This document shows positions 1 through 64,000 of a DNA stretch of 64,000 nucleotides, piece by piece. Position 1 is the first letter of the stretch. Each line of letters begins with the position of its first letter. The position numbers were made by a program, and so were the translations under genes. The DNA comes from Acaryochloris sp. CCMEE 5410 (GTDB taxonomy: Bacteria > Cyanobacteriota > Cyanobacteriia > Thermosynechococcales > Thermosynechococcaceae), in the NCBI RefSeq assembly GCF_000238775.2, contig NZ_AFEJ02000005.1, positions 248,001 to 312,000 of the forward strand, read 5' to 3'. The notes under the pieces were generated by a model, which worked only from the letters and a program-made list of their open reading frames with translations, made no database searches and was not told where the DNA came from.

Positions 1-458
1 TGGTGGACGATATGGTTGCTGACACTCCCAAGAAAAAGTTCCTTGAGTCCCGTGCGACCATGGCGTCCCACGACAATCAGATCAGCGTGCCAGTCTTTAG
101 CCCGTTCACAAATCTGAGGCCCTGGATTACCTAATTCAGTCTCAAAGATTGTCTTTATACCTTGATGCTCTGCTTTTAGGCAAAATTCTTGCAACCATAG
201 TTTGGATTCCGCAATTTGTGCGTCCCAGGCTTGCCTTGCCAACTCGTAATCCACAGCAGATGGAGAAAGGTAACCTGATTCTAAAGGAGTCCCTACCGGT
301 GAGATCGTTGAATTACCCAAGGGATTAATTTCTGCCTCTACACTATGAAACAGCTTTACCTCAGCTGCATGTAATTTTGCTTCTACCAATGCCTGTTCAT
401 AAACTGCAGGTTGAAGGAAGGAAGTATCTAGTGCAACCAAAATGCGATGATATCTCAT
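1..458 (-). CDS. Universal stress protein (UspA family), 3' end outside window
   Basis: Single UspA domain, about 152 codons visible; the C-terminus runs off the left edge. The start ATG at 458 has a GGAGG box 8 bases upstream, and the protein opens with MRYHRILVALDTS, a typical first UspA strand. Near the edge the ATP-binding loop is intact (VVGRHGRTGLKELFLGS, fitting G-x2-G-x9-GS). USPs of this type bind ATP and accumulate under stress or growth arrest; the ligand here is inferred from the motif. It is divergent from the ferredoxin-nitroreductase gene and is one of four USP genes in the window. Confidence 0.9.
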   Translation of the reverse strand, partial: MRYHRILVALDTSFLQPAVYEQALVEAKLHAAEVKLFHSVEAEINPLGNSTISPVGTPLESGYLSPSAVDYELARQAWDAQIAESKLWLQEFCLKAEHQGIKTIFETELGNPGPQICERAKDWHADLIVVGRHGRTGLKELFLGSVSNHIVH

Positions 459-672
459 CAGGATTCCTCCATAGAAATAACAACCGTCTTGACAGTTCCC
501 ATCCCCCCCTATATCTCCATGGTAGAGCTTTATTTTCACAAGCAGCGATAAAAGATTTTGCCGCAGAGCTGGCAAGTAATTGGAAATATGGCTTTATTCT
601 TGTCTCCAGCGGAGGGGTTTCGTCAACGCTCATCGATTAGGCGAGGGGGGACGGGGATAGACAATTGGCACC

Positions 673-702
673 CACACAAATTGCTCATTTAGTATGCCTA
701 GG
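673..702 (+). promoter_or_regulatory. Recurrent promoter box, copy A (upstream of ferredoxin-nitroreductase)
   Basis: CACACAAATTGCTCA, 9 bases, then CCTAGG as a -10-like hexamer, about 135 bases before the downstream ATG. Same 15-9-6 layout as the other copies in this window. The remaining 459-836 intergenic sequence shows nothing else clear; a weak minus-strand half match lies at 760-774. Confidence 0.5.
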
Positions 703-836
703 CTCAAAGATAGAGATGGCAATATCAGTCAAAGTTAGTCCTATAGCAGGGGGGGACTTCACCTGTGATGTGAGGACATCCTGGTGTCAGAAGCGAAACA
801 TCAGCCAGCATGTGCAAAGGCTAAGGAGTCAGCATT

Positions 837-1709
837 ATGGCGACTATCCAGATTGATGCTGAACGCTGTCAGAAATGTGGAAAATGTGTGCAGATTTGTC
901 CAACGATCTTTGCACAACATACCAAAGGGGCAATTCCTCACTTGCTAGACACTACTCGATGTATCGAATGTGGGCATTGCGTCGCCATTTGTCCCAGCGA
1001 GGCGATTTCTCATTCGAGTTTTCCGTCTGGCACCATCGCTCCAATCCAGCCAGAACAACTGCCCGATACGGCACAATTCATGGAACTATTGCGATCGCGC
1101 CGTTCCGTTCGTGAATTCAGCAAGAGGCAAGTTGATCGGGCACTGATTGAACAAATTATTGAGGCAGCCTGCTTTGCGCCCAGTTCCCACAATGTCCAAA
1201 GTACAGAGTACATCGTCGTCCAAGACCCCGCCATGCGCCAGCAAATTGTTGAACTGACCATCGCTCAATACCGACAGTGGCGCAAACTACTCGGCAATCC
1301 AATCGCACGAACCCTGACACGGCTGGTGAGAGGCTCAACCGGGCAAGCCACGTTAGACGAACTACGCGAAGCCTTTACAAACCTAATCAACCAGTACGGT
1401 CAGGGAAGCGACCCCATTCTGCGAGAGGCTCCTACCCTGCTGATCTTCCATGGCGATCGTCACATCGGTTTCGCTGGGGTTAACGCCAACCTTGCCTTGC
1501 AAAATGCCAGTTTAGTGTGTGAAACCTTGAAGTTGGGTGCTTTTTATACTGGCTATGTCGTTGCTGGCAGTAATTTCAATCCTCGGCTGGCCAGACTACT
1601 GAAACTCCCACCAAATCACAAAATCTATGCTGGTTTAGCAATCGGTCATCCTAGATTTCACTATAAAAATTGGATTGAGCGCAAACCTGCTCAGATTCAA
1701 TGGTTTTAA
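837..1709 (+). CDS. Ferredoxin-nitroreductase fusion protein
   Basis: 290 residues. Residues 1-60 form a bacterial 2x[4Fe-4S] ferredoxin: C11, C14, C17, C21 and C42, C45, C48, C52. Residues about 80-270 are a nitroreductase-family FMN domain (SRRSVREFS near its start; FAPSSHN follows). The family reduces nitro compounds, quinones or flavins; here the fused ferredoxin could feed electrons directly to the flavin (inference). AAGGAG lies 9-10 bases before the ATG. A shared promoter box (copy A) lies upstream. Substrate unknown. Confidence 0.88.
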   Translation: MATIQIDAERCQKCGKCVQICPTIFAQHTKGAIPHLLDTTRCIECGHCVAICPSEAISHSSFPSGTIAPIQPEQLPDTAQFMELLRSRRSVREFSKRQVDRALIEQIIEAACFAPSSHNVQSTEYIVVQDPAMRQQIVELTIAQYRQWRKLLGNPIARTLTRLVRGSTGQATLDELREAFTNLINQYGQGSDPILREAPTLLIFHGDRHIGFAGVNANLALQNASLVCETLKLGAFYTGYVVAGSNFNPRLARLLKLPPNHKIYAGLAIGHPRFHYKNWIERKPAQIQWF

Positions 1710-1822
1710 GACCTGAAATCGCCAGAGAGTTCTGATTCTTCGGAATAACTCAAGCTTGTGAAGCATACTGAACGGTTAGTGTAACCCCGGTTGAAATTTT
1801 CACTAGCCATAAGCGGCTAAAG

Positions 1823-1852
1823 CTCATGTTTTCCTCATTATGTTGCTCTATA
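1823..1852 (+). promoter_or_regulatory. Recurrent promoter box, copy B (upstream of tandem USP / hoxEF)
   Basis: CTCATGTTTTCCTCA, 9 bases, then TCTATA. Located about 120 bases before the USP start; hoxE follows that gene without a box of its own, so this copy may drive usp-hoxE-hoxF. Nearly identical to copy C at 6546. Confidence 0.6.
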
Positions 1853-1970
1853 ACCCTAAGCAGAAAAGCCAAGAATAGATGTTTGAGTCAGTCTTCCCTT
1901 CTGGAAGTTCGACGGAAATAGAAATCATCAGTAAAAGCTTGACTAGAGCGGAATACTTTAGGAGGTTGTC

Positions 1971-3044
1971 ATGTTGAAAAAAATTCTGGTGGCTCTAGAT
2001 CATTCAGCCTTTAGCCAGAAAACCTTTATGCAATCTCTGGTTTTAGCCAAGGCAACCCATGCAAAGCTGATGCTGTTTCATGTCATCTCATCGACTGAGG
2101 AAGGATATCCTCCTTATCCCTTGATGCCAGGTGTGTTGGAGGAGTTTGACCTGTCATATGCTGGAGTCGCAAACTCTTATCTCAATGACTTAGATGTCTT
2201 CAAAGCCAGCAGTCTTGAGTTACTCAGATCTCGAGCCAATCAGGCTAAAGAAAAGGGTCTTACCGTTCTCTACCAACAATCCATGGGAGATCCAGGCAGA
2301 GAGATTTGCGACATAGCCCGACAGTGGAAAGCGGATACGATCATCATCGGACGCCGCAGTCGAAATCTTCTTAGCAAAATTCTATTGGGCAGTGTTAGCA
2401 ACTACGTCACACACCATGCTCCTTGTTCAGTGTTAATTGTCCACCACCAGGATGTGCCGGAGTTCATCCCCAAACAATCTATAAATACTTTAGATGCGAA
2501 TCAGCCGTCTTTCGAAGAATGGCGCGGAAAGTTGTCTTACCGCAGTATCTTAGTGGCCTTGGATGGGGGTGACATTAACCAGCCTATCTTTAATAGGGCA
2601 ATAAATCTTGCCAAGAGAATGTCCACGGCTCGGTTGATGATGCTGCATGTCTTGCCCCCTGATGTGGCCAAAGTTCACATTTCTAGTACTCCTCCAACCG
2701 CTATTGCTCAGCAACGGCTGGATAACTATCCTAGTTTGCGTGATGACATCCTCTACAGCCAACAACAACAATGGAATGCCTATGATAGTGATTGCTTACC
2801 CCAATTGCGATCCTATACTGCGATCGCAAGGGAAGCAGGTATTCCGACTGAATTTATTCAACAACCCGGATCTCCCGGTGAAGTCATTTGTGAATTTGCT
2901 AAGAACAGATCATCAGACTTAATTCTAGTGGGTAATCGAGGTCGTTCTGGACTTAGTGAATTGCTTCTTGGCAGTGTGGGGAAATATGTTGCGAACCATG
3001 CGTCCTGTTCCGTGATGGTCGTTCGTCCTCAACAACCGGCATGA
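1971..3044 (+). CDS. Tandem universal stress protein (two UspA domains)
   Basis: 357 residues with two UspA domains, about 1-155 and 188-355. AGGAGG precedes the ATG by 6 bases. The second domain has a canonical ATP loop (GNRGRSGLSELLLGS). In the first the loop reads GRRSRNLLSKILLGS, with Ser where the second Gly is expected, so nucleotide binding may differ between halves. It ends 71 bases before hoxE, same strand, so probably co-transcribed with the hydrogenase diaphorase genes. Promoter box B lies upstream. Confidence 0.92.
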   Translation: MLKKILVALDHSAFSQKTFMQSLVLAKATHAKLMLFHVISSTEEGYPPYPLMPGVLEEFDLSYAGVANSYLNDLDVFKASSLELLRSRANQAKEKGLTVLYQQSMGDPGREICDIARQWKADTIIIGRRSRNLLSKILLGSVSNYVTHHAPCSVLIVHHQDVPEFIPKQSINTLDANQPSFEEWRGKLSYRSILVALDGGDINQPIFNRAINLAKRMSTARLMMLHVLPPDVAKVHISSTPPTAIAQQRLDNYPSLRDDILYSQQQQWNAYDSDCLPQLRSYTAIAREAGIPTEFIQQPGSPGEVICEFAKNRSSDLILVGNRGRSGLSELLLGSVGKYVANHASCSVMVVRPQQPA

Positions 3045-3115
3045 AGACAAAAGATGTGCTCTTAGAACATCGCAGAGCGATCCAATAACTGTTGAGTGAA
3101 GGGAGTCAAACTATT

Positions 3116-3625
3116 GTGGATGGCAAACCTCATCCCAGTGGAGATCAGCGTTTTAGGGTGCTAGAGGCAACGATGAAACGTCATCAATATCAGCCCAATT
3201 CACTGATTGAAGTTTTGCATAAGGCTCAGGAATTGTTCGGATATTTAGAACGCGACATCCTATTACACATTGCCCACAGTTTAAAGTTACCCCCTAGTCA
3301 AGTCTATGGTGTAGCCACCTTCTATCACTTTTTCTCGCTAACACCTTCTGGACGCCATACCTGTGTGGTTTGTATGGGAACGGCATGTTTTGTCAAAGGG
3401 GCTGCATCACTCCTGTCAACAGTGGAACAGATCGCTCACATTCAAGCTGGGGAAACTACTCAAGATGGAGGCTTGTCACTCAGCACTGCTCGTTGCTTGG
3501 GGGCCTGTGGGAGTGCTCCTGCTGTGGTGTTGGATGGTCAAGTGGTTGGCTATCAAACCTCAGAAAACTTAGGTCAGCAAGTCACGCAAATGATGGACCA
3601 TCCTCAATCTAAGGTCGCAACATAA
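3116..3625 (+). CDS. hoxE: HoxE, [2Fe-2S] subunit of the bidirectional NAD-linked hydrogenase
   Basis: NuoE-like thioredoxin-fold subunit, 169 residues from the GTG chosen here. The [2Fe-2S] ligands are visible as C-x4-C (CMGTAC) and C-x3-C (CLGAC). The frame is open from a TTG at 3092, but GGGAG sits about 11 bases before the GTG at 3116 and nothing suitable precedes the TTG. HoxE joins HoxF and HoxU in the diaphorase module that exchanges electrons with NAD(H) or ferredoxin/flavodoxin. The stop is directly followed by the hoxF ATG, so translation is tightly coupled. Confidence 0.9.
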   Translation: MDGKPHPSGDQRFRVLEATMKRHQYQPNSLIEVLHKAQELFGYLERDILLHIAHSLKLPPSQVYGVATFYHFFSLTPSGRHTCVVCMGTACFVKGAASLLSTVEQIAHIQAGETTQDGGLSLSTARCLGACGSAPAVVLDGQVVGYQTSENLGQQVTQMMDHPQSKVAT

Positions 3626-5281
3626 ATGGATTTACAAGAGCTACAAACCCTTGCTGAGCGAGAACAAGAGATTCTCGATGCGCCTTGCATCCGCTGCTGT
3701 ACGGTGGGGGGCTGTTTATCTGCTAATGCCTTGGCAGTAAAAGAACAAATTGAAGTTGAGATCGCAACTCAAGACCTCAACCCTCCTATGCAAGTTCGGG
3801 GGGTGGGCTGCATGGGACTGTGTAGCCGAGGTCCCCTAGTCCGACTAGACCCCGCAGGCATTCTCTACGATCAAGTAACCCCCGAAGACGCCCCTGAACT
3901 GGTCCACGCCTGCCATAAAACCCTCCAACCCCATCTGCCTAAAGCCTTATCAAATAGTTCTCCGCTCCAACCCTCCACTTATCAGCCCCGACATCACCCT
4001 TTCTTCACCCTGCAACACCCCATCGTCCTCGAAAACAGTGGTCATATTGACCCTAAGGAAATCAAGGATTATATGGCCCAAAAAGGCTATCTAGCCCTTT
4101 ACCAAGCCCTTTACGATATGACCCCCAGTGATGTAATTGATCAGATTACTCAAAGTGGTCTTCGAGGGCGAGGCGGCGGCGGATACCCCACAGGCTTGAA
4201 ATGGTCAACAGTCGCCAAAATGCCCCCTGGACAAAAGTATGTGATTTGCAATGGTGATGAAGGTGACCCGGGTGCCTTTATGGATCGCAGTGTCTTAGAA
4301 AGTGATCCCCATCGGGTGTTAGAGGGGATGGCAATTGCAGCCTACGCTGTCGGTGCCAACCAAGGCTACATCTATATTCGAGGTGAGTATCCCCTCGCCA
4401 TCAATCACCTCGAAACGGCCCTGCGTCAAGCTCGCAAGCAAGGTTTACTCGGCAGTCAAATTTTTGAGTCTCCCTTTGACTTTCGGATCGATATCCGTAT
4501 TGGGGCGGGGGCCTTTGTTTGTGGCGAGGAAACAGCCCTAATGGCCTCCATCGAAGGGAAGCGTGGATTACCTCACCCTCGACCACCTTACCCTGCTGAA
4601 TCTGGACTCTGGGGTTGTCCAACATTGATTAATAATGTGGAAACTTTTGCCAATATCGCTCCGATTATTCGCAATGGGGCTGAATGGTTTGTTGGGATTG
4701 GTACAGACAAGAGCAAAGGAACCAAAGTGTTTTCCTTAGCGGGCAAGATCCAAAATACCGGATTGATTGAAGTCCCCATGGGTACCTCCCTGCGCCAAAT
4801 TGTTGAACAGATGGGCGGGGGTGTCCTTGATGGATCGGCTAAAGCAGTGCAAACGGGTGGCCCCTCAGGGGGATGTATTCCTGCCCATGCCTTTGATACA
4901 CCCGTAGATTATGAATCTCTGACCCGTTTGGGGTCCATTATGGGGTCCGGTGGCATGATTGTCATGGATCAGGCCACCAATATGGTGGATGTCGCTCGTT
5001 TCTTTATGGAATTTTGCATGGAAGAGTCCTGTGGTAAGTGTGTTCCCTGTAGAGCAGGAACGGTTCAGCTTTACCAGTTACTCACAAAAATCTGTGATGG
5101 GAAAGCAAGAAAAGAGGATTTAGAGTCTTTAAACCAACTTTGCGAAATGGTCAAGGATACTAGCCTATGTGGCCTTGGAAAATCTGCCCCCAATCCTATT
5201 CTTAGTACCCTACGTTTTTTCAAAGATGAGTACTTAACGCTGATGCATAATGAGGGTTCTGGCGATTATCACCCCCCATAA
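3626..5281 (+). CDS. hoxF: HoxF, FMN/NAD(H)-binding diaphorase subunit
   Basis: 551 residues, family-typical length. The N-terminal 110 residues are the thioredoxin-like [2Fe-2S] part (CIRCC, CMGLC). The NuoF-like core follows: [13 protein letters not shown] at 178-190 (NADH site) and [13 protein letters not shown] at 209-221 (FMN site). The C-terminal [4Fe-4S] motif [13 protein letters not shown] is near 468-480, with a later Cys in SLCGLG. It oxidises NADH or reduces NAD+ for the hydrogenase. Starts on the base after the hoxE stop. Confidence 0.95.
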
Positions 5282-5405
5282 GATAGCGTCAGACTTGGGT
5301 TTAAGACTGTTGAGTTTTGTTAGTTCAGAAACGATTTAACTTAACATTACAGAACTCAAAAAATGTCCTACTTTTTCTATAAACTTAGTCCGAATAATTC
5401 TGAAG

Positions 5406-6371
5406 ATGAGCATGCAAAATCCTGTTGAACCAAGCCGCTTCCCTCATCCCCCAGTAAAGGTATGGGGGCGAGGCGTTAGGCTGACTTTGCTGACCACTCT
5501 TTGTAGTCTCTTCACCCTAGCTAACCCTCAGCTTGTTTCCGCAGAAACGGTCCTTGAAAAAATAGAACGTACCGGCACAGTAACCGCTGGAACGAACAAG
5601 AATACCCTTCCCTTTGCCTTCCAAGATGAGCAAGGGCAATTCCAGGGGTACTCGATTGAAATGCTGAAACAGATACAGGCCCAATTATCGAAAAAACTTG
5701 GTAAAGAGATTAATCTCGAACTTGTTGCGCTGACCCCCAACGAACGAATTCCTAAATTAGTCGCAGGGGAAGTAGACATTGTCTGTGATGCGAGCAGCTA
5801 TACCTGGGAGCGGGACAAGGATATAGACTTTTCCGTCAGCTATGGTTTGACAGGCACTCGCTTGTTGATTAAGCAAGGGGAAAAGGCATGGGAACCTGAG
5901 ATGTTGGTGAATCAGAAAATAGCTGCTGTGGCGGGCACAACGAATGAGATTGCGATTCGTCGAGCGCAGCCCCAAGCCCAAATCATCGTTCTCCCAGATC
6001 ATACTCAGGGTTACAAAGCGCTGGAGCAGGGAACAGTTGATGCATTTGCAGCAGACGGCATTTTACTCGAAGGTTGGCTACAAACCAGCCAGAACCCTGA
6101 AGACTTCACTGTTGTCGGGTATTTCTCAAGAGAAGGTATTGCCTGCATGGTGCCTGAGAATAATTCTAAATTTGTTGATCAAGTGAATTACTCACTCGTG
6201 CGTTTTATGGAGGGTTACTTAAAGGGTAAAGAACCCTATGTCAAAACGTTTGATCGTTGGTTTGGCCCTGAGGCTAAAGTCCCTCTCACTCAAGACCTGA
6301 GATCTTTAGTCCTAGAAACCATGCAGCTAGTGATTGATTTCAAAGAAGAAATTCCTGAAAGCGATCTTTAA
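5406..6371 (+). CDS. Periplasmic solute-binding protein, family 3 (amino-acid ABC type)
   Basis: 321 residues. An Arg-rich start and hydrophobic stretch lead to a likely signal-peptidase site after VSA (Ala46), so the protein is probably periplasmic. The mature part opens ETVLEKIERTGTVTAGTN and has the SBP_bac_3 layout, as in PBPb-type amino-acid binders. No permease or ATPase is in the window, so it is either an orphan binder or serves a transporter elsewhere. It separates hoxF from hoxU, an unusual place. An in-frame ATG at 5412 is an alternative start. Ligand unknown. Confidence 0.85.
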   Translation: MSMQNPVEPSRFPHPPVKVWGRGVRLTLLTTLCSLFTLANPQLVSAETVLEKIERTGTVTAGTNKNTLPFAFQDEQGQFQGYSIEMLKQIQAQLSKKLGKEINLELVALTPNERIPKLVAGEVDIVCDASSYTWERDKDIDFSVSYGLTGTRLLIKQGEKAWEPEMLVNQKIAAVAGTTNEIAIRRAQPQAQIIVLPDHTQGYKALEQGTVDAFAADGILLEGWLQTSQNPEDFTVVGYFSREGIACMVPENNSKFVDQVNYSLVRFMEGYLKGKEPYVKTFDRWFGPEAKVPLTQDLRSLVLETMQLVIDFKEEIPESDL

Positions 6372-6545
6372 GATAACCAATCATGAACTGTTTATTTCAA
6401 GCCGTCCTCTGATGAAGCTAAAGTCGAGCACTAACCCAATCAGTCGGATTCGATAGGGGATGGATTACGGTAGAACAAGACTTGCAAACTGCGGTGAGAT
6501 AAGGTTTGCAATGTGCCTGTTTCACCTTACCTTGACCAGCTATCA

Positions 6546-6575
6546 CTCACGTTTTCCTCATATTGTCTATATAGC
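6546..6575 (+). promoter_or_regulatory. Recurrent promoter box, copy C (upstream of 63-aa gene and hoxU)
   Basis: CTCACGTTTTCCTCA, 9 bases, then TATAGC, about 95 bases before the small gene at 6670. It lies in the roughly 300-base gap after the solute-binding protein and suggests hoxU, hoxY and hoxH have their own start of transcription. Confidence 0.6.
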
Positions 6576-6669
6576 CTCAAATTAAGAGGTCAGATGTCAC
6601 ATTCTCTGAGAACTGACACCTTTTCCTCAACTTTGACTGCAAACAGTTTAGTTGTGAGGGCATTCGATC

Positions 6670-6861
6670 ATGGCAACATTCAAGGATAAATCTCTATCCA
6701 TCCAATCCTTAAGCAAAACGGTTCGACGCTTCCTGAACTATATCGCTCAACCGATTCTCCGTATCTTTAGTCCCTCCCATGATGACTATCCAAAGGTGGG
6801 CGTCCAACCCTTTGAAGGTGATCCAGCTGATCCAAATCTAAACCAGGAAGGATCTTGGTAA
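6670..6861 (+). CDS. Small conserved-looking hypothetical protein (63 aa)
   Basis: 63 residues, no membrane segment. Basic, amphipathic N-terminal half ([19 protein letters not shown]), then an acidic tail with [15 protein letters not shown]. That tail resembles short proteins I recall from cyanobacteria, but I cannot name a family. GAGGG lies about 9 bases before the ATG, a shared promoter box lies upstream, and hoxU starts 40 bases downstream. It may be a hydrogenase-linked small protein or a chance neighbour; function not assigned. Confidence 0.6.
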
Positions 6862-6901
6862 GGACTGGATACACAGCAGAAGGAAAAGGCTGGTATGGGC
6901 T

Positions 6902-7621
6902 ATGGCTGTAAAGACCCTCAAGATTGACGATCAATTGATCAGTGCTCGGGGAGATGAAACAATCCTTGAGGCCGCCGCCGCATCAGGGATTCATATTCCG
7001 ACGCTATGCAACTTGCAGGGTGTTTCCTTGTGGGGAGCCTGTCGACTCTGTCTAGTCGAGGTTAGTGGAAGTTCGAAGCTAGTGGCCGCCTGTGTCACAC
7101 CAGTAGCAGAGGGGATGGTCGTTCAAACCCAAACCAAACGGCTTAAACATTATCGGCGCATGATCGTGGAGCTGCTCTTTGCGGAAGGAAATCATATCTG
7201 TTCAGTATGTGTTTCCAATCACCACTGCGAATTGCAGGATCTTGCTATTGAGATGGGGATTGATCATGTGCGCTTTACCTATCAATTCCCAGATCGCTCT
7301 GTTGATATTTCCCATCCTCAATTTGGCGTTGATCATAATCGCTGTGTTTTATGTACTCGTTGTATTCGAGTTTGTGATGAGATTGAAGGGGCTCATACCT
7401 GGGATATGGCAGGTCGAGGTCGGAATTCCCGAGTGATCACAGATTTGAACCAGCCTTGGGGGGAAGCCGAGAGCTGTACCGCTTGTGGAAAGTGTGTCAA
7501 TGCCTGTCCCACAGGAGCCATCTTTCGTCGTGGTTCAACGGTTGCGGAGATGGAGCACGATCGGAGCCAACTTGAATTTATTTCTACTGCGAGAACGAGG
7601 CGAGAATGGGTGCAAAAGTGA
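6902..7621 (+). CDS. hoxU: HoxU, iron-sulfur subunit linking diaphorase to hydrogenase
   Basis: 239 residues. N-terminal plant-type [2Fe-2S] ferredoxin domain with C36, C47, C50, C64. A His/Cys cluster region follows ([12 protein letters not shown]), then two [4Fe-4S] binding segments ([11 protein letters not shown] and [12 protein letters not shown]). This is the NuoG-N-like electron wire between HoxEF and HoxY. ATG at 6902 follows AAGG-containing sequence. About 120 bases separate it from hoxY. Confidence 0.95.
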
Positions 7622-7741
7622 GGGATAAATTCCAGACAGTGCAAGGAAATCAGTTTTGAGGTTGGAATAGTGAGTTTGAATGCATCTCGTGAAGGTGTTC
7701 GAACTTAGAAGTGCACAACTATTTTGGGTTACGGAGGTAGG

Positions 7742-8287
7742 ATGGCAAAACTGAAGTTAGCGACTGTTTGGCTAGGCGGATGCTCAGGATGCCATATGTC
7801 TTTCCTAGACCTTGACGAGTGGTTATTTGAGTTGGCCCACCAAGTCGATCTGGTCTACAGCCCTTTTATGGATGCCAAGCAGTATCCACAAGAAGTGGAT
7901 GTGGCACTCGTCGAAGGCGCAATAGCCAATACCGATCATTGGGAGATGATTCATCAGGTTCGTGATTGCACTCAATACCTGATTGCCTTTGGGGATTGTG
8001 CTGTTACGGGGAATGTCACCGCCTTACGTAATATTTTGGGTACTGCGGAGGGGGTACTTGAGCGGTCTTACATAAACTTGGCTGATCTGGTGCCTCAGAT
8101 TCCTGCAGAGGAAGCGATTGTCCCCCCTTTATTGGATTGGGTTAAACCCGTACATACCGTTGTTCCCGTCGATCTCTATTTACCGGGTTGCCCACCATCA
8201 CCTTCTCGAATCAAATTTGTATTAGAAGCGCTACTACAGGGGAAGAGGCCTCAACTCGAGGGTCGAGATCAAATTAAATTCGGGTGA
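7742..8287 (+). CDS. hoxY: HoxY, small subunit of the bidirectional [NiFe] hydrogenase
   Basis: 181 residues. The frame is open from a TTG at 7724, but the ATG at 7742 has GGAGG just upstream and gives the family start MAKLKLATVWLGGCSGC. The four ligands of the proximal [4Fe-4S] cluster are visible: C14, C17, the Cys in FGDCAVTGN and the Cys in LPGCPPS. It passes electrons between the HoxH active site and HoxU. Followed by a CBS-CP12 gene after 73 bases. Confidence 0.95.
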   Translation: MAKLKLATVWLGGCSGCHMSFLDLDEWLFELAHQVDLVYSPFMDAKQYPQEVDVALVEGAIANTDHWEMIHQVRDCTQYLIAFGDCAVTGNVTALRNILGTAEGVLERSYINLADLVPQIPAEEAIVPPLLDWVKPVHTVVPVDLYLPGCPPSPSRIKFVLEALLQGKRPQLEGRDQIKFG

Positions 8288-8360
8288 CAAAGCCTCAAAC
8301 CAATGGTCAAGGGCCTCTGCTCAGTTCCTATCAATCGTGGACGTATCAAGGAGTACCAAG

Positions 8361-8906
8361 ATGCTTAAAGTTAGAGACATTATGACCCAAGAGGTGATTG
8401 CGATTCAGGATACTGCAACAGTGGCACAAGCCATTGCTCTGATGCAATACCATAAAGTCCGCTCCCTCATTATCGAGCACCCTGAAGGTCAAACCGCTTA
8501 CGGGATCATCACTGAGCGAGATATTGTTTACCGAGTCATGGCTGTTGGCAAAGATCCCCATGAAATTGGCGTTCAAGAGCTTGTCCGCGAACCCTGTATT
8601 ACAGCCCATCCTGATCTCACTGTGGAAGAAATGGCTCAATTGTTTGCAGCAGCAGGCATTCAGAGAGCGCCAGTAATTGATGGACAGCAGCTTTTAGGCA
8701 TCATTTCCGTCACTGACTTAGTGATGAAAACGGATGGAAAGCAGAACTATCAAGCCGATTGGCTCGCGTTGCAAGTTGAAAATGCGTTAAAGCATGCCCG
8801 GATTATTTGTGGTGATCCGCAAACCCAGATTTCAAAAGAATGCTCTGTAGCCTGGGATGTGGTTGAAGCTTTTGAAGACCAAGCTGCCTTAAACGGAGCT
8901 ATTTAG
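8361..8906 (+). CDS. CBS-CP12 fusion protein, short form
   Basis: 181 residues from the ATG preceded by AAGGAG at 8348; an in-frame GTG at 8337 is less likely. Residues 1-130 form two CBS domains (opening LKVRDIMTQEV), which usually bind adenosine nucleotides. Residues about 138-175 look like CP12: a Cys pair C150/C161 followed by VAWDVVEAFEDQAA, matching the AWD-VEE core. The second CP12 Cys pair, which mediates GAPDH binding, is absent. CP12 controls the Calvin-cycle enzymes PRK and GAPDH. Placement between hoxY and hoxH suggests a role tied to hydrogenase or redox control (inference). Confidence 0.82.
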   Translation: MLKVRDIMTQEVIAIQDTATVAQAIALMQYHKVRSLIIEHPEGQTAYGIITERDIVYRVMAVGKDPHEIGVQELVREPCITAHPDLTVEEMAQLFAAAGIQRAPVIDGQQLLGIISVTDLVMKTDGKQNYQADWLALQVENALKHARIICGDPQTQISKECSVAWDVVEAFEDQAALNGAI

Positions 8907-8952
8907 TCCTTCAGAACAGGCTACTTTATCACTTTCAGTGTAGGTACCTCAG

Positions 8953-10380
8953 ATGCACACTAAATCATCGAGACAATATTTTAGACAAGTGCTGTTGTTT
9001 CTAATGGCCTTGGTCATTGCCCCATTGCTATTAGCGGTTTCTGCGGTTGGAGCCCCCAATTTCGTGACGCAAGATCAGATCACCGTGGGGGCTACAGAGG
9101 TCATTCAAGGTAACTATTATGCAACTGGGGACCGTATAACGGTTGACGGGACCTTAAAAGATAATCTGTTTGCAGCAGGAGACACCATTCAACTATCGGG
9201 CACCGTTGAGAAGGATGTTTACTTAGCGGGTGATGAAATAACGATTGATGGCACTGTTAAAGGCGATGCTATTCTGGCCGGCGCTTTGGTTGCCCTCAAT
9301 GGGTCTGTTGAAGGCGATTTAATCGCCGCAGGGCAAGCCGTGGTGGTGAACGGAACGGTTCAAGACGACGTGCGGATAGCAGGAGAGGCACTGCTTCTCA
9401 AAAATCAGGCTCGGGTGAAAGATGACATGATCGCCGCAGGGCTGAGCCTGGAAAGTCAACCCCAAACGTCCATCGGTGGCACTCTCACGGTTGCGAGTGG
9501 TCAAGCACTACTGGCAGGAACGGTTGATCAGGATGTTGTGGGGGGTATGGGAGGACTAACCTTAGAGGGGACAGTGGGTCAAGATGTGGCCGTTACCGTC
9601 GGTGATAACCAGACTTGGAAACCTATATTCGGACCTAGCCCTCGCCTTAAGATTCCTGATGTGCCGGCAGGATTAACCCTCACAGATTCGGCCCAAGTCA
9701 AAGGTCGGTTGACCTACAAATCACCAACTACTGCCTCCCTAAAAGATGGATCACAAGTGACAGGTAAAATCACGCATCAACCGATTCCAGAATGGGAACC
9801 GACGCCAGTCAAGCCGACGAATATCGTGCTAGATCAACTGCAGCGCTTGCTGACGATTGGGTTAGTGGGATGTGCCATGCTTTGGGCATTTCCAAAGTGG
9901 ACAGAAGGATTAACGCAGAATATTCAGACTCGACCGTTGAGAACGTTGGGTTGGGGCATTGTGACCAGTGTGTTGGTGGGAGTAGCAAGTGTTGTGATCG
10001 CAGTTCTGACCATCCTTGCATTTATTGTGCTTATCTTGACCCTCCAAGGATTAGCCTGGCCCATTCTGGGGGTCGGAACCCTCGCTAATCTGGCCCTATG
10101 GGTCGGTATTGGCAGCTTCGTGAGTTTGATTGCCCCCGTATTAATCAGCAACCTAGGTGGACGCTGGCTCTGCAGCCAATTCAATTTGAATAAGACCGCG
10201 AACCGATTTATCCCATTCCTGATGGGGGTAGTGGTTCTGATGTTGATTACCGCTATTCCCCTGATCGGCGGAATCATCAGCATTGTCATTATTTTCTTGA
10301 GCTTAGGTGCTCTCTGGAATTGGGGAAGGTCACGGTGGGTTAAGCCCCCCTTGCAAGCTCAGGAGGCACTAGTGGGTTGA
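8953..10380 (+). CDS. Bactofilin-like repeat protein with C-terminal membrane domain
   Basis: 475 residues. An N-terminal hydrophobic signal or anchor is followed by repeated beta-helix-like units, about 50-220, of the form ITVDGTLKDNLFAAGDTI, as in polymer-forming cytoskeletal (bactofilin) proteins. Several hydrophobic helices follow, about 295-455, so the C-terminal part is a multi-spanning membrane domain. The repeats are probably outside the cytoplasm. The role could be a membrane-bound scaffold; a link to the hydrogenase is inferred only from position between two CBS-CP12 genes. No catalytic motif seen. Confidence 0.75.
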   Translation: MHTKSSRQYFRQVLLFLMALVIAPLLLAVSAVGAPNFVTQDQITVGATEVIQGNYYATGDRITVDGTLKDNLFAAGDTIQLSGTVEKDVYLAGDEITIDGTVKGDAILAGALVALNGSVEGDLIAAGQAVVVNGTVQDDVRIAGEALLLKNQARVKDDMIAAGLSLESQPQTSIGGTLTVASGQALLAGTVDQDVVGGMGGLTLEGTVGQDVAVTVGDNQTWKPIFGPSPRLKIPDVPAGLTLTDSAQVKGRLTYKSPTTASLKDGSQVTGKITHQPIPEWEPTPVKPTNIVLDQLQRLLTIGLVGCAMLWAFPKWTEGLTQNIQTRPLRTLGWGIVTSVLVGVASVVIAVLTILAFIVLILTLQGLAWPILGVGTLANLALWVGIGSFVSLIAPVLISNLGGRWLCSQFNLNKTANRFIPFLMGVVVLMLITAIPLIGGIISIVIIFLSLGALWNWGRSRWVKPPLQAQEALVG

Positions 10381-10420
10381 GTGGAGATAGGTTCTGGCAT
10401 AACCGATGGGAGAAATCGCA

Positions 10421-11047
10421 ATGATGAAAGTTGCAGACATTATGACGACAGAAGTCATCAAAATTCGGAATTCGGCGAAGGTTGCTGAGGCCGTCCGATT
10501 GATGCGACGACATGGAATTCATGCCCTCATTGTTGATCGGAACCATGAGCAAGATGCTTACGGAATTGTGACCGCCTTCGATATCGTTGCGAAGGTAACG
10601 GCTTTTGGTCGTGATCCACGGCAGGTGAGAGTCTATGAAATTATGACGAAACCTTGTTTGGTACTCAATCCGGAACTCGGGGTCGAATATGCCGCAAGAT
10701 TATTGACCACTACCGGTATACATGCCGCACCCATTATCCAGTGGAGTCTGCTGGGTATTCTCTCAATCTCTGACATTCTCGATCAAGGGGATTTCTTGGA
10801 GAATCCCTTGGAGGTGGAGCTTGCTCAAAAAACACAGCAATTAATTGCGGACGCTCATGCAATTTGTAAGCAAAAGGGCACTAACTCCAAAGCCTGTAGA
10901 CAAGCTTGGCAAGACGTTGATGCAGTCCAAGCGGAAGCGGCTCATCAACGGGCCGAAAAGCTCGAAAAAACAGCTTTTGAAGCGTTTTGTGAGGAGTACC
11001 CAGAAGCCTTCAAAGATCGAGAGTATGATGCCTGGTGTAGTGGATAG
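10421..11047 (+). CDS. CBS-CP12 fusion protein, full form
   Basis: 208 residues from the ATG at 10421, which has GGGAGA about 7 bases upstream; the ATG at 10406 lacks this. Two CBS domains (MMKVADIMTTEV to about 125) are followed by a complete CP12 domain. First Cys pair is C149/C159, core is AWQDVDAVQAEAAHQRA, and second pair is C190/C206 around YPEAFKDREYDAW. Complete CP12 forms redox-switchable disulfides and clamps GAPDH and PRK. Ends 37 bases before hoxH. Together with the short form it makes a pair inside the hydrogenase operon. Confidence 0.88.
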   Translation: MMKVADIMTTEVIKIRNSAKVAEAVRLMRRHGIHALIVDRNHEQDAYGIVTAFDIVAKVTAFGRDPRQVRVYEIMTKPCLVLNPELGVEYAARLLTTTGIHAAPIIQWSLLGILSISDILDQGDFLENPLEVELAQKTQQLIADAHAICKQKGTNSKACRQAWQDVDAVQAEAAHQRAEKLEKTAFEAFCEEYPEAFKDREYDAWCSG

Positions 11048-11084
11048 CTAGCTCATGTTTATCCTAAAAAACAGATAACTTACA

Positions 11085-12569
11085 ATGCCTCAGAGAATCA
11101 TCATTGATCCAGTCACTCGGATTGAAGGCCATGCCAAAATCTCGATTTACTTGGATGACGCAGGTGAAGTTACGGATGCTCGATTTCATGTGACGGAGTT
11201 TCGTGGATTTGAGAAGTTTTGCGAAGGCCGACCCTTTTGGGAGATGCCGGGGATTACCCCGCGCATCTGTGGGATTTGTCCAGTCAGCCACCTACTCGCG
11301 TCAGCGAAAGCTGGAGACCAGATTCTTGCCGTTCACATTCCTCCAGCGGCTGAGAAATTGCGCCGCTTAATGAACTTAGGACAGATTATTCAGTCCCATG
11401 CCTTGAGTTTTTTCCATCTGAGTAGTCCCGATCTACTGTTGGGGTGGGAGAGCGATCCAGCCCAGCGAAATGTGTTTGGTCTGATGGCTGCAGAGCCGGA
11501 TCTGGCCCGCAGCGGTATTAGGTTGCGCCAGTTTGGTCAGGAAGTGATTCAGCATTTAGGTGGGCAGAAAATTCACCCGGCTTGGGCTGTCCCCGGAGGC
11601 GTCCGATCGGCTCTAACCGACCAGGGACGTGAACAAATCCGAGCGGGGTTGCTAGAGGTACGATCAACGGCCCTTACAACGCTGAGTCGGTTCAAAGACT
11701 TGTTAGAAGACCATGCCAGTGAGGCTCGAATATTTGGGAATTTCCCCAGCTTATTTATGGGGTTAATCAACCCAAATGGACTCTGGGAACATTACCAGGG
11801 CTGTTTACGGTTTGTGGATAGTGTCGGTAATATCATTGCGGATCATCTTGATCCGAGCCAATTCCAGTCCTTTATTGGCGAAGCGGTTCAGACTGATTCT
11901 TATTTGAAGTCTCCCTACTATCGTCCCTTGGGCTATCCTGATCAGTCTCCAGGACTGTGCCGTTTACAAAATGGCATGTATCGGGTGGGGCCTTTAGCCC
12001 GACTCAACGTTTGCGATCGCATGGGCACGCCCTTAGCCGACCAGGAATTACAAGAATTCCGCCAGCGGGGCAATGGGACCGTTACCTCTTCCTTCTTTTA
12101 CCATTACGCTCGCTTAATTGAGATTTTGGCTTGTATAGAACGCATTGAGCAGAAATTAGAAGATCCAGAACTCTGCCAACCTCCCCTCAGAGCCCAGGCC
12201 GATGTCAATCAATTAGAGGGGGTTGGGGTGAGTGAAGCACCACGGGGGACGCTGTTTCATCACTATCAAGTGGATACAACGGGGTTACTCCAATCCGTAA
12301 ATCTGATCATCGCCACGGGACAAAATAATCTGGCCATGAACCGCACCGTTGCTCAGATTGCTCGTCACTACCTCCATGGACCCGATATTCCTGAGTCGAT
12401 GCTCAATCGAGTCGAAGCCGGCATTAGGGCCTTTGATCCTTGTTTAAGTTGCTCGACTCATGCGGCAGGCCAGATGCCACTTCATATCCAGTGCAAATCA
12501 GTAAACAGTGGTCAAGTCCTTAGTGAGGTATGGAGAACATCAACGGGAGAATTTCAAGTTAAAGGTTGA
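11085..12569 (+). CDS. hoxH: HoxH, catalytic large subunit of the bidirectional [NiFe] hydrogenase
   Basis: 494 residues. The N-terminal nickel motif [10 protein letters not shown] carries C62 and C65; the C-terminal motif [10 protein letters not shown] carries C453 and C456. Together these four Cys bind the NiFe(CN)2CO site. A maturation protease is expected to cut after His459, removing a 35-residue tail. The enzyme makes H2 from NAD(P)H or ferredoxin electrons under fermentation, or oxidises H2. It converges with hypC. Confidence 0.96.
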
Positions 12570-12602
12570 GACTATCAGTGCTTTTGTCAATGATTGTTTC
12601 CC

Positions 12603-12839
12603 TCAGGCAGGCGGGCTGATATTGTCCAAAAGTTGTAAGGTCCGCTCAGCTTCTTCAACATCAATAACGTTCAAAGCAAACCCCACATGGACAATGACAT
12701 AGTCACCCACATCCGCATGGGGAACATAAGCAAGACTGACCTCCTTTAGAACGCCTGCAAAACTCACTTTCCCCATCCGTAACAGCGGGTCATCATGATC
12801 CAAGATGTTGATAATCTGGCCGGGTACCGCTAAGCACAT
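12603..12839 (-). CDS. hypC: HypC, hydrogenase maturation chaperone
   Basis: 78 residues starting MCLAVPGQI, with the essential Cys2 that carries the Fe(CN)2CO unit together with HypD and delivers it to the large subunit. Family-typical length. Its start overlaps the 3' end of hypF by 10 bases, showing it is last in the hyp operon. GAGGC lies before the ATG. Confidence 0.95.
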   Translation of the reverse strand: MCLAVPGQIINILDHDDPLLRMGKVSFAGVLKEVSLAYVPHADVGDYVIVHVGFALNVIDVEEAERTLQLLDNISPPA

Positions 12840-15307
12840 GGTGAATCTGCCTCGACAAAGGGCTGTTGTCTGTTAAACGTCTCATTGACCTTGGGAAAGC
12901 GTCCAGCATAGTGGCGATGGGCAGCCATGATTTGTCCAAGGGCAATCCCTCCATCATTGGTAGGGACTTGCTGATGCCAGTAGGGGCGGAACTGGCTTTC
13001 CTGCAATCTGTGGATGGCTCTTTCACTCAGATATTGATTTTGAAAACATCCGCCCGTGAGCACGATATATGGCTCGCCGATTTGATAGGCGATTTGGACA
13101 ATGATTTCAACCAAAGTATTGTGAAACTTAGTGGAGATCCAGCTAGTATCAACGCCCTGATCAATATCGGCCAGAATGGCCATCAACATCGGTTCCCAAT
13201 CCACCACGAAGGGCAATGAAGCCGAGAGATGGAAAGGATAGTCGTCTTCTGTTGCAGCCCTACCCAAGATAGACTCTAAGGCCATCGCTGCTTGCCCCTC
13301 AAAATGGGTGTTTTGCATCAGGTTCGTGAGGGATGCGATCGCATCAAAGAATCGCCCCACACTTGAAGTTAGAGGGGTATTCAGAGACCGATCCAGCATT
13401 GCCTGCAATACCTGGGCAGACGGCTGGGAAAAAGCCTTCAAGGGCGCTAAGCCTTCCCACTCAAAAATCTTGCCCCCAAAGCAGGTATAGAGCAGCCCCA
13501 TCGCCGTTCGTCTGGGCTCACGAGCGGCTTGGTCACCACCGGGTAAGAAAAAGGGACGCCAGTAGCCGACCCGCTCAAACCCAGATGAAGTGATTCGCAG
13601 AAATTCTCCGCCCCAGACGGTCCCATCCAATCCATAACCCGCTCCATCCCAAGCAATTCCCAGAACAGGAGCTTCTAAATGATGTTCTGCCATGCAGGCC
13701 AACACATGAGCATAGTGATGTTGCACAGATAATAAGGGAACTTGCCATTGCTGAGCCAAAGCTTGGGCAGCTTGGGTGGAAGCATAATCTGGATGAGCAT
13801 CACAGGCGACCAGGTTAGGTTGGCACTCGTAGAGCTGAAGTAACGCCTGAAGGGTTTGCTGAAAACGGTCGATGGAGGGCACGGTGTCCAGATCCCCCAG
13901 ATGTTGACTCATAAAAACGTGATCGTCTAAGGAGAGGGCAATGGTGTTCTTTAGATGAGAACCCACCGCGAGGATCGTAGGGCGTTTTGGGGGTCGGGCA
14001 GATTGTGGCGTTGCCGATAAGCCTTTGGGGCTGGAATGATGAGACGGAAAAGTGACGGATAGGGGGAGCGGCGCATATCCTCGGGCACGGCGGCGGAGTT
14101 GAGTTTGCCCATTGATAACTTGGACAACTGAGTCATCTATAGGGTGCAAAATAGGACGATTATGGATCAGAAACAGATCGGCGATAGATTTGAGGTCATC
14201 CAAGGCTTTTTCCACATTGAAGCTGATGGGTGCACCGTTGAGATTGCCACTGGTAGCAACGATGGGGAAGTCGAGGTCGGCCATCAGGAGATGGTGAATC
14301 GGAGTGTAAGGTAGCAGTACGCCCAGGTGAGAGCAACCTGGGGCGACTTCATCGGCAATTGGGTCTGCCAGTGAGAGGTGTCTTCGCTGAAGTAAAACAA
14401 TGGGGGCCTTGGGCGATTGCAGCAGCTCCGCCTCCAGTTCAGATACTTCGCAGGTGTGTTTGACCCGTTCCAAAGATGGGTACATCAAGGCGAAGGGTTT
14501 ATTGGGGCGCTTCTTGCGCGTTCTTAGCCGCTTTACTGCATCCGAATTGCGAGCATCGACTAACAAATGGAAGCCCCCCACTCCTTTTACCGCGACGATC
14601 AGACCCTGACGAAGGGCTACAGCAGCTAACCCGATAGCCCCAAGTCCCTCCGTCTTTTCCGCTATCCCCTCCTGGTTTTGTTGAACGGCCTGTCCCTGAA
14701 GCTGATTGCTAACCCAACGTTCCTTCTGCCAATGCCATACTTCAACGATGGGGCCACAGGTAGGACAGGCAATCGGTTGAGCATGAAATCGGCGAGATAA
14801 GGGATTCTGATACTCTGACAAGCAATTGGGACACATGTGAAAACTCGCCATTGCGGTATTACCGCGATCGTAGGGTAAGGCTCGAATAATGCTATACCTC
14901 GGCCCACAGTGCGTACAGTTGATAAACGGGTAGCGGTATCTGCGATCGCTAGGGTTGAACAGCTCACGGAGACAATCGGCACACGTAGCGACATCCGGCA
15001 GCAAGAGGGTGGTTTTAGGGCCGTTTTGGCTGGGACGAATCGTAAAGGTGTGCTCACCCAAAGGTGGAATATACTTTTGCTTGATAGTCTCAATTTCAGC
15101 GAGAACAGGGGGATTGGCTTGGAGTTGAGCGAGAAACTGGTTCAACCGTTCAGGGCCACCTTCCACTTCAATCACCACCCCCTGGGTATCATTCGACACC
15201 CAACCCCTGAGTTTCAATCGGGTCGCTAAACGGAAGATAAATGGCCGAAACCCAACGCCTTGAACGGCTCCTTGAATCGTTAGTTGGAGGCGCTGATGGG
15301 TCATCAT
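12830..15307 (-). CDS. hypF: HypF, carbamoyltransferase for hydrogenase cyanide-ligand synthesis
   Basis: 825 residues. Acylphosphatase domain at 1-90 (GAVQGVGFRPFIFRLA), then C-x2-C zinc fingers about 110-185 (CADC, CTHC, CPNC, CPTC), a YrdC-like carbamoyl-adenylate domain about 215-400, and a Kae1-like domain after 450 (VACDAHPDY, HHYAH). HypF makes the thiocarbamate on HypE that becomes cyanide. The ATG at 15307 is chosen over the TTG at 15310. No HypD is in the window and the only HypE-like protein lacks the acceptor Cys, so partners must lie elsewhere. Confidence 0.95.
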   Translation of the reverse strand: MMTHQRLQLTIQGAVQGVGFRPFIFRLATRLKLRGWVSNDTQGVVIEVEGGPERLNQFLAQLQANPPVLAEIETIKQKYIPPLGEHTFTIRPSQNGPKTTLLLPDVATCADCLRELFNPSDRRYRYPFINCTHCGPRYSIIRALPYDRGNTAMASFHMCPNCLSEYQNPLSRRFHAQPIACPTCGPIVEVWHWQKERWVSNQLQGQAVQQNQEGIAEKTEGLGAIGLAAVALRQGLIVAVKGVGGFHLLVDARNSDAVKRLRTRKKRPNKPFALMYPSLERVKHTCEVSELEAELLQSPKAPIVLLQRRHLSLADPIADEVAPGCSHLGVLLPYTPIHHLLMADLDFPIVATSGNLNGAPISFNVEKALDDLKSIADLFLIHNRPILHPIDDSVVQVINGQTQLRRRARGYAPLPLSVTFPSHHSSPKGLSATPQSARPPKRPTILAVGSHLKNTIALSLDDHVFMSQHLGDLDTVPSIDRFQQTLQALLQLYECQPNLVACDAHPDYASTQAAQALAQQWQVPLLSVQHHYAHVLACMAEHHLEAPVLGIAWDGAGYGLDGTVWGGEFLRITSSGFERVGYWRPFFLPGGDQAAREPRRTAMGLLYTCFGGKIFEWEGLAPLKAFSQPSAQVLQAMLDRSLNTPLTSSVGRFFDAIASLTNLMQNTHFEGQAAMALESILGRAATEDDYPFHLSASLPFVVDWEPMLMAILADIDQGVDTSWISTKFHNTLVEIIVQIAYQIGEPYIVLTGGCFQNQYLSERAIHRLQESQFRPYWHQQVPTNDGGIALGQIMAAHRHYAGRFPKVNETFNRQQPFVEADSPCA

Positions 15308-15358
15308 CAAATATCCATTCCTCGATCATTCATAACCAGGCTGCTTTGATTGAGGAGG

Positions 15359-15841
15359 CTAAAATTTATAGCCAATTTGGCGAAGAAAATCTTGACGCTC
15401 CAATATGTCTTCTTCTCCTTCCACTCCTTTGGGAGCGAAGCCATCGATTACACCTAATACCCCAGCGCCTTGGTCCGTCTTGGCCAGGATAACTTCTACA
15501 GGATTAGCCGTCGCACAGTAAATGGTGCAGACTTCTGGGGACTGCTGAATCGCATTCAAAACGCTAATGGGAAAAGCATCTTGCATCAATAGAATAAAAC
15601 TATGACCCGCGGCGATTTTCTTAGCATTACTGACAGCGATATCTTGGAGTGAAGGGTCGTTGCCCGCAAACCGGATCAGACAAGGCCCTGATGCTTCGCA
15701 GAACGCTAGACCAAATTTTGCCTGAGGGCAAGTTCCGACCATAATTTCATATAAATCCTCCACTGTCTTGATGAAATGGCTTTGGCCCAAGATTAAATTT
15801 GTATGTTCAGGGACATCCAGGACAACGGTGGTCACTTCCAT
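15359..15841 (-). CDS. Adenosine-specific kinase-like protein (DUF355 family)
   Basis: 160 residues from the ATG at 15841, which has GAGGCG about 8 bases upstream; the frame is open a further 9 codons. The sequence matches the adenosine-specific kinase/DUF355 family throughout: LVIRF-type strand LIRFAGND, then HSFILLMQDAFPISVLNAI and the C-terminal glycine-rich stretch AGVLGVIDGFAPKGVE. The family is best known from archaea and thermophiles, with a proposed adenosine/AMP role. It sits between DUF1614 and hypF, likely co-transcribed. Involvement in hydrogenase maturation is unproven. Confidence 0.8.
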   Translation of the reverse strand: MEVTTVVLDVPEHTNLILGQSHFIKTVEDLYEIMVGTCPQAKFGLAFCEASGPCLIRFAGNDPSLQDIAVSNAKKIAAGHSFILLMQDAFPISVLNAIQQSPEVCTIYCATANPVEVILAKTDQGAGVLGVIDGFAPKGVEGEEDILERQDFLRQIGYKF

Positions 15842-15872
15842 AGTGCTTCGCCTCACAAAAACCGTCATATCT

Positions 15873-16550
15873 TTAAGTCAGTAAAAGGGCCAACAAACCA
15901 CAAAGGGCAATTCCGTCAAAAACCCCGGCGCCGCCAATACTGAGGACACCGCCGCTCATAGCTGTTATATCCCTTAGATGTAATAAATCTGCACCGATTA
16001 AGGTTCCTATGATACCTCCAGCAAAAGCCGTCGCTGGAGCATGATTTATTCCCAATAACATTGCCGTTAATGCCGCAGTCAAAGGGGCGAGTAATGGGTT
16101 CATCGTAATCCCAATTCCAGGGACGATATGGGCGGCATAGAAACAAACAACGGTCACGATAGATGTAATCAGCAAGATGGCTGCTGGATTAGCCTGTCTA
16201 AATTGGTAAATGGCCAGAATAATGGGAATTAAGCCACCCCCCACATTCAGGGCTACGACCTTTGTTTGTCTCATTTTGAGCAATGGAATCCCCCAGAATT
16301 GACGTTGGTAGTACATCAAAAAGTCATCCATCGCGTACACAGGTGAGTCCATGCGATAAAGAGGGATATTGATCGTACTACCCAAAATGACTAAGACCAA
16401 GAGTATGAGGGCCACATGAGGCGTAAATCCTAACTTTGCAGCAGCTAGCTGAACGACATCAATCGTCAATACCAACCAGACGAAGGGTAGGAACAGTACA
16501 AATAAGAGAAATAGCAGTAGAGAAACGGGTAAATAGATCATATGAATCAT
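15873..16550 (-). CDS. DUF1614 family integral membrane protein
   Basis: 225 residues, about six hydrophobic segments, with the DUF1614 pattern: IPLYRMDSP near 65, NVGGGLIPI near 105, and glycine-rich GGIIGTLIGADLLH and LSIGGAGVFDGI near the C-terminus. No enzymatic function is known to me for this family. It lies 20 bases after the upstream gene and 31 before the adenosine-kinase-like gene, so it belongs to the hyp operon. RNA-level coupling is inferred from spacing. Confidence 0.8.
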   Translation of the reverse strand: MIHMIYLPVSLLLFLLFVLFLPFVWLVLTIDVVQLAAAKLGFTPHVALILLVLVILGSTINIPLYRMDSPVYAMDDFLMYYQRQFWGIPLLKMRQTKVVALNVGGGLIPIILAIYQFRQANPAAILLITSIVTVVCFYAAHIVPGIGITMNPLLAPLTAALTAMLLGINHAPATAFAGGIIGTLIGADLLHLRDITAMSGGVLSIGGAGVFDGIALCGLLALLLT

Positions 16551-16570
16551 CCTTACCGTTTTAAACAGTC

Positions 16571-17062
16571 CTAACTGGCCTGTTTAGCTAGCCTGGGTAA
16601 CAACTGTTGGTCGAGTAGGTATTTGTAGATCTCTGAAACAGATAAATTACAGAGATCCTTCGCAACCTCCACAGGGAGAAGGGCTTTCGGTAACGTTGCC
16701 ATTAGAATGGGTCGTAAATGTCCCAGAATCTGTGGTTCAGCCACTAGCAGAATATGTTGGATGGGGTACGTATGAATGAAGTGGGTAATCCCAGCATTGA
16801 TCGTATGGGCAAACCGTCGATCAAATTCCTTGAGGTGGCTTTGACGGTGGTCGTCATACCCATGGCTTTGGCGGGTTGTCCCCCGATTGCCTCCGCTTTT
16901 GCTACTCGTCCATAATTCTCGACCCGCCTGGCTCTGGATGGGATTGAGCAGTGCCTGATGTTCCACTAGACTAGGGCCAGAATGTTCAAGGGGTGGGGGA
17001 TTGCTTAAGGTGAAAAAACGAGCGTTAGTTTTATTGATAATCGTCACAAGATATTGGCTCAT
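16571..17062 (-). CDS. Host-attachment / bacterial eRF1-like domain protein
   Basis: 163 residues from the ATG at 17062, preceded by AAGGAG at good spacing; the frame is open 11 codons further. The start (MSQYLVTIINKTNARFFTL) and the segment LKEFDRRFAHTINAGI, then IQHILLVAEPQILGHLRPIL, fit the host-attachment protein family, relatives of the eRF1/Pelota peptide-release fold. A Ser/Gly/Arg-rich linker lies about 60-80. Molecular role unknown; a stress or ribosome link is only family-level speculation. Within the hyp operon. Confidence 0.65.
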   Translation of the reverse strand: MSQYLVTIINKTNARFFTLSNPPPLEHSGPSLVEHQALLNPIQSQAGRELWTSSKSGGNRGTTRQSHGYDDHRQSHLKEFDRRFAHTINAGITHFIHTYPIQHILLVAEPQILGHLRPILMATLPKALLPVEVAKDLCNLSVSEIYKYLLDQQLLPRLAKQAS

Positions 17063-17137
17063 CTGATCGCTCCTTAAGCAATTACAGAATGGCAAGATGG
17101 ATAAATCAGTTCCCTCTGGGGTTAGTTTGAGGATAGT

Positions 17138-17938
17138 CTACTGAGTCTGTAAAACTTGTGAGTTTTGAGAGCGAGGTAATAGTCTGTTAAGGTCTTGGCG
17201 ACACTGGTCCAAATAGGTATACCAGGCATCCATACCTGCTCCCGTTCGAGCTGATACCTCAAAGAGGGTCGCTTGAGGAGCGATTTGTTGGAGCGTTGAA
17301 ATCGCAAGGTCTCGTTGCCATCCCACAGCCTCCGCAATATCCGTTTTATTGATCAAAACGACCTGAGCCGACGTGAACATTGCTGGATATTTTTGGGGCT
17401 TATCTTCGCCCTCGGTTACAGAGAGGATGACGACTCTGATTTGTTCTCCTAAATCAAACGCAGCGGGACAAACGAGGTTGCCAACATTTTCAATCACGAG
17501 AAGATCCCAAGATTTGGGCGGGAGTTTGGATAAAGCGTGGCTCACCATGCTGGCTTCTAAGTGGCATGCTGTCCCCGTTGTAATTTGGACCGCTGATACC
17601 CCAGCATGGCCTAATCGATTGGCATCATTCACCGTCGCTAAATCGCCAACAATGGCTCCAATTTGCCAATCATTCCGTTTATCTTGGGCGAGTCGCTCAA
17701 TCAAAGCTGTTTTCCCCGAACCCGGCGAAGATAGCATATTCACCGCTAACCAGCCCTGGTGCTGAAACAGGACTCTATTTTGATTAGCAATGCGATCATT
17801 GTGTTCCAGAATCTTGGCATGAAGGTCAAGGTGGCGAACGCTGGGAGCCTCTATGCTTGTTCCTGCTTGGTTCAATTGAGGGTCATGGCCTTGATGAATC
17901 TGGACAGATCCAGCACTACAGCCGCAATCTTCACACAT
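17138..17938 (-). CDS. hypB: HypB, nickel-inserting GTPase
   Basis: 266 residues. The N-terminal MCEDCGC gives the high-affinity Ni site (C2, C5, C7). There is only a very short His segment, so little Ni storage is expected. The P-loop SPGSGKT is near 70-76, and later SIMIBI GTPase motifs include ENVGNLVCP and NKTDIAEA. HypB works with HypA to load Ni into HoxH. The ATG is one base from the hypA stop. Confidence 0.96.
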   Translation of the reverse strand: MCEDCGCSAGSVQIHQGHDPQLNQAGTSIEAPSVRHLDLHAKILEHNDRIANQNRVLFQHQGWLAVNMLSSPGSGKTALIERLAQDKRNDWQIGAIVGDLATVNDANRLGHAGVSAVQITTGTACHLEASMVSHALSKLPPKSWDLLVIENVGNLVCPAAFDLGEQIRVVILSVTEGEDKPQKYPAMFTSAQVVLINKTDIAEAVGWQRDLAISTLQQIAPQATLFEVSARTGAGMDAWYTYLDQCRQDLNRLLPRSQNSQVLQTQ

Positions 17939-17939
17939 C

Positions 17940-18281
17940 CTACGAGACCTCCATTGCTGTTAGCTCCAGTTCTCTGCCCTGACGCAAATCGGTAGTGAAC
18001 TGATGACAAGTGGGACAAACATACACCCAGCTAGTGGGCTGAAAATCCAGATCACAAGCTGAACAGTGGCACATCACGGGCACCGTTTCTACTTCAAGTC
18101 GAGCATTCGCAGCCATCGTGCCAGCCGTAACGATTTCAAAGGCGAGAGTGAGGGCTTCAGGAATCACACCCGACAATTCCCCGACCCGCAGCTTAATCCA
18201 GTGGATATGCTGAGCACCTTGTTGAGCTGCATGGTCGAAGGCGATGTCTAAGGTGGTTTGCATTAAACTCACTTCATGCAT
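17940..18281 (-). CDS. hypA: HypA, nickel metallochaperone
   Basis: 113 residues from ATG at 18281; the frame is open 39 codons further but MHEVSL is the invariant HypA start, with His2 as Ni ligand. The zinc site is made of CSAC and CPTC. The start overlaps the 3' end of hoxW by 8 bases, so translation is coupled. Acts with HypB in nickel delivery to HoxH. Confidence 0.95.
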   Translation of the reverse strand: MHEVSLMQTTLDIAFDHAAQQGAQHIHWIKLRVGELSGVIPEALTLAFEIVTAGTMAANARLEVETVPVMCHCSACDLDFQPTSWVYVCPTCHQFTTDLRQGRELELTAMEVS

Positions 18282-18804
18282 GAGGCTTGATTGAACTAGA
18301 AACAGAATCCAGCTGTAACTGGATAAGTTCTTGAATGGCGTCCAGTGCTTCTGCAATGCCTTCCTCTGCCGTGGTGGACAGATGCTCACCCACAGCAAAT
18401 TCGATGGCTTTGACTTCTACCCACCAGGCTTGGGGATGATGCCCATAGACTGAGTGGGTTAAAGCGAGTAATGAGCGCGGATCACAGGTATGCCCCATAG
18501 AAGGGACCGTGCTACCAGCGGTTTCCATTCCCCTAGGGGAAATTTGCGTGACTCTGACCGCCTGATCGGGGTCCATACGGCAGGCATCAATAAAGATTAC
18601 GGTTTCTGTGTTCGCCAGTTCTGCAGCTAGTTCAGGTGTGAGTTGTTGAACGGTTAACGGTCTTACCTGAGGAAGACGCCAAATCGCGACCTCATCTGCA
18701 ATCCGAGGGCCAATGGCATCATCACAAAGAAGCTGGTTTCCATAACCAATCACTAAGATTGAATGGGGTTTAGTGGGTTGGGGAACGGCTGGTGAAGCGT
18801 TCAT
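18274..18804 (-). CDS. hoxW: Hydrogenase maturation protease, probably HoxW
   Basis: 176 residues. The family signature G-x-GN-x2-L-x-DD-x-G is present as GYGNQLLCDDAIG near 20-32, and the second metal-ligand region is IFIDACRMD near 90. It cuts the HoxH C-terminal tail after nickel insertion. Assignment as HoxW rather than HupW rests on the neighbouring hoxH and the absence of uptake-hydrogenase genes here. First gene of the hyp operon; promoter box D lies about 100 bases upstream. Confidence 0.85.
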   Translation of the reverse strand: MNASPAVPQPTKPHSILVIGYGNQLLCDDAIGPRIADEVAIWRLPQVRPLTVQQLTPELAAELANTETVIFIDACRMDPDQAVRVTQISPRGMETAGSTVPSMGHTCDPRSLLALTHSVYGHHPQAWWVEVKAIEFAVGEHLSTTAEEGIAEALDAIQELIQLQLDSVSSSIKPHA

Positions 18805-18902
18805 GAAGATGCATCCTTATACTCATCACCTTGACGATAGGGCTTAAAGTTGAAGAGCTTATGAGGGCTGCCAGGGCTTCAACCACTTCCCTTTTGACTC
18901 AA

Positions 18903-18932
18903 TAAACGGATCAATATTGAGGAACTTGTGAG
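18903..18932 (-). promoter_or_regulatory. Recurrent promoter box, copy D (upstream of hoxW-hyp operon)
   Basis: On the minus strand CTCACAAGTTCCTCA, 9 bases, then CGTTTA (weak -10), about 100 bases before the hoxW start. It is back to back with copy E, which points the other way. Confidence 0.6.
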
Positions 18933-18982
18933 GATGGAAGTTCAAACTGGCCGATCAACCGGCTAAACCAGCAAACTCAATC

Positions 18983-19012
18983 GTCATAGCGTCTTCAAGT
19001 TTATGGCATAGG
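18983..19012 (+). promoter_or_regulatory. Recurrent promoter box, copy E (upstream of secreted protein)
   Basis: GTCATAGCGTCTTCA, 9 bases, then CATAGG, about 56 bases before the start at 19068. A weaker match, supported by the exact 15-9-6 geometry and divergent pairing with copy D. Confidence 0.4.
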
Positions 19013-19067
19013 CTAAAAATGTAACTAAAGCTGCATTGCTCATCCCAATCATTGTGGAGGTGAGAGG

Positions 19068-19643
19068 ATGTTTGCAATAACCCTGCTCCAGATATTGGCG
19101 ATGATGGGCATCCCTTTAATCGTCACGACTGTTTCATCCCCTATGAATGTCACTGAGCATCCGTCTGTTCCAACCCTGGCCACTTCTCAAACCTGGCGAC
19201 TGGAATTACTGGCGGATGGGAACTATCAAGTTTGTAGTCTGCCCGAACCTAAAGATGGGCGGGATGGTAATGGGGTTTGCTTTACCTTTGCTAAGCGGGG
19301 CGAATACGTGGATGGATATTACGGTTTCCCCCATTCTGGAACCTATATCTGTGTTCAAGGTAAAGCAGAACAGAACCGGGTGAGAGGGCAGGGGTTGGCA
19401 TTGTCTTGGCCAGGTCACCCTTGGCCTCCAATCACAACGTCACAATACACCTGGCGATTAGATCAGCACTTAACCCTGCAAAATGGCTATGTTGTTCGCA
19501 GCGTCAGAGAACAGTCCGGAAGAGTCAATTGGCTTCGATTTGATGAAGTGAAGTTGGATATGGACGGATTCCATCAATATCCAACCGTGAAAATGCGTTC
19601 TCCTACTCAACTCTGTGATTGGCAGACACCAACAGAGTTCTGA
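19068..19643 (+). CDS. Predicted secreted protein of unknown function (191 aa)
   Basis: 191 residues. N-terminal hydrophobic stretch FAITLLQILAMMGIPLIV acts as a signal peptide or anchor. The remainder is beta-rich and aromatic, with CFTFAKRGEYVDGYYGFPH and four Cys (in VCSLPEP, VCFTF, YICVQG, QLCDW) that could form two disulfides outside the cytoplasm. I do not recognise a family. GGAGGTGAGAGG precedes the ATG. Followed after 62 bases by the UbiA-type gene on the same strand. Confidence 0.75.
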   Translation: MFAITLLQILAMMGIPLIVTTVSSPMNVTEHPSVPTLATSQTWRLELLADGNYQVCSLPEPKDGRDGNGVCFTFAKRGEYVDGYYGFPHSGTYICVQGKAEQNRVRGQGLALSWPGHPWPPITTSQYTWRLDQHLTLQNGYVVRSVREQSGRVNWLRFDEVKLDMDGFHQYPTVKMRSPTQLCDWQTPTEF

Positions 19644-19705
19644 GCCGAAAGACTTACACCCACCAAGACATACCTAGAGAACGTCAACGCTAAATTCGGA
19701 GGTGA

Positions 19706-20593
19706 ATGATGGTTACCCTTCCCTCCTCTCCCAAACAATTTAATTTTCCTAACCTGGTTCAGGGGGTCGCTCAACTCTGCCGTCCCACACTCAGTGTTCT
19801 AGCGGCTATGGCGAGCTGTCTCTCAGTATTTGTGCTACAACCTCAGACATCAGTTTGGGTCTATCTACAGACAGCCACAGTATTGATATGTATGACGGCT
19901 GGAGCCTTTGCCATCAATGATTTCGATGATATTGAAAAAGATCGTATCAACCATCCTGAACGCCCCCTTCCCTCTGGCACTCTGCTACCTCATCATGCGT
20001 GGTGGATTGCAGTGATGCTATTCTGTATTGCTTTAGGCGCAGCAATCCCTCTTGGTCTATCGTGCTGGATTGTAGTGGCTATCAGTGCTCTGCTGCTTTG
20101 GAATTATGCCCCTATATTGAATATCAGCGGAATTCTAGGCAACGGTGTTGTATCAATGATTGTTGCGGCTTTAATCTTCTTCGCTAGCCTAGTTGCGGAA
20201 CGCCCTTGGGCAATGCTCTATCCGAGTATCTTTTTGTTTTTCTATATTTTGGCTAAAGAAATTGTTTGGGATATTCACGATGCAGAGGGAGATCAACAAC
20301 GGGGGGTAAATACCATTGCAAATCTATGGGGACTAACACCGGCATTTTCAATCGCTTGGGGATTAATAGGGCTACTGCTCATTTCGATTCCCCTAGCCAT
20401 CGCACGACTCACCATGGCCCATCCGGCCTTGTTTGGATGTTGTGCCATTTTGATGTTGTTAAGCTATGCCCTCGCGCTCTGGCGGTATCAGATCATTCAG
20501 ACTTCCCAGACCTATACAAACCTAATTGTGCTGGGACGCATAGGAATGATTCTTGGCTTATTCGGGCTATTTGGAACGGCCCCCTCTCTCTAG
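19706..20593 (+). CDS. UbiA-family prenyltransferase
   Basis: 295 residues, about eight to nine membrane helices. The first Asp-rich motif is NDFDDIEKDRINHPERPLPS near 72-91 (NDxxDxxxDxxN). The second conserved region contains KEIVWDIHDAEGD near 183-195. Such enzymes join a prenyl diphosphate to an aromatic or other acceptor in quinone, heme, chlorophyll or lipid pathways. The acceptor here cannot be read from sequence. GGAGGT lies before tandem ATGs at 19706 and 19709. The convergent neighbour is the HypE-like gene. Confidence 0.88.
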   Translation: MMVTLPSSPKQFNFPNLVQGVAQLCRPTLSVLAAMASCLSVFVLQPQTSVWVYLQTATVLICMTAGAFAINDFDDIEKDRINHPERPLPSGTLLPHHAWWIAVMLFCIALGAAIPLGLSCWIVVAISALLLWNYAPILNISGILGNGVVSMIVAALIFFASLVAERPWAMLYPSIFLFFYILAKEIVWDIHDAEGDQQRGVNTIANLWGLTPAFSIAWGLIGLLLISIPLAIARLTMAHPALFGCCAILMLLSYALALWRYQIIQTSQTYTNLIVLGRIGMILGLFGLFGTAPSL

Positions 20594-20605
20594 AAGTACA
20601 AGAGC

Positions 20606-21625
20606 TTAAGGACTGATCACTGTTGCGATCGCATCTCGACTAGGACAAGGTAGCGGTTCCTTCTCCAAGGCTGTTCTAGACCATACGGTGGCATTGCCGG
20701 ATTGAACATCACCAATCTCGCAACAGGGAATACCAGATGTGTTTAAGGTCCGGCAAATTGATGGTGCATCCCGTTGGGGAGCTGTGAGTAAAAGCGCTCC
20801 AGAAGCAATCGCAGCCAATGGATCAATCTTGAAAACACGGCAAATATGGGCCGAGAGGTCTGATATTGGCACTTTCTCAAGGTCGATTACCAATTGACAG
20901 TTACTGGCCTGGGCTAGCTCCCAAAGAGCTGCTAGCAACCCCCCTTCAGTCGGGTCATGCATCGCCGAGACTAGTCCAGCTTGGTTTGCAAGTTGGGCAT
21001 CACGGAGCACACTAATACCAGGCTTATAGAGATAACCCCTCGCCTGAGTCAGCTCATCGGAAGTTAACGCCTGACTGATTTGTTCAGAATATTCGCGAGC
21101 TAAGATTGCCGTAGCTTCAATGGGTACACTTTTAGTCAACAAAATGCGATCACCAGGCTTAGCACCGCGAGGAGTAATAAGGCAATCTCGCGCCACTTCA
21201 CCAATCAGTGTTCCGACAACGATGGGTCGGTCTAGGCCATAGGTGATTTCAGTATGCCCCCCAATTAAAGAGACATTGATCTCCTGACAAGCCGTGTAAA
21301 TTTGCTGATGAATGCGTTCAGCCAAAGTTGCAGTGGTCCTCTGCTCGGGGAGAAGAATAGTGGCCATCAACCAGCGGGGAGTAGCTCCTGTTGTGGCAAT
21401 ATCATTAGCATTAATCTGGACGACATACCAGCCAATGTCATCTGTAACAAAGGTAATGGGATCAGATTTAATGACCCATAACTTTGCTCCTCCATCGACG
21501 ACAGCACAATCATGCCCAATGCCTGGCCCCAATAAGACTTGAGGATCATGAATGGGAGTTTGAGAGAGAAGGTGGGCCAATAGATGTGAGGGTAATTTAC
21601 CAACCGGCAGAGGATCCTGTGTCAC
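20606..21625 (-). CDS. HypE-like AIR-synthase-family protein without C-terminal Cys
   Basis: 339 residues of the AIR synthase/HypE fold: GPGIGHDCAVVDGG near 33-46, INANDIATTGATPRWLM near 70-86, GGHTEITYGLDRPIV near 122 and HDPTEGGLLAALWELA near 208-223. True HypE ends in PRIC, whose Cys receives the carbamoyl group from HypF. This protein ends in ATVISP with no Cys, so it cannot do HypE chemistry in the usual way. It is a paralogue of unknown substrate. It follows the giant kinase by 27 bases and is probably in one operon with it. Confidence 0.8.
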   Translation of the reverse strand: MTQDPLPVGKLPSHLLAHLLSQTPIHDPQVLLGPGIGHDCAVVDGGAKLWVIKSDPITFVTDDIGWYVVQINANDIATTGATPRWLMATILLPEQRTTATLAERIHQQIYTACQEINVSLIGGHTEITYGLDRPIVVGTLIGEVARDCLITPRGAKPGDRILLTKSVPIEATAILAREYSEQISQALTSDELTQARGYLYKPGISVLRDAQLANQAGLVSAMHDPTEGGLLAALWELAQASNCQLVIDLEKVPISDLSAHICRVFKIDPLAAIASGALLLTAPQRDAPSICRTLNTSGIPCCEIGDVQSGNATVWSRTALEKEPLPCPSRDAIATVISP

Positions 21626-21652
21626 CTTAACCTCCTCATCTAAAAATATCTT

Positions 21653-24600
21653 CTAGTCACTTTTATTAGCAGAAGCTTCGGTCTCTGTATCCTGTGATTT
21701 TTCTTGCAGGATATTCTGTAACATTCTGAGCAAGGCATCCGAAGAAAAAGGTTTCTGAAGAAAGGCTTTAACACACTGTCCAAGGGATAAAGCAAATGTC
21801 TCATCAACTAAGAGGCCACTGGTCACGATGACTTTAAGCTGAGGATTGATTTTTCGCAGTGTTTGAATGGTCGTTTCTCCACTGAGTGTTGGCATCTGCA
21901 TATCCATCAATACAACATCAATCTCTGTATGATGTTGAGCATACTGAGCAATGGCATCAATACCATCATCTGCGACCATGACCTGATAGTTGTGCTTTAC
22001 CAACATACTCTGGGCCACTTCTCGAATCGGAGCTTCATCATCAACGACTAAAACAACCTCGCCCTGACCGTTAGGACACTCTAATTGTTCTTCCTCTACA
22101 CTGCTGACTGATTCAATAGCAGGGAGGTAGACTTTGAATTGAGTCCCTTGACCAACTTCACTGTAGACGGTGATATATCCATAATGGCTTTGAATAATCT
22201 TGTTGACCGTCGAGAGCCCCAATCCGGTTCCTCCCGCAGGCTCCTTGGTAGTAAAGAAGGGCTCGAAAATCTGTTCCTGTAGTTCAGGAGGAATTCCAAT
22301 TCCAGTATCTGTAACGGTGATCAAAATGTACGGTCCAGCTTGGGCGTTGAGAAAATCTGCTGCAAGGGCTTCATCTAGGGGAAAGTTCATTGCATGGATG
22401 GACAAAGAACCGCCCTCTGGCATAGCATCACGAGCATTGACGAGTAGATTCATAAAGACTTGATGTACCTGGGTCGCATCGGCATGAATCGACCAAAGAT
22501 CGTCAGGGATATGCGTAGATACTTCAATCGATTTAGGAAATGTTTTTAGGGTAAAGTCTCTCAGCTCACTCAGTAAGGGTTTGATGTAAAGAATTGCGCG
22601 TTCACCATCTGCGCCCCTAGAAAATGAGAGCACCTGGGTAATCAGTTTTGACCCCCGTTGTGCACAGGTTTGTAAAATCTCAAACTGGTGCTGAATTTGT
22701 TCACTGGCATTGGGAAGTTGCAAAGGTAAAAGCTGGGCTACTCCATAGATAGGCGTCAGAATGTTATTAAGGTCATGAGCAATTCCGCTAGCAAGTGCCC
22801 CAATACTCTCCAATCGTTGAGCCCGTAAAAATTGTTTTTCGAGTTTTTTAGCTTGAGTGACATCGGTATTGACAATGAGTATGGCTTTGGGATTCCCTAA
22901 ACTATCTTTGACCAACGTCCATCGGCTCATCACCGTGATCGCATCCCCTGATTTAGTCACCTGTTGCTGTTCGCCTTGCCACTTTCCATGTTGCCTCACA
23001 TATTGTTCAATTTCTGCTGCTTTCTCGTCGGTTACTTCTAGTAACTGGCCAACTTCTTGACTAAGCGCTTCCTCCTGAGTCCAGCCATAAAGAGCAGATG
23101 CACCTTTGCTCCAGTATTGAATCCGACCATCAGGTCCCTGGACCAGAATGGCATCGGTGGCGACATTCAATAGCGCTGCTAGTTCTGAAATTTGTTCTTG
23201 TGATTGCTTGCGTTCTGTAATATCTGTCGCCACGCCATCCAATCGCAGGACTCTCTCTTCGGCATCTTTGATCACCCTGCCCCGATCTAATAGCCACCGA
23301 ATCGACCCATCCGGCCGGACAATGCGATATTCTACTTCTTGGCTACCCGTCTCCAGGATACGTTCAGAAAAACCGCTAACTTTTGCCCGATCATCGGGAT
23401 GCATAGCTTGTAACCAGAGTTGTGAATTATCTATAAATGCTGAAATAGGGCGTCCATATATCTCTTCAGCGGCTGGACTAAGGTACAACAACTCAAATGA
23501 ATCTGCCTTTACGGACCAAACGATATCTTGCAGGGATTCTAGAATATTGTTGAGACGCTGTTGACTTTCTTGGTGTGCAACTTCGGCCAGCTTACCTTCA
23601 GTGACATCAAAAATTACGCCATCTATATGGAGAGGTTGACCATTTTGAGCCGGAATAGGTTGTCCTTTTTCCCAAAAGTACCGAATTTGATCCTGTTTAT
23701 CCTGTATTCGATACTCCACTTGAAATGGCATCAGAGAAGAGACAGCCTCCTGTACGGTTGTAACCACTTGGGGCCGATCTTCTGGCACAATCATCGGATC
23801 AATGGAGCAAACTTCTCCGACTGAAAGGTCGATGGAATCATTACCTGTTAATGTTTTGCACTGATCATTCAGAAACACCATTCTATTGTGATCTTCAGGA
23901 AAGACCCGATAAACGATCCCTGGTAGATTTTCTGCCAATGTTCGATATTCTTGTTCGCTTTGTCTCAAAGTTTGATCGATTTGGTGCCGATCTAAGGCTT
24001 GCGCTAACAAATTGGCCACTGACTGGAGAAAGTCAATATCATTCTCATTAAATAGACGATGGTGGCCGGTATGAGCACCGATTACCCCGTACGTTTGATG
24101 TTGCCCTTGAAGAATGACACTCATCCCACTAACGACCTTATGATCCAGTAACAATGGCGGACCGCTAAATCGAGTTTCTGTCTCCAAGTTGTCAACAATG
24201 ACTGGCCTAGAACTCCGCAATGTATAACCAGCTTGGGACTCTTGCTCAGTCCCAATGATGGCCTGACCCACCAGTCCAGGTTGCCAACCCACCCCGGCCT
24301 TCAGCAATAACGATTCACCATCGGGACGTAACTGAAGTACTTTGCAATATTCCACCTCCAAAGTCTGAGAGACGACTCTGACAATTTCATTCATCAAACC
24401 ATCGATATCTCGACTTGCTAAGGCTAATGCCCCTAATTGAGCCACTGAAGTCTGTTGTCTGGCTCTCAAGGCTAAGGTCTGCTCGATTATTTTTTGCTTA
24501 GTGATATCACTGGCGCTTGCATAAATCTGTTGCTGCTGAAGGTATGGTGTGGCGGACCAGAGAAACCAGCGGTAGGAGCCATCATGGCAGCGATATCGAT

Positions 24601-26305
24601 TCTCAAAGGCAATAGTATTAGTGCCCATTGCCAACTGCTCTAATTCTCTGACAGTGGCATCCCGATCCTCGGGGTGAACAAAGTTAAGGAAAGGCTGAGC
24701 CAAGAGTTCTTTGATTGAATAGCCTAAAGTGCTAATAAAAGCAGGATTGACGGTTTTAAAGTAACCGTCAAAGCCCGCAATACAGTGCAGGTCCAAAGAA
24801 ACTGAAAGGAACCGATTACGGTCAGTTTCTGCGGTTTGGCGCTCAAGCTCTGCTGTGGTTTTCTGGGCCAGAATCGTCAGCACCTCTTCTATAAACGCCA
24901 GATCGTCAAGGGGCTGTCGGCATAAAACAACAATTAATCCCACTACTTGCTTAGCACTAGAGATGAGGGGAATCCCCAAATACCCTTCTATGCTTAAGTC
25001 CCTGAGCATCTGATCATGAGGAAAAACCGCTTGGACGCCCTGATGATACATACAGGATTGTTGTTCAATGACTTCCTCACAGGGAGTCCCAGCTAGAGCA
25101 TATTCAAAGTTGGATTGGAGCTGTCCTGCCTTTGCCACCGCAAGGGTGCGAATCGTTGCTTGGCCCTCTATATTGACAAGCTGACCAATATGAGCGAAAT
25201 CTGCAGGGAGTACTTGATTCAGATGTGTCACAAGGGATTGGAAGAAATCCTCACCAGTAGATGTTGCCAGACCTTTAGCCAGATGGTGTCGCATAAGATC
25301 TCGGCGCTCTAATTTCGATGTTCGATCTTGCACCAGCTGCTCCAGTTCTTGGTTGCGTTTTTGGAGTAGTTGATGATTTTGGGTCTCCAGTTGCGTGATT
25401 TGCTGCTGGAGTAGTTCCACGACCTCATAAATTTCAGCAGGGTCTACGGGTAGCAAGTTCCTCTGGGTGACAATGCCCCGCAAGGTTCCATGTCCATCAG
25501 CGACGACTAATCGACGGACTTTTTGCTGCTGCATTTTCTGATGGACGGTCCACAGGGAATCATCTGGAGTAACGAGGGAAAGAGGGGTACTCATCACCTC
25601 TTGTGCTTGAGTCTGGGCGAAATCCAGCTCCAATCGCTGAAATTGGACAATATCTCTTTCTGTAATAATCCCGATTGGGCAGTGATTTTCTGTGAGATCA
25701 TCGGCAGGTTCAACCATAACGATACAGCTCACTCCCTGCAGATTCATGCACTGGGTAATCTGCAACAGTGAGTTAGTAGGTAAAGCTTGAACCACATCTG
25801 GGGTCATTACCTCCCTTACCCGACGAATTTTAAGTAAATCAGACGGTTGCAGCAGATTCCGAATTCGGCGAGGGGTCAGTAGTCCTTTCACCTGTCCTTG
25901 TTGATCCAGCACAGGTAAATGACGAATGTGCTGTCGATTCATCCGCTCTAATGCGGTGAATACAGTTGAATGCCCATCATCAACCAACGTTACGACGGGT
26001 TGGGACATCACTGCTGCAGCGGTGAGTTCACCCAACGAGCGATTCTCAGCAATTAAGCGAACAATGTCGCGTTCAGTGAGAATACCAACCAGTTGAGTAT
26101 CTTCCTCAAACAGTACACAACCCGTTTGTTCGATTCCCAATTGGGGGAGAGTGGGCTGGTTAACCTCATCTGCCATCAAATGGCAATGAAGGGCGGACCG
26201 ACTCGTAAGACCAATGACTTCTGTTAATGGAGTATCAGGCGCAGCTATGAGGGGTTGCAAATCTAGGGCTGCTTCAAGTGGGAACGTCATGAATTGCTGC
26301 ATCAT
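21653..26305 (-). CDS. Giant CBS/GAF/PAS hybrid sensor histidine kinase
   Basis: 1550 residues from the ATG at 26305; the frame is open to a TTG at 26386, with another ATG at 26377, so the start is uncertain. Order: four CBS domains (about 10-300; repeated GILTERDIV/GIITERDIV), a coiled coil, a GAF domain, a PAS domain, a second GAF domain, three PAS domains, a HisKA domain with IAHDLNN near 1175, an HATPase (GGTGLGLSTV) and a C-terminal receiver with phospho-Asp in VLMDMQMP near 1467. No output DNA-binding domain. CBS and GAF suggest sensing of adenylates or other small ligands. It is the only sensor kinase in the window. Confidence 0.92.
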   Translation of the reverse strand: MMQQFMTFPLEAALDLQPLIAAPDTPLTEVIGLTSRSALHCHLMADEVNQPTLPQLGIEQTGCVLFEEDTQLVGILTERDIVRLIAENRSLGELTAAAVMSQPVVTLVDDGHSTVFTALERMNRQHIRHLPVLDQQGQVKGLLTPRRIRNLLQPSDLLKIRRVREVMTPDVVQALPTNSLLQITQCMNLQGVSCIVMVEPADDLTENHCPIGIITERDIVQFQRLELDFAQTQAQEVMSTPLSLVTPDDSLWTVHQKMQQQKVRRLVVADGHGTLRGIVTQRNLLPVDPAEIYEVVELLQQQITQLETQNHQLLQKRNQELEQLVQDRTSKLERRDLMRHHLAKGLATSTGEDFFQSLVTHLNQVLPADFAHIGQLVNIEGQATIRTLAVAKAGQLQSNFEYALAGTPCEEVIEQQSCMYHQGVQAVFPHDQMLRDLSIEGYLGIPLISSAKQVVGLIVVLCRQPLDDLAFIEEVLTILAQKTTAELERQTAETDRNRFLSVSLDLHCIAGFDGYFKTVNPAFISTLGYSIKELLAQPFLNFVHPEDRDATVRELEQLAMGTNTIAFENRYRCHDGSYRWFLWSATPYLQQQQIYASASDITKQKIIEQTLALRARQQTSVAQLGALALASRDIDGLMNEIVRVVSQTLEVEYCKVLQLRPDGESLLLKAGVGWQPGLVGQAIIGTEQESQAGYTLRSSRPVIVDNLETETRFSGPPLLLDHKVVSGMSVILQGQHQTYGVIGAHTGHHRLFNENDIDFLQSVANLLAQALDRHQIDQTLRQSEQEYRTLAENLPGIVYRVFPEDHNRMVFLNDQCKTLTGNDSIDLSVGEVCSIDPMIVPEDRPQVVTTVQEAVSSLMPFQVEYRIQDKQDQIRYFWEKGQPIPAQNGQPLHIDGVIFDVTEGKLAEVAHQESQQRLNNILESLQDIVWSVKADSFELLYLSPAAEEIYGRPISAFIDNSQLWLQAMHPDDRAKVSGFSERILETGSQEVEYRIVRPDGSIRWLLDRGRVIKDAEERVLRLDGVATDITERKQSQEQISELAALLNVATDAILVQGPDGRIQYWSKGASALYGWTQEEALSQEVGQLLEVTDEKAAEIEQYVRQHGKWQGEQQQVTKSGDAITVMSRWTLVKDSLGNPKAILIVNTDVTQAKKLEKQFLRAQRLESIGALASGIAHDLNNILTPIYGVAQLLPLQLPNASEQIQHQFEILQTCAQRGSKLITQVLSFSRGADGERAILYIKPLLSELRDFTLKTFPKSIEVSTHIPDDLWSIHADATQVHQVFMNLLVNARDAMPEGGSLSIHAMNFPLDEALAADFLNAQAGPYILITVTDTGIGIPPELQEQIFEPFFTTKEPAGGTGLGLSTVNKIIQSHYGYITVYSEVGQGTQFKVYLPAIESVSSVEEEQLECPNGQGEVVLVVDDEAPIREVAQSMLVKHNYQVMVADDGIDAIAQYAQHHTEIDVVLMDMQMPTLSGETTIQTLRKINPQLKVIVTSGLLVDETFALSLGQCVKAFLQKPFSSDALLRMLQNILQEKSQDTETEASANKSD

Positions 26306-26469
26306 CGAACCCACTTGCCCACAATTACTTTCATTTGATTGTAAATGCAGCTCGATTTTATTTTGCAAAAGAAGCATAAAACTCAATCAATGAGCGGTCT
26401 AACGTATCGTATTGCCCCATATTTGCGGGAGGCGGAATGACTCAATCTTGAGGGATTGAATATATTCTC

Positions 26470-26499
26470 GTCACAATTTCTTCAACTTTCTCACTTATT
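26470..26499 (+). promoter_or_regulatory. Recurrent promoter box, copy F (upstream of glgP)
   Basis: GTCACAATTTCTTCA, 9 bases, then CTTATT, about 270 bases before the glgP start. It lies in the gap between the kinase and glgP. No comparable box faces the kinase. Confidence 0.5.
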
Positions 26500-26767
26500 G
26501 TTTTGGCATTCTTAGCCGTGTGAAAACAACAGATTCCAACGTCCCGCCCGTTCAATTATTTTTAGGTGGAGTGTGGAGAGAATCGTGTATTGCTGTCTAC
26601 GAACAAACCTACGATTGCAATCTATTTCGGTATCTATACTTTGGCACGCAAGGTTCATGGGCATCGTTTTACTCAAGGTATTGTCTTGTCTAGATATTGA
26701 AGGAATCCATTAGCCCAGACCAGTCTGTACCAAAGAAGTTTTATTGTCGTTATGCCGTCAATTGTTC

Positions 26768-29395
26768 ATGAATAAACCATCTGAGCAACGCTCGCTTAAT
26801 AGAGCGCAGAACTCCTTTCGTCTTTCGGAACTCTCTCCAGAGCATATTACTGAAATTTATGATTCATTTCATATTGAGGACGACCGAACGGGATTGAGTT
26901 CTGAAACGCTACAGCGTGCGATCGCAGATAATCTCTATTACATCCAGGGTAAATTCCCAGAAATTGCCACCCTATATGACTACTACATGGCTGTCGCCTA
27001 TACGGTGCGAGATCGATTACTGCATCGCTGGATCAACACCGTCAAAACCTACCGTGAACAGGATGTCAAGGTGGTTTGTTATCTCTCTGCTGAATATTTA
27101 CCAGGCCCTCACTTAGAAAATAACCTGGTTAATCTCGGTATCTATGATCAAGTCCAACAAGCGGTGGAATCCTCGGGATTAGATCTGAGATCCATTTTGG
27201 CGCAAGAAGAAGAACCGGGATTGGGGAATGGGGGACTCGGTCGTTTAGCCGCCTGCTATATGGACTCCCTAGCTTCCCTGGAAATTCCAGCGATTGGCTA
27301 TGGCATTCGGTATGAGTACGGAATCTTTGACCAGGAAATCCGAGAGGGTTGGCAGGTTGAAATTACGGATAAATGGTTACGTCTGGGGAACCCCTGGGAA
27401 ATACCTCGTCCAGAGAACGCTGTAGAGGTCAAGTGTGGGGGCTATACAGAACCCTATACCGATGATCAAGGCGACTACCGAGTACGCTGGATACCTCACC
27501 AAGTGGTGAATGGAATACCCTATGACACCCCTATTTCCGGTTATCGCGTAAACACCACGAGCACGATGCGGCTTTGGAAGGCAGAAGCTCCAGAGTCTTT
27601 CGATTTTCAAGCCTTTAACGTCGGGGACTATTACGGAGCCGTCGATGCCAAAATTATTTCCGAAAATCTGACCAAAGTTCTCTATCCCAATGATGAACCC
27701 ATCCAAGGGAAGCAACTGCGTCTTGAACAACAATACTTCTTCGTTTCTTGTTCCCTCCAAAATCTACTAAAAATTCATCTGTTGCGGGGTGACCCGATCG
27801 AGACCTTTCATGAGAAATTTGTGATTCAACTCAACGATACACACCCCGCGATCGGGGTTGCGGAACTCATGCGGTTGTTGGTAGATGAGTATCTGCTTCA
27901 TTGGCAGAAGGCTTGGGACATAACCCAACAAGCCTTCGCTTACACCAATCACACCCTCCTGCCTGAAGCGTTGGAGACCTGGCCTTTGAATCTGTTTGGC
28001 AGTCTCTTACCTCGACATTTAGAAATTATTTATGAAATTAATCAGCGTTTTCTCGATCAGGTGCGGCTGAAATACCTAGGTAACCCAGATAAACTCGCCC
28101 GCTTATCCCTTATTGAAGAAGGCGGGAGCAAACGAATTCGCATGGCTCATCTGGCCTGTGTGGGGAGTCACGCCATTAATGGGGTGGCCGCTTTGCATAC
28201 AGAACTCTTAAAAAAAGGGGTCCTGAAAGACTTCTATGACTTGTGGCCCCATAAGTTCACCAATATAACCAACGGGGTAACTCCGCGACGGTGGATGGTC
28301 TTAATTAATCAGAGGCTAACCCAATTGATTACCCGCGAGATTGGTGAAACTTGGATCACACAACTTGAGGATCTCAAACGGTTAGAATCTTTAGCCGAGG
28401 ATCCAGCGTTCCGCCAAGAATGGCGACGGGTCAAACGAGCCGTGAAACAGGATCTAGCAGACTATATTCAAGCTCACCAAGGACTGACTCTTAATCCCGA
28501 TTCGATTTTTGATATCCAGGCCAAGCGCATTCATGAATATAAGCGCCAACATCTCAATGTGCTTCATATCATTACGCTCTATAACCGTATCAAACACAAT
28601 CCCCGACTCGCGGTTCCACCTCGCACTTTTATCTTTGGAGGCAAAGCTGCCCCTGGCTATCAGATGGCCAAGCTGATCATTAAGCTGATCACGTCGGTGG
28701 GAGAAGTCGTAAATCATGATCCTGACATCTGCGATCTCATCAAAGTAGTCTTCCTACCTGACTTCAATGTCACCAACAGTCAGCGAATTTATCCCGCCGC
28801 TGATTTATCGGAGCAGATTTCCACGGCAGGGAAGGAAGCCTCCGGCACGGGCAATATGAAGTTCTCAATGAATGGCGCTTTAACCATTGGCACCCTCGAC
28901 GGTGCCAATATTGAAATTCGTGAGGCAGTGGAGGCTGACAACTTTTTCCTATTTGGGCATACCAGTGAAGATATTGTTGACCTTAAGGCACAAGGGTACG
29001 TCCCAAAGACCTTCTATAATACCAATCCAGCCCTGAAAGAAGCGATCGACCTCATTGCCTCAGGATATTTTTCCCATGGGAATCGGGCGCTATTTCAACC
29101 CCTAGTGGATCAACTTCTGCAAGCAGATCCCTATTGCTTACTGGCAGACTATCAGTCATATATTGACTGCCAAGATCAGGTGGGACAGGCATTTCAAGAT
29201 CAAGACACCTGGACCAAAACGGCCATTCTCAATGTTGCTCGGATTGGGCGGTTCTCTTCAGATCGAGCCATTCGGGAATATTGCCGAGAGATTTGGCGGG
29301 TTATTCCGGTCTCCATTCATTTGGAGGAATATCAGCAGGCCGAAGCCAGTTTGGCAGGAGAACACTGTCTGGATGCAGATGCATGTCCCTTTTAA
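26768..29395 (+). CDS. glgP: Glycogen phosphorylase
   Basis: 875 residues from ATG at 26768 (an in-frame TTG lies at 26744). Family motifs are clear: EEPGLGNGGLGRLAACYMDS near 155, the PLP lysine region in KEASGTGNMKFSMNG near 697-711, and TLDGANIEI soon after. The enzyme releases glucose-1-phosphate from glycogen, the main carbon source for dark fermentation in cyanobacteria, which would supply NADH to Hox. Converges with the sigma factor gene five bases away. Confidence 0.96.
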   Translation: MNKPSEQRSLNRAQNSFRLSELSPEHITEIYDSFHIEDDRTGLSSETLQRAIADNLYYIQGKFPEIATLYDYYMAVAYTVRDRLLHRWINTVKTYREQDVKVVCYLSAEYLPGPHLENNLVNLGIYDQVQQAVESSGLDLRSILAQEEEPGLGNGGLGRLAACYMDSLASLEIPAIGYGIRYEYGIFDQEIREGWQVEITDKWLRLGNPWEIPRPENAVEVKCGGYTEPYTDDQGDYRVRWIPHQVVNGIPYDTPISGYRVNTTSTMRLWKAEAPESFDFQAFNVGDYYGAVDAKIISENLTKVLYPNDEPIQGKQLRLEQQYFFVSCSLQNLLKIHLLRGDPIETFHEKFVIQLNDTHPAIGVAELMRLLVDEYLLHWQKAWDITQQAFAYTNHTLLPEALETWPLNLFGSLLPRHLEIIYEINQRFLDQVRLKYLGNPDKLARLSLIEEGGSKRIRMAHLACVGSHAINGVAALHTELLKKGVLKDFYDLWPHKFTNITNGVTPRRWMVLINQRLTQLITREIGETWITQLEDLKRLESLAEDPAFRQEWRRVKRAVKQDLADYIQAHQGLTLNPDSIFDIQAKRIHEYKRQHLNVLHIITLYNRIKHNPRLAVPPRTFIFGGKAAPGYQMAKLIIKLITSVGEVVNHDPDICDLIKVVFLPDFNVTNSQRIYPAADLSEQISTAGKEASGTGNMKFSMNGALTIGTLDGANIEIREAVEADNFFLFGHTSEDIVDLKAQGYVPKTFYNTNPALKEAIDLIASGYFSHGNRALFQPLVDQLLQADPYCLLADYQSYIDCQDQVGQAFQDQDTWTKTAILNVARIGRFSSDRAIREYCREIWRVIPVSIHLEEYQQAEASLAGEHCLDADACPF

Positions 29396-29400
29396 GTTCT

Positions 29401-30300
29401 CTATGCCGCCATAAAGTCCTGTAGATTACCCGATTGGAGTAACTTCGATTTTGCAGTCTGTTCGAGTTTTCTCACCCATTCCCGACTGATGCCCATTTGT
29501 TGACTGACTCGGTAGAGAGAGCGTTCTCGCCCATCTTCCAGACCATAGCGGAGGATAAGAACAGTGCGCTCATTGTCATTGAGCTGAGCTAGAGCCGACC
29601 ATAAAGCATTTCGCAAGAAATCTTGTTCCACCACTTCATTAGGACTGGGCATTTGCAAATCTTCTAACAAATCACCTAACTCCATCTCTTGATCCTTCCC
29701 TACTCGGATATTCAGGGATTCAGGATTGGATATCCGGGCGGCTTGTAAGGTCTTCTGCAGCTGTTCCAATGTGATGCCTAATTCGGCAACCATTTCCTGG
29801 TGAGTGGGGGTGCGTCCAAGGGTTTGGGATAGCTCTCGACGCACTCGTTTGATGCGGTTGAGCTTTTCCGTCATATGCACAGGGATGCGAATGGTATGGG
29901 ACTGCATTGCGATCGCACGAGTGATAGATTGGCGAATCCACCAGTATGCATAGGTGCTAAATCGATATCCCTTAGCAGGATCAAACTTCTCTACCGCTCG
30001 CTCTAGCCCCAAACTCCCTTCTTGGATGAGATCAATTAAATCCATTCCCCGTTTTTGATATTTCTTCGCGATCGTGACCACTAATCGCAGATTGCCGCAA
30101 ATCATCCTGTGTTTTGCCCGCTGCCCCCGTTTCTGTATCTGGTCTAATTCAGCTTGGGAAATCCCTTTCGGTGGGTTTAGAGCTGATTGGATTTGTTGCC
30201 CTAATGACACTTCTTCTGCATGGGTCAACAGCGAGTATCCACCCATACGGGTCAAATAAGCCCCAAGAGCGTCTTTATTCGATCTCATGGTTGTAAACAT
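29401..30300 (-). CDS. RNA polymerase sigma factor, sigma-70 family group 2
   Basis: 299 residues from the ATG at 30300, preceded by AGGTGAT. Region 1.2 begins DALGAYLTRMGGYSLLT. Region 2 shows GNLRLVVTIAKKY, DLIQEGSLGLERAVEKFDP and YAYWWIRQSI. Region 3 is present, and region 4 ends QMGISREWVRKLEQTAKSKL. No region 1.1, as expected of non-essential group-2 sigma factors (SigB/C/D/E class of cyanobacteria). These govern dark, stress or sugar-catabolic genes; the exact orthologue is not assigned. Preceded by a 52-residue membrane gene and promoter box G, so it may belong to the regulon it could read. Confidence 0.92.
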   Translation of the reverse strand: MFTTMRSNKDALGAYLTRMGGYSLLTHAEEVSLGQQIQSALNPPKGISQAELDQIQKRGQRAKHRMICGNLRLVVTIAKKYQKRGMDLIDLIQEGSLGLERAVEKFDPAKGYRFSTYAYWWIRQSITRAIAMQSHTIRIPVHMTEKLNRIKRVRRELSQTLGRTPTHQEMVAELGITLEQLQKTLQAARISNPESLNIRVGKDQEMELGDLLEDLQMPSPNEVVEQDFLRNALWSALAQLNDNERTVLILRYGLEDGRERSLYRVSQQMGISREWVRKLEQTAKSKLLQSGNLQDFMAA

Positions 30301-30376
30301 ATCGATCACCTGTTCGCGTTACTGACTTAAGCTGACTTGAAAGCGTCGGATTCCACGATCGAGCGTCCGCCCATGA

Positions 30377-30535
30377 CTAATGTGGATCTAGGAAGTCTGA
30401 TTCTGACTCACTTCGACCAAGCATTATGGCAAAGCTCAACAATAAGAACAACGCCATCAATAACCAGCTCAATACCGTGACCCATTCTGGATAGTCAGGG
30501 TGAAAAAACAGTTTTAAATCGGAGGGGATTCGCAT
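30377..30535 (-). CDS. Small single-span membrane protein (52 aa)
   Basis: Starts MRIPSDLKLFFHPDYPEW, has one clear membrane helix (VLSWLLMALFLLLSFAIML) and ends in an acidic tail (RSESESDFLDPH). AAAGGAG lies about 8 bases before the ATG. It lies between promoter box G and the sigma factor start, same strand, so it is likely the first gene of that operon. Family not recognised. Confidence 0.65.
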   Translation of the reverse strand: MRIPSDLKLFFHPDYPEWVTVLSWLLMALFLLLSFAIMLGRSESESDFLDPH

Positions 30536-30625
30536 ATATCACACTCCTTTTCTTCAACTAAAACCCGATAAACTGGCAAAAAAGATTGCCTCATAGCGAG
30601 ATTCGCCGTTTATCCTCATTTCTAC

Positions 30626-30655
30626 AGTAGAAAATAGTCTTGATATTCTTGTGAG
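30626..30655 (-). promoter_or_regulatory. Recurrent promoter box, copy G (upstream of small gene and sigma factor)
   Basis: Minus strand CTCACAAGAATATCA, 9 bases, then TCTACT, about 90 bases before the 52-residue gene. One of the best matches. The rest of 30536-30861 shows nothing clear. Confidence 0.65.
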
Positions 30656-30861
30656 GTCGATAATCCAATCTCTGACTCACCTTCAGGCCACTACAGAGGT
30701 TCTATACATCAGTAAAAGGCAGATCCCTCAGCCCATCTAAACTAAAGATTGCGAATAGCTGGCTGAAGTATCTGCCATGCCACATCTAAACCTTGGCAAG
30801 TACTTCAACCAAGGTTCAAGGCTGAACAAAGATCGGCTCAAACTTCAGCTTGGAACAGTGA

Positions 30862-31707
30862 TTAATTGCCTGGATCCGTCTCAAGATGGGTAATGCGTCC
30901 CCGCCAATAGGTAAAGGGTCCATCTTCCAATTGCCAGCTCACCTGACCAAAGGTCGGCATATCGTACCCACCCAATGTCCTATACTCGGACACCACACAA
31001 CTCCAGGGGGTTTCAACGGCTTGTCCTGCAACCATTCTGGGTCGATTCGGTGCAGTGATACTAACGAGGTCACCATTAGGATCAAAATTGTAATGGACTC
31101 CTACGTCTGGTTCACTTGTAACCTTTACGGTGAACTCATTCAGTTTGTGCCAATGTAACGCTGAATTATTCAGAAACGCAGCTGGGAAAAAGATCAATTC
31201 TGCCAGGTACCGCATTAGCTCCCCTTTATCTGTACTCGGTCCTGCCACCCTTAAAAAGGGAATCGAACCCAACAGCCTTCCTTCCAGCCTCCCTTTACCT
31301 TGGACATAGCTGTCCACTACTTCGATATGAATAAAGGGGGCAAGTCGAAAAATGGCTCGCCACACAAACCCCGGTTGTCGAATCGCAAAGTCTTGGGTGG
31401 CCGTAAACGGTAGCCACCTTCCCTGCTCGGATAAACGCATTTCACCCGTTTGGTGAATCTGAATAGTGGTGGGACTATCCTGAGATGGCCCTTGGTCTGA
31501 GTCTGAACGATGCGATCTCATTGCCAATGCACAAATCAACCTGGGGGGTTGAAGGACCTGTTCATCATTGGTCAGCATTCTCAGAGCCTGGACTTGTTGC
31601 TCAATTGAGCGATGAAACTGCCAAGTGGATCCAAAATGCAGAATGAACAAGAGGGCTAGAGCCAATAAAATTGCGAGCCTAAGGGGCACAACAACCTCCC
31701 AAACCAT
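30862..31707 (-). CDS. DUF6544 family protein with N-terminal membrane anchor
   Basis: 281 residues. N-terminal membrane helix (LRLAILLALALLFILHFG). The family pattern follows: IQIHQTGEMRLSEQGRWLPF near 83-102, ATQDFAIRQPGFVWRA near 103-118, then PAAFLNNSALHWHKLN and a C-terminal FTYWRGRITHLE. Function unknown; the fold is probably beta-rich and outside the membrane. The start is 46 bases after the oxidoreductase stop, so the two form an operon under promoter box H. Confidence 0.75.
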   Translation of the reverse strand: MVWEVVVPLRLAILLALALLFILHFGSTWQFHRSIEQQVQALRMLTNDEQVLQPPRLICALAMRSHRSDSDQGPSQDSPTTIQIHQTGEMRLSEQGRWLPFTATQDFAIRQPGFVWRAIFRLAPFIHIEVVDSYVQGKGRLEGRLLGSIPFLRVAGPSTDKGELMRYLAELIFFPAAFLNNSALHWHKLNEFTVKVTSEPDVGVHYNFDPNGDLVSITAPNRPRMVAGQAVETPWSCVVSEYRTLGGYDMPTFGQVSWQLEDGPFTYWRGRITHLETDPGN

Positions 31708-31753
31708 AAAAAATAATCATGTTCAGAGGTTCTAAACCATCGGAAAACCGACT

Positions 31754-32839
31754 TTAACCTCGAGCAGATGGGTGATCAACAGGCGAGGATTTCCTCTCTG
31801 GCTTGGATGAATTCGCCCGGAAAGTTTCATCACACAGTAAGACTAACTGACCTCTCACTGCAGCGTGATCCAGTAAGTTATGGGCCACCGCTGCATCTGC
31901 TAAGGGTAGGCGATCGGCAATGATAGGTTGAATAGAGCCATCCGCCAGTAGATCCAGAAGGCTCGTTAAATCGTCTCGGAACCAATTGGGTTGACGCCGC
32001 TTCAAATCAGTAATGTTGTAAAAAACAGCGCTACGACGATCCGGCCAGATGTTCAACAGAGTCAGAAGGCCCATACTCCCCCCGACTTTCAACAGCCTGC
32101 CCCAATGTGCTGATAGCGCTGAGGAAAATCCATAGCTAATGAGTTGTCCCCCAGGCGCTAAAGTTTGGTATGACCCCAGTAAATGACGCCCCCCAATGGC
32201 ATCAAAGACCACATCCATTCCATTGGGCGTGAGACGACGAATCTGCTGTTGGAAGTCTTGCTGCTGATAATCAATCGGAGTGGCACCCAAATTGGCAATG
32301 AGATCATGTTTCGATGCGGAGTCCGTACCATACATCTTTAAGCCCGCGAGGTGACCTAACTCCAGGAACGCAGTTCCAACACCGCCCGCAGCACCGTGAA
32401 TCAAGATGTGATCGCCGGATTGAACCTTAGCAATTCGGTGCAGTAACTGATAGGCTGTCACATACTGCAAAACTAGACCGACGGCCTCGGCAACATCCAC
32501 CTCAGGTGGTACCAGAACACATTCATGGGCGGGTAAACAAACGTACTCACTATATCCCCCCACCACAGTCAGGGCCGCAATCCGCTGACCGATATCCAGC
32601 CCCGCGACCCCAGAACCGAGCTGATCAACAATCCCAACTATTTCATAGCCTGGGGTAAAGGGCACTTTGGGTAATCCCAGATAGAGTCCCTCGCGGATCA
32701 AAACGTCTGTAAAAGCCACACCAGTTGCTAATACCCGTACTCCCACTTCTCCCGCCCGAGGTTCAGGTCGTTCATCCATAACTATCTCTAAAACATCCGG
32801 TCCGCCGTGGCGGGAAATAATCACATGTCGGTAGCGCAT
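31754..32839 (-). CDS. Zinc-free medium-chain dehydrogenase (quinone oxidoreductase type)
   Basis: 361 residues. GroES-like catalytic fold at the N-terminus (FTPGYEIVGIVDQLGSGV near 60) and Rossmann fold with HGAAGGVGTAFLELG near 150-164. Lacks the Cys/His structural and catalytic zinc ligands, as in NADPH:quinone oxidoreductases and VAT-1-like proteins. Probably reduces quinones or enones with NADPH; substrate unknown. Leads the DUF6544 operon; promoter box H is about 60-90 bases upstream. Confidence 0.88.
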   Translation of the reverse strand: MRYRHVIISRHGGPDVLEIVMDERPEPRAGEVGVRVLATGVAFTDVLIREGLYLGLPKVPFTPGYEIVGIVDQLGSGVAGLDIGQRIAALTVVGGYSEYVCLPAHECVLVPPEVDVAEAVGLVLQYVTAYQLLHRIAKVQSGDHILIHGAAGGVGTAFLELGHLAGLKMYGTDSASKHDLIANLGATPIDYQQQDFQQQIRRLTPNGMDVVFDAIGGRHLLGSYQTLAPGGQLISYGFSSALSAHWGRLLKVGGSMGLLTLLNIWPDRRSAVFYNITDLKRRQPNWFRDDLTSLLDLLADGSIQPIIADRLPLADAAVAHNLLDHAAVRGQLVLLCDETFRANSSKPERKSSPVDHPSARG

Positions 32840-32896
32840 ACTAACACCTATGTTTGAGGGCTAAATGCTTTACAGTTGAGGGCATCTAGCCTCCAA

Positions 32897-32926
32897 TCTA
32901 GAGTGGGATATTGTGAAAATTGTGAG
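32897..32926 (-). promoter_or_regulatory. Recurrent promoter box, copy H (upstream of oxidoreductase)
   Basis: Minus strand CTCACAATTTTCACA, 9 bases, then TCTAGA. Pairs with copy I, which starts 35 bases away and faces the opposite gene. The 32840-33242 gap otherwise contains no convincing gene. Confidence 0.65.
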
Positions 32927-32960
32927 GGCTGTAAGCACCCAATAGCGACGATCTAATCCC

Positions 32961-32990
32961 CTCACATTGTCTTCAACTTTTCGCTTTAGT
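32961..32990 (+). promoter_or_regulatory. Recurrent promoter box, copy I (upstream of PRC-barrel gene)
   Basis: CTCACATTGTCTTCA, 9 bases, then TTTAGT, about 250 bases before the PRC-barrel start; divergent from copy H. Confidence 0.6.
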
Positions 32991-33242
32991 CTCATGGCTA
33001 GAGAGGATCTGAATTGCCCCTCAAGATTAATCCTTCCCCCTCTTCCTGAGCACATGACGCTTGACTTCAAGCGTTTTCTCGCCATTAAGTTATGGGAATG
33101 AAGGATATCTTGATTGATAAAGAATCTTCTCACAGGCTTCCAACAGGGAAAGCGGTCAGAGATGTTAATAATTACCATCGAACGAGCACAACATCGCTGA
33201 AACATTACAGTTGCTCATTACTGAACGGTCGTGGAGACACCC

Positions 33243-34007
33243 ATGTTCAATATCATCCGTTACAGTCAAATGGTCGGATTAACTGCAATTGGGAACACCA
33301 CTAATTCCCACCTAGGAAACGTGGAAGAGATCTGGCTTGACGAGTCTGGATATGTCACATATCTATCCAGTCGCCAGCGGTATTGGTCTCTTCGTCAAGT
33401 TGCGAGTGTGGGCAAAGAGACCGTGTCGGTTGATCGTCCCCTCATAGTGTCAACCCCACCCCATCTCCATCATGGATATCAACTCCCAGTCCGATCTAGG
33501 GTCGGAGAAACGTTGGGCTGGGTAGAAGATTTTCTGTTCGATTGGCATACAGGGGAAATCGTCGCTTATATCTTGGCAGGAGAGATTGCCAGTTACCTAG
33601 GAGAACGCGCAATCCTCTTCCCTGGGGATATCGAGAAATACACACCTGAAGCCCTCCTGATTCCAGAAGGAGCAAAAAATCTACTCAAACCGGAGTCAGA
33701 AGGGTCAAAGGATTTTATTTGCGAAAAATCTACCGAGGTTAAATTTGTTATCCAGGAGATGACGGATCGCTTACAGCGTTTATTCAACCTAAATGACGGA
33801 CCATACGAGATTCAGATCAAGATTCAGCAAGTTAGCGAAGCTCTTGCTTCCACGAATAAGTATGATCAGCGCCATTTGGCTGAAGCTACTGAGTTTCTTC
33901 AAGGTCAATGGGCTAGTTTGCAGCATGGAATTAGTCGTAACCTCAATCTAGCCCAAACTGCTCTAGAAAAAGCTTGGCAAGAAATTGTGAGTCAGAACAA
34001 GCTTTAA
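33243..34007 (+). CDS. PRC-barrel domain protein
   Basis: 254 residues from the ATG at 33243, with GGAG about 7 bases upstream. Two PRC-barrel-like units: residues about 1-65 (LGNVEEIWLDESGYVTYL) and 70-130 (LGWVEDFLFDWHTGEIVAYI). A helical C-terminal part follows, about 150-254. PRC barrels occur in photosynthetic reaction centre subunit H and in RNA-metabolism proteins; some bind tetrapyrroles or act in stress. Role here unknown. It precedes groES by about 90 bases and may be co-transcribed. Confidence 0.8.
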   Translation: MFNIIRYSQMVGLTAIGNTTNSHLGNVEEIWLDESGYVTYLSSRQRYWSLRQVASVGKETVSVDRPLIVSTPPHLHHGYQLPVRSRVGETLGWVEDFLFDWHTGEIVAYILAGEIASYLGERAILFPGDIEKYTPEALLIPEGAKNLLKPESEGSKDFICEKSTEVKFVIQEMTDRLQRLFNLNDGPYEIQIKIQQVSEALASTNKYDQRHLAEATEFLQGQWASLQHGISRNLNLAQTALEKAWQEIVSQNKL

Positions 34008-34098
34008 AGGTTGATCACGATCTGGATGCCTATCTATTTTTGGTGTGCTGCTCACCCACCCAAATGAACTGACCCCTTTAATTTATGGAGGATTGGAT

Positions 34099-34410
34099 AT
34101 GTCCACTCTAACCCTCAACGTTTCTACTGTTAGCCCTCTCGGCGACCGTGTCTTTCTGAAGGTAAATAGGGCTGAAGAAAAAACCGCAGGTGGCATCTTA
34201 ATGCCCGATACGGCTCAAGAGAAATCTCAAGTGGGAGAGGTGGTTAGTGTTGGGCCTGGTTTGAGGTCTGGGAATGGCTCCTATGCCCCCATCGACGTTC
34301 AAGTCGGCGATCAGGTGCTATATGCCAAATACAGTGGAACGGATATCAAACTGGGTAATGAAGATTATGTGCTGACCAAAGCTCAAGATATTCTCGCGAT
34401 TGTCACATAG
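34099..34410 (+). CDS. groES: Co-chaperonin GroES
   Basis: 103 residues from ATG at 34099, preceded by GGAGG; the frame is open 18 codons earlier. Typical features: [12 protein letters not shown] near the start, mobile loop [20 protein letters not shown], and a C-terminal [15 protein letters not shown]. Caps GroEL. I see no CIRCE element (TTAGCACTC-N9-GAGTGCTAA) upstream, so HrcA control is not supported by sequence. Confidence 0.95.
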
Positions 34411-34438
34411 GGAATCAACGTGTTGGAGGTAAGGAATG

Positions 34439-36049
34439 ATGGCTAAGTCAATTCAATACGATACAGCAGCTCGCCATGCCTTAGAGCAAGGGATCGATCT
34501 GCTAACTGAAGCAGTGGCAGTGACCTTAGGACCAAGGGGTCGCAATGTCGTCCTTGAGCAGAAATTTGGTCCCCCGCAAATTGTGAATGATGGCATCACC
34601 ATTGCCAAGGAAATTGAACTAGACAACCCTTTAGCCAATACAGGCGTAGCCTTGTTGCGCCAAGTTGCAGCCAAAACCAATGATGCGGCAGGGGATGGCA
34701 CCACCACAGCCGTTGTTTTAAGCCATGCAATGGTAAAGGAAGGGTTGCGCAATATCGCAGCGGGAGCCAATCCAATGGCAATACGACGGGGCATCGACCA
34801 GGCCACCCAATTTTTGTTGGATCAGATTGCTGAACATGCACTACCTGTGAAAGATTCCAATGCGATCTCACAGGTTGGGACCATTGCTGCGGGCAATGAT
34901 GAAACTGTGGGGCAAATGATTGCTGCTGCCATGGCAAAGGTGGGTCAGCAAGGGGTGATTTCTTTGGAAGAAGGCCAATCAATGCAGACCGAAGTCGAAG
35001 TCACGGAAGGGATGCGGTTTGACAAGGGGTATATTTCACCTTACTTCGTAACGGATGCCGAGCGAATGGTGACGACTCTGGATGATGCCTACCTATTACT
35101 AACGGATAAAAAGATCACCTTAGTGAATGCCTTACTGCCCATTCTGGAGAACGTTACACAAACGGGTAAACCTCTTGTGATAATTGCTGAAGATATTGAA
35201 AAAGAAGCCTTAGCAACCCTTGTCCTAAATCAATTACGAGGTACTGTCAGGGTGGCTGGGGTTAAGGCACCTGGATTTGGCGATCGCCGCAAGGATCTGT
35301 TAGCTGATATAGCAGTACTCACTGGAGGACAAGTCATCAGCGAAGATACTGGGCTGACCTTAGAAAACGACACCCTAGAAATGATGGGCCGTGCTCGCCA
35401 AGTGGTCATCACTAAGGACCATACCACCCTCATCTCGGAAAGCAATGAAGCTGCTGTCAAAGCGCGTTGTGAGCAAATTCATCGCCTGATAGATGAGACA
35501 GACTCATCCTTTGAAAAGGAAAAACTGCATGAGCGTCTAGCTCAGCTTTCTGGTGGGGTAGCTGTAATCAAGGTTGGGGCCGCCACTGAAACGGAAATGA
35601 AGGACCGTAAGTTAAAACTAGAAGACGCGATTAACGCAACTCAAGCCGCTGTTGAGGAAGGCATTGTTCCAGGTGGTGGTACAACCCTCGTGCATCTTGC
35701 CCCTCAACTTGAGGACTGGTCTGCTGAACATTTGGTTGGTGATGAACTGATCGGAGCCATGATTCTAGTCCGTTCCCTCTCTGCTCCATTGAGACAGATT
35801 GTTGAGAACGCGGGTCTGAATGGTGGGGTGGTTGTAGAGCAGGTTAAGACTTTACCGTTCAACACGGGCTATGATGCCTTGAACAACCAGTATGTGGATA
35901 TGTTTACTGCCGGGATTGTCGATCCAGCTAAGGTGACTAGTGCTGGGTTGCGAAATGCCGCTTCCATTGCGGGTATGGTTCTGACCACAGAGTGCATTAT
36001 TGCGGAGCAATCTCAGGCCACAACAAAGGATTTAGCGAATGCTGGTTGA
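34439..36049 (+). CDS. groEL: Chaperonin GroEL
   Basis: 536 residues, starting [11 protein letters not shown] site [10 protein letters not shown]-like segment ([16 protein letters not shown]), GDGTTTA near 86-92, and GGGTTLVH near 412. The C-terminus ends KDLANAG without the flexible GGM repeat of housekeeping GroEL, suggesting an accessory paralogue, as many cyanobacteria have. Two tandem ATGs (34436, 34439) follow AGGTAAGGA. Operon with groES, 28 bases apart. Confidence 0.94.
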
Positions 36050-36247
36050 GAAAGGAAAGGGTCCGGTGACTGATTCTTTAATCTGATGTTACGACATTAG
36101 GATTCCCTTCAATGTCCGATTTGGCCTGTATTCGTTGGCTGATCTTCATGGTTTTCACATAATTATTCCTTAATCTTTGGAATATTGGTAATCATCCATG
36201 AGATGGAACGGAAGGAAAAAGTGCCCACATAGATGGAGTGAGTCATC

Positions 36248-36574
36248 ATGTCATCCGCATCAACTGGCGTACTAGATAGGTGTCCTGATATTACAGAACT
36301 GCCTGAGAAAGTGAGGTGTTGTTATGTCAATGAGATGCAGCGAACCCAAATTATCCGAATTGTCAATATTCCCCACGACTTCCTCGAGCGGACTGTATTA
36401 CCAGGTGATCACTTAGTTTTTGAAACCTATCCCGACGCTGAGTTGGAGGTTCATACTTATGAAATGGCCAGTGCTACTTTGACGGCGAAGATTATATGCG
36501 ATCGCTTGGCCATTCCAACAGTATCGGAAACAACTAGGATGTGTGCTTTATATAAAGAGTTGAATGGGGGATAA
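36248..36574 (+). CDS. DUF1830 family protein
   Basis: 108 residues. Family pattern: CCYVNEMQRTQIIRIVNIPH near 26-45, ERTVLPGDHLVFE, then AELEVHTYEMASATLTAKII and CDRLAI. A small cytosolic family seen mainly in cyanobacteria, function unknown. GGAG lies about 10 bases before the ATG. A poor match to the shared promoter box lies near 36154, which I do not count. Begins a run of three small-to-medium same-strand genes. Confidence 0.8.
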   Translation: MSSASTGVLDRCPDITELPEKVRCCYVNEMQRTQIIRIVNIPHDFLERTVLPGDHLVFETYPDAELEVHTYEMASATLTAKIICDRLAIPTVSETTRMCALYKELNGG

Positions 36575-36648
36575 AAGGTCCCCTCAGCCCCTTAAGCACA
36601 AATGATTCTTGTTCCCACTCTGATAGCCTTTGCCACTTAGAACTAGGT

Positions 36649-36906
36649 ATGCTTTGGATCTATTCCCAAAAACAGGCCCCCTTTTGGTGGATTGAAGTTG
36701 TGGCGCTAGAACCACAAAGCACACTCTACTATGGCCCTTTCAGAACTTCGACAGAAGCCGCAAATTATCAAGCTAACGTTACTAAAGACATGAAGGCAGA
36801 GCCTCAAAAAATTACTGTCACAATCCGCACATGTCAACCAGAAATCTTAGCCATTACTAGTATTGAAGCCCCGAATAGAGAACCCCCTTTTCTACCCGAA
36901 CGATAG
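36649..36906 (+). CDS. DUF1816 family protein
   Basis: 85 residues. The family pattern of WWIEV, then YYGPFRTSTEA and a C-terminal TVTIRTCQPEIL is visible (compare WWVEI...YFGPF...RCQP in relatives). Short cyanobacterial family without an assigned function, sometimes near phycobilisome or CpcD-like domains. No strong ribosome site is seen. 74 bases after the DUF1830 gene. Confidence 0.75.
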   Translation: MLWIYSQKQAPFWWIEVVALEPQSTLYYGPFRTSTEAANYQANVTKDMKAEPQKITVTIRTCQPEILAITSIEAPNREPPFLPER

Positions 36907-36936
36907 CTCCAAAACGACAATACTTCAACGAGAAGT

Positions 36937-38208
36937 ATGGATACTCAACATCTAAAATTCATCCCTCAGAGCAACGTTTTTAAGCTGCTATGGGTCTTAT
37001 TCTTATCTTTTCTAATTGGATTGGAGCGAGAAGGACATCATACTCAAACAGGTCGCTATGCTTTTGGTGGAGTTCGTACCTACCCAATGATTGGATTAGT
37101 AGGGTACTGCATCGCCTTTTTGACGAACGGTCAAAGTATCGCATTGGGAATGGGTTTTCTAGCCATTGCTGGTCTGATGGCTCTTTCGTATTGGCATAAG
37201 TTGCAAACAGTAGAAAATGCAGGGGTAACTTCAGAAATTGCTTGCTTAGCAACCTATTTGGTGGGTGCTCTTGTCTACTTTGGTCACTACTGGGAAGCCG
37301 CAACCTTAGCGATTACCAGTTTATTTTTATTGGAATTAAAGTCTGTTTTAGAAAAGTTGGCTACCCAATTTTCTTCAGAAGATATTCTTACATTAACCAA
37401 GTTTTTACTACTGACATTTGTGATCTTGCCAGTTCTGCCCAATCAAGCCTATGGCGAGTTTCAACTCAATCCCTTTAAGACTTGGTTAGTCGTCATTGCT
37501 GTAAGCGGCATCTCCTATGCCAGCTATCTGTTGCAGCGTGCATTTCAGGGGAGAGGGACTCTGATTATTATTGCGTTGATTGGTGGAGCTTATTCTTCAA
37601 CCGTTACAACCGTGGCCCTTGCCAAACAATCCACCTCAGATCCTCTGCCAAGAAGGTATGCAGGAGCAATTCTCATAGCCTCAGGGATGATGTATTGCCG
37701 CTTGATCGTTTTAACGGGTATCTTCAATAAGTCTCTTGCAGCCCTCCTATGGGGACCTATGAGTCTCGTGGCAAGCATCGCTATTTTAGGAGGTGGAATA
37801 TGGTTAATATTTACAGGTCGCTCAGCTAAGGTTTACTCAGTCCGAGCAACATCTCAAAATCCACTTGAGCTGAGATTTGCATTACTCTTTGCAGGGGTAT
37901 TTGTGATGTTGCTAGTTTTGACACACTACGCAATTGAGGTTTTGGGTCAAGCGGGCATCTACACCCTAGCTGGTATTTTGGGGTTCGCGGATGTAGATCC
38001 TTTCGTCATGGGTATCACCCAATCTGCTGGTCAGTCTACTGCGCTAAACATTAGTGCGATCGCTATTTTAATAGCCGCAGCTAGTAATAGTATCGCGAAA
38101 GGTATATACACATTGGGTATTGGTGATTGGAAAGTAGGGAAATCAAGCCTTATTTTACAAAGTATTCTAGCTTTGATCAGCTTACTTCCTATTTTATATT
38201 TGAGGTAG
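36937..38208 (+). CDS. MgtC/SapB-type membrane protein with DUF4010 domain
   Basis: 423 residues, about ten membrane helices. The N-terminal part carries the MgtC signature FLIGLEREGHHTQTGRYAFG near 20-39 and GVRTYPMIGLVGY. The C-terminal half matches DUF4010 (GGAYSSTVTTVALAKQS near 212-228, and the ending IYTLGIGDWKVGK). Presumed inner-membrane protein involved in ion homeostasis or transport; the substrate is unknown. Last of the DUF1830-DUF1816 run. Confidence 0.85.
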   Translation: MDTQHLKFIPQSNVFKLLWVLFLSFLIGLEREGHHTQTGRYAFGGVRTYPMIGLVGYCIAFLTNGQSIALGMGFLAIAGLMALSYWHKLQTVENAGVTSEIACLATYLVGALVYFGHYWEAATLAITSLFLLELKSVLEKLATQFSSEDILTLTKFLLLTFVILPVLPNQAYGEFQLNPFKTWLVVIAVSGISYASYLLQRAFQGRGTLIIIALIGGAYSSTVTTVALAKQSTSDPLPRRYAGAILIASGMMYCRLIVLTGIFNKSLAALLWGPMSLVASIAILGGGIWLIFTGRSAKVYSVRATSQNPLELRFALLFAGVFVMLLVLTHYAIEVLGQAGIYTLAGILGFADVDPFVMGITQSAGQSTALNISAIAILIAAASNSIAKGIYTLGIGDWKVGKSSLILQSILALISLLPILYLR

Positions 38209-38240
38209 AAAATGCGAGGTTACTAAAACTATTAACGCCA

Positions 38241-38597
38241 CTATTTTGATTGAAAGTCTTGACAGTTTAGTGCATCGCTTGTTAGGACCCTTCCTGGGTG
38301 AACAGCACAGCTAAGGTATGCATTTCGATTGTAAAACTTACACTTTAGACAATGATTACAACTATCTTTTCGCAAATATACTAAAGATCTGCGAAAGAGC
38401 TTAATAAAGTTTGGGGAACAGCAAATCAAGATCACCACTAAAATCGCTATTACTATTCCTAAATTAATAGAAGAACTGACATGATTATCAGATACTTCTC
38501 TAGGATTAGGAATATCAAGCTGGTTCACTAAAATAATTTTCCTAGATATTTGCTCTTGTTCAACCAGTATTTTAATCAAATCTATTGTGTATACCAT
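38241..38597 (-). CDS. Single-span membrane protein with cyanobacterial Cys motif
   Basis: 118 residues. One central helix (LGIVIAILVVILICCSP). The C-terminal 45 residues hold a Cys-rich segment: CNHCLKCKFYNRN, then YLSCAVHPGRVLT and NCQDF. The CAVHP...CxDF arrangement recurs in short cyanobacterial proteins I have seen, possibly a metal or cluster site; no function is established. Promoter box K lies about 160 bases upstream. Confidence 0.65.
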   Translation of the reverse strand: MVYTIDLIKILVEQEQISRKIILVNQLDIPNPREVSDNHVSSSINLGIVIAILVVILICCSPNFIKLFRRSLVYLRKDSCNHCLKCKFYNRNAYLSCAVHPGRVLTSDALNCQDFQSK

Positions 38598-39459
38598 GAT
38601 TACATCCTGCTATTTACTTAGAGAAATTATCTTTTCAGTAACTAGTATTCTTCTGAAATAGTTAACAATAACTTTCTTGCGTCCTCGGCATAAACCAGAC
38701 AGTTACGATAAGCATCACTTTCTGCCTGTTATAAGTTAGACATTGATAATAAAAATATATTTGTAAAATTTGAAGTATTTGTGAGAAAGCAAGAATGAAG
38801 TGAGCACTGATAAAGATATAGATAGTGCGTCTCTTGGCTGATGATTTATAGCTATAGGAATAAAAGGAACTTTAGCTTTCTTCTCGAATTATTAGATGAC
38901 ACCGATATATTTCTCATCAATATTTGGAGGATTAAATACCATATTTAATTTTAATAAATATAATTATACTGTTGAATAATATTTTTAGTGGCGGCAGATT
39001 TCTACTATGTCTCACAAAACCTCCAAGTTCTTAGAATAGACTAGGTACTAATCAATTCAAAGATTATGTGTAATTAGCTAAGCACGTCTAACCGAAAAGA
39101 ATTGTTTAGGGATTCAGAGTTATGAATACTAATGATCTTGCATAGGATCCTTAGCCCAAAATAATAGTTATCCTCCGTTAAAGAGATAAAATTCTTTCTT
39201 GACATGTGTTCGTTGGTTTTTTTCTTCCTCCTATTTCTATGTTTCAACTTATTCTCCATGGCACCTTTTGAGCCTATATAAGAATTGGAATTCAAGCTTT
39301 ACTTAACCAAGGGATAAGCAAAAAAATATCCTATGCATCTATGACAAATACCTAGGTTATATGTATATTTCTATAATTCAATACTATTGGAAATTAAGAA
39401 ATATTTTCTGGATATCTAAAAGCAGATGATGGTCTTTTTTAAAGAAACAATCACTAGCC
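38598..39459 (+). other. AT-rich intergenic region
   Basis: About 860 bases, strongly AT-rich compared with the hydrogenase region, without HIP1 octamers. Apart from promoter box K near its left end I see no convincing gene or RNA. A minus-strand open frame at 39074-39295 has no ribosome site and low-complexity Lys/Asn content. Confidence 0.5.
38756..38785 (-). promoter_or_regulatory. Recurrent promoter box, copy K (upstream of Cys-motif membrane gene)
   Basis: Minus strand CTCACAAATACTTCA, 9 bases, then AATATA. The match to the 15-bp box is strong; the -10 is weak but AT-rich. Confidence 0.6.
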
Positions 39460-39714
39460 ATGAAAGAAACCAACCAAAATCATCTAATATCAGCCAGCAC
39501 TGAGCAAAAGATGCTAAGTAATCAAAGAAAGATTTCCTTTGGCACTTCAGTCGAAATCCTGAAAGGACCTTTGCGTGGATGTAAAGGTAAAATCATAGGA
39601 AGTACTAATGATGGTGTGTTTTTTATCTTAAAAGATTTTGACTCAGTTCAAAAAGACAACAGCCAGTTTGTAGAGGGTCCTTACTTAGGATGTGAACTTA
39701 AGATTTTGAGTTAA
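39460..39714 (+). CDS. Small KOW-motif (NusG-like) protein
   Basis: 84 residues. After a polar N-terminus, residues 28-80 hold a KOW-type segment: GTSVEILKGPLRGCKGKIIG, as in NusG/RfaH C-terminal domains and ribosomal L24. The NGN domain of NusG is absent. May bind RNA or ribosomal partners; not enough for a name. Surrounded by AT-rich sequence. Confidence 0.6.
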   Translation: MKETNQNHLISASTEQKMLSNQRKISFGTSVEILKGPLRGCKGKIIGSTNDGVFFILKDFDSVQKDNSQFVEGPYLGCELKILS

Positions 39715-39921
39715 ATGAATAGTTAAACTATCAGCAGGTAATTTCATAAACACTTTGACATTCACCGATCAATCAACGGCAGGTGAATAATCAGTTCCGC
39801 AATTTGTTAGTCTTTTTCCAAGCGTATAAATTAAAATTGAAGCCTACCAAAATTAAAAGTTACTTAGGAATGAAACTTAAGTCAATAGCTCTACAGAATT
39901 TGAGCCAGTAGGATCATTTCA

Positions 39922-39951
39922 CTCACAAGATCTTCAAACTATATCAGTAAT
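39922..39951 (+). promoter_or_regulatory. Recurrent promoter box, copy L (upstream of USP)
   Basis: CTCACAAGATCTTCA, 9 bases, then AGTAAT, 66 bases before the USP start. The gap 39715-40017 shows nothing else. Confidence 0.62.
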
Positions 39952-40017
39952 TTGAAGGTGAGGTAAAAAGGTAATACTATCTTCTACCTTCCACCACTTA
40001 AACAGATGGAGGTAATG

Positions 40018-40569
40018 ATGAATAAGAGAATCTTGATCGCCATGGATGATTCTGATTCCAGTGAGTTTGTATTCGAACAAGCATTTCTCATCGCACAAGA
40101 ACATAAGTCTAGTCTCAAACTACTCCATGTTCTAAATTCTCAAGATCAAAATTTACCTTCCAACAAGACACTTAGTGACCAATTACAATCTACTCAGAAA
40201 AATTCAAATGTAATGCCTGTTCAAAAGTCTAATTTCCCTAAATCCAATTCTGAGGGGAGGATTTTAAGGCGTCTAGTTGGTTGTGTAGAGAGAGCCAAGG
40301 CTGCCCGTATAGATGCGGACTATATCTGCATAATTGGAGAACCGGGACAATTAATTTGTGACTTAGCGCTATCTTGGCGTGCAGACTTAATTCTTTTGGG
40401 TGGAGAAGAACCAGCTAGTGATAGTACACCTTCTCACAATAGTGTCAGAAACTATGTTACACACCATGCACCTTGTTCAGTTGAAGTTGCACGACTTTCA
40501 AGGAATCAACAGCCATCAAACTCACTAGAAAATGAGGTTCTTTATTCACATCTTTCTGGTTGGCAATAA
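40018..40569 (+). CDS. Universal stress protein, degenerate ATP loop
   Basis: 183 residues from the ATG at 40018, with GGAGG 5 bases upstream (tandem ATGs at 40015 and 40006 are too close). Opens MNKRILIAMDDSDSSEF like UspA, with a polar insertion about 48-80. The C-terminal strand and tail are recognisable (RADLILLGG, RNYVTHHAPCSVEVARL), but the loop reads GGEEPASDSTPSHNS where G-x2-G-x9-GS is expected. ATP binding is therefore doubtful. A 40-residue membrane gene follows. Confidence 0.82.
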   Translation: MNKRILIAMDDSDSSEFVFEQAFLIAQEHKSSLKLLHVLNSQDQNLPSNKTLSDQLQSTQKNSNVMPVQKSNFPKSNSEGRILRRLVGCVERAKAARIDADYICIIGEPGQLICDLALSWRADLILLGGEEPASDSTPSHNSVRNYVTHHAPCSVEVARLSRNQQPSNSLENEVLYSHLSGWQ

Positions 40570-40626
40570 TTTTAGGTACCCAGAAAATCGAAAAAATAAA
40601 TTCAGTTCCATAAGGGAGGGATTACG

Positions 40627-40749
40627 ATGCTATATCCTTTATATTCCAGCGGAGCGACTTACTTCGTAGTTAAACTGGGTGTTCTTTGTTTAGCCATTTT
40701 CGTTTGGGGCTGGGCACATCACACCCCTAAGATTTCTAAGGAAACTTAA
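40627..40749 (+). CDS. Small single-span membrane protein (40 aa)
   Basis: Begins MLYPLYSSGATYFVV and spans the membrane once (VKLGVLCLAIFVWGWA), ending HHTPKISKET. GGGAGGG lies about 8 bases before the ATG. It follows the USP by 57 bases and is probably co-transcribed. No family recognised. Comparable tiny membrane genes lie at 30377 and 57238. Confidence 0.55.
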   Translation: MLYPLYSSGATYFVVKLGVLCLAIFVWGWAHHTPKISKET

Positions 40750-40875
40750 AAACTCTGTACTTTAGGTGCAGAGGAAACTCATGGCACTGGTCTATTAATA
40801 GGCACACACTTAAACTCTTTTTAGTGAGGAGTTCTAGTGTGCTCAACGGACGAGAACAAAATCCCATCTCCATTG

Positions 40876-41712
40876 CTAGTGTGGTCTGCTTACTGAGTCC
40901 CCAATGGGGTCTAACTTTTGAATCAGGCGTCGTACGTCTAGCACTCTCTGTAACCCCGGCCGCTTCTTCGCATAGAGATTCTGCCGTCTTCGATAAGCAC
41001 TACATCGTCTCCTCAAGGCAGCATTGTGAGCCTCATTATGATTGGCATAGACCTCAGACCCTGTACTCATAGCGGTAAAGGGATGCTCTGCTTTCACCCA
41101 CTCTACTCGCCGATTCCCCTGAGACCCTTTAACTTTCATCGCGACTTCTAACCCTTCTCGCTAAACCTTGCGATGCCCATAGTCAGGGTGACACTCCTCA
41201 CCGTTGAGATAGACACTGGCGAGCTTCCAAAGCTCTTGTCCATAAAGCCTTTCACCTAAGCCTTCGGCACGCTACTCGAACGGTAAACCATCGAATCCCA
41301 TCACAGGCTTTCACCCACTCCCAAGCCTAGTAAACGCCATTTGCAAAAAGTTGTGTATCCTTGAGGTCAGCTTGTGCTGTCAACTAATAGCGGCTTTCGC
41401 GTTCAAGAACGTGGATGTTCCAGCCCTGGGACTAACTGGGGGGAAGATTTTTGCCTACACGAGTGTATACTTCATCCCCTCCTACCGTCACATCAGGGCC
41501 TGCTGGAGAGGGGGGTGCCCCGTTCTTTGCTTGGTCTGCTAGGCGTTTTTCTCAACGCATAATGATGGTGTGAGATTTACCGAAAATCCCACCTGTAGCA
41601 CGAACGCTCATTCCTTCGGTGCGAGCATTGATGGCACAGCTCACCACTGAACTAGAGGTGCGTAAGCGAGCCATTGGGGTATCGGTGCGTTCATTGAAAC
41701 ACCGATTGCAAT
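40876..41712 (-). pseudogene. IS1-like transposase remnant, interrupted and frameshifted
   Basis: Read on the minus strand from 41712, successive frames give CNRCFNERTDTPMARLRT (zinc-ribbon), GIFGKSHTTIMR-like helix-turn-helix sequence, GDEVYTRVGKNLPPS, then YGHRKV and NHNEAHNAALRRRCSAYRRR, the order of an IS1-type transposase. Several stops and shifts break it. The N-terminal codons (CKDCNR) continue at 43192 beyond an inserted element, and removing that insert restores CKDCNRCFNERT. Clearly inactive. Confidence 0.7.
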
Positions 41713-43191
41713 GGGCGTAGCTAATGGATCGGGGATGCCTTAGACTTCGGAATGGTTACCCCTGGGAATAGGGAGTCAAACCGTTGATTGACCCAGGCAA
41801 GCCGCAGCATGAGTAGATGATTGAAACCATCCTCACTCCAGCGCATACCAACCCCCTTAAAGCGCTGTTGAATCAGCCACTTACAAGCACTTTCGACCAT
41901 TCCTGACCCCAGCGGTATCTGTAGTTGTTCAAAGTGGCGATATTGGATGTGTCGCAGATGGCGCTGGAAATAAGCCTGTACCTGGAGCAACGTCGTAAAA
42001 GATTTGCCCGTAAACAATTGTGAGTGAATCAACATCGTCAAGGACCGCAATACTAATAGGTGTTGCCCATGTCGCAATTGGTGTCGCCAGCGCCGAAACC
42101 AGGCTTGGGCTTGAGCAGAGCGAACATCCCCAACATCACTTTTGTTGCTCGTGCAAGATGGCCTGCTGCATGAAAAAATCGAGAACTGCCACAGCACAGT
42201 GAGAGAACAAGGTGCGGTAGACTCGCCAGAAGCCTCGCCCCCCATCACTCAACCAGATGACGCTTGGGGCCGATTCAAAGTCTTGTTTGCGGGCTTCGAG
42301 TTGCAGTAAGGGATGAACTGGTCGATATCGCCCAATACTGCTACCAGTCTTCGACGCAGTAGTTGGGGGACACTCTTTTAGCTCGGGTGAGCCGTGTTCC
42401 CAGGCGGGCTAAGATAGCGACTTTAACTTCTCGCCACTGGATTTTCCCTTGGGGGTTTTCGGAGTGGGGCGAAAGGGCACCATCACACCGTCAGCAGCAA
42501 TGGCCAAAGGCAGAGCAGACAACACCTCTGAAATCGCTTCACTAGGAGCCTGTTCACCTGATGCTTGAGCTTTGAGTTGAGCCTCTAGCTCCTGATAAGC
42601 TTTGTTGCCCATGACTTGCACCCAATTCCACAAGCTTGATGAACTGACGGATAAACCACTCCACTGACTCAGCATCCAACTGGCCAGTTCATAGGGCATA
42701 AATAGACTTAACAAGCAGCCTAGACGCACCAGTTCTTTACTGCTGTGCTGGTAAGAGGTAATCCCAATGGATTGGTCCAGAGGAGCTGATAGACTACCTG
42801 GACACCCTTTGGACAACGACCCACCCGTCGCTTTCAGTAAATATTTCCCACCAGTGTCTGCATCTGACGAGATTCCCATCCCTTCGAGTGCAAGCGGGTT
42901 CCGCAGGTGCTACACCTAGGCCATTCAAATACTGTTTTGCTCGCCGTGAGAGTTCATCCTCCAGAAGCCATCGAGCCAAATACAAACCCATTTGCAGAAC
43001 GATATAAACCATCTGACTCAGGCTGGGTGATTCTTTGAGTGCTTCGACCTGTTCTAGAAATTCGTGATGCTCTAGTACGGTTGGCAATTGCGATGTTAGG
43101 CTCATGACAAGTTTTTGATTCGGGTACAGGATCTATTGTCCTTGACCCGTTTTTCTTTGAGCCATACATCCCCGATTCTGTGCTTACGCCC
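41713..43191 (-). mobile_element. ISKra4-like insertion sequence nested in an IS1-like remnant
   Basis: 1479 bases. Imperfect terminal inverted repeats: left GGGCGTAGCTAATGGATCGG, right (reverse complement) GGGCGTAAGCACAGAATCGG, both continuing GGATG. Flanked by a 9-bp direct repeat GATTGCAAT at 41704-41712 and 43192-43200, which is the target duplication. 9 bp matches that of the other ISKra4-like copy at 53135. Confidence 0.8.
41721..43105 (-). pseudogene. ISKra4-like transposase, frameshifted
   Basis: Three minus-strand reading segments make up one transposase: N-terminus 43105 to about 42850 (MVYIVLQMGLYLARWLL), a middle part 42879-42409 (SGLSVSSSSLWNWVQVMG, AIAADGVMVPFRP) and C-terminus 42248-41721 (IPLGSGMVESACKWLIQQRF). 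At least two frameshifts separate them, so no single product is made. Confidence 0.75.
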
Positions 43192-43200
43192 GATTGCAAT

Positions 43201-43930
43201 CCTTACACGGAAATTAATCGAATTTCATGACAAACAAGCAATTTATGTCTGAAATATTAGTTTCTCTAAATCTAATCATCAATCATTATTTAGAGAAATA
43301 TTTATCTTCCAAATTATAGATAGCCCATCTATAAATTAAAATTTCAAGGATAAGAATAGAAATTTTTACCCAGAAATCTACAGAGTTCAAGTATTGTGAA
43401 GTAGATTGCAACATAATTACCTCTAAAAAATTAAAATTGAGTAGATTAAGACTAGGTGATTTGAATAGCTCTCTATAGTTTTAATTTATAAAATCTATCT
43501 GTGAATAATGTGAGTGTATTAAGTAAAGCAATTAATACTCATTTCAGTCTAGATATAAATCCCTTACTGAATTTGAATAATATATTGAATATCATGGTCT
43601 TAATTCTCTCCTATAAAGCTATATAGAACTAATCTATTGATTAAAATAATAGGATTACTTGCGACAAGGAAAACTTTGTTTCTTTCAAGCTTTTTTATCT
43701 TTTAGATATAAGGTTGTAAGTTTTCCTTCACAAGTTTCTCATCCTGTTTGGTTATAGTAAGAATGAGTTGATCATCCTTTACATTAAGAATGCGATCAAT
43801 AAAATTAAATCACTTAGTGATTTTTATTTATTCACAAAGGTATCTCTAGATAAGCCTTATTAGTGTATTGCATTTGATTTAGCAGGGTGATTTTCAATAC
43901 AACCCATCTGCTATGCGTCTGGAGGCTAAT
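43201..43930 (+). other. AT-rich intergenic region before USP
   Basis: About 730 AT-rich bases. The first 30 or so still belong to the IS1-like remnant (minus-strand codons for CKDCNR lie at its left edge). Besides promoter box M I see no gene. Confidence 0.5.
43729..43758 (+). promoter_or_regulatory. Recurrent promoter box, copy M (upstream of USP)
   Basis: TTCACAAGTTTCTCA, 9 bases, then GTTATA (TATAGT two bases later is the better -10). The 15-bp box is identical to copy P, 15 kb away. Confidence 0.62.
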
Positions 43931-44476
43931 ATGATTAAGAAGATTTTGGTCGCCATGGATCACTCAATAAATGCTATTCAAGCTTTTGAAGTTGCAATGG
44001 AAATAGCAGAATCTTGCCATGCTCGACTTATGCTTCTACATGTTCTATCCATCGAAGGAGAGGGCTATCAAGCACATCCTGTTTTTCCTGGAACCTATCT
44101 CTATCCAGCTTTTTCTGACATACCGTTGAATCGCTTTCAACAAGAATGGAACAAGTATAAAGAAAAAGAGTTACATCGATTAGCAATACTGTCTGAGCAA
44201 GCAAAGTCAGTTGGAATTACTACTGAGATTACACAAAAATTTGGTAATCCTCGGCAAGAGATCTGCGATTTTGCTAAGGAATGGAACGCTGATTTAATTT
44301 TAATGGGAAGTCGAGGTCATTCTGGGTTAAAAGAATTAGTGTTAGGTAGTATTAGCAACTATGTTGTACATCACGCCCTATGTTCAGTCATGGTTGTACG
44401 AACACCGAATCAATTAGCAGTACAGCCCTCCACCAATTCATCGGCAGAACAGCTTCGTTTTATGATTTCAACATGA
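43931..44476 (+). CDS. Universal stress protein
   Basis: 181 residues from the ATG with GGAGG 6-7 bases upstream; the frame is open 6 codons earlier. Canonical UspA: MIKKILVAMDHSINA at the start and a full ATP loop GSRGHSGLKELVLGS near 135-149, then NYVVHHALCSVMVVRT. The region 45-85 (GEGYQAHPVFPGTYLYPAF) resembles the first domain of the tandem USP at 1971, suggesting they are close paralogues. Confidence 0.92.
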   Translation: MIKKILVAMDHSINAIQAFEVAMEIAESCHARLMLLHVLSIEGEGYQAHPVFPGTYLYPAFSDIPLNRFQQEWNKYKEKELHRLAILSEQAKSVGITTEITQKFGNPRQEICDFAKEWNADLILMGSRGHSGLKELVLGSISNYVVHHALCSVMVVRTPNQLAVQPSTNSSAEQLRFMIST

Positions 44477-44522
44477 TCACATAATCAACTTAATAAATTA
44501 ACCATTTATCGTTGGAATAATA

Positions 44523-44632
44523 GACCTCTTGCAATATTCATTTCTTGATGTGTTAGTAACTCAGTTGATGCTGCAATATGACTTAGATTTTTAGGCCACT
44601 ACTATGTCGTTAGCTGAATTATGCAAGAGGTC
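44523..44632 (+). mobile_element. MITE-like element with inverted ends
   Basis: About 110 bases bounded by GACCTCTTGCAATATTC on the left and, inverted, GACCTCTTGCATAATTC on the right, each flanked by TA. No coding capacity. TA flanks fit mobilisation by an IS630/Tc1-type transposase; the helper is not identified. Confidence 0.6.
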
Positions 44633-44841
44633 TAATGACGTTGCATGCTATTCAGTATATTGATAATCATTAAGAATATATTTATCCTCAATAATTACAG
44701 AGAGTCACTTGCCAAAGTTTCAATAGATTTGTACTAGGTGAAGATACAGATGATTGTCCTTACTAGCTTCTCCTCCACTCTCATACGAAGCTATGGACTA
44801 CATCTAAAGAAAATAAATAGTCTATTATATTGAGTGAATAT

Positions 44842-45378
44842 TTAATATTTTGTTCTTTGTATGAGGTGGAGAAAATCATAAATTTTATCTTCAAACTTAA
44901 AGAGATCTTTACTAGTGATATGATAGCGGGAAATAGTATTGACTTCGTCTCTATACTCTGATGGAAAGAGTTCGCAAACTTTTAATTCAGAGACAGCTTT
45001 TGGTGGATATCCAGTGAGATCTGTAAGTTGATTAGTAATTCTTTCTTTTTGTCCAGGGCGGTCGAAACCGCAGAATGATATGAAAGAATAATTATTCAAT
45101 GAATTCTTCTTACGCTTGATCAATGTTTTCAAGGGATTAGCTATCTTAGAATCCCAGATCGGTGCAACCAAGATGGTGTGATCGTAGTTTGAGATCGGGG
45201 TTTCAATTGCCTCGATTTTGGGGCTTCTTTTGAAGATCATATCCAAAACAATCGTTAACATTGTCCGCCTCTTTTTTTCAATAATGGGGCAGATATCGCA
45301 CTGAATTTCTTTGGCTAGATACTCAGCAAGTCGCCGATTATTACCTGAAAAGGAAAAATAGATAATCAAGATTCTCAC
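44842..45378 (-). CDS. Flavodoxin-like protein
   Basis: 178 residues from a GTG at 45378 with AAGGAG 7 bases upstream; the frame is open nine more codons. The start VRILIIYFSFSGNNRRLAEY is an FMN-phosphate-binding loop (SFSGNNRR for T/S-x-T/S-G-N-T). The middle has HTILVAPIWDSKIANPLKTL, as in flavodoxin/NADPH-quinone reductase families. Possibly an electron carrier or FMN reductase; partner unknown. AT-rich like its surroundings. Confidence 0.72.
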   Translation of the reverse strand: MRILIIYFSFSGNNRRLAEYLAKEIQCDICPIIEKKRRTMLTIVLDMIFKRSPKIEAIETPISNYDHTILVAPIWDSKIANPLKTLIKRKKNSLNNYSFISFCGFDRPGQKERITNQLTDLTGYPPKAVSELKVCELFPSEYRDEVNTISRYHITSKDLFKFEDKIYDFLHLIQRTKY

Positions 45379-45551
45379 AGACGTGCTCCTTATGCAAGAG
45401 TACAAAAAGGAGACTCATTCAGCAGTATAGTTATGGAGACAAAGGCTGCAAAACTGCAAAACTATTGATCTCTTGATCTCCTCTATGGCGCATAAACAAT
45501 TATGATTCGGTAATATCTATTTCATATGGATTTGATAGATTTCCCTATGAC

Positions 45552-46433
45552 TTAATTAATTCCGATTAGCTGATGTGAATTTAGGGTAGTTTGGATCAAC
45601 TCTTTTCCTTGAGGTAACTTACCTGTCTGTAACCATTCATCCATATCAGGTGGGAATTGAGGTTGACTCAACAGCGAATGCAATTCTTGACTTTCTAAAA
45701 CCTCTTTCTCTAAAAGATGACTTGCAGTTAATTGGAGCATATCTTGATTGATGGATAGAATACTCAATGCCATATGGTGAGCCCCATCTACCACATCCTT
45801 AACTGCTTGATCAATTGCTTCAACGACTTGGGGACCAACGGTACGGCGTGGATTAGGCACTCCTTCTAGAAACTGTTGTTGTGCCTTTTCATACGCAATC
45901 GGACCAAGTTCATCACTCATACCGTAGAGGGTGACATACCGTTCAGCTAAATCGGTTGCTTTTTGGATATCATCACTAGCTCCTGTAGAAACAACTCCAA
46001 AAATCAACTCTTCAGCTGAACGTCCTCCTAGCAAAGTCGCTATCCGGCCCCGCAATTCACTTGCTGTGATCAAGAAGCGGTCTTCTTCAGGAAGTTGCAG
46101 AGTATAGCCCAGTGCACCAATGCCGCGGGGAATGACCGAAATTTTCTCAACCGTCCCTGCACCTGGCATTAAACTGCCCACAATAGCGTGCCCTACTTCG
46201 TGATAAGCAACAGTCTTTTTCTCTAAATCATTGAGAACGCGCGACTTTTTCTCCAGTCCTGCGACAACTCGCTCAATCGCTTCATTAAAATCGGACATGA
46301 CTACTGCATCACGGCTCTGACGAGCTGCTAGTAGGGCTGCTTCATTCACCAAATTGGCCAAATCTGCCCCAGAAAATCCGGGTGTCCTTACTGCTAACTT
46401 GGTCAAGTTAATATCTTCACTGGAGTCTGGCAA
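45552..46433 (-). pseudogene. ftsH: FtsH protease, 3' part (split by an insertion sequence)
   Basis: Carries the end of the AAA+ domain ([20 protein letters not shown]) and the zinc protease domain with HEVGHAIVG (HEXXH). The true ftsH sequence begins at 46414-46418, where the insertion sequence ends. Joining it to the 5' part, with one copy of the CTTC duplication removed, gives an uninterrupted 655-codon frame reading [18 protein letters not shown], a normal FtsH length. As it stands it lacks the ATPase and membrane anchor and is not expected to work. Confidence 0.88.
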
Positions 46434-47932
46434 ATTTCATCAAAGTTCAGCCTCCTTTCATTACCGCCAGAACAGGCGGTAACCTACTCTGAAGTGTGTG
46501 CCTCAGAGCAGTAACTCGAATTCAGCTAATGTTTCTCAAGCCATTAGGCTGCAATCCGAGTTGGTAGAATGAAGCGCTTCACGACTCCTTGCGTATTGCC
46601 ATCCGTGATGGCCTGCTCACAAGCAGCCATTAAGACCGCTTGAGCCTGTTGCTGTCGGTGATGTTCAATCACTTGGGCAATTGAAATGAATGGATCATCC
46701 CTCTGTTGAGAACAGCGCAGTTGAGCATACAAAAATGCAACGCTAAATGCACCAAAGAGTACCACTTGTGAATCGCTTCATAGTGTTGGACGCGAAACTC
46801 CCCCAATCCCAAACATTGCTTGAGATACCAATAATCTGTTTCAATGGACCAGCGCTTTGAGTAGCGTTTCAGTATTTTGGCCGCAGACAATGAGGTGTCT
46901 GTGCACAGGTAATACTTCGGGTGAGAATCCCGAGGGTGCCGCTTGGAGATGACCACACAGACGTCAAAAGGCACCTCATTTAATCGGCCCGTAATCGAGC
47001 GCGTTAGGTAGGTGTGCTTTGAGCCTGTCACTGTTTTTAACTCAACTGAGTCGTAGTGTTTGTGCTTGAGGTCTTTGTTCCATTGACTCAGACGCTTGCC
47101 ATCAAGAATGCGATTGGATTTGATAGCGCCCAAACAAAACCATCGCTTGCCTTGCCGCCGAACAAACTTGAGTAGTTTGGCGGAGGCATACCAGCTATCG
47201 AATAAAACGTACACCCGCCATTCTTTGGGTAATAGAGGCTGGAGCTGCTGAAGCATCTCCCGGACCAGTTGATACTTGGTTTGGAAGCGCAATCGCTCCT
47301 CCTTGGCACGTCCCCGGTTCAAGTTGCGAACCGTTTTTGCCCGTAAATAGAGCCGATAGGCGAAGGGAACACTGTGGTTGCCAATTTGAACCCGACAACT
47401 CACATGCACCATCCCTTTCTTGTACTTGGGAGTATTGCGACCACTGGCATTGTGGTCATGCTGCCAATCCACCCCTTCCAAGGCATGGGTATCCTTATCT
47501 TTGCTACTGGTCGAGTCATCAATACTCACATACACCACAGGAGAACTTCCTCCTCGCTGCACGCGCTCTATGACATCGGCCAGGTTGATTTCCCCAAGGC
47601 GTTTGTCGAGAGATTGCTCAGACCAGGTACTCACTCGTAAAAAGTCAGCCACTGCACTGGCATCTGGAGCATCAACCCACTGAGCATACAAGTGGCTAAG
47701 GGTTTTGCGGCCATTGCCCACAATCAATCCTTCAACAATACGCAGCACATGCTGCTGTTGAGGTTTAGATAACGGGATGCTCAAGTGTGAGAGGTACTGT
47801 TTTAGAGCCTGGTCTGGATGGATGATGCTTTTTAGAATGACTACACCTTTGGGCAAACACGATGGTTAATGGCCTGAATTTACTACGGTGTGGTCTTTGA
47901 TGGCCAATCAAGCAGTTTTGCCAGACTCCAGT
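46419..47932 (-). mobile_element. IS701-like insertion sequence disrupting ftsH
   Basis: 1514 bases. Perfect 16-bp terminal inverted repeats ACTGGAGTCTGGCAAA at 46419-46434 and, inverted, at 47917-47932. A 4-bp target duplication CTTC at 46415-46418 and 47933-47936. The clean excision frame of ftsH indicates a recent event. Confidence 0.88.
46544..47856 (-). pseudogene. IS701-like DDE transposase with C-terminal frameshift
   Basis: The main frame (47856-46669) encodes 395 residues with catalytic Asp in VSIDDSTSSKD, a second Asp in YVLFDSWYAS and Glu in KRWSIETDYWYLKQCLG. Near 46750 the family-like C-terminus changes frame: after YSLVHLAL the sequence FLYAQLRCSQQRDDPF continues in the -1 frame to 46544. 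The switch is at a run of five T. It could be a mutation or slippage; function is uncertain. Confidence 0.75.
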
Positions 47933-49037
47933 CTTCAGCCAGTTTCACTCCTCTAACATGGACCTTCAAGATTGCCTCCCGACCCATCTTGTCAGGGCGA
48001 TCTACTACTATTTGCCGATCAAATCGACCAGGACGGAGCAGTGCCGGGTCAAGTACCTCTGGACGGTTGGTAGCTGCTAACAGAATAACCCCAACATTTG
48101 GATCAAACCCATCCATCTCTGAAAGTAGTTGATTTAGCGTTTGTTCTCGCTCATCATTTCCTCCAGTGAATCCACCGGGTCCTCCCCGTGCCTTTCCTAG
48201 GGCATCTAATTCATCGATAAACACAATACAAGGAGCTTGTTGCTTTGCTTGTTCAAACAAATCGCGAACTCGGGCTGCGCCAATACCGACAAATAGCTCA
48301 ATAAACTCTGATCCTGAAATACTGAAAAACGGCACCTTTGCTTCTCCGGCAATAGCTTTAGCGAGCAAAGTTTTACCTGTTCCCGGTGGGCCAACTAACA
48401 AAACACCTTTGGGTATTTTGGCTCCCAAGCGAGTGTATTTGTCGGCATGAGCTAGAAAATCTACAATTTCTAGCAATTCCGTTTTTGCCTCTTCAACTCC
48501 AGCAACATCGTCAAATGTTACACCTGTGCTTCCTTCTGAGTAAATACGAGCCTTGCTTTGGCCCACCGTTAGGGCAGCAGGGCCTGCCCCTTGATTTCGA
48601 TTGATCAACCAACTCCAAATGCCAAAGAAAATTAACGGTGGTACAACCCAACCTAAAAGTGTCGGCAACCAGCTTAAGGAGCTTGGAAGTGGAGCAAAGT
48701 ACTGAACATCATGCTCTCGCAAAAACTTGGGTAATTCTAAATCAATCCCAACAGGCACCGTATCGAATACGGGAGCAGTCTTTGTCCCCTCATCAAATCC
48801 ATACTGATCGCTTTTCAAGATATATCGAATGCGATTCGGACGAACCTCCACCCGTTCAACCTGCCCCGCCTCTACTTGATTAAGAAAATCACTGTAGGCA
48901 GTTATTGGAAAACGTGGTCCTCTCAACACAAATAGATTTAGAAATAATAATAGTGTAAACAGAATGAATAAACTGCCTCCAAATCGCTTGGGTTCAATAT
49001 TTTTTCGAGTGCGATTAGGCTCTGTCTCAATAGGCAT
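47883..49037 (-). pseudogene. ftsH: FtsH protease, 5' part (split by an insertion sequence)
   Basis: AGGAG precedes the ATG at 49037. N-terminal membrane helix ([16 protein letters not shown]), a periplasmic/lumenal segment, a second helix, then the AAA+ domain with Walker A GPPGTGKT near 205, pore loop [11 protein letters not shown] and SRH region [19 protein letters not shown]. The real gene ends at 47933; the last codons (about 17, ending in SKTTP) come from the insertion sequence. A product would lack the zinc protease domain and might act as a dominant-negative subunit (inference). Promoter box N lies about 170 bases upstream. Confidence 0.88.
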
Positions 49038-49189
49038 AGTTGCTTCTCCTGAATGGGTTGATTTTGTCTGTTATTCATTCAGAGCTGCATCGTTCAAGCG
49101 CAAAGACATAGCATCTGAAAACTTGAATAACAAACGTTTCAATACCCTCCCTCAGATAAATAACGAATTTGATTCCACTTCATCCTGAA

Positions 49190-49219
49190 ATTAGAGGAAG
49201 AGTTTGAGTAATTTGTGAG
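49190..49219 (-). promoter_or_regulatory. Recurrent promoter box, copy N (upstream of ftsH)
   Basis: Minus strand CTCACAAATTACTCA, 9 bases, then TCTAAT. Very good match. It shares the 49038-49578 gap with copy O, which faces right. No gene lies in that gap. Confidence 0.67.
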
Positions 49220-49371
49220 GCGTACACTGAAGTGGTTCTCAAAGTTTGGATAATTCTGAAGGACAGCTCAAAAATATAAACTTTGTTTTCCACTATCGCT
49301 TGCAGGCTTAATATCTCTTGGTAGTATTCCTACCTTTAAGGTTGGGGCTCACCACTCAATCTTTTTGTGAT

Positions 49372-49401
49372 TTCACAAGATTCTCAAGTTATTTTTCTAG
49401 C
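49372..49401 (+). promoter_or_regulatory. Recurrent promoter box, copy O (upstream of NmrA-like gene)
   Basis: TTCACAAGATTCTCA, 9 bases, then TCTAGC, about 180 bases before the ATG at 49579. Confidence 0.65.
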
Positions 49402-49578
49402 CTTAAGGTAGTTATCGTTCTGAATTGTGCGACTAGAAAAATCAGCGACTCGTTATAGAGCAAAACACTGATATCTCACCATCCAACAGATGAATACGAT
49501 TGGTTAAGTAATTTCCAGAGCTGGATTGATCAGTGAGCGACTTGAGATAAACGGCAAAATTATTGCGGGAGATCAAGT

Positions 49579-50526
49579 ATGAGTAATAAACATCCAAAAG
49601 TTTTGGTAGCAGGAGCCACAGGATATATTGGTGGTGGTGTGCTAGAGGTTTTACATCAACAAGGTTTTTGGGTCCGTGCATTGTGTCGTGATAAAAACCG
49701 CCTTAGGAATGCCAATTGGTGCGATGACATTTTCATGGGCCATGCAACTCAACCAGATACTTTGAAAGGTCTTTGTGAGGATATAGACGTTGTTTTCTCA
49801 TCCATCGGTATTCATTCATTCAACCGTCACCCAACTTTTTGGGATGTGGACTATCAAGCCAACCTGAATATTCTTGAGGCGGCAAAGGCTTCAGGTGTTA
49901 AACATTTCATCTTTGTTTCTGTGTTACGCGCCTCTGAAATGGCACGACTATCGCCCCTGGCCAAAGCAAGGGATCAGGTCGCCCAAGCGATCATGCAATC
50001 AGGGATAGATTACAACATCTTTGCGCCCACTGGATTCTTTAATGATGCACAAGAGTTCTTAGTCGCAGCGAAACGGAAGGGTGTAATTCGTTTGTTCGGA
50101 GATGGTTCTAGTATTTATAATCCCTTGAGTGCGCTCGATTTTGGTGAAGAAGTGGCTAGGGTAATCAAGGAGCCATTGCTGAGAAATACAGTTAGACCAG
50201 TTGGAGGATGTGAGAAATATAGCAATCGACAAATGGCCGAATTAGTCTTTGAAATTCTTGATCAAGAACCTCACATCAAATCTATCCCTACTTGGGTAAT
50301 AGCCTTATGGGCATTAGCTCTTCGTCCTTTTAACTACAATGCTTATGCGTTGGTCAAATTCTTCGAGTTCACTGCTCGTACCCCAGATATGACAGGCGAG
50401 GCGATTGGTCACAGACATGTTGGGGATTTTTTGAGAAATCTTGCCAAAGGCATGTCTTTGGTAGAGGCAGATAGGGCTTTGGGCTTATGGAATGAGTCGC
50501 GATTGCCTGTGGATGCCAAGAGGTAA
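49579..50526 (+). CDS. NmrA-like/atypical SDR NAD(P)-binding protein
   Basis: 315 residues. Rossmann nucleotide motif VAGATGYIGGGVLEVL near 10-25; HFIFVSVLRASEM near 112. The active-site YxxxK is not evident, so it is an atypical SDR, like NmrA, complex I NDUFA9 or divinyl reductase relatives. C-terminal region about 230-300 is specific to this subgroup. Substrate unknown; its downstream neighbour is a Rieske oxygenase, so a pigment or quinone role is possible but unproven. Confidence 0.82.
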   Translation: MSNKHPKVLVAGATGYIGGGVLEVLHQQGFWVRALCRDKNRLRNANWCDDIFMGHATQPDTLKGLCEDIDVVFSSIGIHSFNRHPTFWDVDYQANLNILEAAKASGVKHFIFVSVLRASEMARLSPLAKARDQVAQAIMQSGIDYNIFAPTGFFNDAQEFLVAAKRKGVIRLFGDGSSIYNPLSALDFGEEVARVIKEPLLRNTVRPVGGCEKYSNRQMAELVFEILDQEPHIKSIPTWVIALWALALRPFNYNAYALVKFFEFTARTPDMTGEAIGHRHVGDFLRNLAKGMSLVEADRALGLWNESRLPVDAKR

Positions 50527-50709
50527 GGCCATATCACTGTTAATCGATAAAACGGTTGGCCTAGTGTTCAATAACATCCGATTGGTGTAGAACGACGTTT
50601 CCCAATACCTCCTTGGAAGACCCTCAGTTTAAGGTTGGAATTGGTGAAATCGAGCGTTTATGCAGTTGAATTTATCGAATGTCTTGCTGCTCTTTTTCGG
50701 AGTTTGTTC

Positions 50710-52155
50710 ATGAGTACGATTTCTAATCAGCCTCACAACTCTGCACATGAAGTTGAACTATCCTCAACTGCTGAACAACCCCTTGGGCAATGGCTGTTGC
50801 CAGGTGGAGAAGATCCCTCCCAATTCACATGGCAAGACGCTTGGCATCCCATTGCCTATGTGAAGGATTTAGATCCATATCAATTGTCAACGTTCACGCT
50901 GTTAGAACAAGATTTGGTCATTTGGTGGGATCAATCGGCAGAAACTTGGAGGGTCTTTGCTGATCAATGCCCTCATCGGCTGGCTCCCCTATCTGAAGGT
51001 CGCCTTACTGCAGATGGTTTGCTGGAATGCCCGTATCACGGTTGGGCGTTCTCCGGTTTAGGTCAATGCTGTCGGATTCCTCAGCAGGTTGGTGGCCAAT
51101 CAGTGGAGCAATCCCGACGGGCTTGTGTTCAATCTTTGCCAACAACAGTGAGACAGGGGATGTTGTTTGTTTATCCGGGGCAATCCGAACGCGCAGCTCA
51201 CATCCCCATCCCATTAGTGGCACCGTTAGAAGAAGCACCAAATAAATGGATTGTCTTGGATGGGGTGCGCGATCTACCTTTCGATGTACTCACACTGTTG
51301 GAAAATGTCTTGGATCCGAGTCATTTACCCTTTGCTCATCACCGTTCCGTTGGCGATCGCAGTGTGGCTGGCCCCATGGACCTAGAGATTAACCACTCAG
51401 ATAGACAGGGATTTCAAGGAATTTGGAAAACGGCTGTTGGTCCTAAAAAAGGCCAATTCGGAACTCAATTGACCACCTTCATCGCCCCCAATCTGATATG
51501 GCATGATTTGACCACTCAGGAAAAGAACCGCACTCTCACCGTTGCCTACTGCACACCTATCCGCAAGGGAGAGTGCCGCTTGTTTGCTCGCTTCCCCTTT
51601 CAATTTGCCTCTCCTTGGCCAGCGGGGTTGATACGTTACACCCCCAGTTGGGTCTTTCACTTACTGCAAAATTCTATTTTGGAGGATGACCAAATATTCT
51701 TGTATCTTCAAGAACGTCATCTTGCTCAACAGAGACAGGGGATGCCTATTGCGCAAGCCTTCTATATGCCAACCCAAGCGGATCGGTTTGTCGTGGCATT
51801 ACACCAGTGGCTGCAACGCTACAATGCTGATCCCTTCCCCAATAGGCCGTTGCCCCCAGCGATAGGGCGAGAGCAAGTGATCGAACGTTATCACTCTCAT
51901 ACTGTTCACTGTGCTAGTTGTCGGACTGCGCTGAGCCGAATTAAGAGAGGACGGCAAGGGATGGTTATGGGGGCACTTGTGGCTTGGATAACGGCGCAAG
52001 CCTATCTCCTAGATTGGGGAGGAACCGTCAAGTCAGCCCGAGTTGCCAGCATTAGCTTCATCGTTTGCACCATCATCTGGCTCAGTTTAGGGTGGCTTGA
52101 GCGCAAGTTTTACGAGGGCCGCCCCATCCCACTCCGCAATGTCTCAGAGCAATAG
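50710..52155 (+). CDS. Rieske oxygenase, pheophorbide a oxygenase/Tic55-like
   Basis: 481 residues from ATG at 50710 with CGGAG upstream; the frame is open 25 codons further. Rieske [2Fe-2S] ligands appear as CPHRLAPLSEG and CPYHGWAF near 88-112. The mononuclear iron segment ENVLDPSHLPFAHH is near 203-216. A PAO-type C-terminal domain follows, with CASC near 403-406 and two membrane helices near the end. PAO-family members act on chlorophyll catabolites, and relatives include chlorophyllide a oxygenase and Tic55. The real substrate is not deducible. No promoter box of the shared type. Confidence 0.87.
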   Translation: MSTISNQPHNSAHEVELSSTAEQPLGQWLLPGGEDPSQFTWQDAWHPIAYVKDLDPYQLSTFTLLEQDLVIWWDQSAETWRVFADQCPHRLAPLSEGRLTADGLLECPYHGWAFSGLGQCCRIPQQVGGQSVEQSRRACVQSLPTTVRQGMLFVYPGQSERAAHIPIPLVAPLEEAPNKWIVLDGVRDLPFDVLTLLENVLDPSHLPFAHHRSVGDRSVAGPMDLEINHSDRQGFQGIWKTAVGPKKGQFGTQLTTFIAPNLIWHDLTTQEKNRTLTVAYCTPIRKGECRLFARFPFQFASPWPAGLIRYTPSWVFHLLQNSILEDDQIFLYLQERHLAQQRQGMPIAQAFYMPTQADRFVVALHQWLQRYNADPFPNRPLPPAIGREQVIERYHSHTVHCASCRTALSRIKRGRQGMVMGALVAWITAQAYLLDWGGTVKSARVASISFIVCTIIWLSLGWLERKFYEGRPIPLRNVSEQ

Positions 52156-52276
52156 GGCTTTTCACTAAAAGTCTTTTGGGTGAAATACCGAAGATTCAAC
52201 TGTGCGGTGATCAAAAAACTGATTAGTAGGAATGAGATAGACGCATAACTTTGCTCAACATCAAAGAGGACGTAAT

Positions 52277-52966
52277 ATGTACAATCGATTGCTAGCTTGG
52301 GGAATGGCGAGAGCCAATACCGTTCCCGAAGAAACCATCAAGCTGAAAGAGTGCAAGCAGTTTACAACCATGGCTCAACTAAAACGCTGGCTATTCGCTG
52401 ATCTCCACGGTACTGTTTTAGAACTGGGTCCAGGGGCAGGGATTAATTTGTCCTACTATCCTCCAGACATTAATTGGATTGGAATTGAACTGAATCCATT
52501 TCTGCATCCGTATATTAGGCAAGAGGCTGACCGCCAGGGATTGTCATCGATTAACGTGTTTAAGGGAACTGCTGAGCAATTGCCCGTAGCTGACAATAGT
52601 ATTGATACTGTCGTGAGTACCTATGTTTTGTGTTCAGTCACACAACTTGAGGAATGCCTAGCCGAAATTCAACGTGTTCTGAAACCTGGCGGTCTGTTTG
52701 TCTTTCTAGAACATGTTGCAGCGAAACCGATGACTTTGGAGCGTAGAATCCAAGAAGCTGTTAAACCTTTATGGAAAACACTTTTGCATAATTGTCATCC
52801 AAATCGTGAGACCTGGAAAACTTTAGAAAAGGCTGGTTTTGAATGGGTGCATTATCAGCACTTTCGGCTATCGTTACCCGTGGTTAGCCCCCAAATTGTG
52901 GGAAAGGCCAGAAAATCGTTAGAAACTACTCTCCCAAAGGCATTAGCGCTAACTTCTGGAAATTAA
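52277..52966 (+). CDS. Class I SAM-dependent methyltransferase
   Basis: 229 residues. SAM motif I VLELGPGAGINLSYY near 47-61, acidic motif GIELNP, then DNSIDTVVSTYVLCSV and LKPGGLFVFLEHVAA. The layout resembles the METTL7/UbiE-like group. The N-terminal MYNRLLAWGMARAN may contact a membrane. Acceptor unknown. 121 bases downstream of the Rieske gene, same strand. Confidence 0.85.
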   Translation: MYNRLLAWGMARANTVPEETIKLKECKQFTTMAQLKRWLFADLHGTVLELGPGAGINLSYYPPDINWIGIELNPFLHPYIRQEADRQGLSSINVFKGTAEQLPVADNSIDTVVSTYVLCSVTQLEECLAEIQRVLKPGGLFVFLEHVAAKPMTLERRIQEAVKPLWKTLLHNCHPNRETWKTLEKAGFEWVHYQHFRLSLPVVSPQIVGKARKSLETTLPKALALTSGN

Positions 52967-53134
52967 TTCTTGTAGACTTCGAATCATAATAGCTGTACAG
53001 GATCATCTCAACGAGTTTGATAGTCTAAGATTCAGGTTCGAGTGGCTCAATCAGATAATCCTCAACGTTATGCTAGAGAGGAGCCGAGACCTAGCATTCG
53101 CAACGTCTTCCACTTGAATATAGCGTTTTCAGAT

Positions 53135-54813
53135 GGGTGCGGCTCTTTCCACGTAACGAAATATAACGAATTAGTAGGTGTTTAGTAAACAATCTTGTCT
53201 ATTAACTGCTGAAAGATTGCACATATATATTTTTGAGGAGATAAGTTAGGGAGTAGACTGAATGGCCCTCACCCCTATGAAAATTCCCTCCTTGAGTACT
53301 ATCGAACAGAAGGTGTTGGAGTTGGCCAATGAACAGTACGAAGTATTGGTACAGACCATCTGCTCCGCTGACTATCAAGCGTTAGAACACGGCGAGGTAG
53401 AATCGTTTATCCATCAAGCCGGCACTGAACTTCTACGACGTATATTCCAAGGACATCTAGACCTACGAGCGGTGAATGAAACCCAGCACCACATTGTGAG
53501 AGGTTCAGACGACTATACTCGTCGCCATCATCGTAAAGATACTCAGCGGCAGTTAGAAACGCTGTTTGGAGAAGTGGTAGTGACACGGTCTGGTTATAGC
53601 AATAAGACATCAGGGGTGAGTACCCTATACCCCTCAGATGGAATCCTAAACCTAGCCATGGATAAGTACTCGGATGGCTTAAGACAGCGTGTGGCTCAAG
53701 AAGCCTCCAAGGTATCGTTTACGGAGACTGTGACTACCATTGCAGAAACCACAGGAGCTCAAGTTGGCAAACGACAGTGTGAAGAAATTACGGTCAAAGT
53801 TGCCCAAGACTTTAACGACTTCTATGCCCAACGGACTCAGAAGAGTCCAGAAATAACCACAGACCTCCTCGTGCTGACAACAGATGGCAAAGGAATTGTG
53901 ATGCATCAGGAGGATTACGACCCGCTACAGCCAAAGCAGCAGAGCGGGCTACCCAAAAAGTAAAGTACGCTTAAGTCCAGGAGAGAAACGCCAACGCAAA
54001 CGGATGGCCACTGTTGCCTCTGTATACAGTACCCCCAGGTTTGAGCGACAGCCCGAGCAAATTATTGGAGATACTCTGGAAAAACCAGAGCGTCCTACCA
54101 TTAGTAATAAACGAGTTTGGGCCAGTGTCAGAGAAGATGCTAAGCAGGTGATTAACTCTGCTTTCGAGGAAGCCACTCATCGCGACCCACAGCACCAACG
54201 AGAGTGGGTGGTCTTGGTCGATGGCGAACTCAACCAACTCGAAGCTATCAAAGCTGCCGCTAGAAAGAACAAAGTATCTATCACGATCGTTCTGGATTTC
54301 ATTCATGTACTGGAATACCTTTGGAAAGCGGCCCATTGCTTCTTTACTCCTGGAACTCCAGAAGTGGAGCCTTGGGTCATGGAAAGAGCCTTACGCCTTC
54401 TCGAAGGAAAAGCTAGTAATGTTGCAGCTGGGATTCGACGTAGTGCTACCCTGCAAAATCTATCCAAGGCCGCCCGAGAAAATGTCGATAAATGTGCAGA
54501 CTATTTGCTCAAATATCGAAAGTATCTTCTATATGACCAGTACTTGGACCAAGGCTATCCCATTGCCTCAGGCGTCATTGAGGGAGCCTGTCGGCACTTG
54601 GTCAAGGATCGCATGGATATTACCGGTGCACGATGGCGACTAGACCGAGCTGAAGCTGTTCTTCAGATTCGTGCCCTTAGAAGTAGTGGTGATTTTGCTG
54701 AGTACTGGCCCTTCCATAAACTCAAGGAGTTTACTCGCAATCATACTAGTAAGTTTCTCGACCCAGATATTGTCTTGTCTACTTAAAAGTGTCGCTCTAA
54801 AAGAGCCGCACCC
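53135..54813 (+). mobile_element. ISKra4-like insertion sequence
   Basis: 1679 bases. Terminal inverted repeats GGGTGCGGCTCTTT at 53135-53148 and, inverted, at 54800-54813. Flanked by 9-bp target duplications TTTTCAGAT at 53126-53134 and 54814-54822. The target appears to be the space just upstream of the endonuclease/phosphatase-fold gene, so it may have separated that gene from its promoter. Confidence 0.9.
53262..54786 (+). pseudogene. ISKra4-like transposase with two frameshifts
   Basis: First segment 53262-53963 (233 residues; VLTTDGKGIVMHQED holds a catalytic Asp). After about 53912 the family sequence LRPATAKAAERATQKVKYA lies in another frame, then LSPGEKRQRKRMATVASVY continues in a third frame from about 53966, followed by WVVLVDGELNQLEAIKAAAR and GVIEGACRHLVKDRMD to 54786. 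Two indels about 50 bases apart break the gene. Confidence 0.82.
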
Positions 54814-54854
54814 TTTTCAGATTGGATCAAGGATTAGTTGGATTGTTACCTAAA

Positions 54855-55631
54855 ATGTTTCGTTTAAATACTGCTGAGCAGGTTCTCATAGAGAATCATC
54901 AGTTTTCACGAATGGTTATCGATCAGGCTTCTCTGCGGATCTTGAACTGGAACATTGCTAAGAATAACCATCGTCATGAATGGCTGCAAGATTTTTCTAA
55001 ACTTGTGGAATGGTATCCCCCAGATCTAATCTTCTTGCAGGAATTCCGATTCGATTCCACCCTCAAAAAGCCGTTTTACTGTGATGCGATGAGTTGGCAA
55101 TTCGCCCCAAATATGAGCAACCCATATACTGATCAACATTTTGGAGTTCTGACTGCTTCAAAAGTTAAACATCAGTCTGGGAAGTCATTTTTAACTCATG
55201 CTTGCGAGCCTTTTCTCAACACCCCCAAAGTATCCCTCATTACGGAATATTCCTTAGCTGGCTCAAAACAGACTTTATTGGCCGTGAATATTCATGGGAT
55301 CAATTTTGTCAGTACTCGAAAATTTCAATCACAATTGCAACAACTGGAAGCACAACTGACGATTCATCCAGGACCAATCATTCTATCAGGGGATTTCAAT
55401 ACTTGGAACGAATATCGGATGAAGGTTCTACAGACAATGGTCCGTCGACTCGATTTAAGACAAGTGACATTTTCTTCTGCCCACTACAAAAATTTGAAAC
55501 AATTTTTTGACTATCCTTTGGACCATATTTTCTATCGTGGCTTCACACAATGTCTAGGGAGTGAAATAGTGTTGGGAGAATTATCTTCTTCAGATCACAG
55601 CCCCCTGGTCGTCGAATTGATGCTTCACTAA
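54855..55631 (+). CDS. Endonuclease/exonuclease/phosphatase-fold protein
   Basis: 258 residues from ATG at 54855; an in-frame TTG at 54822 lies inside the target duplication. Fold signatures: LRILNWNIAKNNHRHEW near 28, DLIFLQEFRFD, ILSGDFNTWNEYRM near 181 and SSDHSPLVVELML at the end (His-Asp of the active site). Such metal-dependent phosphodiesterases cut DNA, lipids or phosphoinositides. Adjacent to cardiolipin synthase, suggesting phospholipid work (inference). No signal peptide seen. Confidence 0.82.
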   Translation: MFRLNTAEQVLIENHQFSRMVIDQASLRILNWNIAKNNHRHEWLQDFSKLVEWYPPDLIFLQEFRFDSTLKKPFYCDAMSWQFAPNMSNPYTDQHFGVLTASKVKHQSGKSFLTHACEPFLNTPKVSLITEYSLAGSKQTLLAVNIHGINFVSTRKFQSQLQQLEAQLTIHPGPIILSGDFNTWNEYRMKVLQTMVRRLDLRQVTFSSAHYKNLKQFFDYPLDHIFYRGFTQCLGSEIVLGELSSSDHSPLVVELMLH

Positions 55632-55662
55632 TCGCTATAATTGGCCGATAATTTCCCTACTA

Positions 55663-57135
55663 ATGACCTTCATCGCCATAGAGCACCCCAATCATTTTCT
55701 CTCTGCTCACGGTATGACGGTCCCTAGTGTACTGTTGCTATTGGTTTACGCCTTAGGTGTATTGAACGCAGCTCATGCAGTCATGAATGTGCGATCTTCA
55801 CAAAGTGCGATCGCATGGAGTTTGTCTCTCATTACCTTCCCAGGGATTGCTCTACCCCTATATTGGATCTTGGGACGAGTAGAATTCCACGGATATACCC
55901 AGGCTTATCATCAAGCTTACGCTCAAAATCACGATCTTGCCTATAACACCTATTTAGAAATCCTGTCCTATAAGGCAGTTCTTCCTACACAACTTGCCTC
56001 CCTTCAGAGGGTAGCAGGAGCATTAACTGAATTTCCGTTTACCCATAGTAATTCGGTTCACTTGCTGATAAATGCAGAGCAAACTTACTCAGCGATGCAA
56101 GAAGCGATCTTAAATTCTAAGGAATATATTCTGCTCCAATCGTACATTCTCAATGATGATCACGTCGGGGACATTTTTCCAAAAATCTTGATGCAAAAGG
56201 CTCAAGAGGGGATTCGTATTTATATCCTGTATGACGAAATTGGCTCTAAAAACTTGTCAAAAAACTACATCAACGTTCTGCAAAAAGGAGGAATTCAAGT
56301 CTCAGCTTTTAATAGTGCTCAAGGATGGGGGAATCAATTTCAACTCAACTTCCGCAATCATCGAAAGATCCTGGTGGTGGACGGCCAAGTTGCTTTTGTG
56401 GGTGGTATTAACATTGGGGATGAGTATTTGGGACAAAATGCTCATGTTGGTCCTTGGCGGGATACTCATCTTAAGGTGCAAGGTCCAGCAGTCCAGTGCT
56501 TACAACTTCCCTTTCTCAAAGATTGGTTTTGGGCCGTTAGGGAAATTCCTGAAATATGCTGGGAAGTTCACCCTGATCGAGGAAAGAACCAAACGGTGTT
56601 CATTTTTTCACCCGGTCCTACCGATCCTCAAAATGATTGCACCCTCTTTTTTGGCAGTATCATCAACCTCGCCCAACATCGCTTGTGGATCGCGAGTCCC
56701 TATTTTGTTCCAGATGACCCCATACTCACGTCATTAAAAATGGCTGCCTTGAGAGGGGTGGATGTACGTATTCTCTTACCTGATCGACCAGACCATTGGC
56801 TTGTGTATCTTTGTTCTTATTCTTACTACACCGAAATGGACGCTACGGGCATTAAACTGTATCGCTATAACCATGGATTTATGCATCAAAAGGCGATGTT
56901 GGTGGATGGTTGCCTTGCAGGAGTGGGAACAGTCAATCTAGACAATCGGTCCTTTCATCTTAATTTTGAGGTCATGACCTTTGTTAGCGATGTTGAGTTC
57001 GCTCGTAACGTTGAACAGATGTTGAAAGAAGATTTGGAGAATTCGATTGAGATTAATCTGTCTGAATATGAGCAAAAACCTAGCTGGTTTAAGCTGATTG
57101 TCAGAGTTTCACGATTGTTAGCCCCCCTGCAATAG
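55663..57135 (+). CDS. cls: Cardiolipin synthase (phospholipase D family)
   Basis: 490 residues. Two N-terminal membrane helices, then two HKD motifs: NHRKILVVDGQVAFVGGIN near 232-250 and HQKAMLVDG near 408-416 followed by GTVNLDNRSFHLNFE. These are the paired catalytic sites of bacterial cardiolipin synthases, which condense phosphatidylglycerol. Starts 31 bases after the endonuclease-fold gene and is probably in its operon. Confidence 0.93.
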   Translation: MTFIAIEHPNHFLSAHGMTVPSVLLLLVYALGVLNAAHAVMNVRSSQSAIAWSLSLITFPGIALPLYWILGRVEFHGYTQAYHQAYAQNHDLAYNTYLEILSYKAVLPTQLASLQRVAGALTEFPFTHSNSVHLLINAEQTYSAMQEAILNSKEYILLQSYILNDDHVGDIFPKILMQKAQEGIRIYILYDEIGSKNLSKNYINVLQKGGIQVSAFNSAQGWGNQFQLNFRNHRKILVVDGQVAFVGGINIGDEYLGQNAHVGPWRDTHLKVQGPAVQCLQLPFLKDWFWAVREIPEICWEVHPDRGKNQTVFIFSPGPTDPQNDCTLFFGSIINLAQHRLWIASPYFVPDDPILTSLKMAALRGVDVRILLPDRPDHWLVYLCSYSYYTEMDATGIKLYRYNHGFMHQKAMLVDGCLAGVGTVNLDNRSFHLNFEVMTFVSDVEFARNVEQMLKEDLENSIEINLSEYEQKPSWFKLIVRVSRLLAPLQ

Positions 57136-57237
57136 CTGATGTTTCATCCATTCTCTATGCAAAGGTACGAATCCATTAATTGGTCTTTCCTGAAAAATGA
57201 TGGATTTCAACTTCCAAAAGTGATTCTTGATGGGAAT

Positions 57238-57360
57238 TTAATGAGAGAGTAGTCCTGTTAATAGCAGCGGTATTAAAAATAGGAGCACACAAAACCATAG
57301 GAGAGTGGCTGGATCAACATTAAGGGTGATGGGTGGCTTCGGTTGATTTTTCATGTTCAT
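57238..57360 (-). CDS. Small single-span membrane protein (about 40 aa)
   Basis: Starts MNMKNQPKPPITLNVD, with one membrane helix (LLWFCVLLFLIPLLLTGLL). AAGGA lies just upstream; the second ATG at 57354 has better spacing. It follows the PfpI gene by 22 bases, same strand. No family recognised. Confidence 0.55.
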   Translation of the reverse strand: MNMKNQPKPPITLNVDPATLLWFCVLLFLIPLLLTGLLSH

Positions 57361-57382
57361 TGTCCTTCTGAAACTTATCAGA

Positions 57383-58462
57383 TTAAGTGACTGCAGCGAT
57401 CGTTGTGGGCATAGGGGGCTTGATATGATCCCCAGATCTAGCCCGGTATAGATCTGCCAATCGTTGTTCATGATTGGCTAGATCATGTTCCACTTCTTCT
57501 AAAATTGATACGGTTTGAGGGTCAGTCAGTTGATTACATAAGTGATGAACATCAATCACCCCAGTTTGAATATCGCCAAGGGCACGCCGTAAAATCGATG
57601 TATCATTACTCGATTGCAGCCAACTTTGCAGAGCGGCATAAGCTTCACTACCAACGGCCCGCCAAGTGGCCCGTTCTCCAAACACATCATAAAGGTGAGC
57701 TTCTAGCCGCTCCACGTGATAGTGCTTAGTTGAACTAATACCCTGTAAGAACAATCGCAAATCTTGATGGGAAACGCGATGACTATACTGCCTAAAAGCT
57801 TCAAGGGTATATCGTTCCCCAACAATGGTTGTATTGAGGGCTTTAACAATCTCCTGTTTATTAGAGCCGCCCCAGGCTTCCCCTAACTTCCACCAATTAA
57901 AGGTGGAGTCAGTAAACTCTGGCAGCCTAGTTCCTTTAATCGTCAAGTTTAGACACTTGAGTAGCATGGTGGTGAACATTGGCAGATCGCTAGGTTGTCT
58001 GGCTGTGATCAGATTTCCGTCAACGACAACAGGTTCATTGACGTATATTGCACCAGCATTTTGGAGATCTTTATGAATCGATCGAGCACTCGTTGCATGC
58101 TTATCGCGAAGTCGATCTGCTTCGATCAGTATCTGAGGGCCATAGCCCACAGCCGCTACCCAGATACCCTGGTCTATTGCTTGAGAAACCAACCGGACCA
58201 TATTGGGGTTGGCGCGAATGTGACCTCCAGGAATAACGATGGCGTCAAAATCCCCAGCCCTCACTTCAGTTGACGTAGCAACCGGTTTGACTGTAACGGT
58301 ACCATGCTTGTCTTGGTACCCCTCATTCATTCGGGAACCGATAACCGAGACAGTGACCCCTGCTTTGCGCAATGCAGTACTAGGAACTTGATATGCAGAG
58401 TCTTCAAACTGGTTCTCCAGTAAAATAGCAACTCGTTTTCTCGGCGTTGGATGTTGTGACAT
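57383..58462 (-). CDS. DJ-1/PfpI-domain protein without catalytic Cys, fused to helical domain
   Basis: 359 residues. Residues 8-175 are a DJ-1/PfpI (class I glutamine amidotransferase-like) fold: VAILLENQFEDSAY, FDAIVIPGGHIRANP, WVAAVGYGPQIL, GNLITARQPSDLPMF. The nucleophile elbow is normally A-[IV]-C-H-G; here it is VGYG with Gly106 and Tyr107, so the Cys-His pair is missing. Residues about 190-345 are helical and look ferritin-like (DUF2383-like, tentative). Likely a non-enzymatic or sensing protein in a stress operon with the broken DUF5335 gene upstream. Confidence 0.82.
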   Translation of the reverse strand: MSQHPTPRKRVAILLENQFEDSAYQVPSTALRKAGVTVSVIGSRMNEGYQDKHGTVTVKPVATSTEVRAGDFDAIVIPGGHIRANPNMVRLVSQAIDQGIWVAAVGYGPQILIEADRLRDKHATSARSIHKDLQNAGAIYVNEPVVVDGNLITARQPSDLPMFTTMLLKCLNLTIKGTRLPEFTDSTFNWWKLGEAWGGSNKQEIVKALNTTIVGERYTLEAFRQYSHRVSHQDLRLFLQGISSTKHYHVERLEAHLYDVFGERATWRAVGSEAYAALQSWLQSSNDTSILRRALGDIQTGVIDVHHLCNQLTDPQTVSILEEVEHDLANHEQRLADLYRARSGDHIKPPMPTTIAAVT

Positions 58463-58492
58463 GAGAGTAACCTCTGATTCGCCATTTGATAA

Positions 58493-58841
58493 CTAACTCA
58501 AACGCAAGATCGTCTGAGTACCGTTGTGATCCAAATATCTATTGCCACTACTTGTCCTGAGATATCTTTGGCAACCCATACGGCCTTGGGCGCATTGACT
58601 GTATGTGCATAGGTCACCTGATCACCTCCAATCGCAATCATCAAATCGTTCCCTTCGCGGGTGGATCGTAAGTGATGGACGCTAGGGGTGACTGTTGAAC
58701 GAGATTTTCATCTCCAACGTCTTCGTCAGTTACTTCAATTGCAAGGGAACATCCCCTGTAACTCTTCGTAAGGTGATCGAAAAAAGCTAACCACTGGTCT
58801 TGAGGGATTTGCTGGGTTTCTTGAATAGTGTGTTCAGTCAT
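58493..58841 (-). pseudogene. DUF5335 family protein, broken by two frameshifts
   Basis: The frame from 58841 (MTEHTIQETQQIPQDQWLAF) stops early at 58641. In the next frame the family sequence goes on as NDLMIAIGGDQVTYAHTVNA and VWVAKDISGQVVA, and in a third as LDHNGTQTILRLS, ending at 58493. Order and length (about 115 residues) fit DUF5335. Two single-base errors, biological or technical, explain the break. First gene of the PfpI operon; promoter box P lies upstream. Confidence 0.7.
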
Positions 58842-58893
58842 AATCCGCTCCCTAGGAGTCTAAAGCTCCCCACCATCAAGGGCTATCTTTCAA

Positions 58894-58923
58894 CTTAGAA
58901 AGTAAAATTGAGAAACTTGTGAA
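58894..58923 (-). promoter_or_regulatory. Recurrent promoter box, copy P (upstream of DUF5335-PfpI operon)
   Basis: Minus strand TTCACAAGTTTCTCA, 9 bases, then TCTAAG, about 53 bases before the ATG. Its 15-bp box equals that of copy M. An IS630 element sits 31 bases further out. Confidence 0.67.
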
Positions 58924-58954
58924 GGCATTGCCACAGGCCAAACGCTGCCTGTTA

Positions 58955-59894
58955 TAGCGCTACGAATAAACGTTAGGACATTCCTTGAAAGCAGCATCGA
59001 CACAGCCTCGAAAGGTGTCAAATTCATCCCATCGCTGCCTCATCCAGTTTTTAAGCACAAACCACCAGTGCTCAATTTTGTTGAGGTCTGGCGAATAGGG
59101 CGGCAGATACCAAATCTCGCAACCCGCCTCAGCTACGATTTCCTCATCGCTTGGCCTTTGTGAAAACTGGCATTGTCAATGACGATGACATCACCTGGCT
59201 CTAACTGGGGTAGAAGACACTCCTGGAGCCACATCTCAAATAAGCTGCGGTTGCATGACCCTTCAAACGTCATTGGGGCAAATAGGTCTTTCTCCCTAAG
59301 TGCCGCAATAAAGCTCACTCGCTCGGTCCGCTTCCCTGATTTGAGACTATGAAAACGCTCACCTTTGGGACAGTATCCATAGGGGTACTCATCTCGGTTA
59401 TCAATACCCGATTCGTCAACATAGCTAATCTGCTCTGGACGCTTTGTACTCAAGCGCTCGATAAAGGCTTGGCGCTGAGCTTCATCGCGCTCTTGGTAGC
59501 CATAGGTCTTTTTTTTCGAGTGATGCCAAGTTTGCGCATTGCATCGCTGATGTTCTGCTGGGTGACGCCCTCGCCCCACAGCTTTGCCATTTGACCTTGG
59601 GTTTTATCGCCATGCTCTTGAACAAACGCTCGAAAGCGAGGCCAATCTGTGATTTTGTGGCGATTACCTTTTTGATAGCGTGTAATGGCCTGACAGTCGC
59701 CCGTCTCCTGCTCACGCTTGAGCCATAGGTCTAGGGTATTGCGACTGATGTGCAAGGTTGTGCACACAGTCGTTTTGCGCTCTCCGCGTTTGACGGCATC
59801 AATGGCCTTGCGGCGCAGATCATAACTGTAGGGGGCTGACATACATACTCCGTGAGACTCATCACATATGTCCTAGCATGAATTCGTAACGCTA
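58955..59894 (-). mobile_element. IS630-family insertion sequence
   Basis: About 940 bases with short inverted ends TAGCGCTACGAAT and, inverted, TAGCGTTACGAAT, flanked by TA on both sides (58953-58954 and 59895-59896), the usual IS630 target. Inserted next to promoter box P. Confidence 0.8.
58960..59842 (-). pseudogene. IS630-family transposase with slippage site and broken end
   Basis: N-terminal helix-turn-helix frame 59842-59450 (YSYDLRRKAIDAVKRG). At a run of eight A (59509-59516, minus strand) the DDE frame KKKTYGYQERDEAQRQAF takes over, a classical frameshift point in IS630 elements; SYVDESGIDNRD and VIVIDNASFHK hold Asp residues. Near 59133 a further shift leads to IWYLPPYSPDLNKIEHWWF, ending at 58960. 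The last shift is probably a disabling mutation. Confidence 0.8.
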
Positions 59895-60098
59895 TATGTG
59901 TTCACAGATATTGCAATGCTGGGACTATATCCTTGCCCCAACCCCATAAGCCATTCATTGAACAAAGGGTGCTCAGAATATTACTAGTGAACACCCTTGA
60001 AAGCATTGGCAGTAACTAAAAATTGCCTGCCTCATAAGTTCTTCAATATTAGTATTTACTGTTCCAGGTGACTGGCTCATCTGAAGTTCATTGAGAAG

Positions 60099-60240
60099 GC
60101 TCTAAGACTGTAGATTACTTAATCATCGGAAGTGGCTTATCTTCTCTAGTGTTCGGAGCACTGATGGCTAACGCTGGCAAAAAAGTCAAAATCTTAGAAT
60201 CTCACGAGCACCCAGGAGATTTGGGGCAGTGCAGCACAAT
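60099..60240 (+). pseudogene. FAD/NAD-dependent oxidoreductase, N-terminal fragment
   Basis: In frame from about 60099 the sequence reads VDYLIIGSGLSSLVFGALMA, then KKVKILESHEHPGD, the dinucleotide-binding start of phytoene-desaturase/CrtISO-like flavoproteins. There is no start codon or remainder of the enzyme. The frame runs straight into a hydrolase start at 60241, so it is a short relic. Confidence 0.6.
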
Positions 60241-60841
60241 GAAGATCCTCTTAGTTCATGGCCTGGGTAGGACACCGATGTCAATGATGGGCCTCTCAAA
60301 TTACCGCGATCAGTCTGGCTATCAAATAGAATTTTTTGGCTACACTGCCTTTGCTGAATCTTACGAACAGATCGTAACGCGTTTGCGAGATCGATTCCGA
60401 CTGTTGTCAACTCAATGCCCCTACGAGATTGTAGCTCATTCTCTCGGTGGGATATTGACCCGCTCAACCCAAGCTCTATCTAGAAGCCTCCCCGCCATAT
60501 TGAGATATTGAGATTCTAGGCACGCCCAATCACCCCCACGCTTAGCAAAATAGTCTGGAATCTATGGCCCTTCCACTGGTTCCCGAGAACCAGTGGTTTT
60601 ATGCATCTCTGCCAATTTGCACGCCTCCTGTACCATCATTGCGGGTACCAGCGGTCCTCGTGGTCCCTGGAGCCCCTTTGGTATGGAGTTGAACGATGGG
60701 CTTGTGGTTCTGAATGAAACTCGTCTCCTGGAATCCGATCAACCCATAACATTTCCAGGAATCTATGGTTTTATGATGAATCAAGCAACCGTTCAGATAG
60801 CGGTAGCTCAAGTCTTTCAACACTCTCATCTAGATGAATAA
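60241..60841 (+). pseudogene. Alpha/beta hydrolase (lipase-like), frameshifted
   Basis: Starts MKILLVHGLGRTPMSMMGLS and has the nucleophile elbow IVAHSLGGILTR (Ser in GHSxG-like AHSLGG). The frame is lost near 60490; ILGTPNHPP-like sequence and then TIIAGTSGPRGPWSPFGMEL, NDGLVVLNETRLL and FMMNQATVQIAVAQVF occur in other frames up to 60841. Family is esterase/lipase. Inactive as written. Confidence 0.72.
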
Positions 60842-61101
60842 TGGCAATGGCCCTAAACACTTTAGGGATTTGGGTTAGGGACTTTTTGGAGTGATTCGTT
60901 CGCTGAGTTGTAATCCAGTGGTAAAACAATGATCCAAACATTAGCGAAATGATAAACAAAAATGGATTCCAAATGGGATCTTGTCCTCTTTGGTGATCAG
61001 AGTAAGAATACATTTAGAGCCTCATAACTTACCAATTTGACTGAGAATCATAACGGTAGATCAAGGGGTTCAGCCTTGTTTAGTTTTATCTGTGAGCAGA
61101 A

Positions 61102-61484
61102 TTACAACACATTTTTCTGGATCACCAAAGAGGACAAGACTCTCCAAATGCCTAAAACTAAGGCGACTAGACCAGGACCAGGGCAGTAACCTGCCATTCC
61201 CCAACCAATGCCAAAGATAGCTGATCCGATAAGTAACTGCCAATCGATAGTCTGTTTAGTGGGTAGATAAAACTTAGGGCTAAAGATAGGCGTGGAACGT
61301 CCCAGAACACATCTAAAAGTGAGGATTGTTACTCCAACAGCTCCACCTAAAGTAAATAGAAGCGTGGGATCCAAGTCCCCGTTACATCCAGAAACCGAGG
61401 ACACGCTCGCGATCAATCATTGGAGATATTCCCAACCAAGTCCGAAGATATTCCTGAGATTAAGGCAATAAGTTGTTGTTTCAT
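61102..61484 (-). pseudogene. YeeE/YedE family transporter component (second of a pair), decayed
   Basis: Start-like MKQQLIALISG at 61484, then frames shift to FLDVTGTWDPTLLFTLGGAV-type sequence and SAIFGIGWGMAGYCPGPGLV. This matches the shorter partner of two-gene YeeE/YedE (DUF6691) sulfur-compound transport pairs. Several indels. Overlaps the end of the upstream partner. Confidence 0.72.
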
Positions 61485-61950
61485 GCCACTGCCTCTTTAT
61501 CTAAGAGATGCCCCATCAATTTGGTAATACCTGGTGGGTCACCCAAACCGTTGATATCGCAGTCAAGATAAATGTCAACACTGCTGCCAGGGATCTCACA
61601 GACAAGCGCCCTAAACACAAACACCGTGACCACTGGTGCAGCCATTCCCATACGAGTCCCAAAACCTACCAAAATCCACCAATGATCATCATCCTAGGAG
61701 AAAAAGTAGAGGTGGGTGTGGGTTGGGGAGCCAAACATATTCGTAGAGAGCCCCCCCATAAAGAGTCCTAAGATAAAGGTCCAACGCCAGCGTTCGTGGG
61801 GGTAAGCTTGATCGCACCATTAACCATACCGCTCATACCAGCAATACGACCATTGAAGAGTAGTAAGATTGTCGCACTCAGACCGATTAGGATACCTCCT
61901 AACAAAGCCCTAACCCAGTAAAATGTACCCATTGGTTTCTCCTTATTCAA
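61481..61950 (-). pseudogene. YeeE/YedE family transporter component (first of a pair), decayed
   Basis: N-terminus VRALLGGILIGLSATILLL and NGRIAGMSGMVNGAIK, then after shifts FILGLFMGG and LVGFGTRMG, with GNGCTSGHGVC in the next frame, the Cys motif of this family. At least two indels. Follows the SulP remnant closely. Confidence 0.72.
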
Positions 61951-63430
61951 TTACAGCCCAGCGCTAGCATGGCCTGATGAGTGCTTAGAAAGATGCGTTC
62001 TCGACCCAGCTTTTCCACAAAATCTGTCTTCTCTAGCTGATCCATCACTGGACCTTTGACTTCAGCTAAATAGACCCACACTCCAGCAGAGTTCAAATCA
62101 GCAAACAGTGCTTCAAGCGTTTCCAATGCGCTCGCATCAATGAAGTTGATGGCACTACAGATCAGTACAAGATGTTGCAAATCAGATATGTGAGACACAG
62201 CATGCAGCACATAGTCTTCCAAGCTTTATATTGGCAAAATAGAGACTTTCATCCACACGAATTGCTAACACATGTGGGTAGGTTTTACAGGATTCCGTAG
62301 CACATTCCTAAAATGCTCAGAGCCCTCATTCGACAACAACTGCTAAATGGGATGGCTGGTCCGCCATAAATACAGGCATAGAGAGGCCAGAACTCCTACG
62401 AGAATTCCAGCTTCAATCCCTAACCCCAACACAGCACAAATGTGATCAGTAATGAAGCCGCATCTGCACGATTGTATTGCCACATGCGTTGCAGTGATGT
62501 GAATCTATCAAATTCAAGACAGCAACGATAATGATCGCTGCCATACAGCCTGAGGCAAAAATAAAATAAGGGTGTGAAAATAGAACCGTTAAGGCAATGA
62601 GCAAAGCTGTGATGATGGATGCTAACCCAGTGTTGGCCCCAGCACTAAATTAACCACGGTTCGACTTAATCCCCAGTTACTGGATATCCACCAGTGAAGG
62701 CTGCGCTCAGGTTTGCAGCTCCTAGACCGATCAACTCTTGGTTGGCATCAATTTTTGCCGACGTTTACTAGCCAGGGACTTAGCCACAGCAATACTTTCC
62801 ATAAATCCACAAGACTAATTGCAACGGCAGTAGGCATAAGAGCTTGCCAACTCTTCAAGTCAAAGGTGGGCAGCGTCAAGGGCGGCAAACCCGCTGGAAT
62901 CTCACCAATAATCTTGACCTGAGCCACTTCATGGAGTTGGAGTCCCCACACCAAAACTGTATTAACGAGCACCAGCAGCAATGGTCCACTTCTGGTCAAG
63001 GGGAGAATCAAATTTGGAGGCAACCCTTGCTTCTTTAGCAGTGGCTGCAATTGATGGTTGAAGACCAGCAACACAACTAGGCTAGTGAGACCAAGGATCA
63101 GGGTAATGCTATTACTCTGAGGAAGGTGCTGCCAATCTCCTGTAGTAATTCTGGAAAGGACTCGGTCTTTGGAAGCTGCAATCCCAAAAGGTGTTTGAGT
63201 TGGCTAAAACCAATAATGATGGCAGCTGCACTCGTGAAGCCAGAAATTACGGCATGACTGAGAAAGTTCACCAGAAAACCGAGTCGAACCACTCCCATCA
63301 GCACTTGTAGGATGCCTACTAAAAGGGCCAACATCATAGCCAAAGTTAGGTATACTGCGGACGACTTGCGGCTTAACATTGTAGTGGAGAGATTTGGCAG
63401 ACTGGGAGTATCCCTCAACCGACTCCCCTA
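61947..63430 (-). pseudogene. SulP-family anion permease, decayed and 5'-truncated
   Basis: Minus-strand pieces in order: LGFLVNFLSHAVISGFTSAA (63.3 kb), GLPPNLILPLTRSGPLLLVL and VGEIP-like loop (63.0 kb), ELIGLGAANLSAAFTGGYPV (62.7 kb), PYFIFASGCMAAIIIVAVLN (62.5 kb) and a C-terminal STAS domain (CSAINFIDASALETLEALFA, 62.1 kb). At least four frameshifts. The N-terminus is missing where a transposase remnant begins. The whole set SulP-YeeE-YedE suggests a lost sulfur oxyanion import locus. Confidence 0.8.
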
Positions 63431-63445
63431 TTTGCATGATTAAAT

Positions 63446-64000
63446 TGATTTCACCGCAGAGGAAATCCAACACCTCAATTACGAACGCTATCATCACCCT
63501 CACCCACGGGTACAGCGACGGATGGAAGTCCTCTACTTAAGAGTCAGGTCTTGCCCATGCCCAGATCTGCCAGCTTGTCAGATTAGCCGTCCGACCTTAG
63601 CCAAACCCTTCGTTTGTATCAACAAGGAGGAATTGAAGGACTGAAGACCCTGGAATATAAAGGTCAACCAGTTCACTCAACGCTCATAGCGATAGTGTGA
63701 GAGCCTATTTTGAGCAACACCCGCCCCGCACCAGTGCAGAAGCCCAAGCAGTCATTGAACAATTGACAGGTATTAAGCGTTCTCCACCCAGATCAAAGCC
63801 TTCCTCAAGCGCATCGGTTGTCGCTATCGAAAAGTGGGGTATGTGCGGGAAAGTCGAGTCTGCCCGAGAAAATTGAGGAACAAGAGCAGTTCGACAACTC
63901 GCCTTGAACCCTTATTAGAGGAAGCTCAACGCCAAGAGGCGTCTTGTCTTTTTGTGGATGCTGCTCATTTTGTTCACCGGGCTTATCTGGGGTTTCTCTG
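63446..64000 (+). pseudogene. IS630-family transposase remnant, runs off the right edge
   Basis: Across frames: FTAEEIQHLNYERYHHPHPR, VLYLKSQGLAHAQICQLVRL-like helix-turn-helix, LRLYQQGGIEGLKTLEYKGQ, TSAEAQAVIEQLTGIKRSP and, at the edge, LFVDAAHFVHRAYLGF with catalytic Asp. Multiple frameshifts. Different from the IS630 copy at 58955. Its insertion probably removed the SulP start. Confidence 0.75.

Follow-up and report, generated by a model that had tools for sequence, protein, structure and literature searches.

The closest described relative of the proteins analysed here is the CBS-CP12 of Microcystis aeruginosa (PDB 5NMU/5NPL/5NVD), a hexameric protein combining a CBS pair with a CP12 hairpin, which a review summarizes as binding AMP and then blocking the activation of PRK by thioredoxins (PMC9406205). 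A second text states that PRK can be inhibited by CBS-CP12 (PMC9514657), and, in the passages of both texts on such fusions, no ternary complex is formed and one CBS-CP12 failed to replace CP12 in vivo (PMC9514657, PMC9406205). CP12 itself is described as contacting GAPDH through its C-terminal Cys pair, CxxxPxxxxC (PMC9406205), and excerpts of a further review report copper binding by CP12, with an affinity compared to that of nickel-binding chaperones (PMC7281370). Our proteins share an N-terminal Cys pair and a CBS fusion with the CP12-N-CBS class that Stanley et al. defined in 2013; the review text from which we take this class mentions neither a WCSG tail at the C-terminus nor any link to hydrogenase.

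The window, the whole 64,000-nucleotide stretch of Acaryochloris sp. CCMEE 5410 DNA that was analysed, carries a hox operon whose hoxY-hoxH interval holds two CBS-CP12-type genes on the same strand, with gaps of 37 to 73 bases when the full form is started at 10421 (Table 1). This start is the equivalent of the one annotated in the Moss Beach plasmid, and an alternative at 10406 would give a product of 213 aa. Both products have paired CBS motifs and CP12-like C-termini, as a preliminary description of this DNA had stated. To our knowledge, H2 biology has yet to settle how the bidirectional hydrogenase of cyanobacteria is controlled post-translationally, and a candidate regulator combining CBS domains of the adenylate type with a defined thiol tail would offer a direct gene and residue to test. 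Judging from sequence comparison, we see roughly an even chance that both proteins sense adenylates and serve the Hox hydrogenase specifically, in an accessory or regulatory role; the data below suggest that the tailed protein in particular may be a dedicated hydrogenase helper rather than the Calvin-cycle switch that would have been expected.

Table 1. Features of the hox region, in window positions.
Feature	Position	Strand	Remarks
hoxE	3092..3625	+	annotated in syntenic plasmid pMB02
hoxF	3626..5281	+	annotated in syntenic plasmid pMB02
hoxU	6902..7621	+	annotated in syntenic plasmid pMB02
hoxY	7724..8287	+	
Short CBS-CP12N gene	8361..8906	+	181 aa; two CBS motifs and first CP12 half (C150, C161, AWDVVEAF), then stop
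475-aa ORF between both CBS genes	8953..10380	+	no Pfam match
Full CBS-CP12 gene	10421..11047	+	208 aa; two CBS motifs, CP12 hairpin, WCSG tail
WCSG tail codons and stop (C-terminal end of full form)	11033..11047	+	
hoxH	11085..12569	+	
hypC and hypF	12603..15310	-	strand opposite to hox genes

Against the Pfam CP12 profile (PF02672) the full form scores 83.6 bits (E 1.7e-23, profile 1-70 of 70), behind two stretches matching PF00571. The short form also matches PF00571 in two stretches; its CP12 match is borderline and half-length in hmmscan (22.2 bits, E 2.4e-4, profile 4-41 of 70, cut-off 22.7) and just above the cut-off, at 23.3 bits, in a six-frame search of the genome. With phmmer the Microcystis CBS-CP12 matches at 215 bits (full) and 150 bits (short). 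The single-chain structure model of the full form has a mean pLDDT of 90, falling below 50 in tail residues 201-207, and its best fold match is the hexameric CBS-CP12 5npl/5nmu at 52-54% identity; CP12 hairpin helices are predicted in the models of both forms. The CBS motifs are of the adenylate-binding type, in keeping with the earlier remark that CBS domains sense adenylates: the pattern G-h-x-[TS]-x-x-D, which we take to mark adenylate-binding CBS domains, occurs twice in each window protein and in 118 of the 120 proteins of our tree set. Both window proteins may bind AMP, ADP or ATP.

The full form had been credited with all four CP12 cysteines. The letters C149, C159, C190 and C206 do fit the start at 10421, and the first two are the N-terminal CP12 pair, but alignment to relatives places an Asp at the canonical fourth position, C206 sits in an extra C-terminal tail (...EYDAWCSG), and C190 is replaced by Arg in two of four Acaryochloris copies (L006 and L009). 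No conserved C-terminal disulfide pair can therefore be claimed; CxxxPxxxxC is not found, and a four-Cys CP12 with two disulfides was rejected, with C4 absent and C3 not conserved even within the genus. Like canonical CP12, the full form has the Pfam domain with C1, C2 and an AW...V core; unlike it, the window proteins conserve neither the C3-C4 pair nor AWD_VEEL, and their CP12 part is fused to a CBS pair. The Microcystis protein reads AWDVVEELQ, keeps C3 and C4 and ends in ECRIYD, whereas the window full form reads AWQDVDAVQ, lacks C4 and has the added WCSG tail.

These differences bear on the interpretation first offered, namely that the proteins act as classical CP12 does, binding and inhibiting PRK/GAPDH in the dark and so tying Calvin-cycle shutdown to H2 metabolism. 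The CP12 profile match is in keeping with such a role, as are C1, C2 and AWDVVEAF in the short form, the AWD retained in 18 of the 20 untailed hox-linked proteins (mostly Nostocales) and the reported effects of AMP-bound Microcystis CBS-CP12 and of CBS-CP12 generally on PRK. However, the full form is without the GAPDH-contacting Cys pair and has AWQDVDAV in place of AWD_VEEL, the described fusions neither formed a ternary complex nor, in one case, replaced CP12 in vivo, and the six-frame search found two stand-alone CP12 genes in the same genome that could do this job. We therefore regard classical action as decidedly improbable. The earlier observations are partly confirmed and their interpretation is partly supported: the Calvin-cycle part is not supported, while the hydrogenase connection is genuine and widespread, as seen from the hox/hyp placement and the genome-level association with HoxH.

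In a sample of 388 Cyanobacteriia genomes, 128 of them with HoxH, CBS-CP12 proteins ending in C[SAG]G were found in 32. HoxH is present in 31 of these versus 56 of the 133 genomes in which every CBS-CP12 found lacks the tail (Fisher p 2e-9), and stratification of the same 165 genomes by family gives an odds ratio of 75 (p 2e-9); the link extends over nine families of the sample. Within family f13 the tail occurs in 14 of 23 HoxH genomes versus 0 of 36 without HoxH (p 6e-8). A repeat survey in f13 covered 63 genomes, only four of them absent from the first sample, and is hardly a replicate; the tailed matches of one of these four (G452) are excluded from the counts, which cover genomes searched for HoxH. 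In the sole tailed genome without HoxH (G200), the open tailed gene adjoins a stop-bearing hoxY remnant, and among the named genomes with an intact tailed gene HoxH was present in 9 of the 9 searched.

This association should be read with some caution. On the weakly resolved gene tree the tail changes state only about seven times, and an independent-pairs test of tail against HoxH had three supported pairs and no power, so that much of the link may be one old clade, with few origins behind it. HoxH is in any case common around this protein family, since it was found in 38 of the 49 genomes of named nearest relatives reached through untailed loci, one of which carries a tailed gene as well. In 97 of the 128 HoxH genomes the search turned up no tailed protein, and the tail is therefore not needed for the hydrogenase as such; in one locus (L010) the tail Cys has been lost although the genome has HoxH, and in another HoxH genome (G166) the tailed gene extends over two reading frames and is possibly broken.

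The tailed proteins also differ internally from the rest. Of 113 full-length proteins in the tree set, 38 end in C[SAG]G and 75 are untailed. C1 and C2 are invariant in the tailed proteins (38/38), C3 is not Cys in 27/38 of them versus 3/75 untailed, the canonical C4 is Cys in 0/38 and 7/75 respectively, and the Asp of AWD_VEEL is missing from 32/38 tailed proteins. By these residues, PRK/GAPDH-type features are lost in most tailed proteins, and because C1 and C2 are invariant while C3 drifts, it looks as if the tail Cys had taken the place of C3.

The short form partly keeps the canonical core, as AWDVVEAF, and has the N-terminal Cys pair C150/C161; the C-terminal pair is absent, the protein stopping after the hairpin where Microcystis CBS-CP12 continues. 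Related short proteins were found in 20 genomes. In nine of these the gene lies between hoxY and hoxH or immediately precedes hoxH, and in two more it is beside hox gene remnants; six of the 20 have no HoxH match, and in one locus the gene is ahead of hypB. The first Cys pair noted earlier for this form holds in Acaryochloris but not in its relatives, where, judged by the copy inspected, only five of the 20 genomes retain the first Cys of the pair. By homology, the short form is a member of a conserved family. Recent truncation of the neighbouring full gene was considered and rejected: the tree groups the short form with short forms of another family (support 99, with long branches flagged by the tree tool), both genes are under purifying selection in Acaryochloris as judged by dN/dS (0.04-0.10 across four copies of the full form, 0.10-0.15 for the short form), and the 46 bases to the next ORF are too few for a CP12-C remnant.

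The hox context had been singled out as notable, and this point is weakened. CBS-CP12 adjoins hoxH in at least 29 of the 128 HoxH genomes, which rules out a context unique to the window. From synteny, alr0765 of Anabaena PCC 7120 is probably a CBS-CP12, and the 2018 PNAS paper on CBS-CP12 reportedly gives several gene neighbourhoods, which may include hox. A published table already groups alr0765 with the hox genes and calls its product hypothetical (PMC4915528). Ten Nostocales loci likewise have a CBS-CP12 gene between hoxY and hoxH; unlike the full form of the window, these proteins do not end in C[SAG]G, most of them retain AWD_VEE and C3, and no short partner was seen in their loci. Literature on CP12 with hydrogenase, hox and CBS domain together yielded nothing, nor was the tail found in texts on CBS-CP12, on alr0765, on the hox hydrogenase of Acaryochloris, on CBS domains and the bidirectional hydrogenase, or on CP12 and the bidirectional hydrogenase, the last of which proved unrelated; these texts did not extend to the primary 2013 and 2018 papers and are no proof of novelty.

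The order hoxY-CBSCP12-hoxH with a tailed gene recurs in eight loci besides the window, and a further tailed gene is divergent from hoxEF. Tailed genes lie about 8 kb or less from hyp genes in four loci and adjoin hoxW in one, and an untailed gene follows hypB in three. Such placement, with hyp or hoxW genes near tailed genes and the short form ahead of hypB, would suit a maturation or metal-handling factor whose Cys tail helps to insert nickel or the Fe ligands, or assists HoxW in processing HoxH, and the reported copper binding of CP12 points the same way. Against this, no tailed protein was detected in 97 of 128 HoxH genomes and there is no known metal-carrier fold, leaving such a function quite unlikely.

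In 16 of the 32 tailed genomes no hox or hyp gene was seen near the tailed gene in the sequence pieces examined, some of which end at contig ends. Usp-like neighbours of these unlinked genes were recognized by similarity to the window's Usp, and FtsH-like, PEP-synthase-like, pyruvate-kinase-like and Hcp-like ones by eye from sequence starts only; together they form a possible low-oxygen or stress set. The proteins could accordingly be operon passengers, general energy or redox sensors needed whenever the hydrogenase is, in dark anoxia, and thus expressed together with it but without physical contact, to which one may add that a single Acaryochloris plasmid is reported to carry hox, glycogen phosphorylase and PFOR genes (PMC8949462). 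We consider this unlikely in view of a gene position that recurs across many families, either in the hoxY-hoxH interval or close to hyp genes, the three HoxH-less genomes with open CBS genes adjoining hox remnants, and the family-stratified tail-HoxH link.

If the proteins are instead hydrogenase-dedicated, their CBS pairs would monitor AMP, ADP and ATP, and in the full form the CP12 portion would, by analogy with the Microcystis hexamer, mainly serve as a helical hairpin building an oligomer. The flexible tail with its conserved Cys might then touch a subunit or a maturation factor of the hydrogenase, or act on it as a thiol switch, working much as the CP12 tail does on GAPDH but with another partner, and the module would have its second member in the short form, a hairpin without tail and perhaps a mixed-oligomer partner. 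Nucleotide binding, the oligomer, the hydrogenase contact and the redox role are what we infer from sequence and analogy. A more specific version is possible, if doubtful: the C[SAG]G-tailed proteins would be a branch devoted to hydrogenase, its CP12 switch having exchanged PRK/GAPDH for the NAD(P)-linked [NiFe] hydrogenase as target. Under adenylate gating, their C-terminal Cys would plug into a Hox subunit or maturation factor or be joined to it by a mixed disulfide, and short CBS-CP12N would be the second subunit. H2 metabolism would then have its own CP12-type redox and energy-charge switch, and CP12, the textbook Calvin-cycle switch, would have been put to another use.

Beyond the coding genes, an Rfam scan gave no match, and a promoter/terminator scan found sites no more frequent than in shuffles. 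The Moss Beach counterpart of the 475-aa ORF between the two CBS genes is split into two ORFs, the first of which is annotated as 'polymer-forming cytoskeletal protein'.

A CBS-CP12 protein with a C-terminal C[SAG]G end (tailed; WCSG in the window's full form) occurs in at least 32 of 388 Cyanobacteriia genomes, counting that of the window and 31 others read from fetched DNA. Among the matches listed, these genomes spread over nine family codes and carry HoxH in 31 of 32 cases, two by a partial match (G214 and G243), against 56 of 133 genomes whose CBS-CP12 proteins are all untailed (Fisher p 2e-9); genomes without CBS-CP12 have HoxH in 41 of 223. Stratifying the 165 CBS-CP12 genomes by family gave an odds ratio of 75 (p 2e-9), and within family f13 the tail was present, among the matches listed, in 14 of 23 HoxH genomes and none of 36 others (p 6e-8). 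In the lone tailed genome lacking a HoxH match (G200, 88% complete), a hoxY remnant interrupted by a stop closely precedes the open tailed gene, and absence of HoxH from a draft genome may be an assembly gap. HoxH was also found in all nine searched genomes of the named set with an intact tailed gene, at least two of which (L011 and L057) overlap the 388-genome sample. The tailed gene of Richelia intracellularis is broken by an in-frame stop and the tail of Cyanomargarita has decayed; their HoxH matches are weak (5.5e-16 and 2.5e-18). On the other side, one genome (L010) has lost the tail Cys though it has HoxH, another (G166) has HoxH with the tailed gene split over two frames, and HoxH is present in 38 of 49 named genomes reached via untailed loci, one of them (G391) additionally tailed. 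Few evolutionary events underlie the association of tail and HoxH.

The preliminary description had given both window proteins CP12-like ends, with all four cysteines in the full form, and had proposed Calvin cycle action through PRK and GAPDH. Profile searches confirmed two CBS motifs and a CP12-like end in each, the full form matching the whole CP12 profile clearly and the short form its first half only, at the cut-off. Four cysteines do exist in the full form when the start is placed at 10421, but the last is not the canonical C4: that position holds Asp, and the counted Cys lies within an added tail, -AWCSG. C3 is Arg in two of the four Acaryochloris copies. The AWD_VEEL core of CP12 contacts PRK. 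Across 113 full-length proteins (38 tailed, 75 untailed), every tailed protein keeps C1, C2 and the AW-core Trp, whereas the Asp of AWD remains in 6 of 38 tailed against 70 of 75 untailed, and a Cys occupies the C3 position in 11 of 38 against 72 of 75 and the C4 position in none against 7 of 75. These tallies are of sequences, not events; on a weakly resolved gene tree C3 changed 11 times, the Asp nine times and the tail seven times. WCSG is the exact ending in 31 of the 38. The CxxxPxxxxC part of CP12 is described in a review as contacting GAPDH (PMC9406205). We read the pattern as suggesting that tailed proteins retained the hairpin for structure and gave up the PRK and GAPDH contacts. Untailed hox-linked proteins, mostly from Nostocales, keep AWD in 18 of 20 cases, so for these a PRK role may still apply.

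The predicted model of the full form (mean pLDDT 90, pTM 0.73) comprises a CBS pair, a long helical hairpin (residues 129-151 and 156-176) and a short helix, and ends in a tail (201-207) with pLDDT below 50. The PDB chains that match it best belong to hexameric Microcystis CBS-CP12 (5npl, 5nmu, 5nvd); other CBS proteins follow, including adenylate-bound AcuB. For the short form the model is less certain (mean pLDDT 79, pTM 0.61) and retains the two hairpin helices. Building on these sequence features, the likeliest mechanism would have the CBS pair bind adenylates, adenylate binding set the oligomer that the CP12 hairpin forms, and the exposed Cys tail contact the hydrogenase or a maturation partner.

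The strongest rival is that CBS-CP12 is a passenger, needed under the same anoxic conditions as the hydrogenase, and gene position bears on both readings. The tailed gene has a hox or hyp setting in 16 of 32 genomes: between hoxY and hoxH in nine (the window included), within ~8 kb of hyp genes in four, and in one each divergent from hoxEF, adjoining hoxW and adjoining a hoxY remnant. The other 16 showed no hox or hyp gene within the DNA piece examined, which in several cases was a short contig. Genes near the tailed gene there, mostly named by eye, include Usp-like, FtsH-like and glycolytic-looking ones, among others. At three loci (L137, L177, L180) remnants of hoxY, hoxE/hoxF or hoxY/hoxH adjoin an open CBS gene of the tailed or short form, which we take to indicate that the hydrogenase was lost and the CBS gene left behind. 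A hybrid-cluster (Prismane) protein gene separates hoxF from hoxU on one contig, and on another a gene that looks similar by eye closely precedes an unlinked tailed CBS-CP12 gene.

The hox context itself, initially thought notable, proved common across the sampled cyanobacteria. HoxH matched in 128 of the 388 genomes (E <= 1e-50) and CBS-CP12 in 165 (E <= 1e-35), the two lying less than ~2 kb apart in at least 29 genomes from ten families, among them that of the window (places compared by eye; 13 of the other 28 checked in fetched DNA). Among the 80 nearest relatives with named contigs, CBS-CP12 lies between hoxY and hoxH in ten Nostocales loci; it follows hypB in three contigs. Anabaena alr0765 appears as a hypothetical protein in a table of hox genes (PMC4915528). 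In one f13 genome the gene between hoxY and hoxH encodes a stand-alone CP12 that lacks CBS domains.

Short-form relatives (>205 bits with A6; the first match below, at 202.5 bits, is already full-length) occupy 22 places in 20 genomes. Nine genomes have the short form between hoxY and hoxH or immediately ahead of hoxH, one beside hypB and two beside degraded hox genes; the remaining places had no hox nearby within the DNA pieces examined. HoxH is present in 14 of the 20, two of the six HoxH-less genomes (G113, G343) having hox remnants, and a tailed protein, among the matches listed, in 12. Because C1 is kept in only 5 of 20 (three Acaryochloris, G364 and G182; one copy per genome looked at), a hairpin disulfide cannot, to judge by these residues, be general in the family. 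Among the four Acaryochloris copies the full form has a dN/dS of 0.04-0.10 and the short form one of 0.10-0.15, with 0.05-0.08 for hoxH, which places both CBS genes under purifying selection. A third CBS protein of the window's genome adjoins a trxA-like gene and has the CP12 C-terminal end only (profile 47-70), the half missing from the short hox-linked form.

Gaps of 73, 46, 40 and 37 bases make a single operon from hoxY to hoxH likely. The window, part of an Acaryochloris-group genome, is syntenic with pMB02, a plasmid carried by Acaryochloris sp. 'Moss Beach' (4.9 kb aligned at 92% identity), and Acaryochloris hox genes are described as plasmid-borne and retained or lost jointly with a second ATPase (PMC9324425, PMC8949462).

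Features of the window, hoxE to hoxH in 5' to 3' order, and of other contigs (L numbers)
Feature	Position	Strand	Remarks
hoxE	3092-3625	+	
hoxF	3626-5281	+	
GrrP-type orphan solute-binding protein gene	5406-6371	+	inside hox operon; TIGR04262, 195.4 bits, cut-off 190
Small ORF, 63 aa	6670-6861	+	inside hox operon; no Pfam matches
hoxU	6902-7621	+	
hoxY	7724-8287	+	
Short CBS gene	8361-8906	+	
475-aa ORF	8953-10380	+	no Pfam match
Full CBS-CP12 gene	10421-11047	+	
hoxH	11085-12569	+	
hypC, hypF		-	after hoxH
PF04008 'adenosine specific kinase' gene	15362-15868	-	254.6 bits; within hyp cluster
PAS-type histidine kinase/response regulator	21653-26386	-	large; downstream of hyp cluster
Third CBS protein	L004 1126-1575		G000:C1:1064442
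Stand-alone CP12	L156 8274-8501		96.3 bits
Prismane gene	L032 2488-4140		
Prismane-like gene	L033 6281-7918		
PF04008-like gene	L029 7363-7854		
PF04008-like gene	L062 5631-6107		

The 475-aa ORF is confined to Acaryochloris among the loci examined and is two separate ORFs in the Moss Beach plasmid. PF04008-like genes were found by tblastn at L029, L062, L138, L142, L143 and L171; these lie in several further hyp clusters and, on two Crocosphaera contigs, immediately next to a tailed CBS-CP12 gene. The histidine kinase appears by eye to begin with CBS-like repeats, and its Moss Beach counterpart is annotated as a PAS domain S-box protein.
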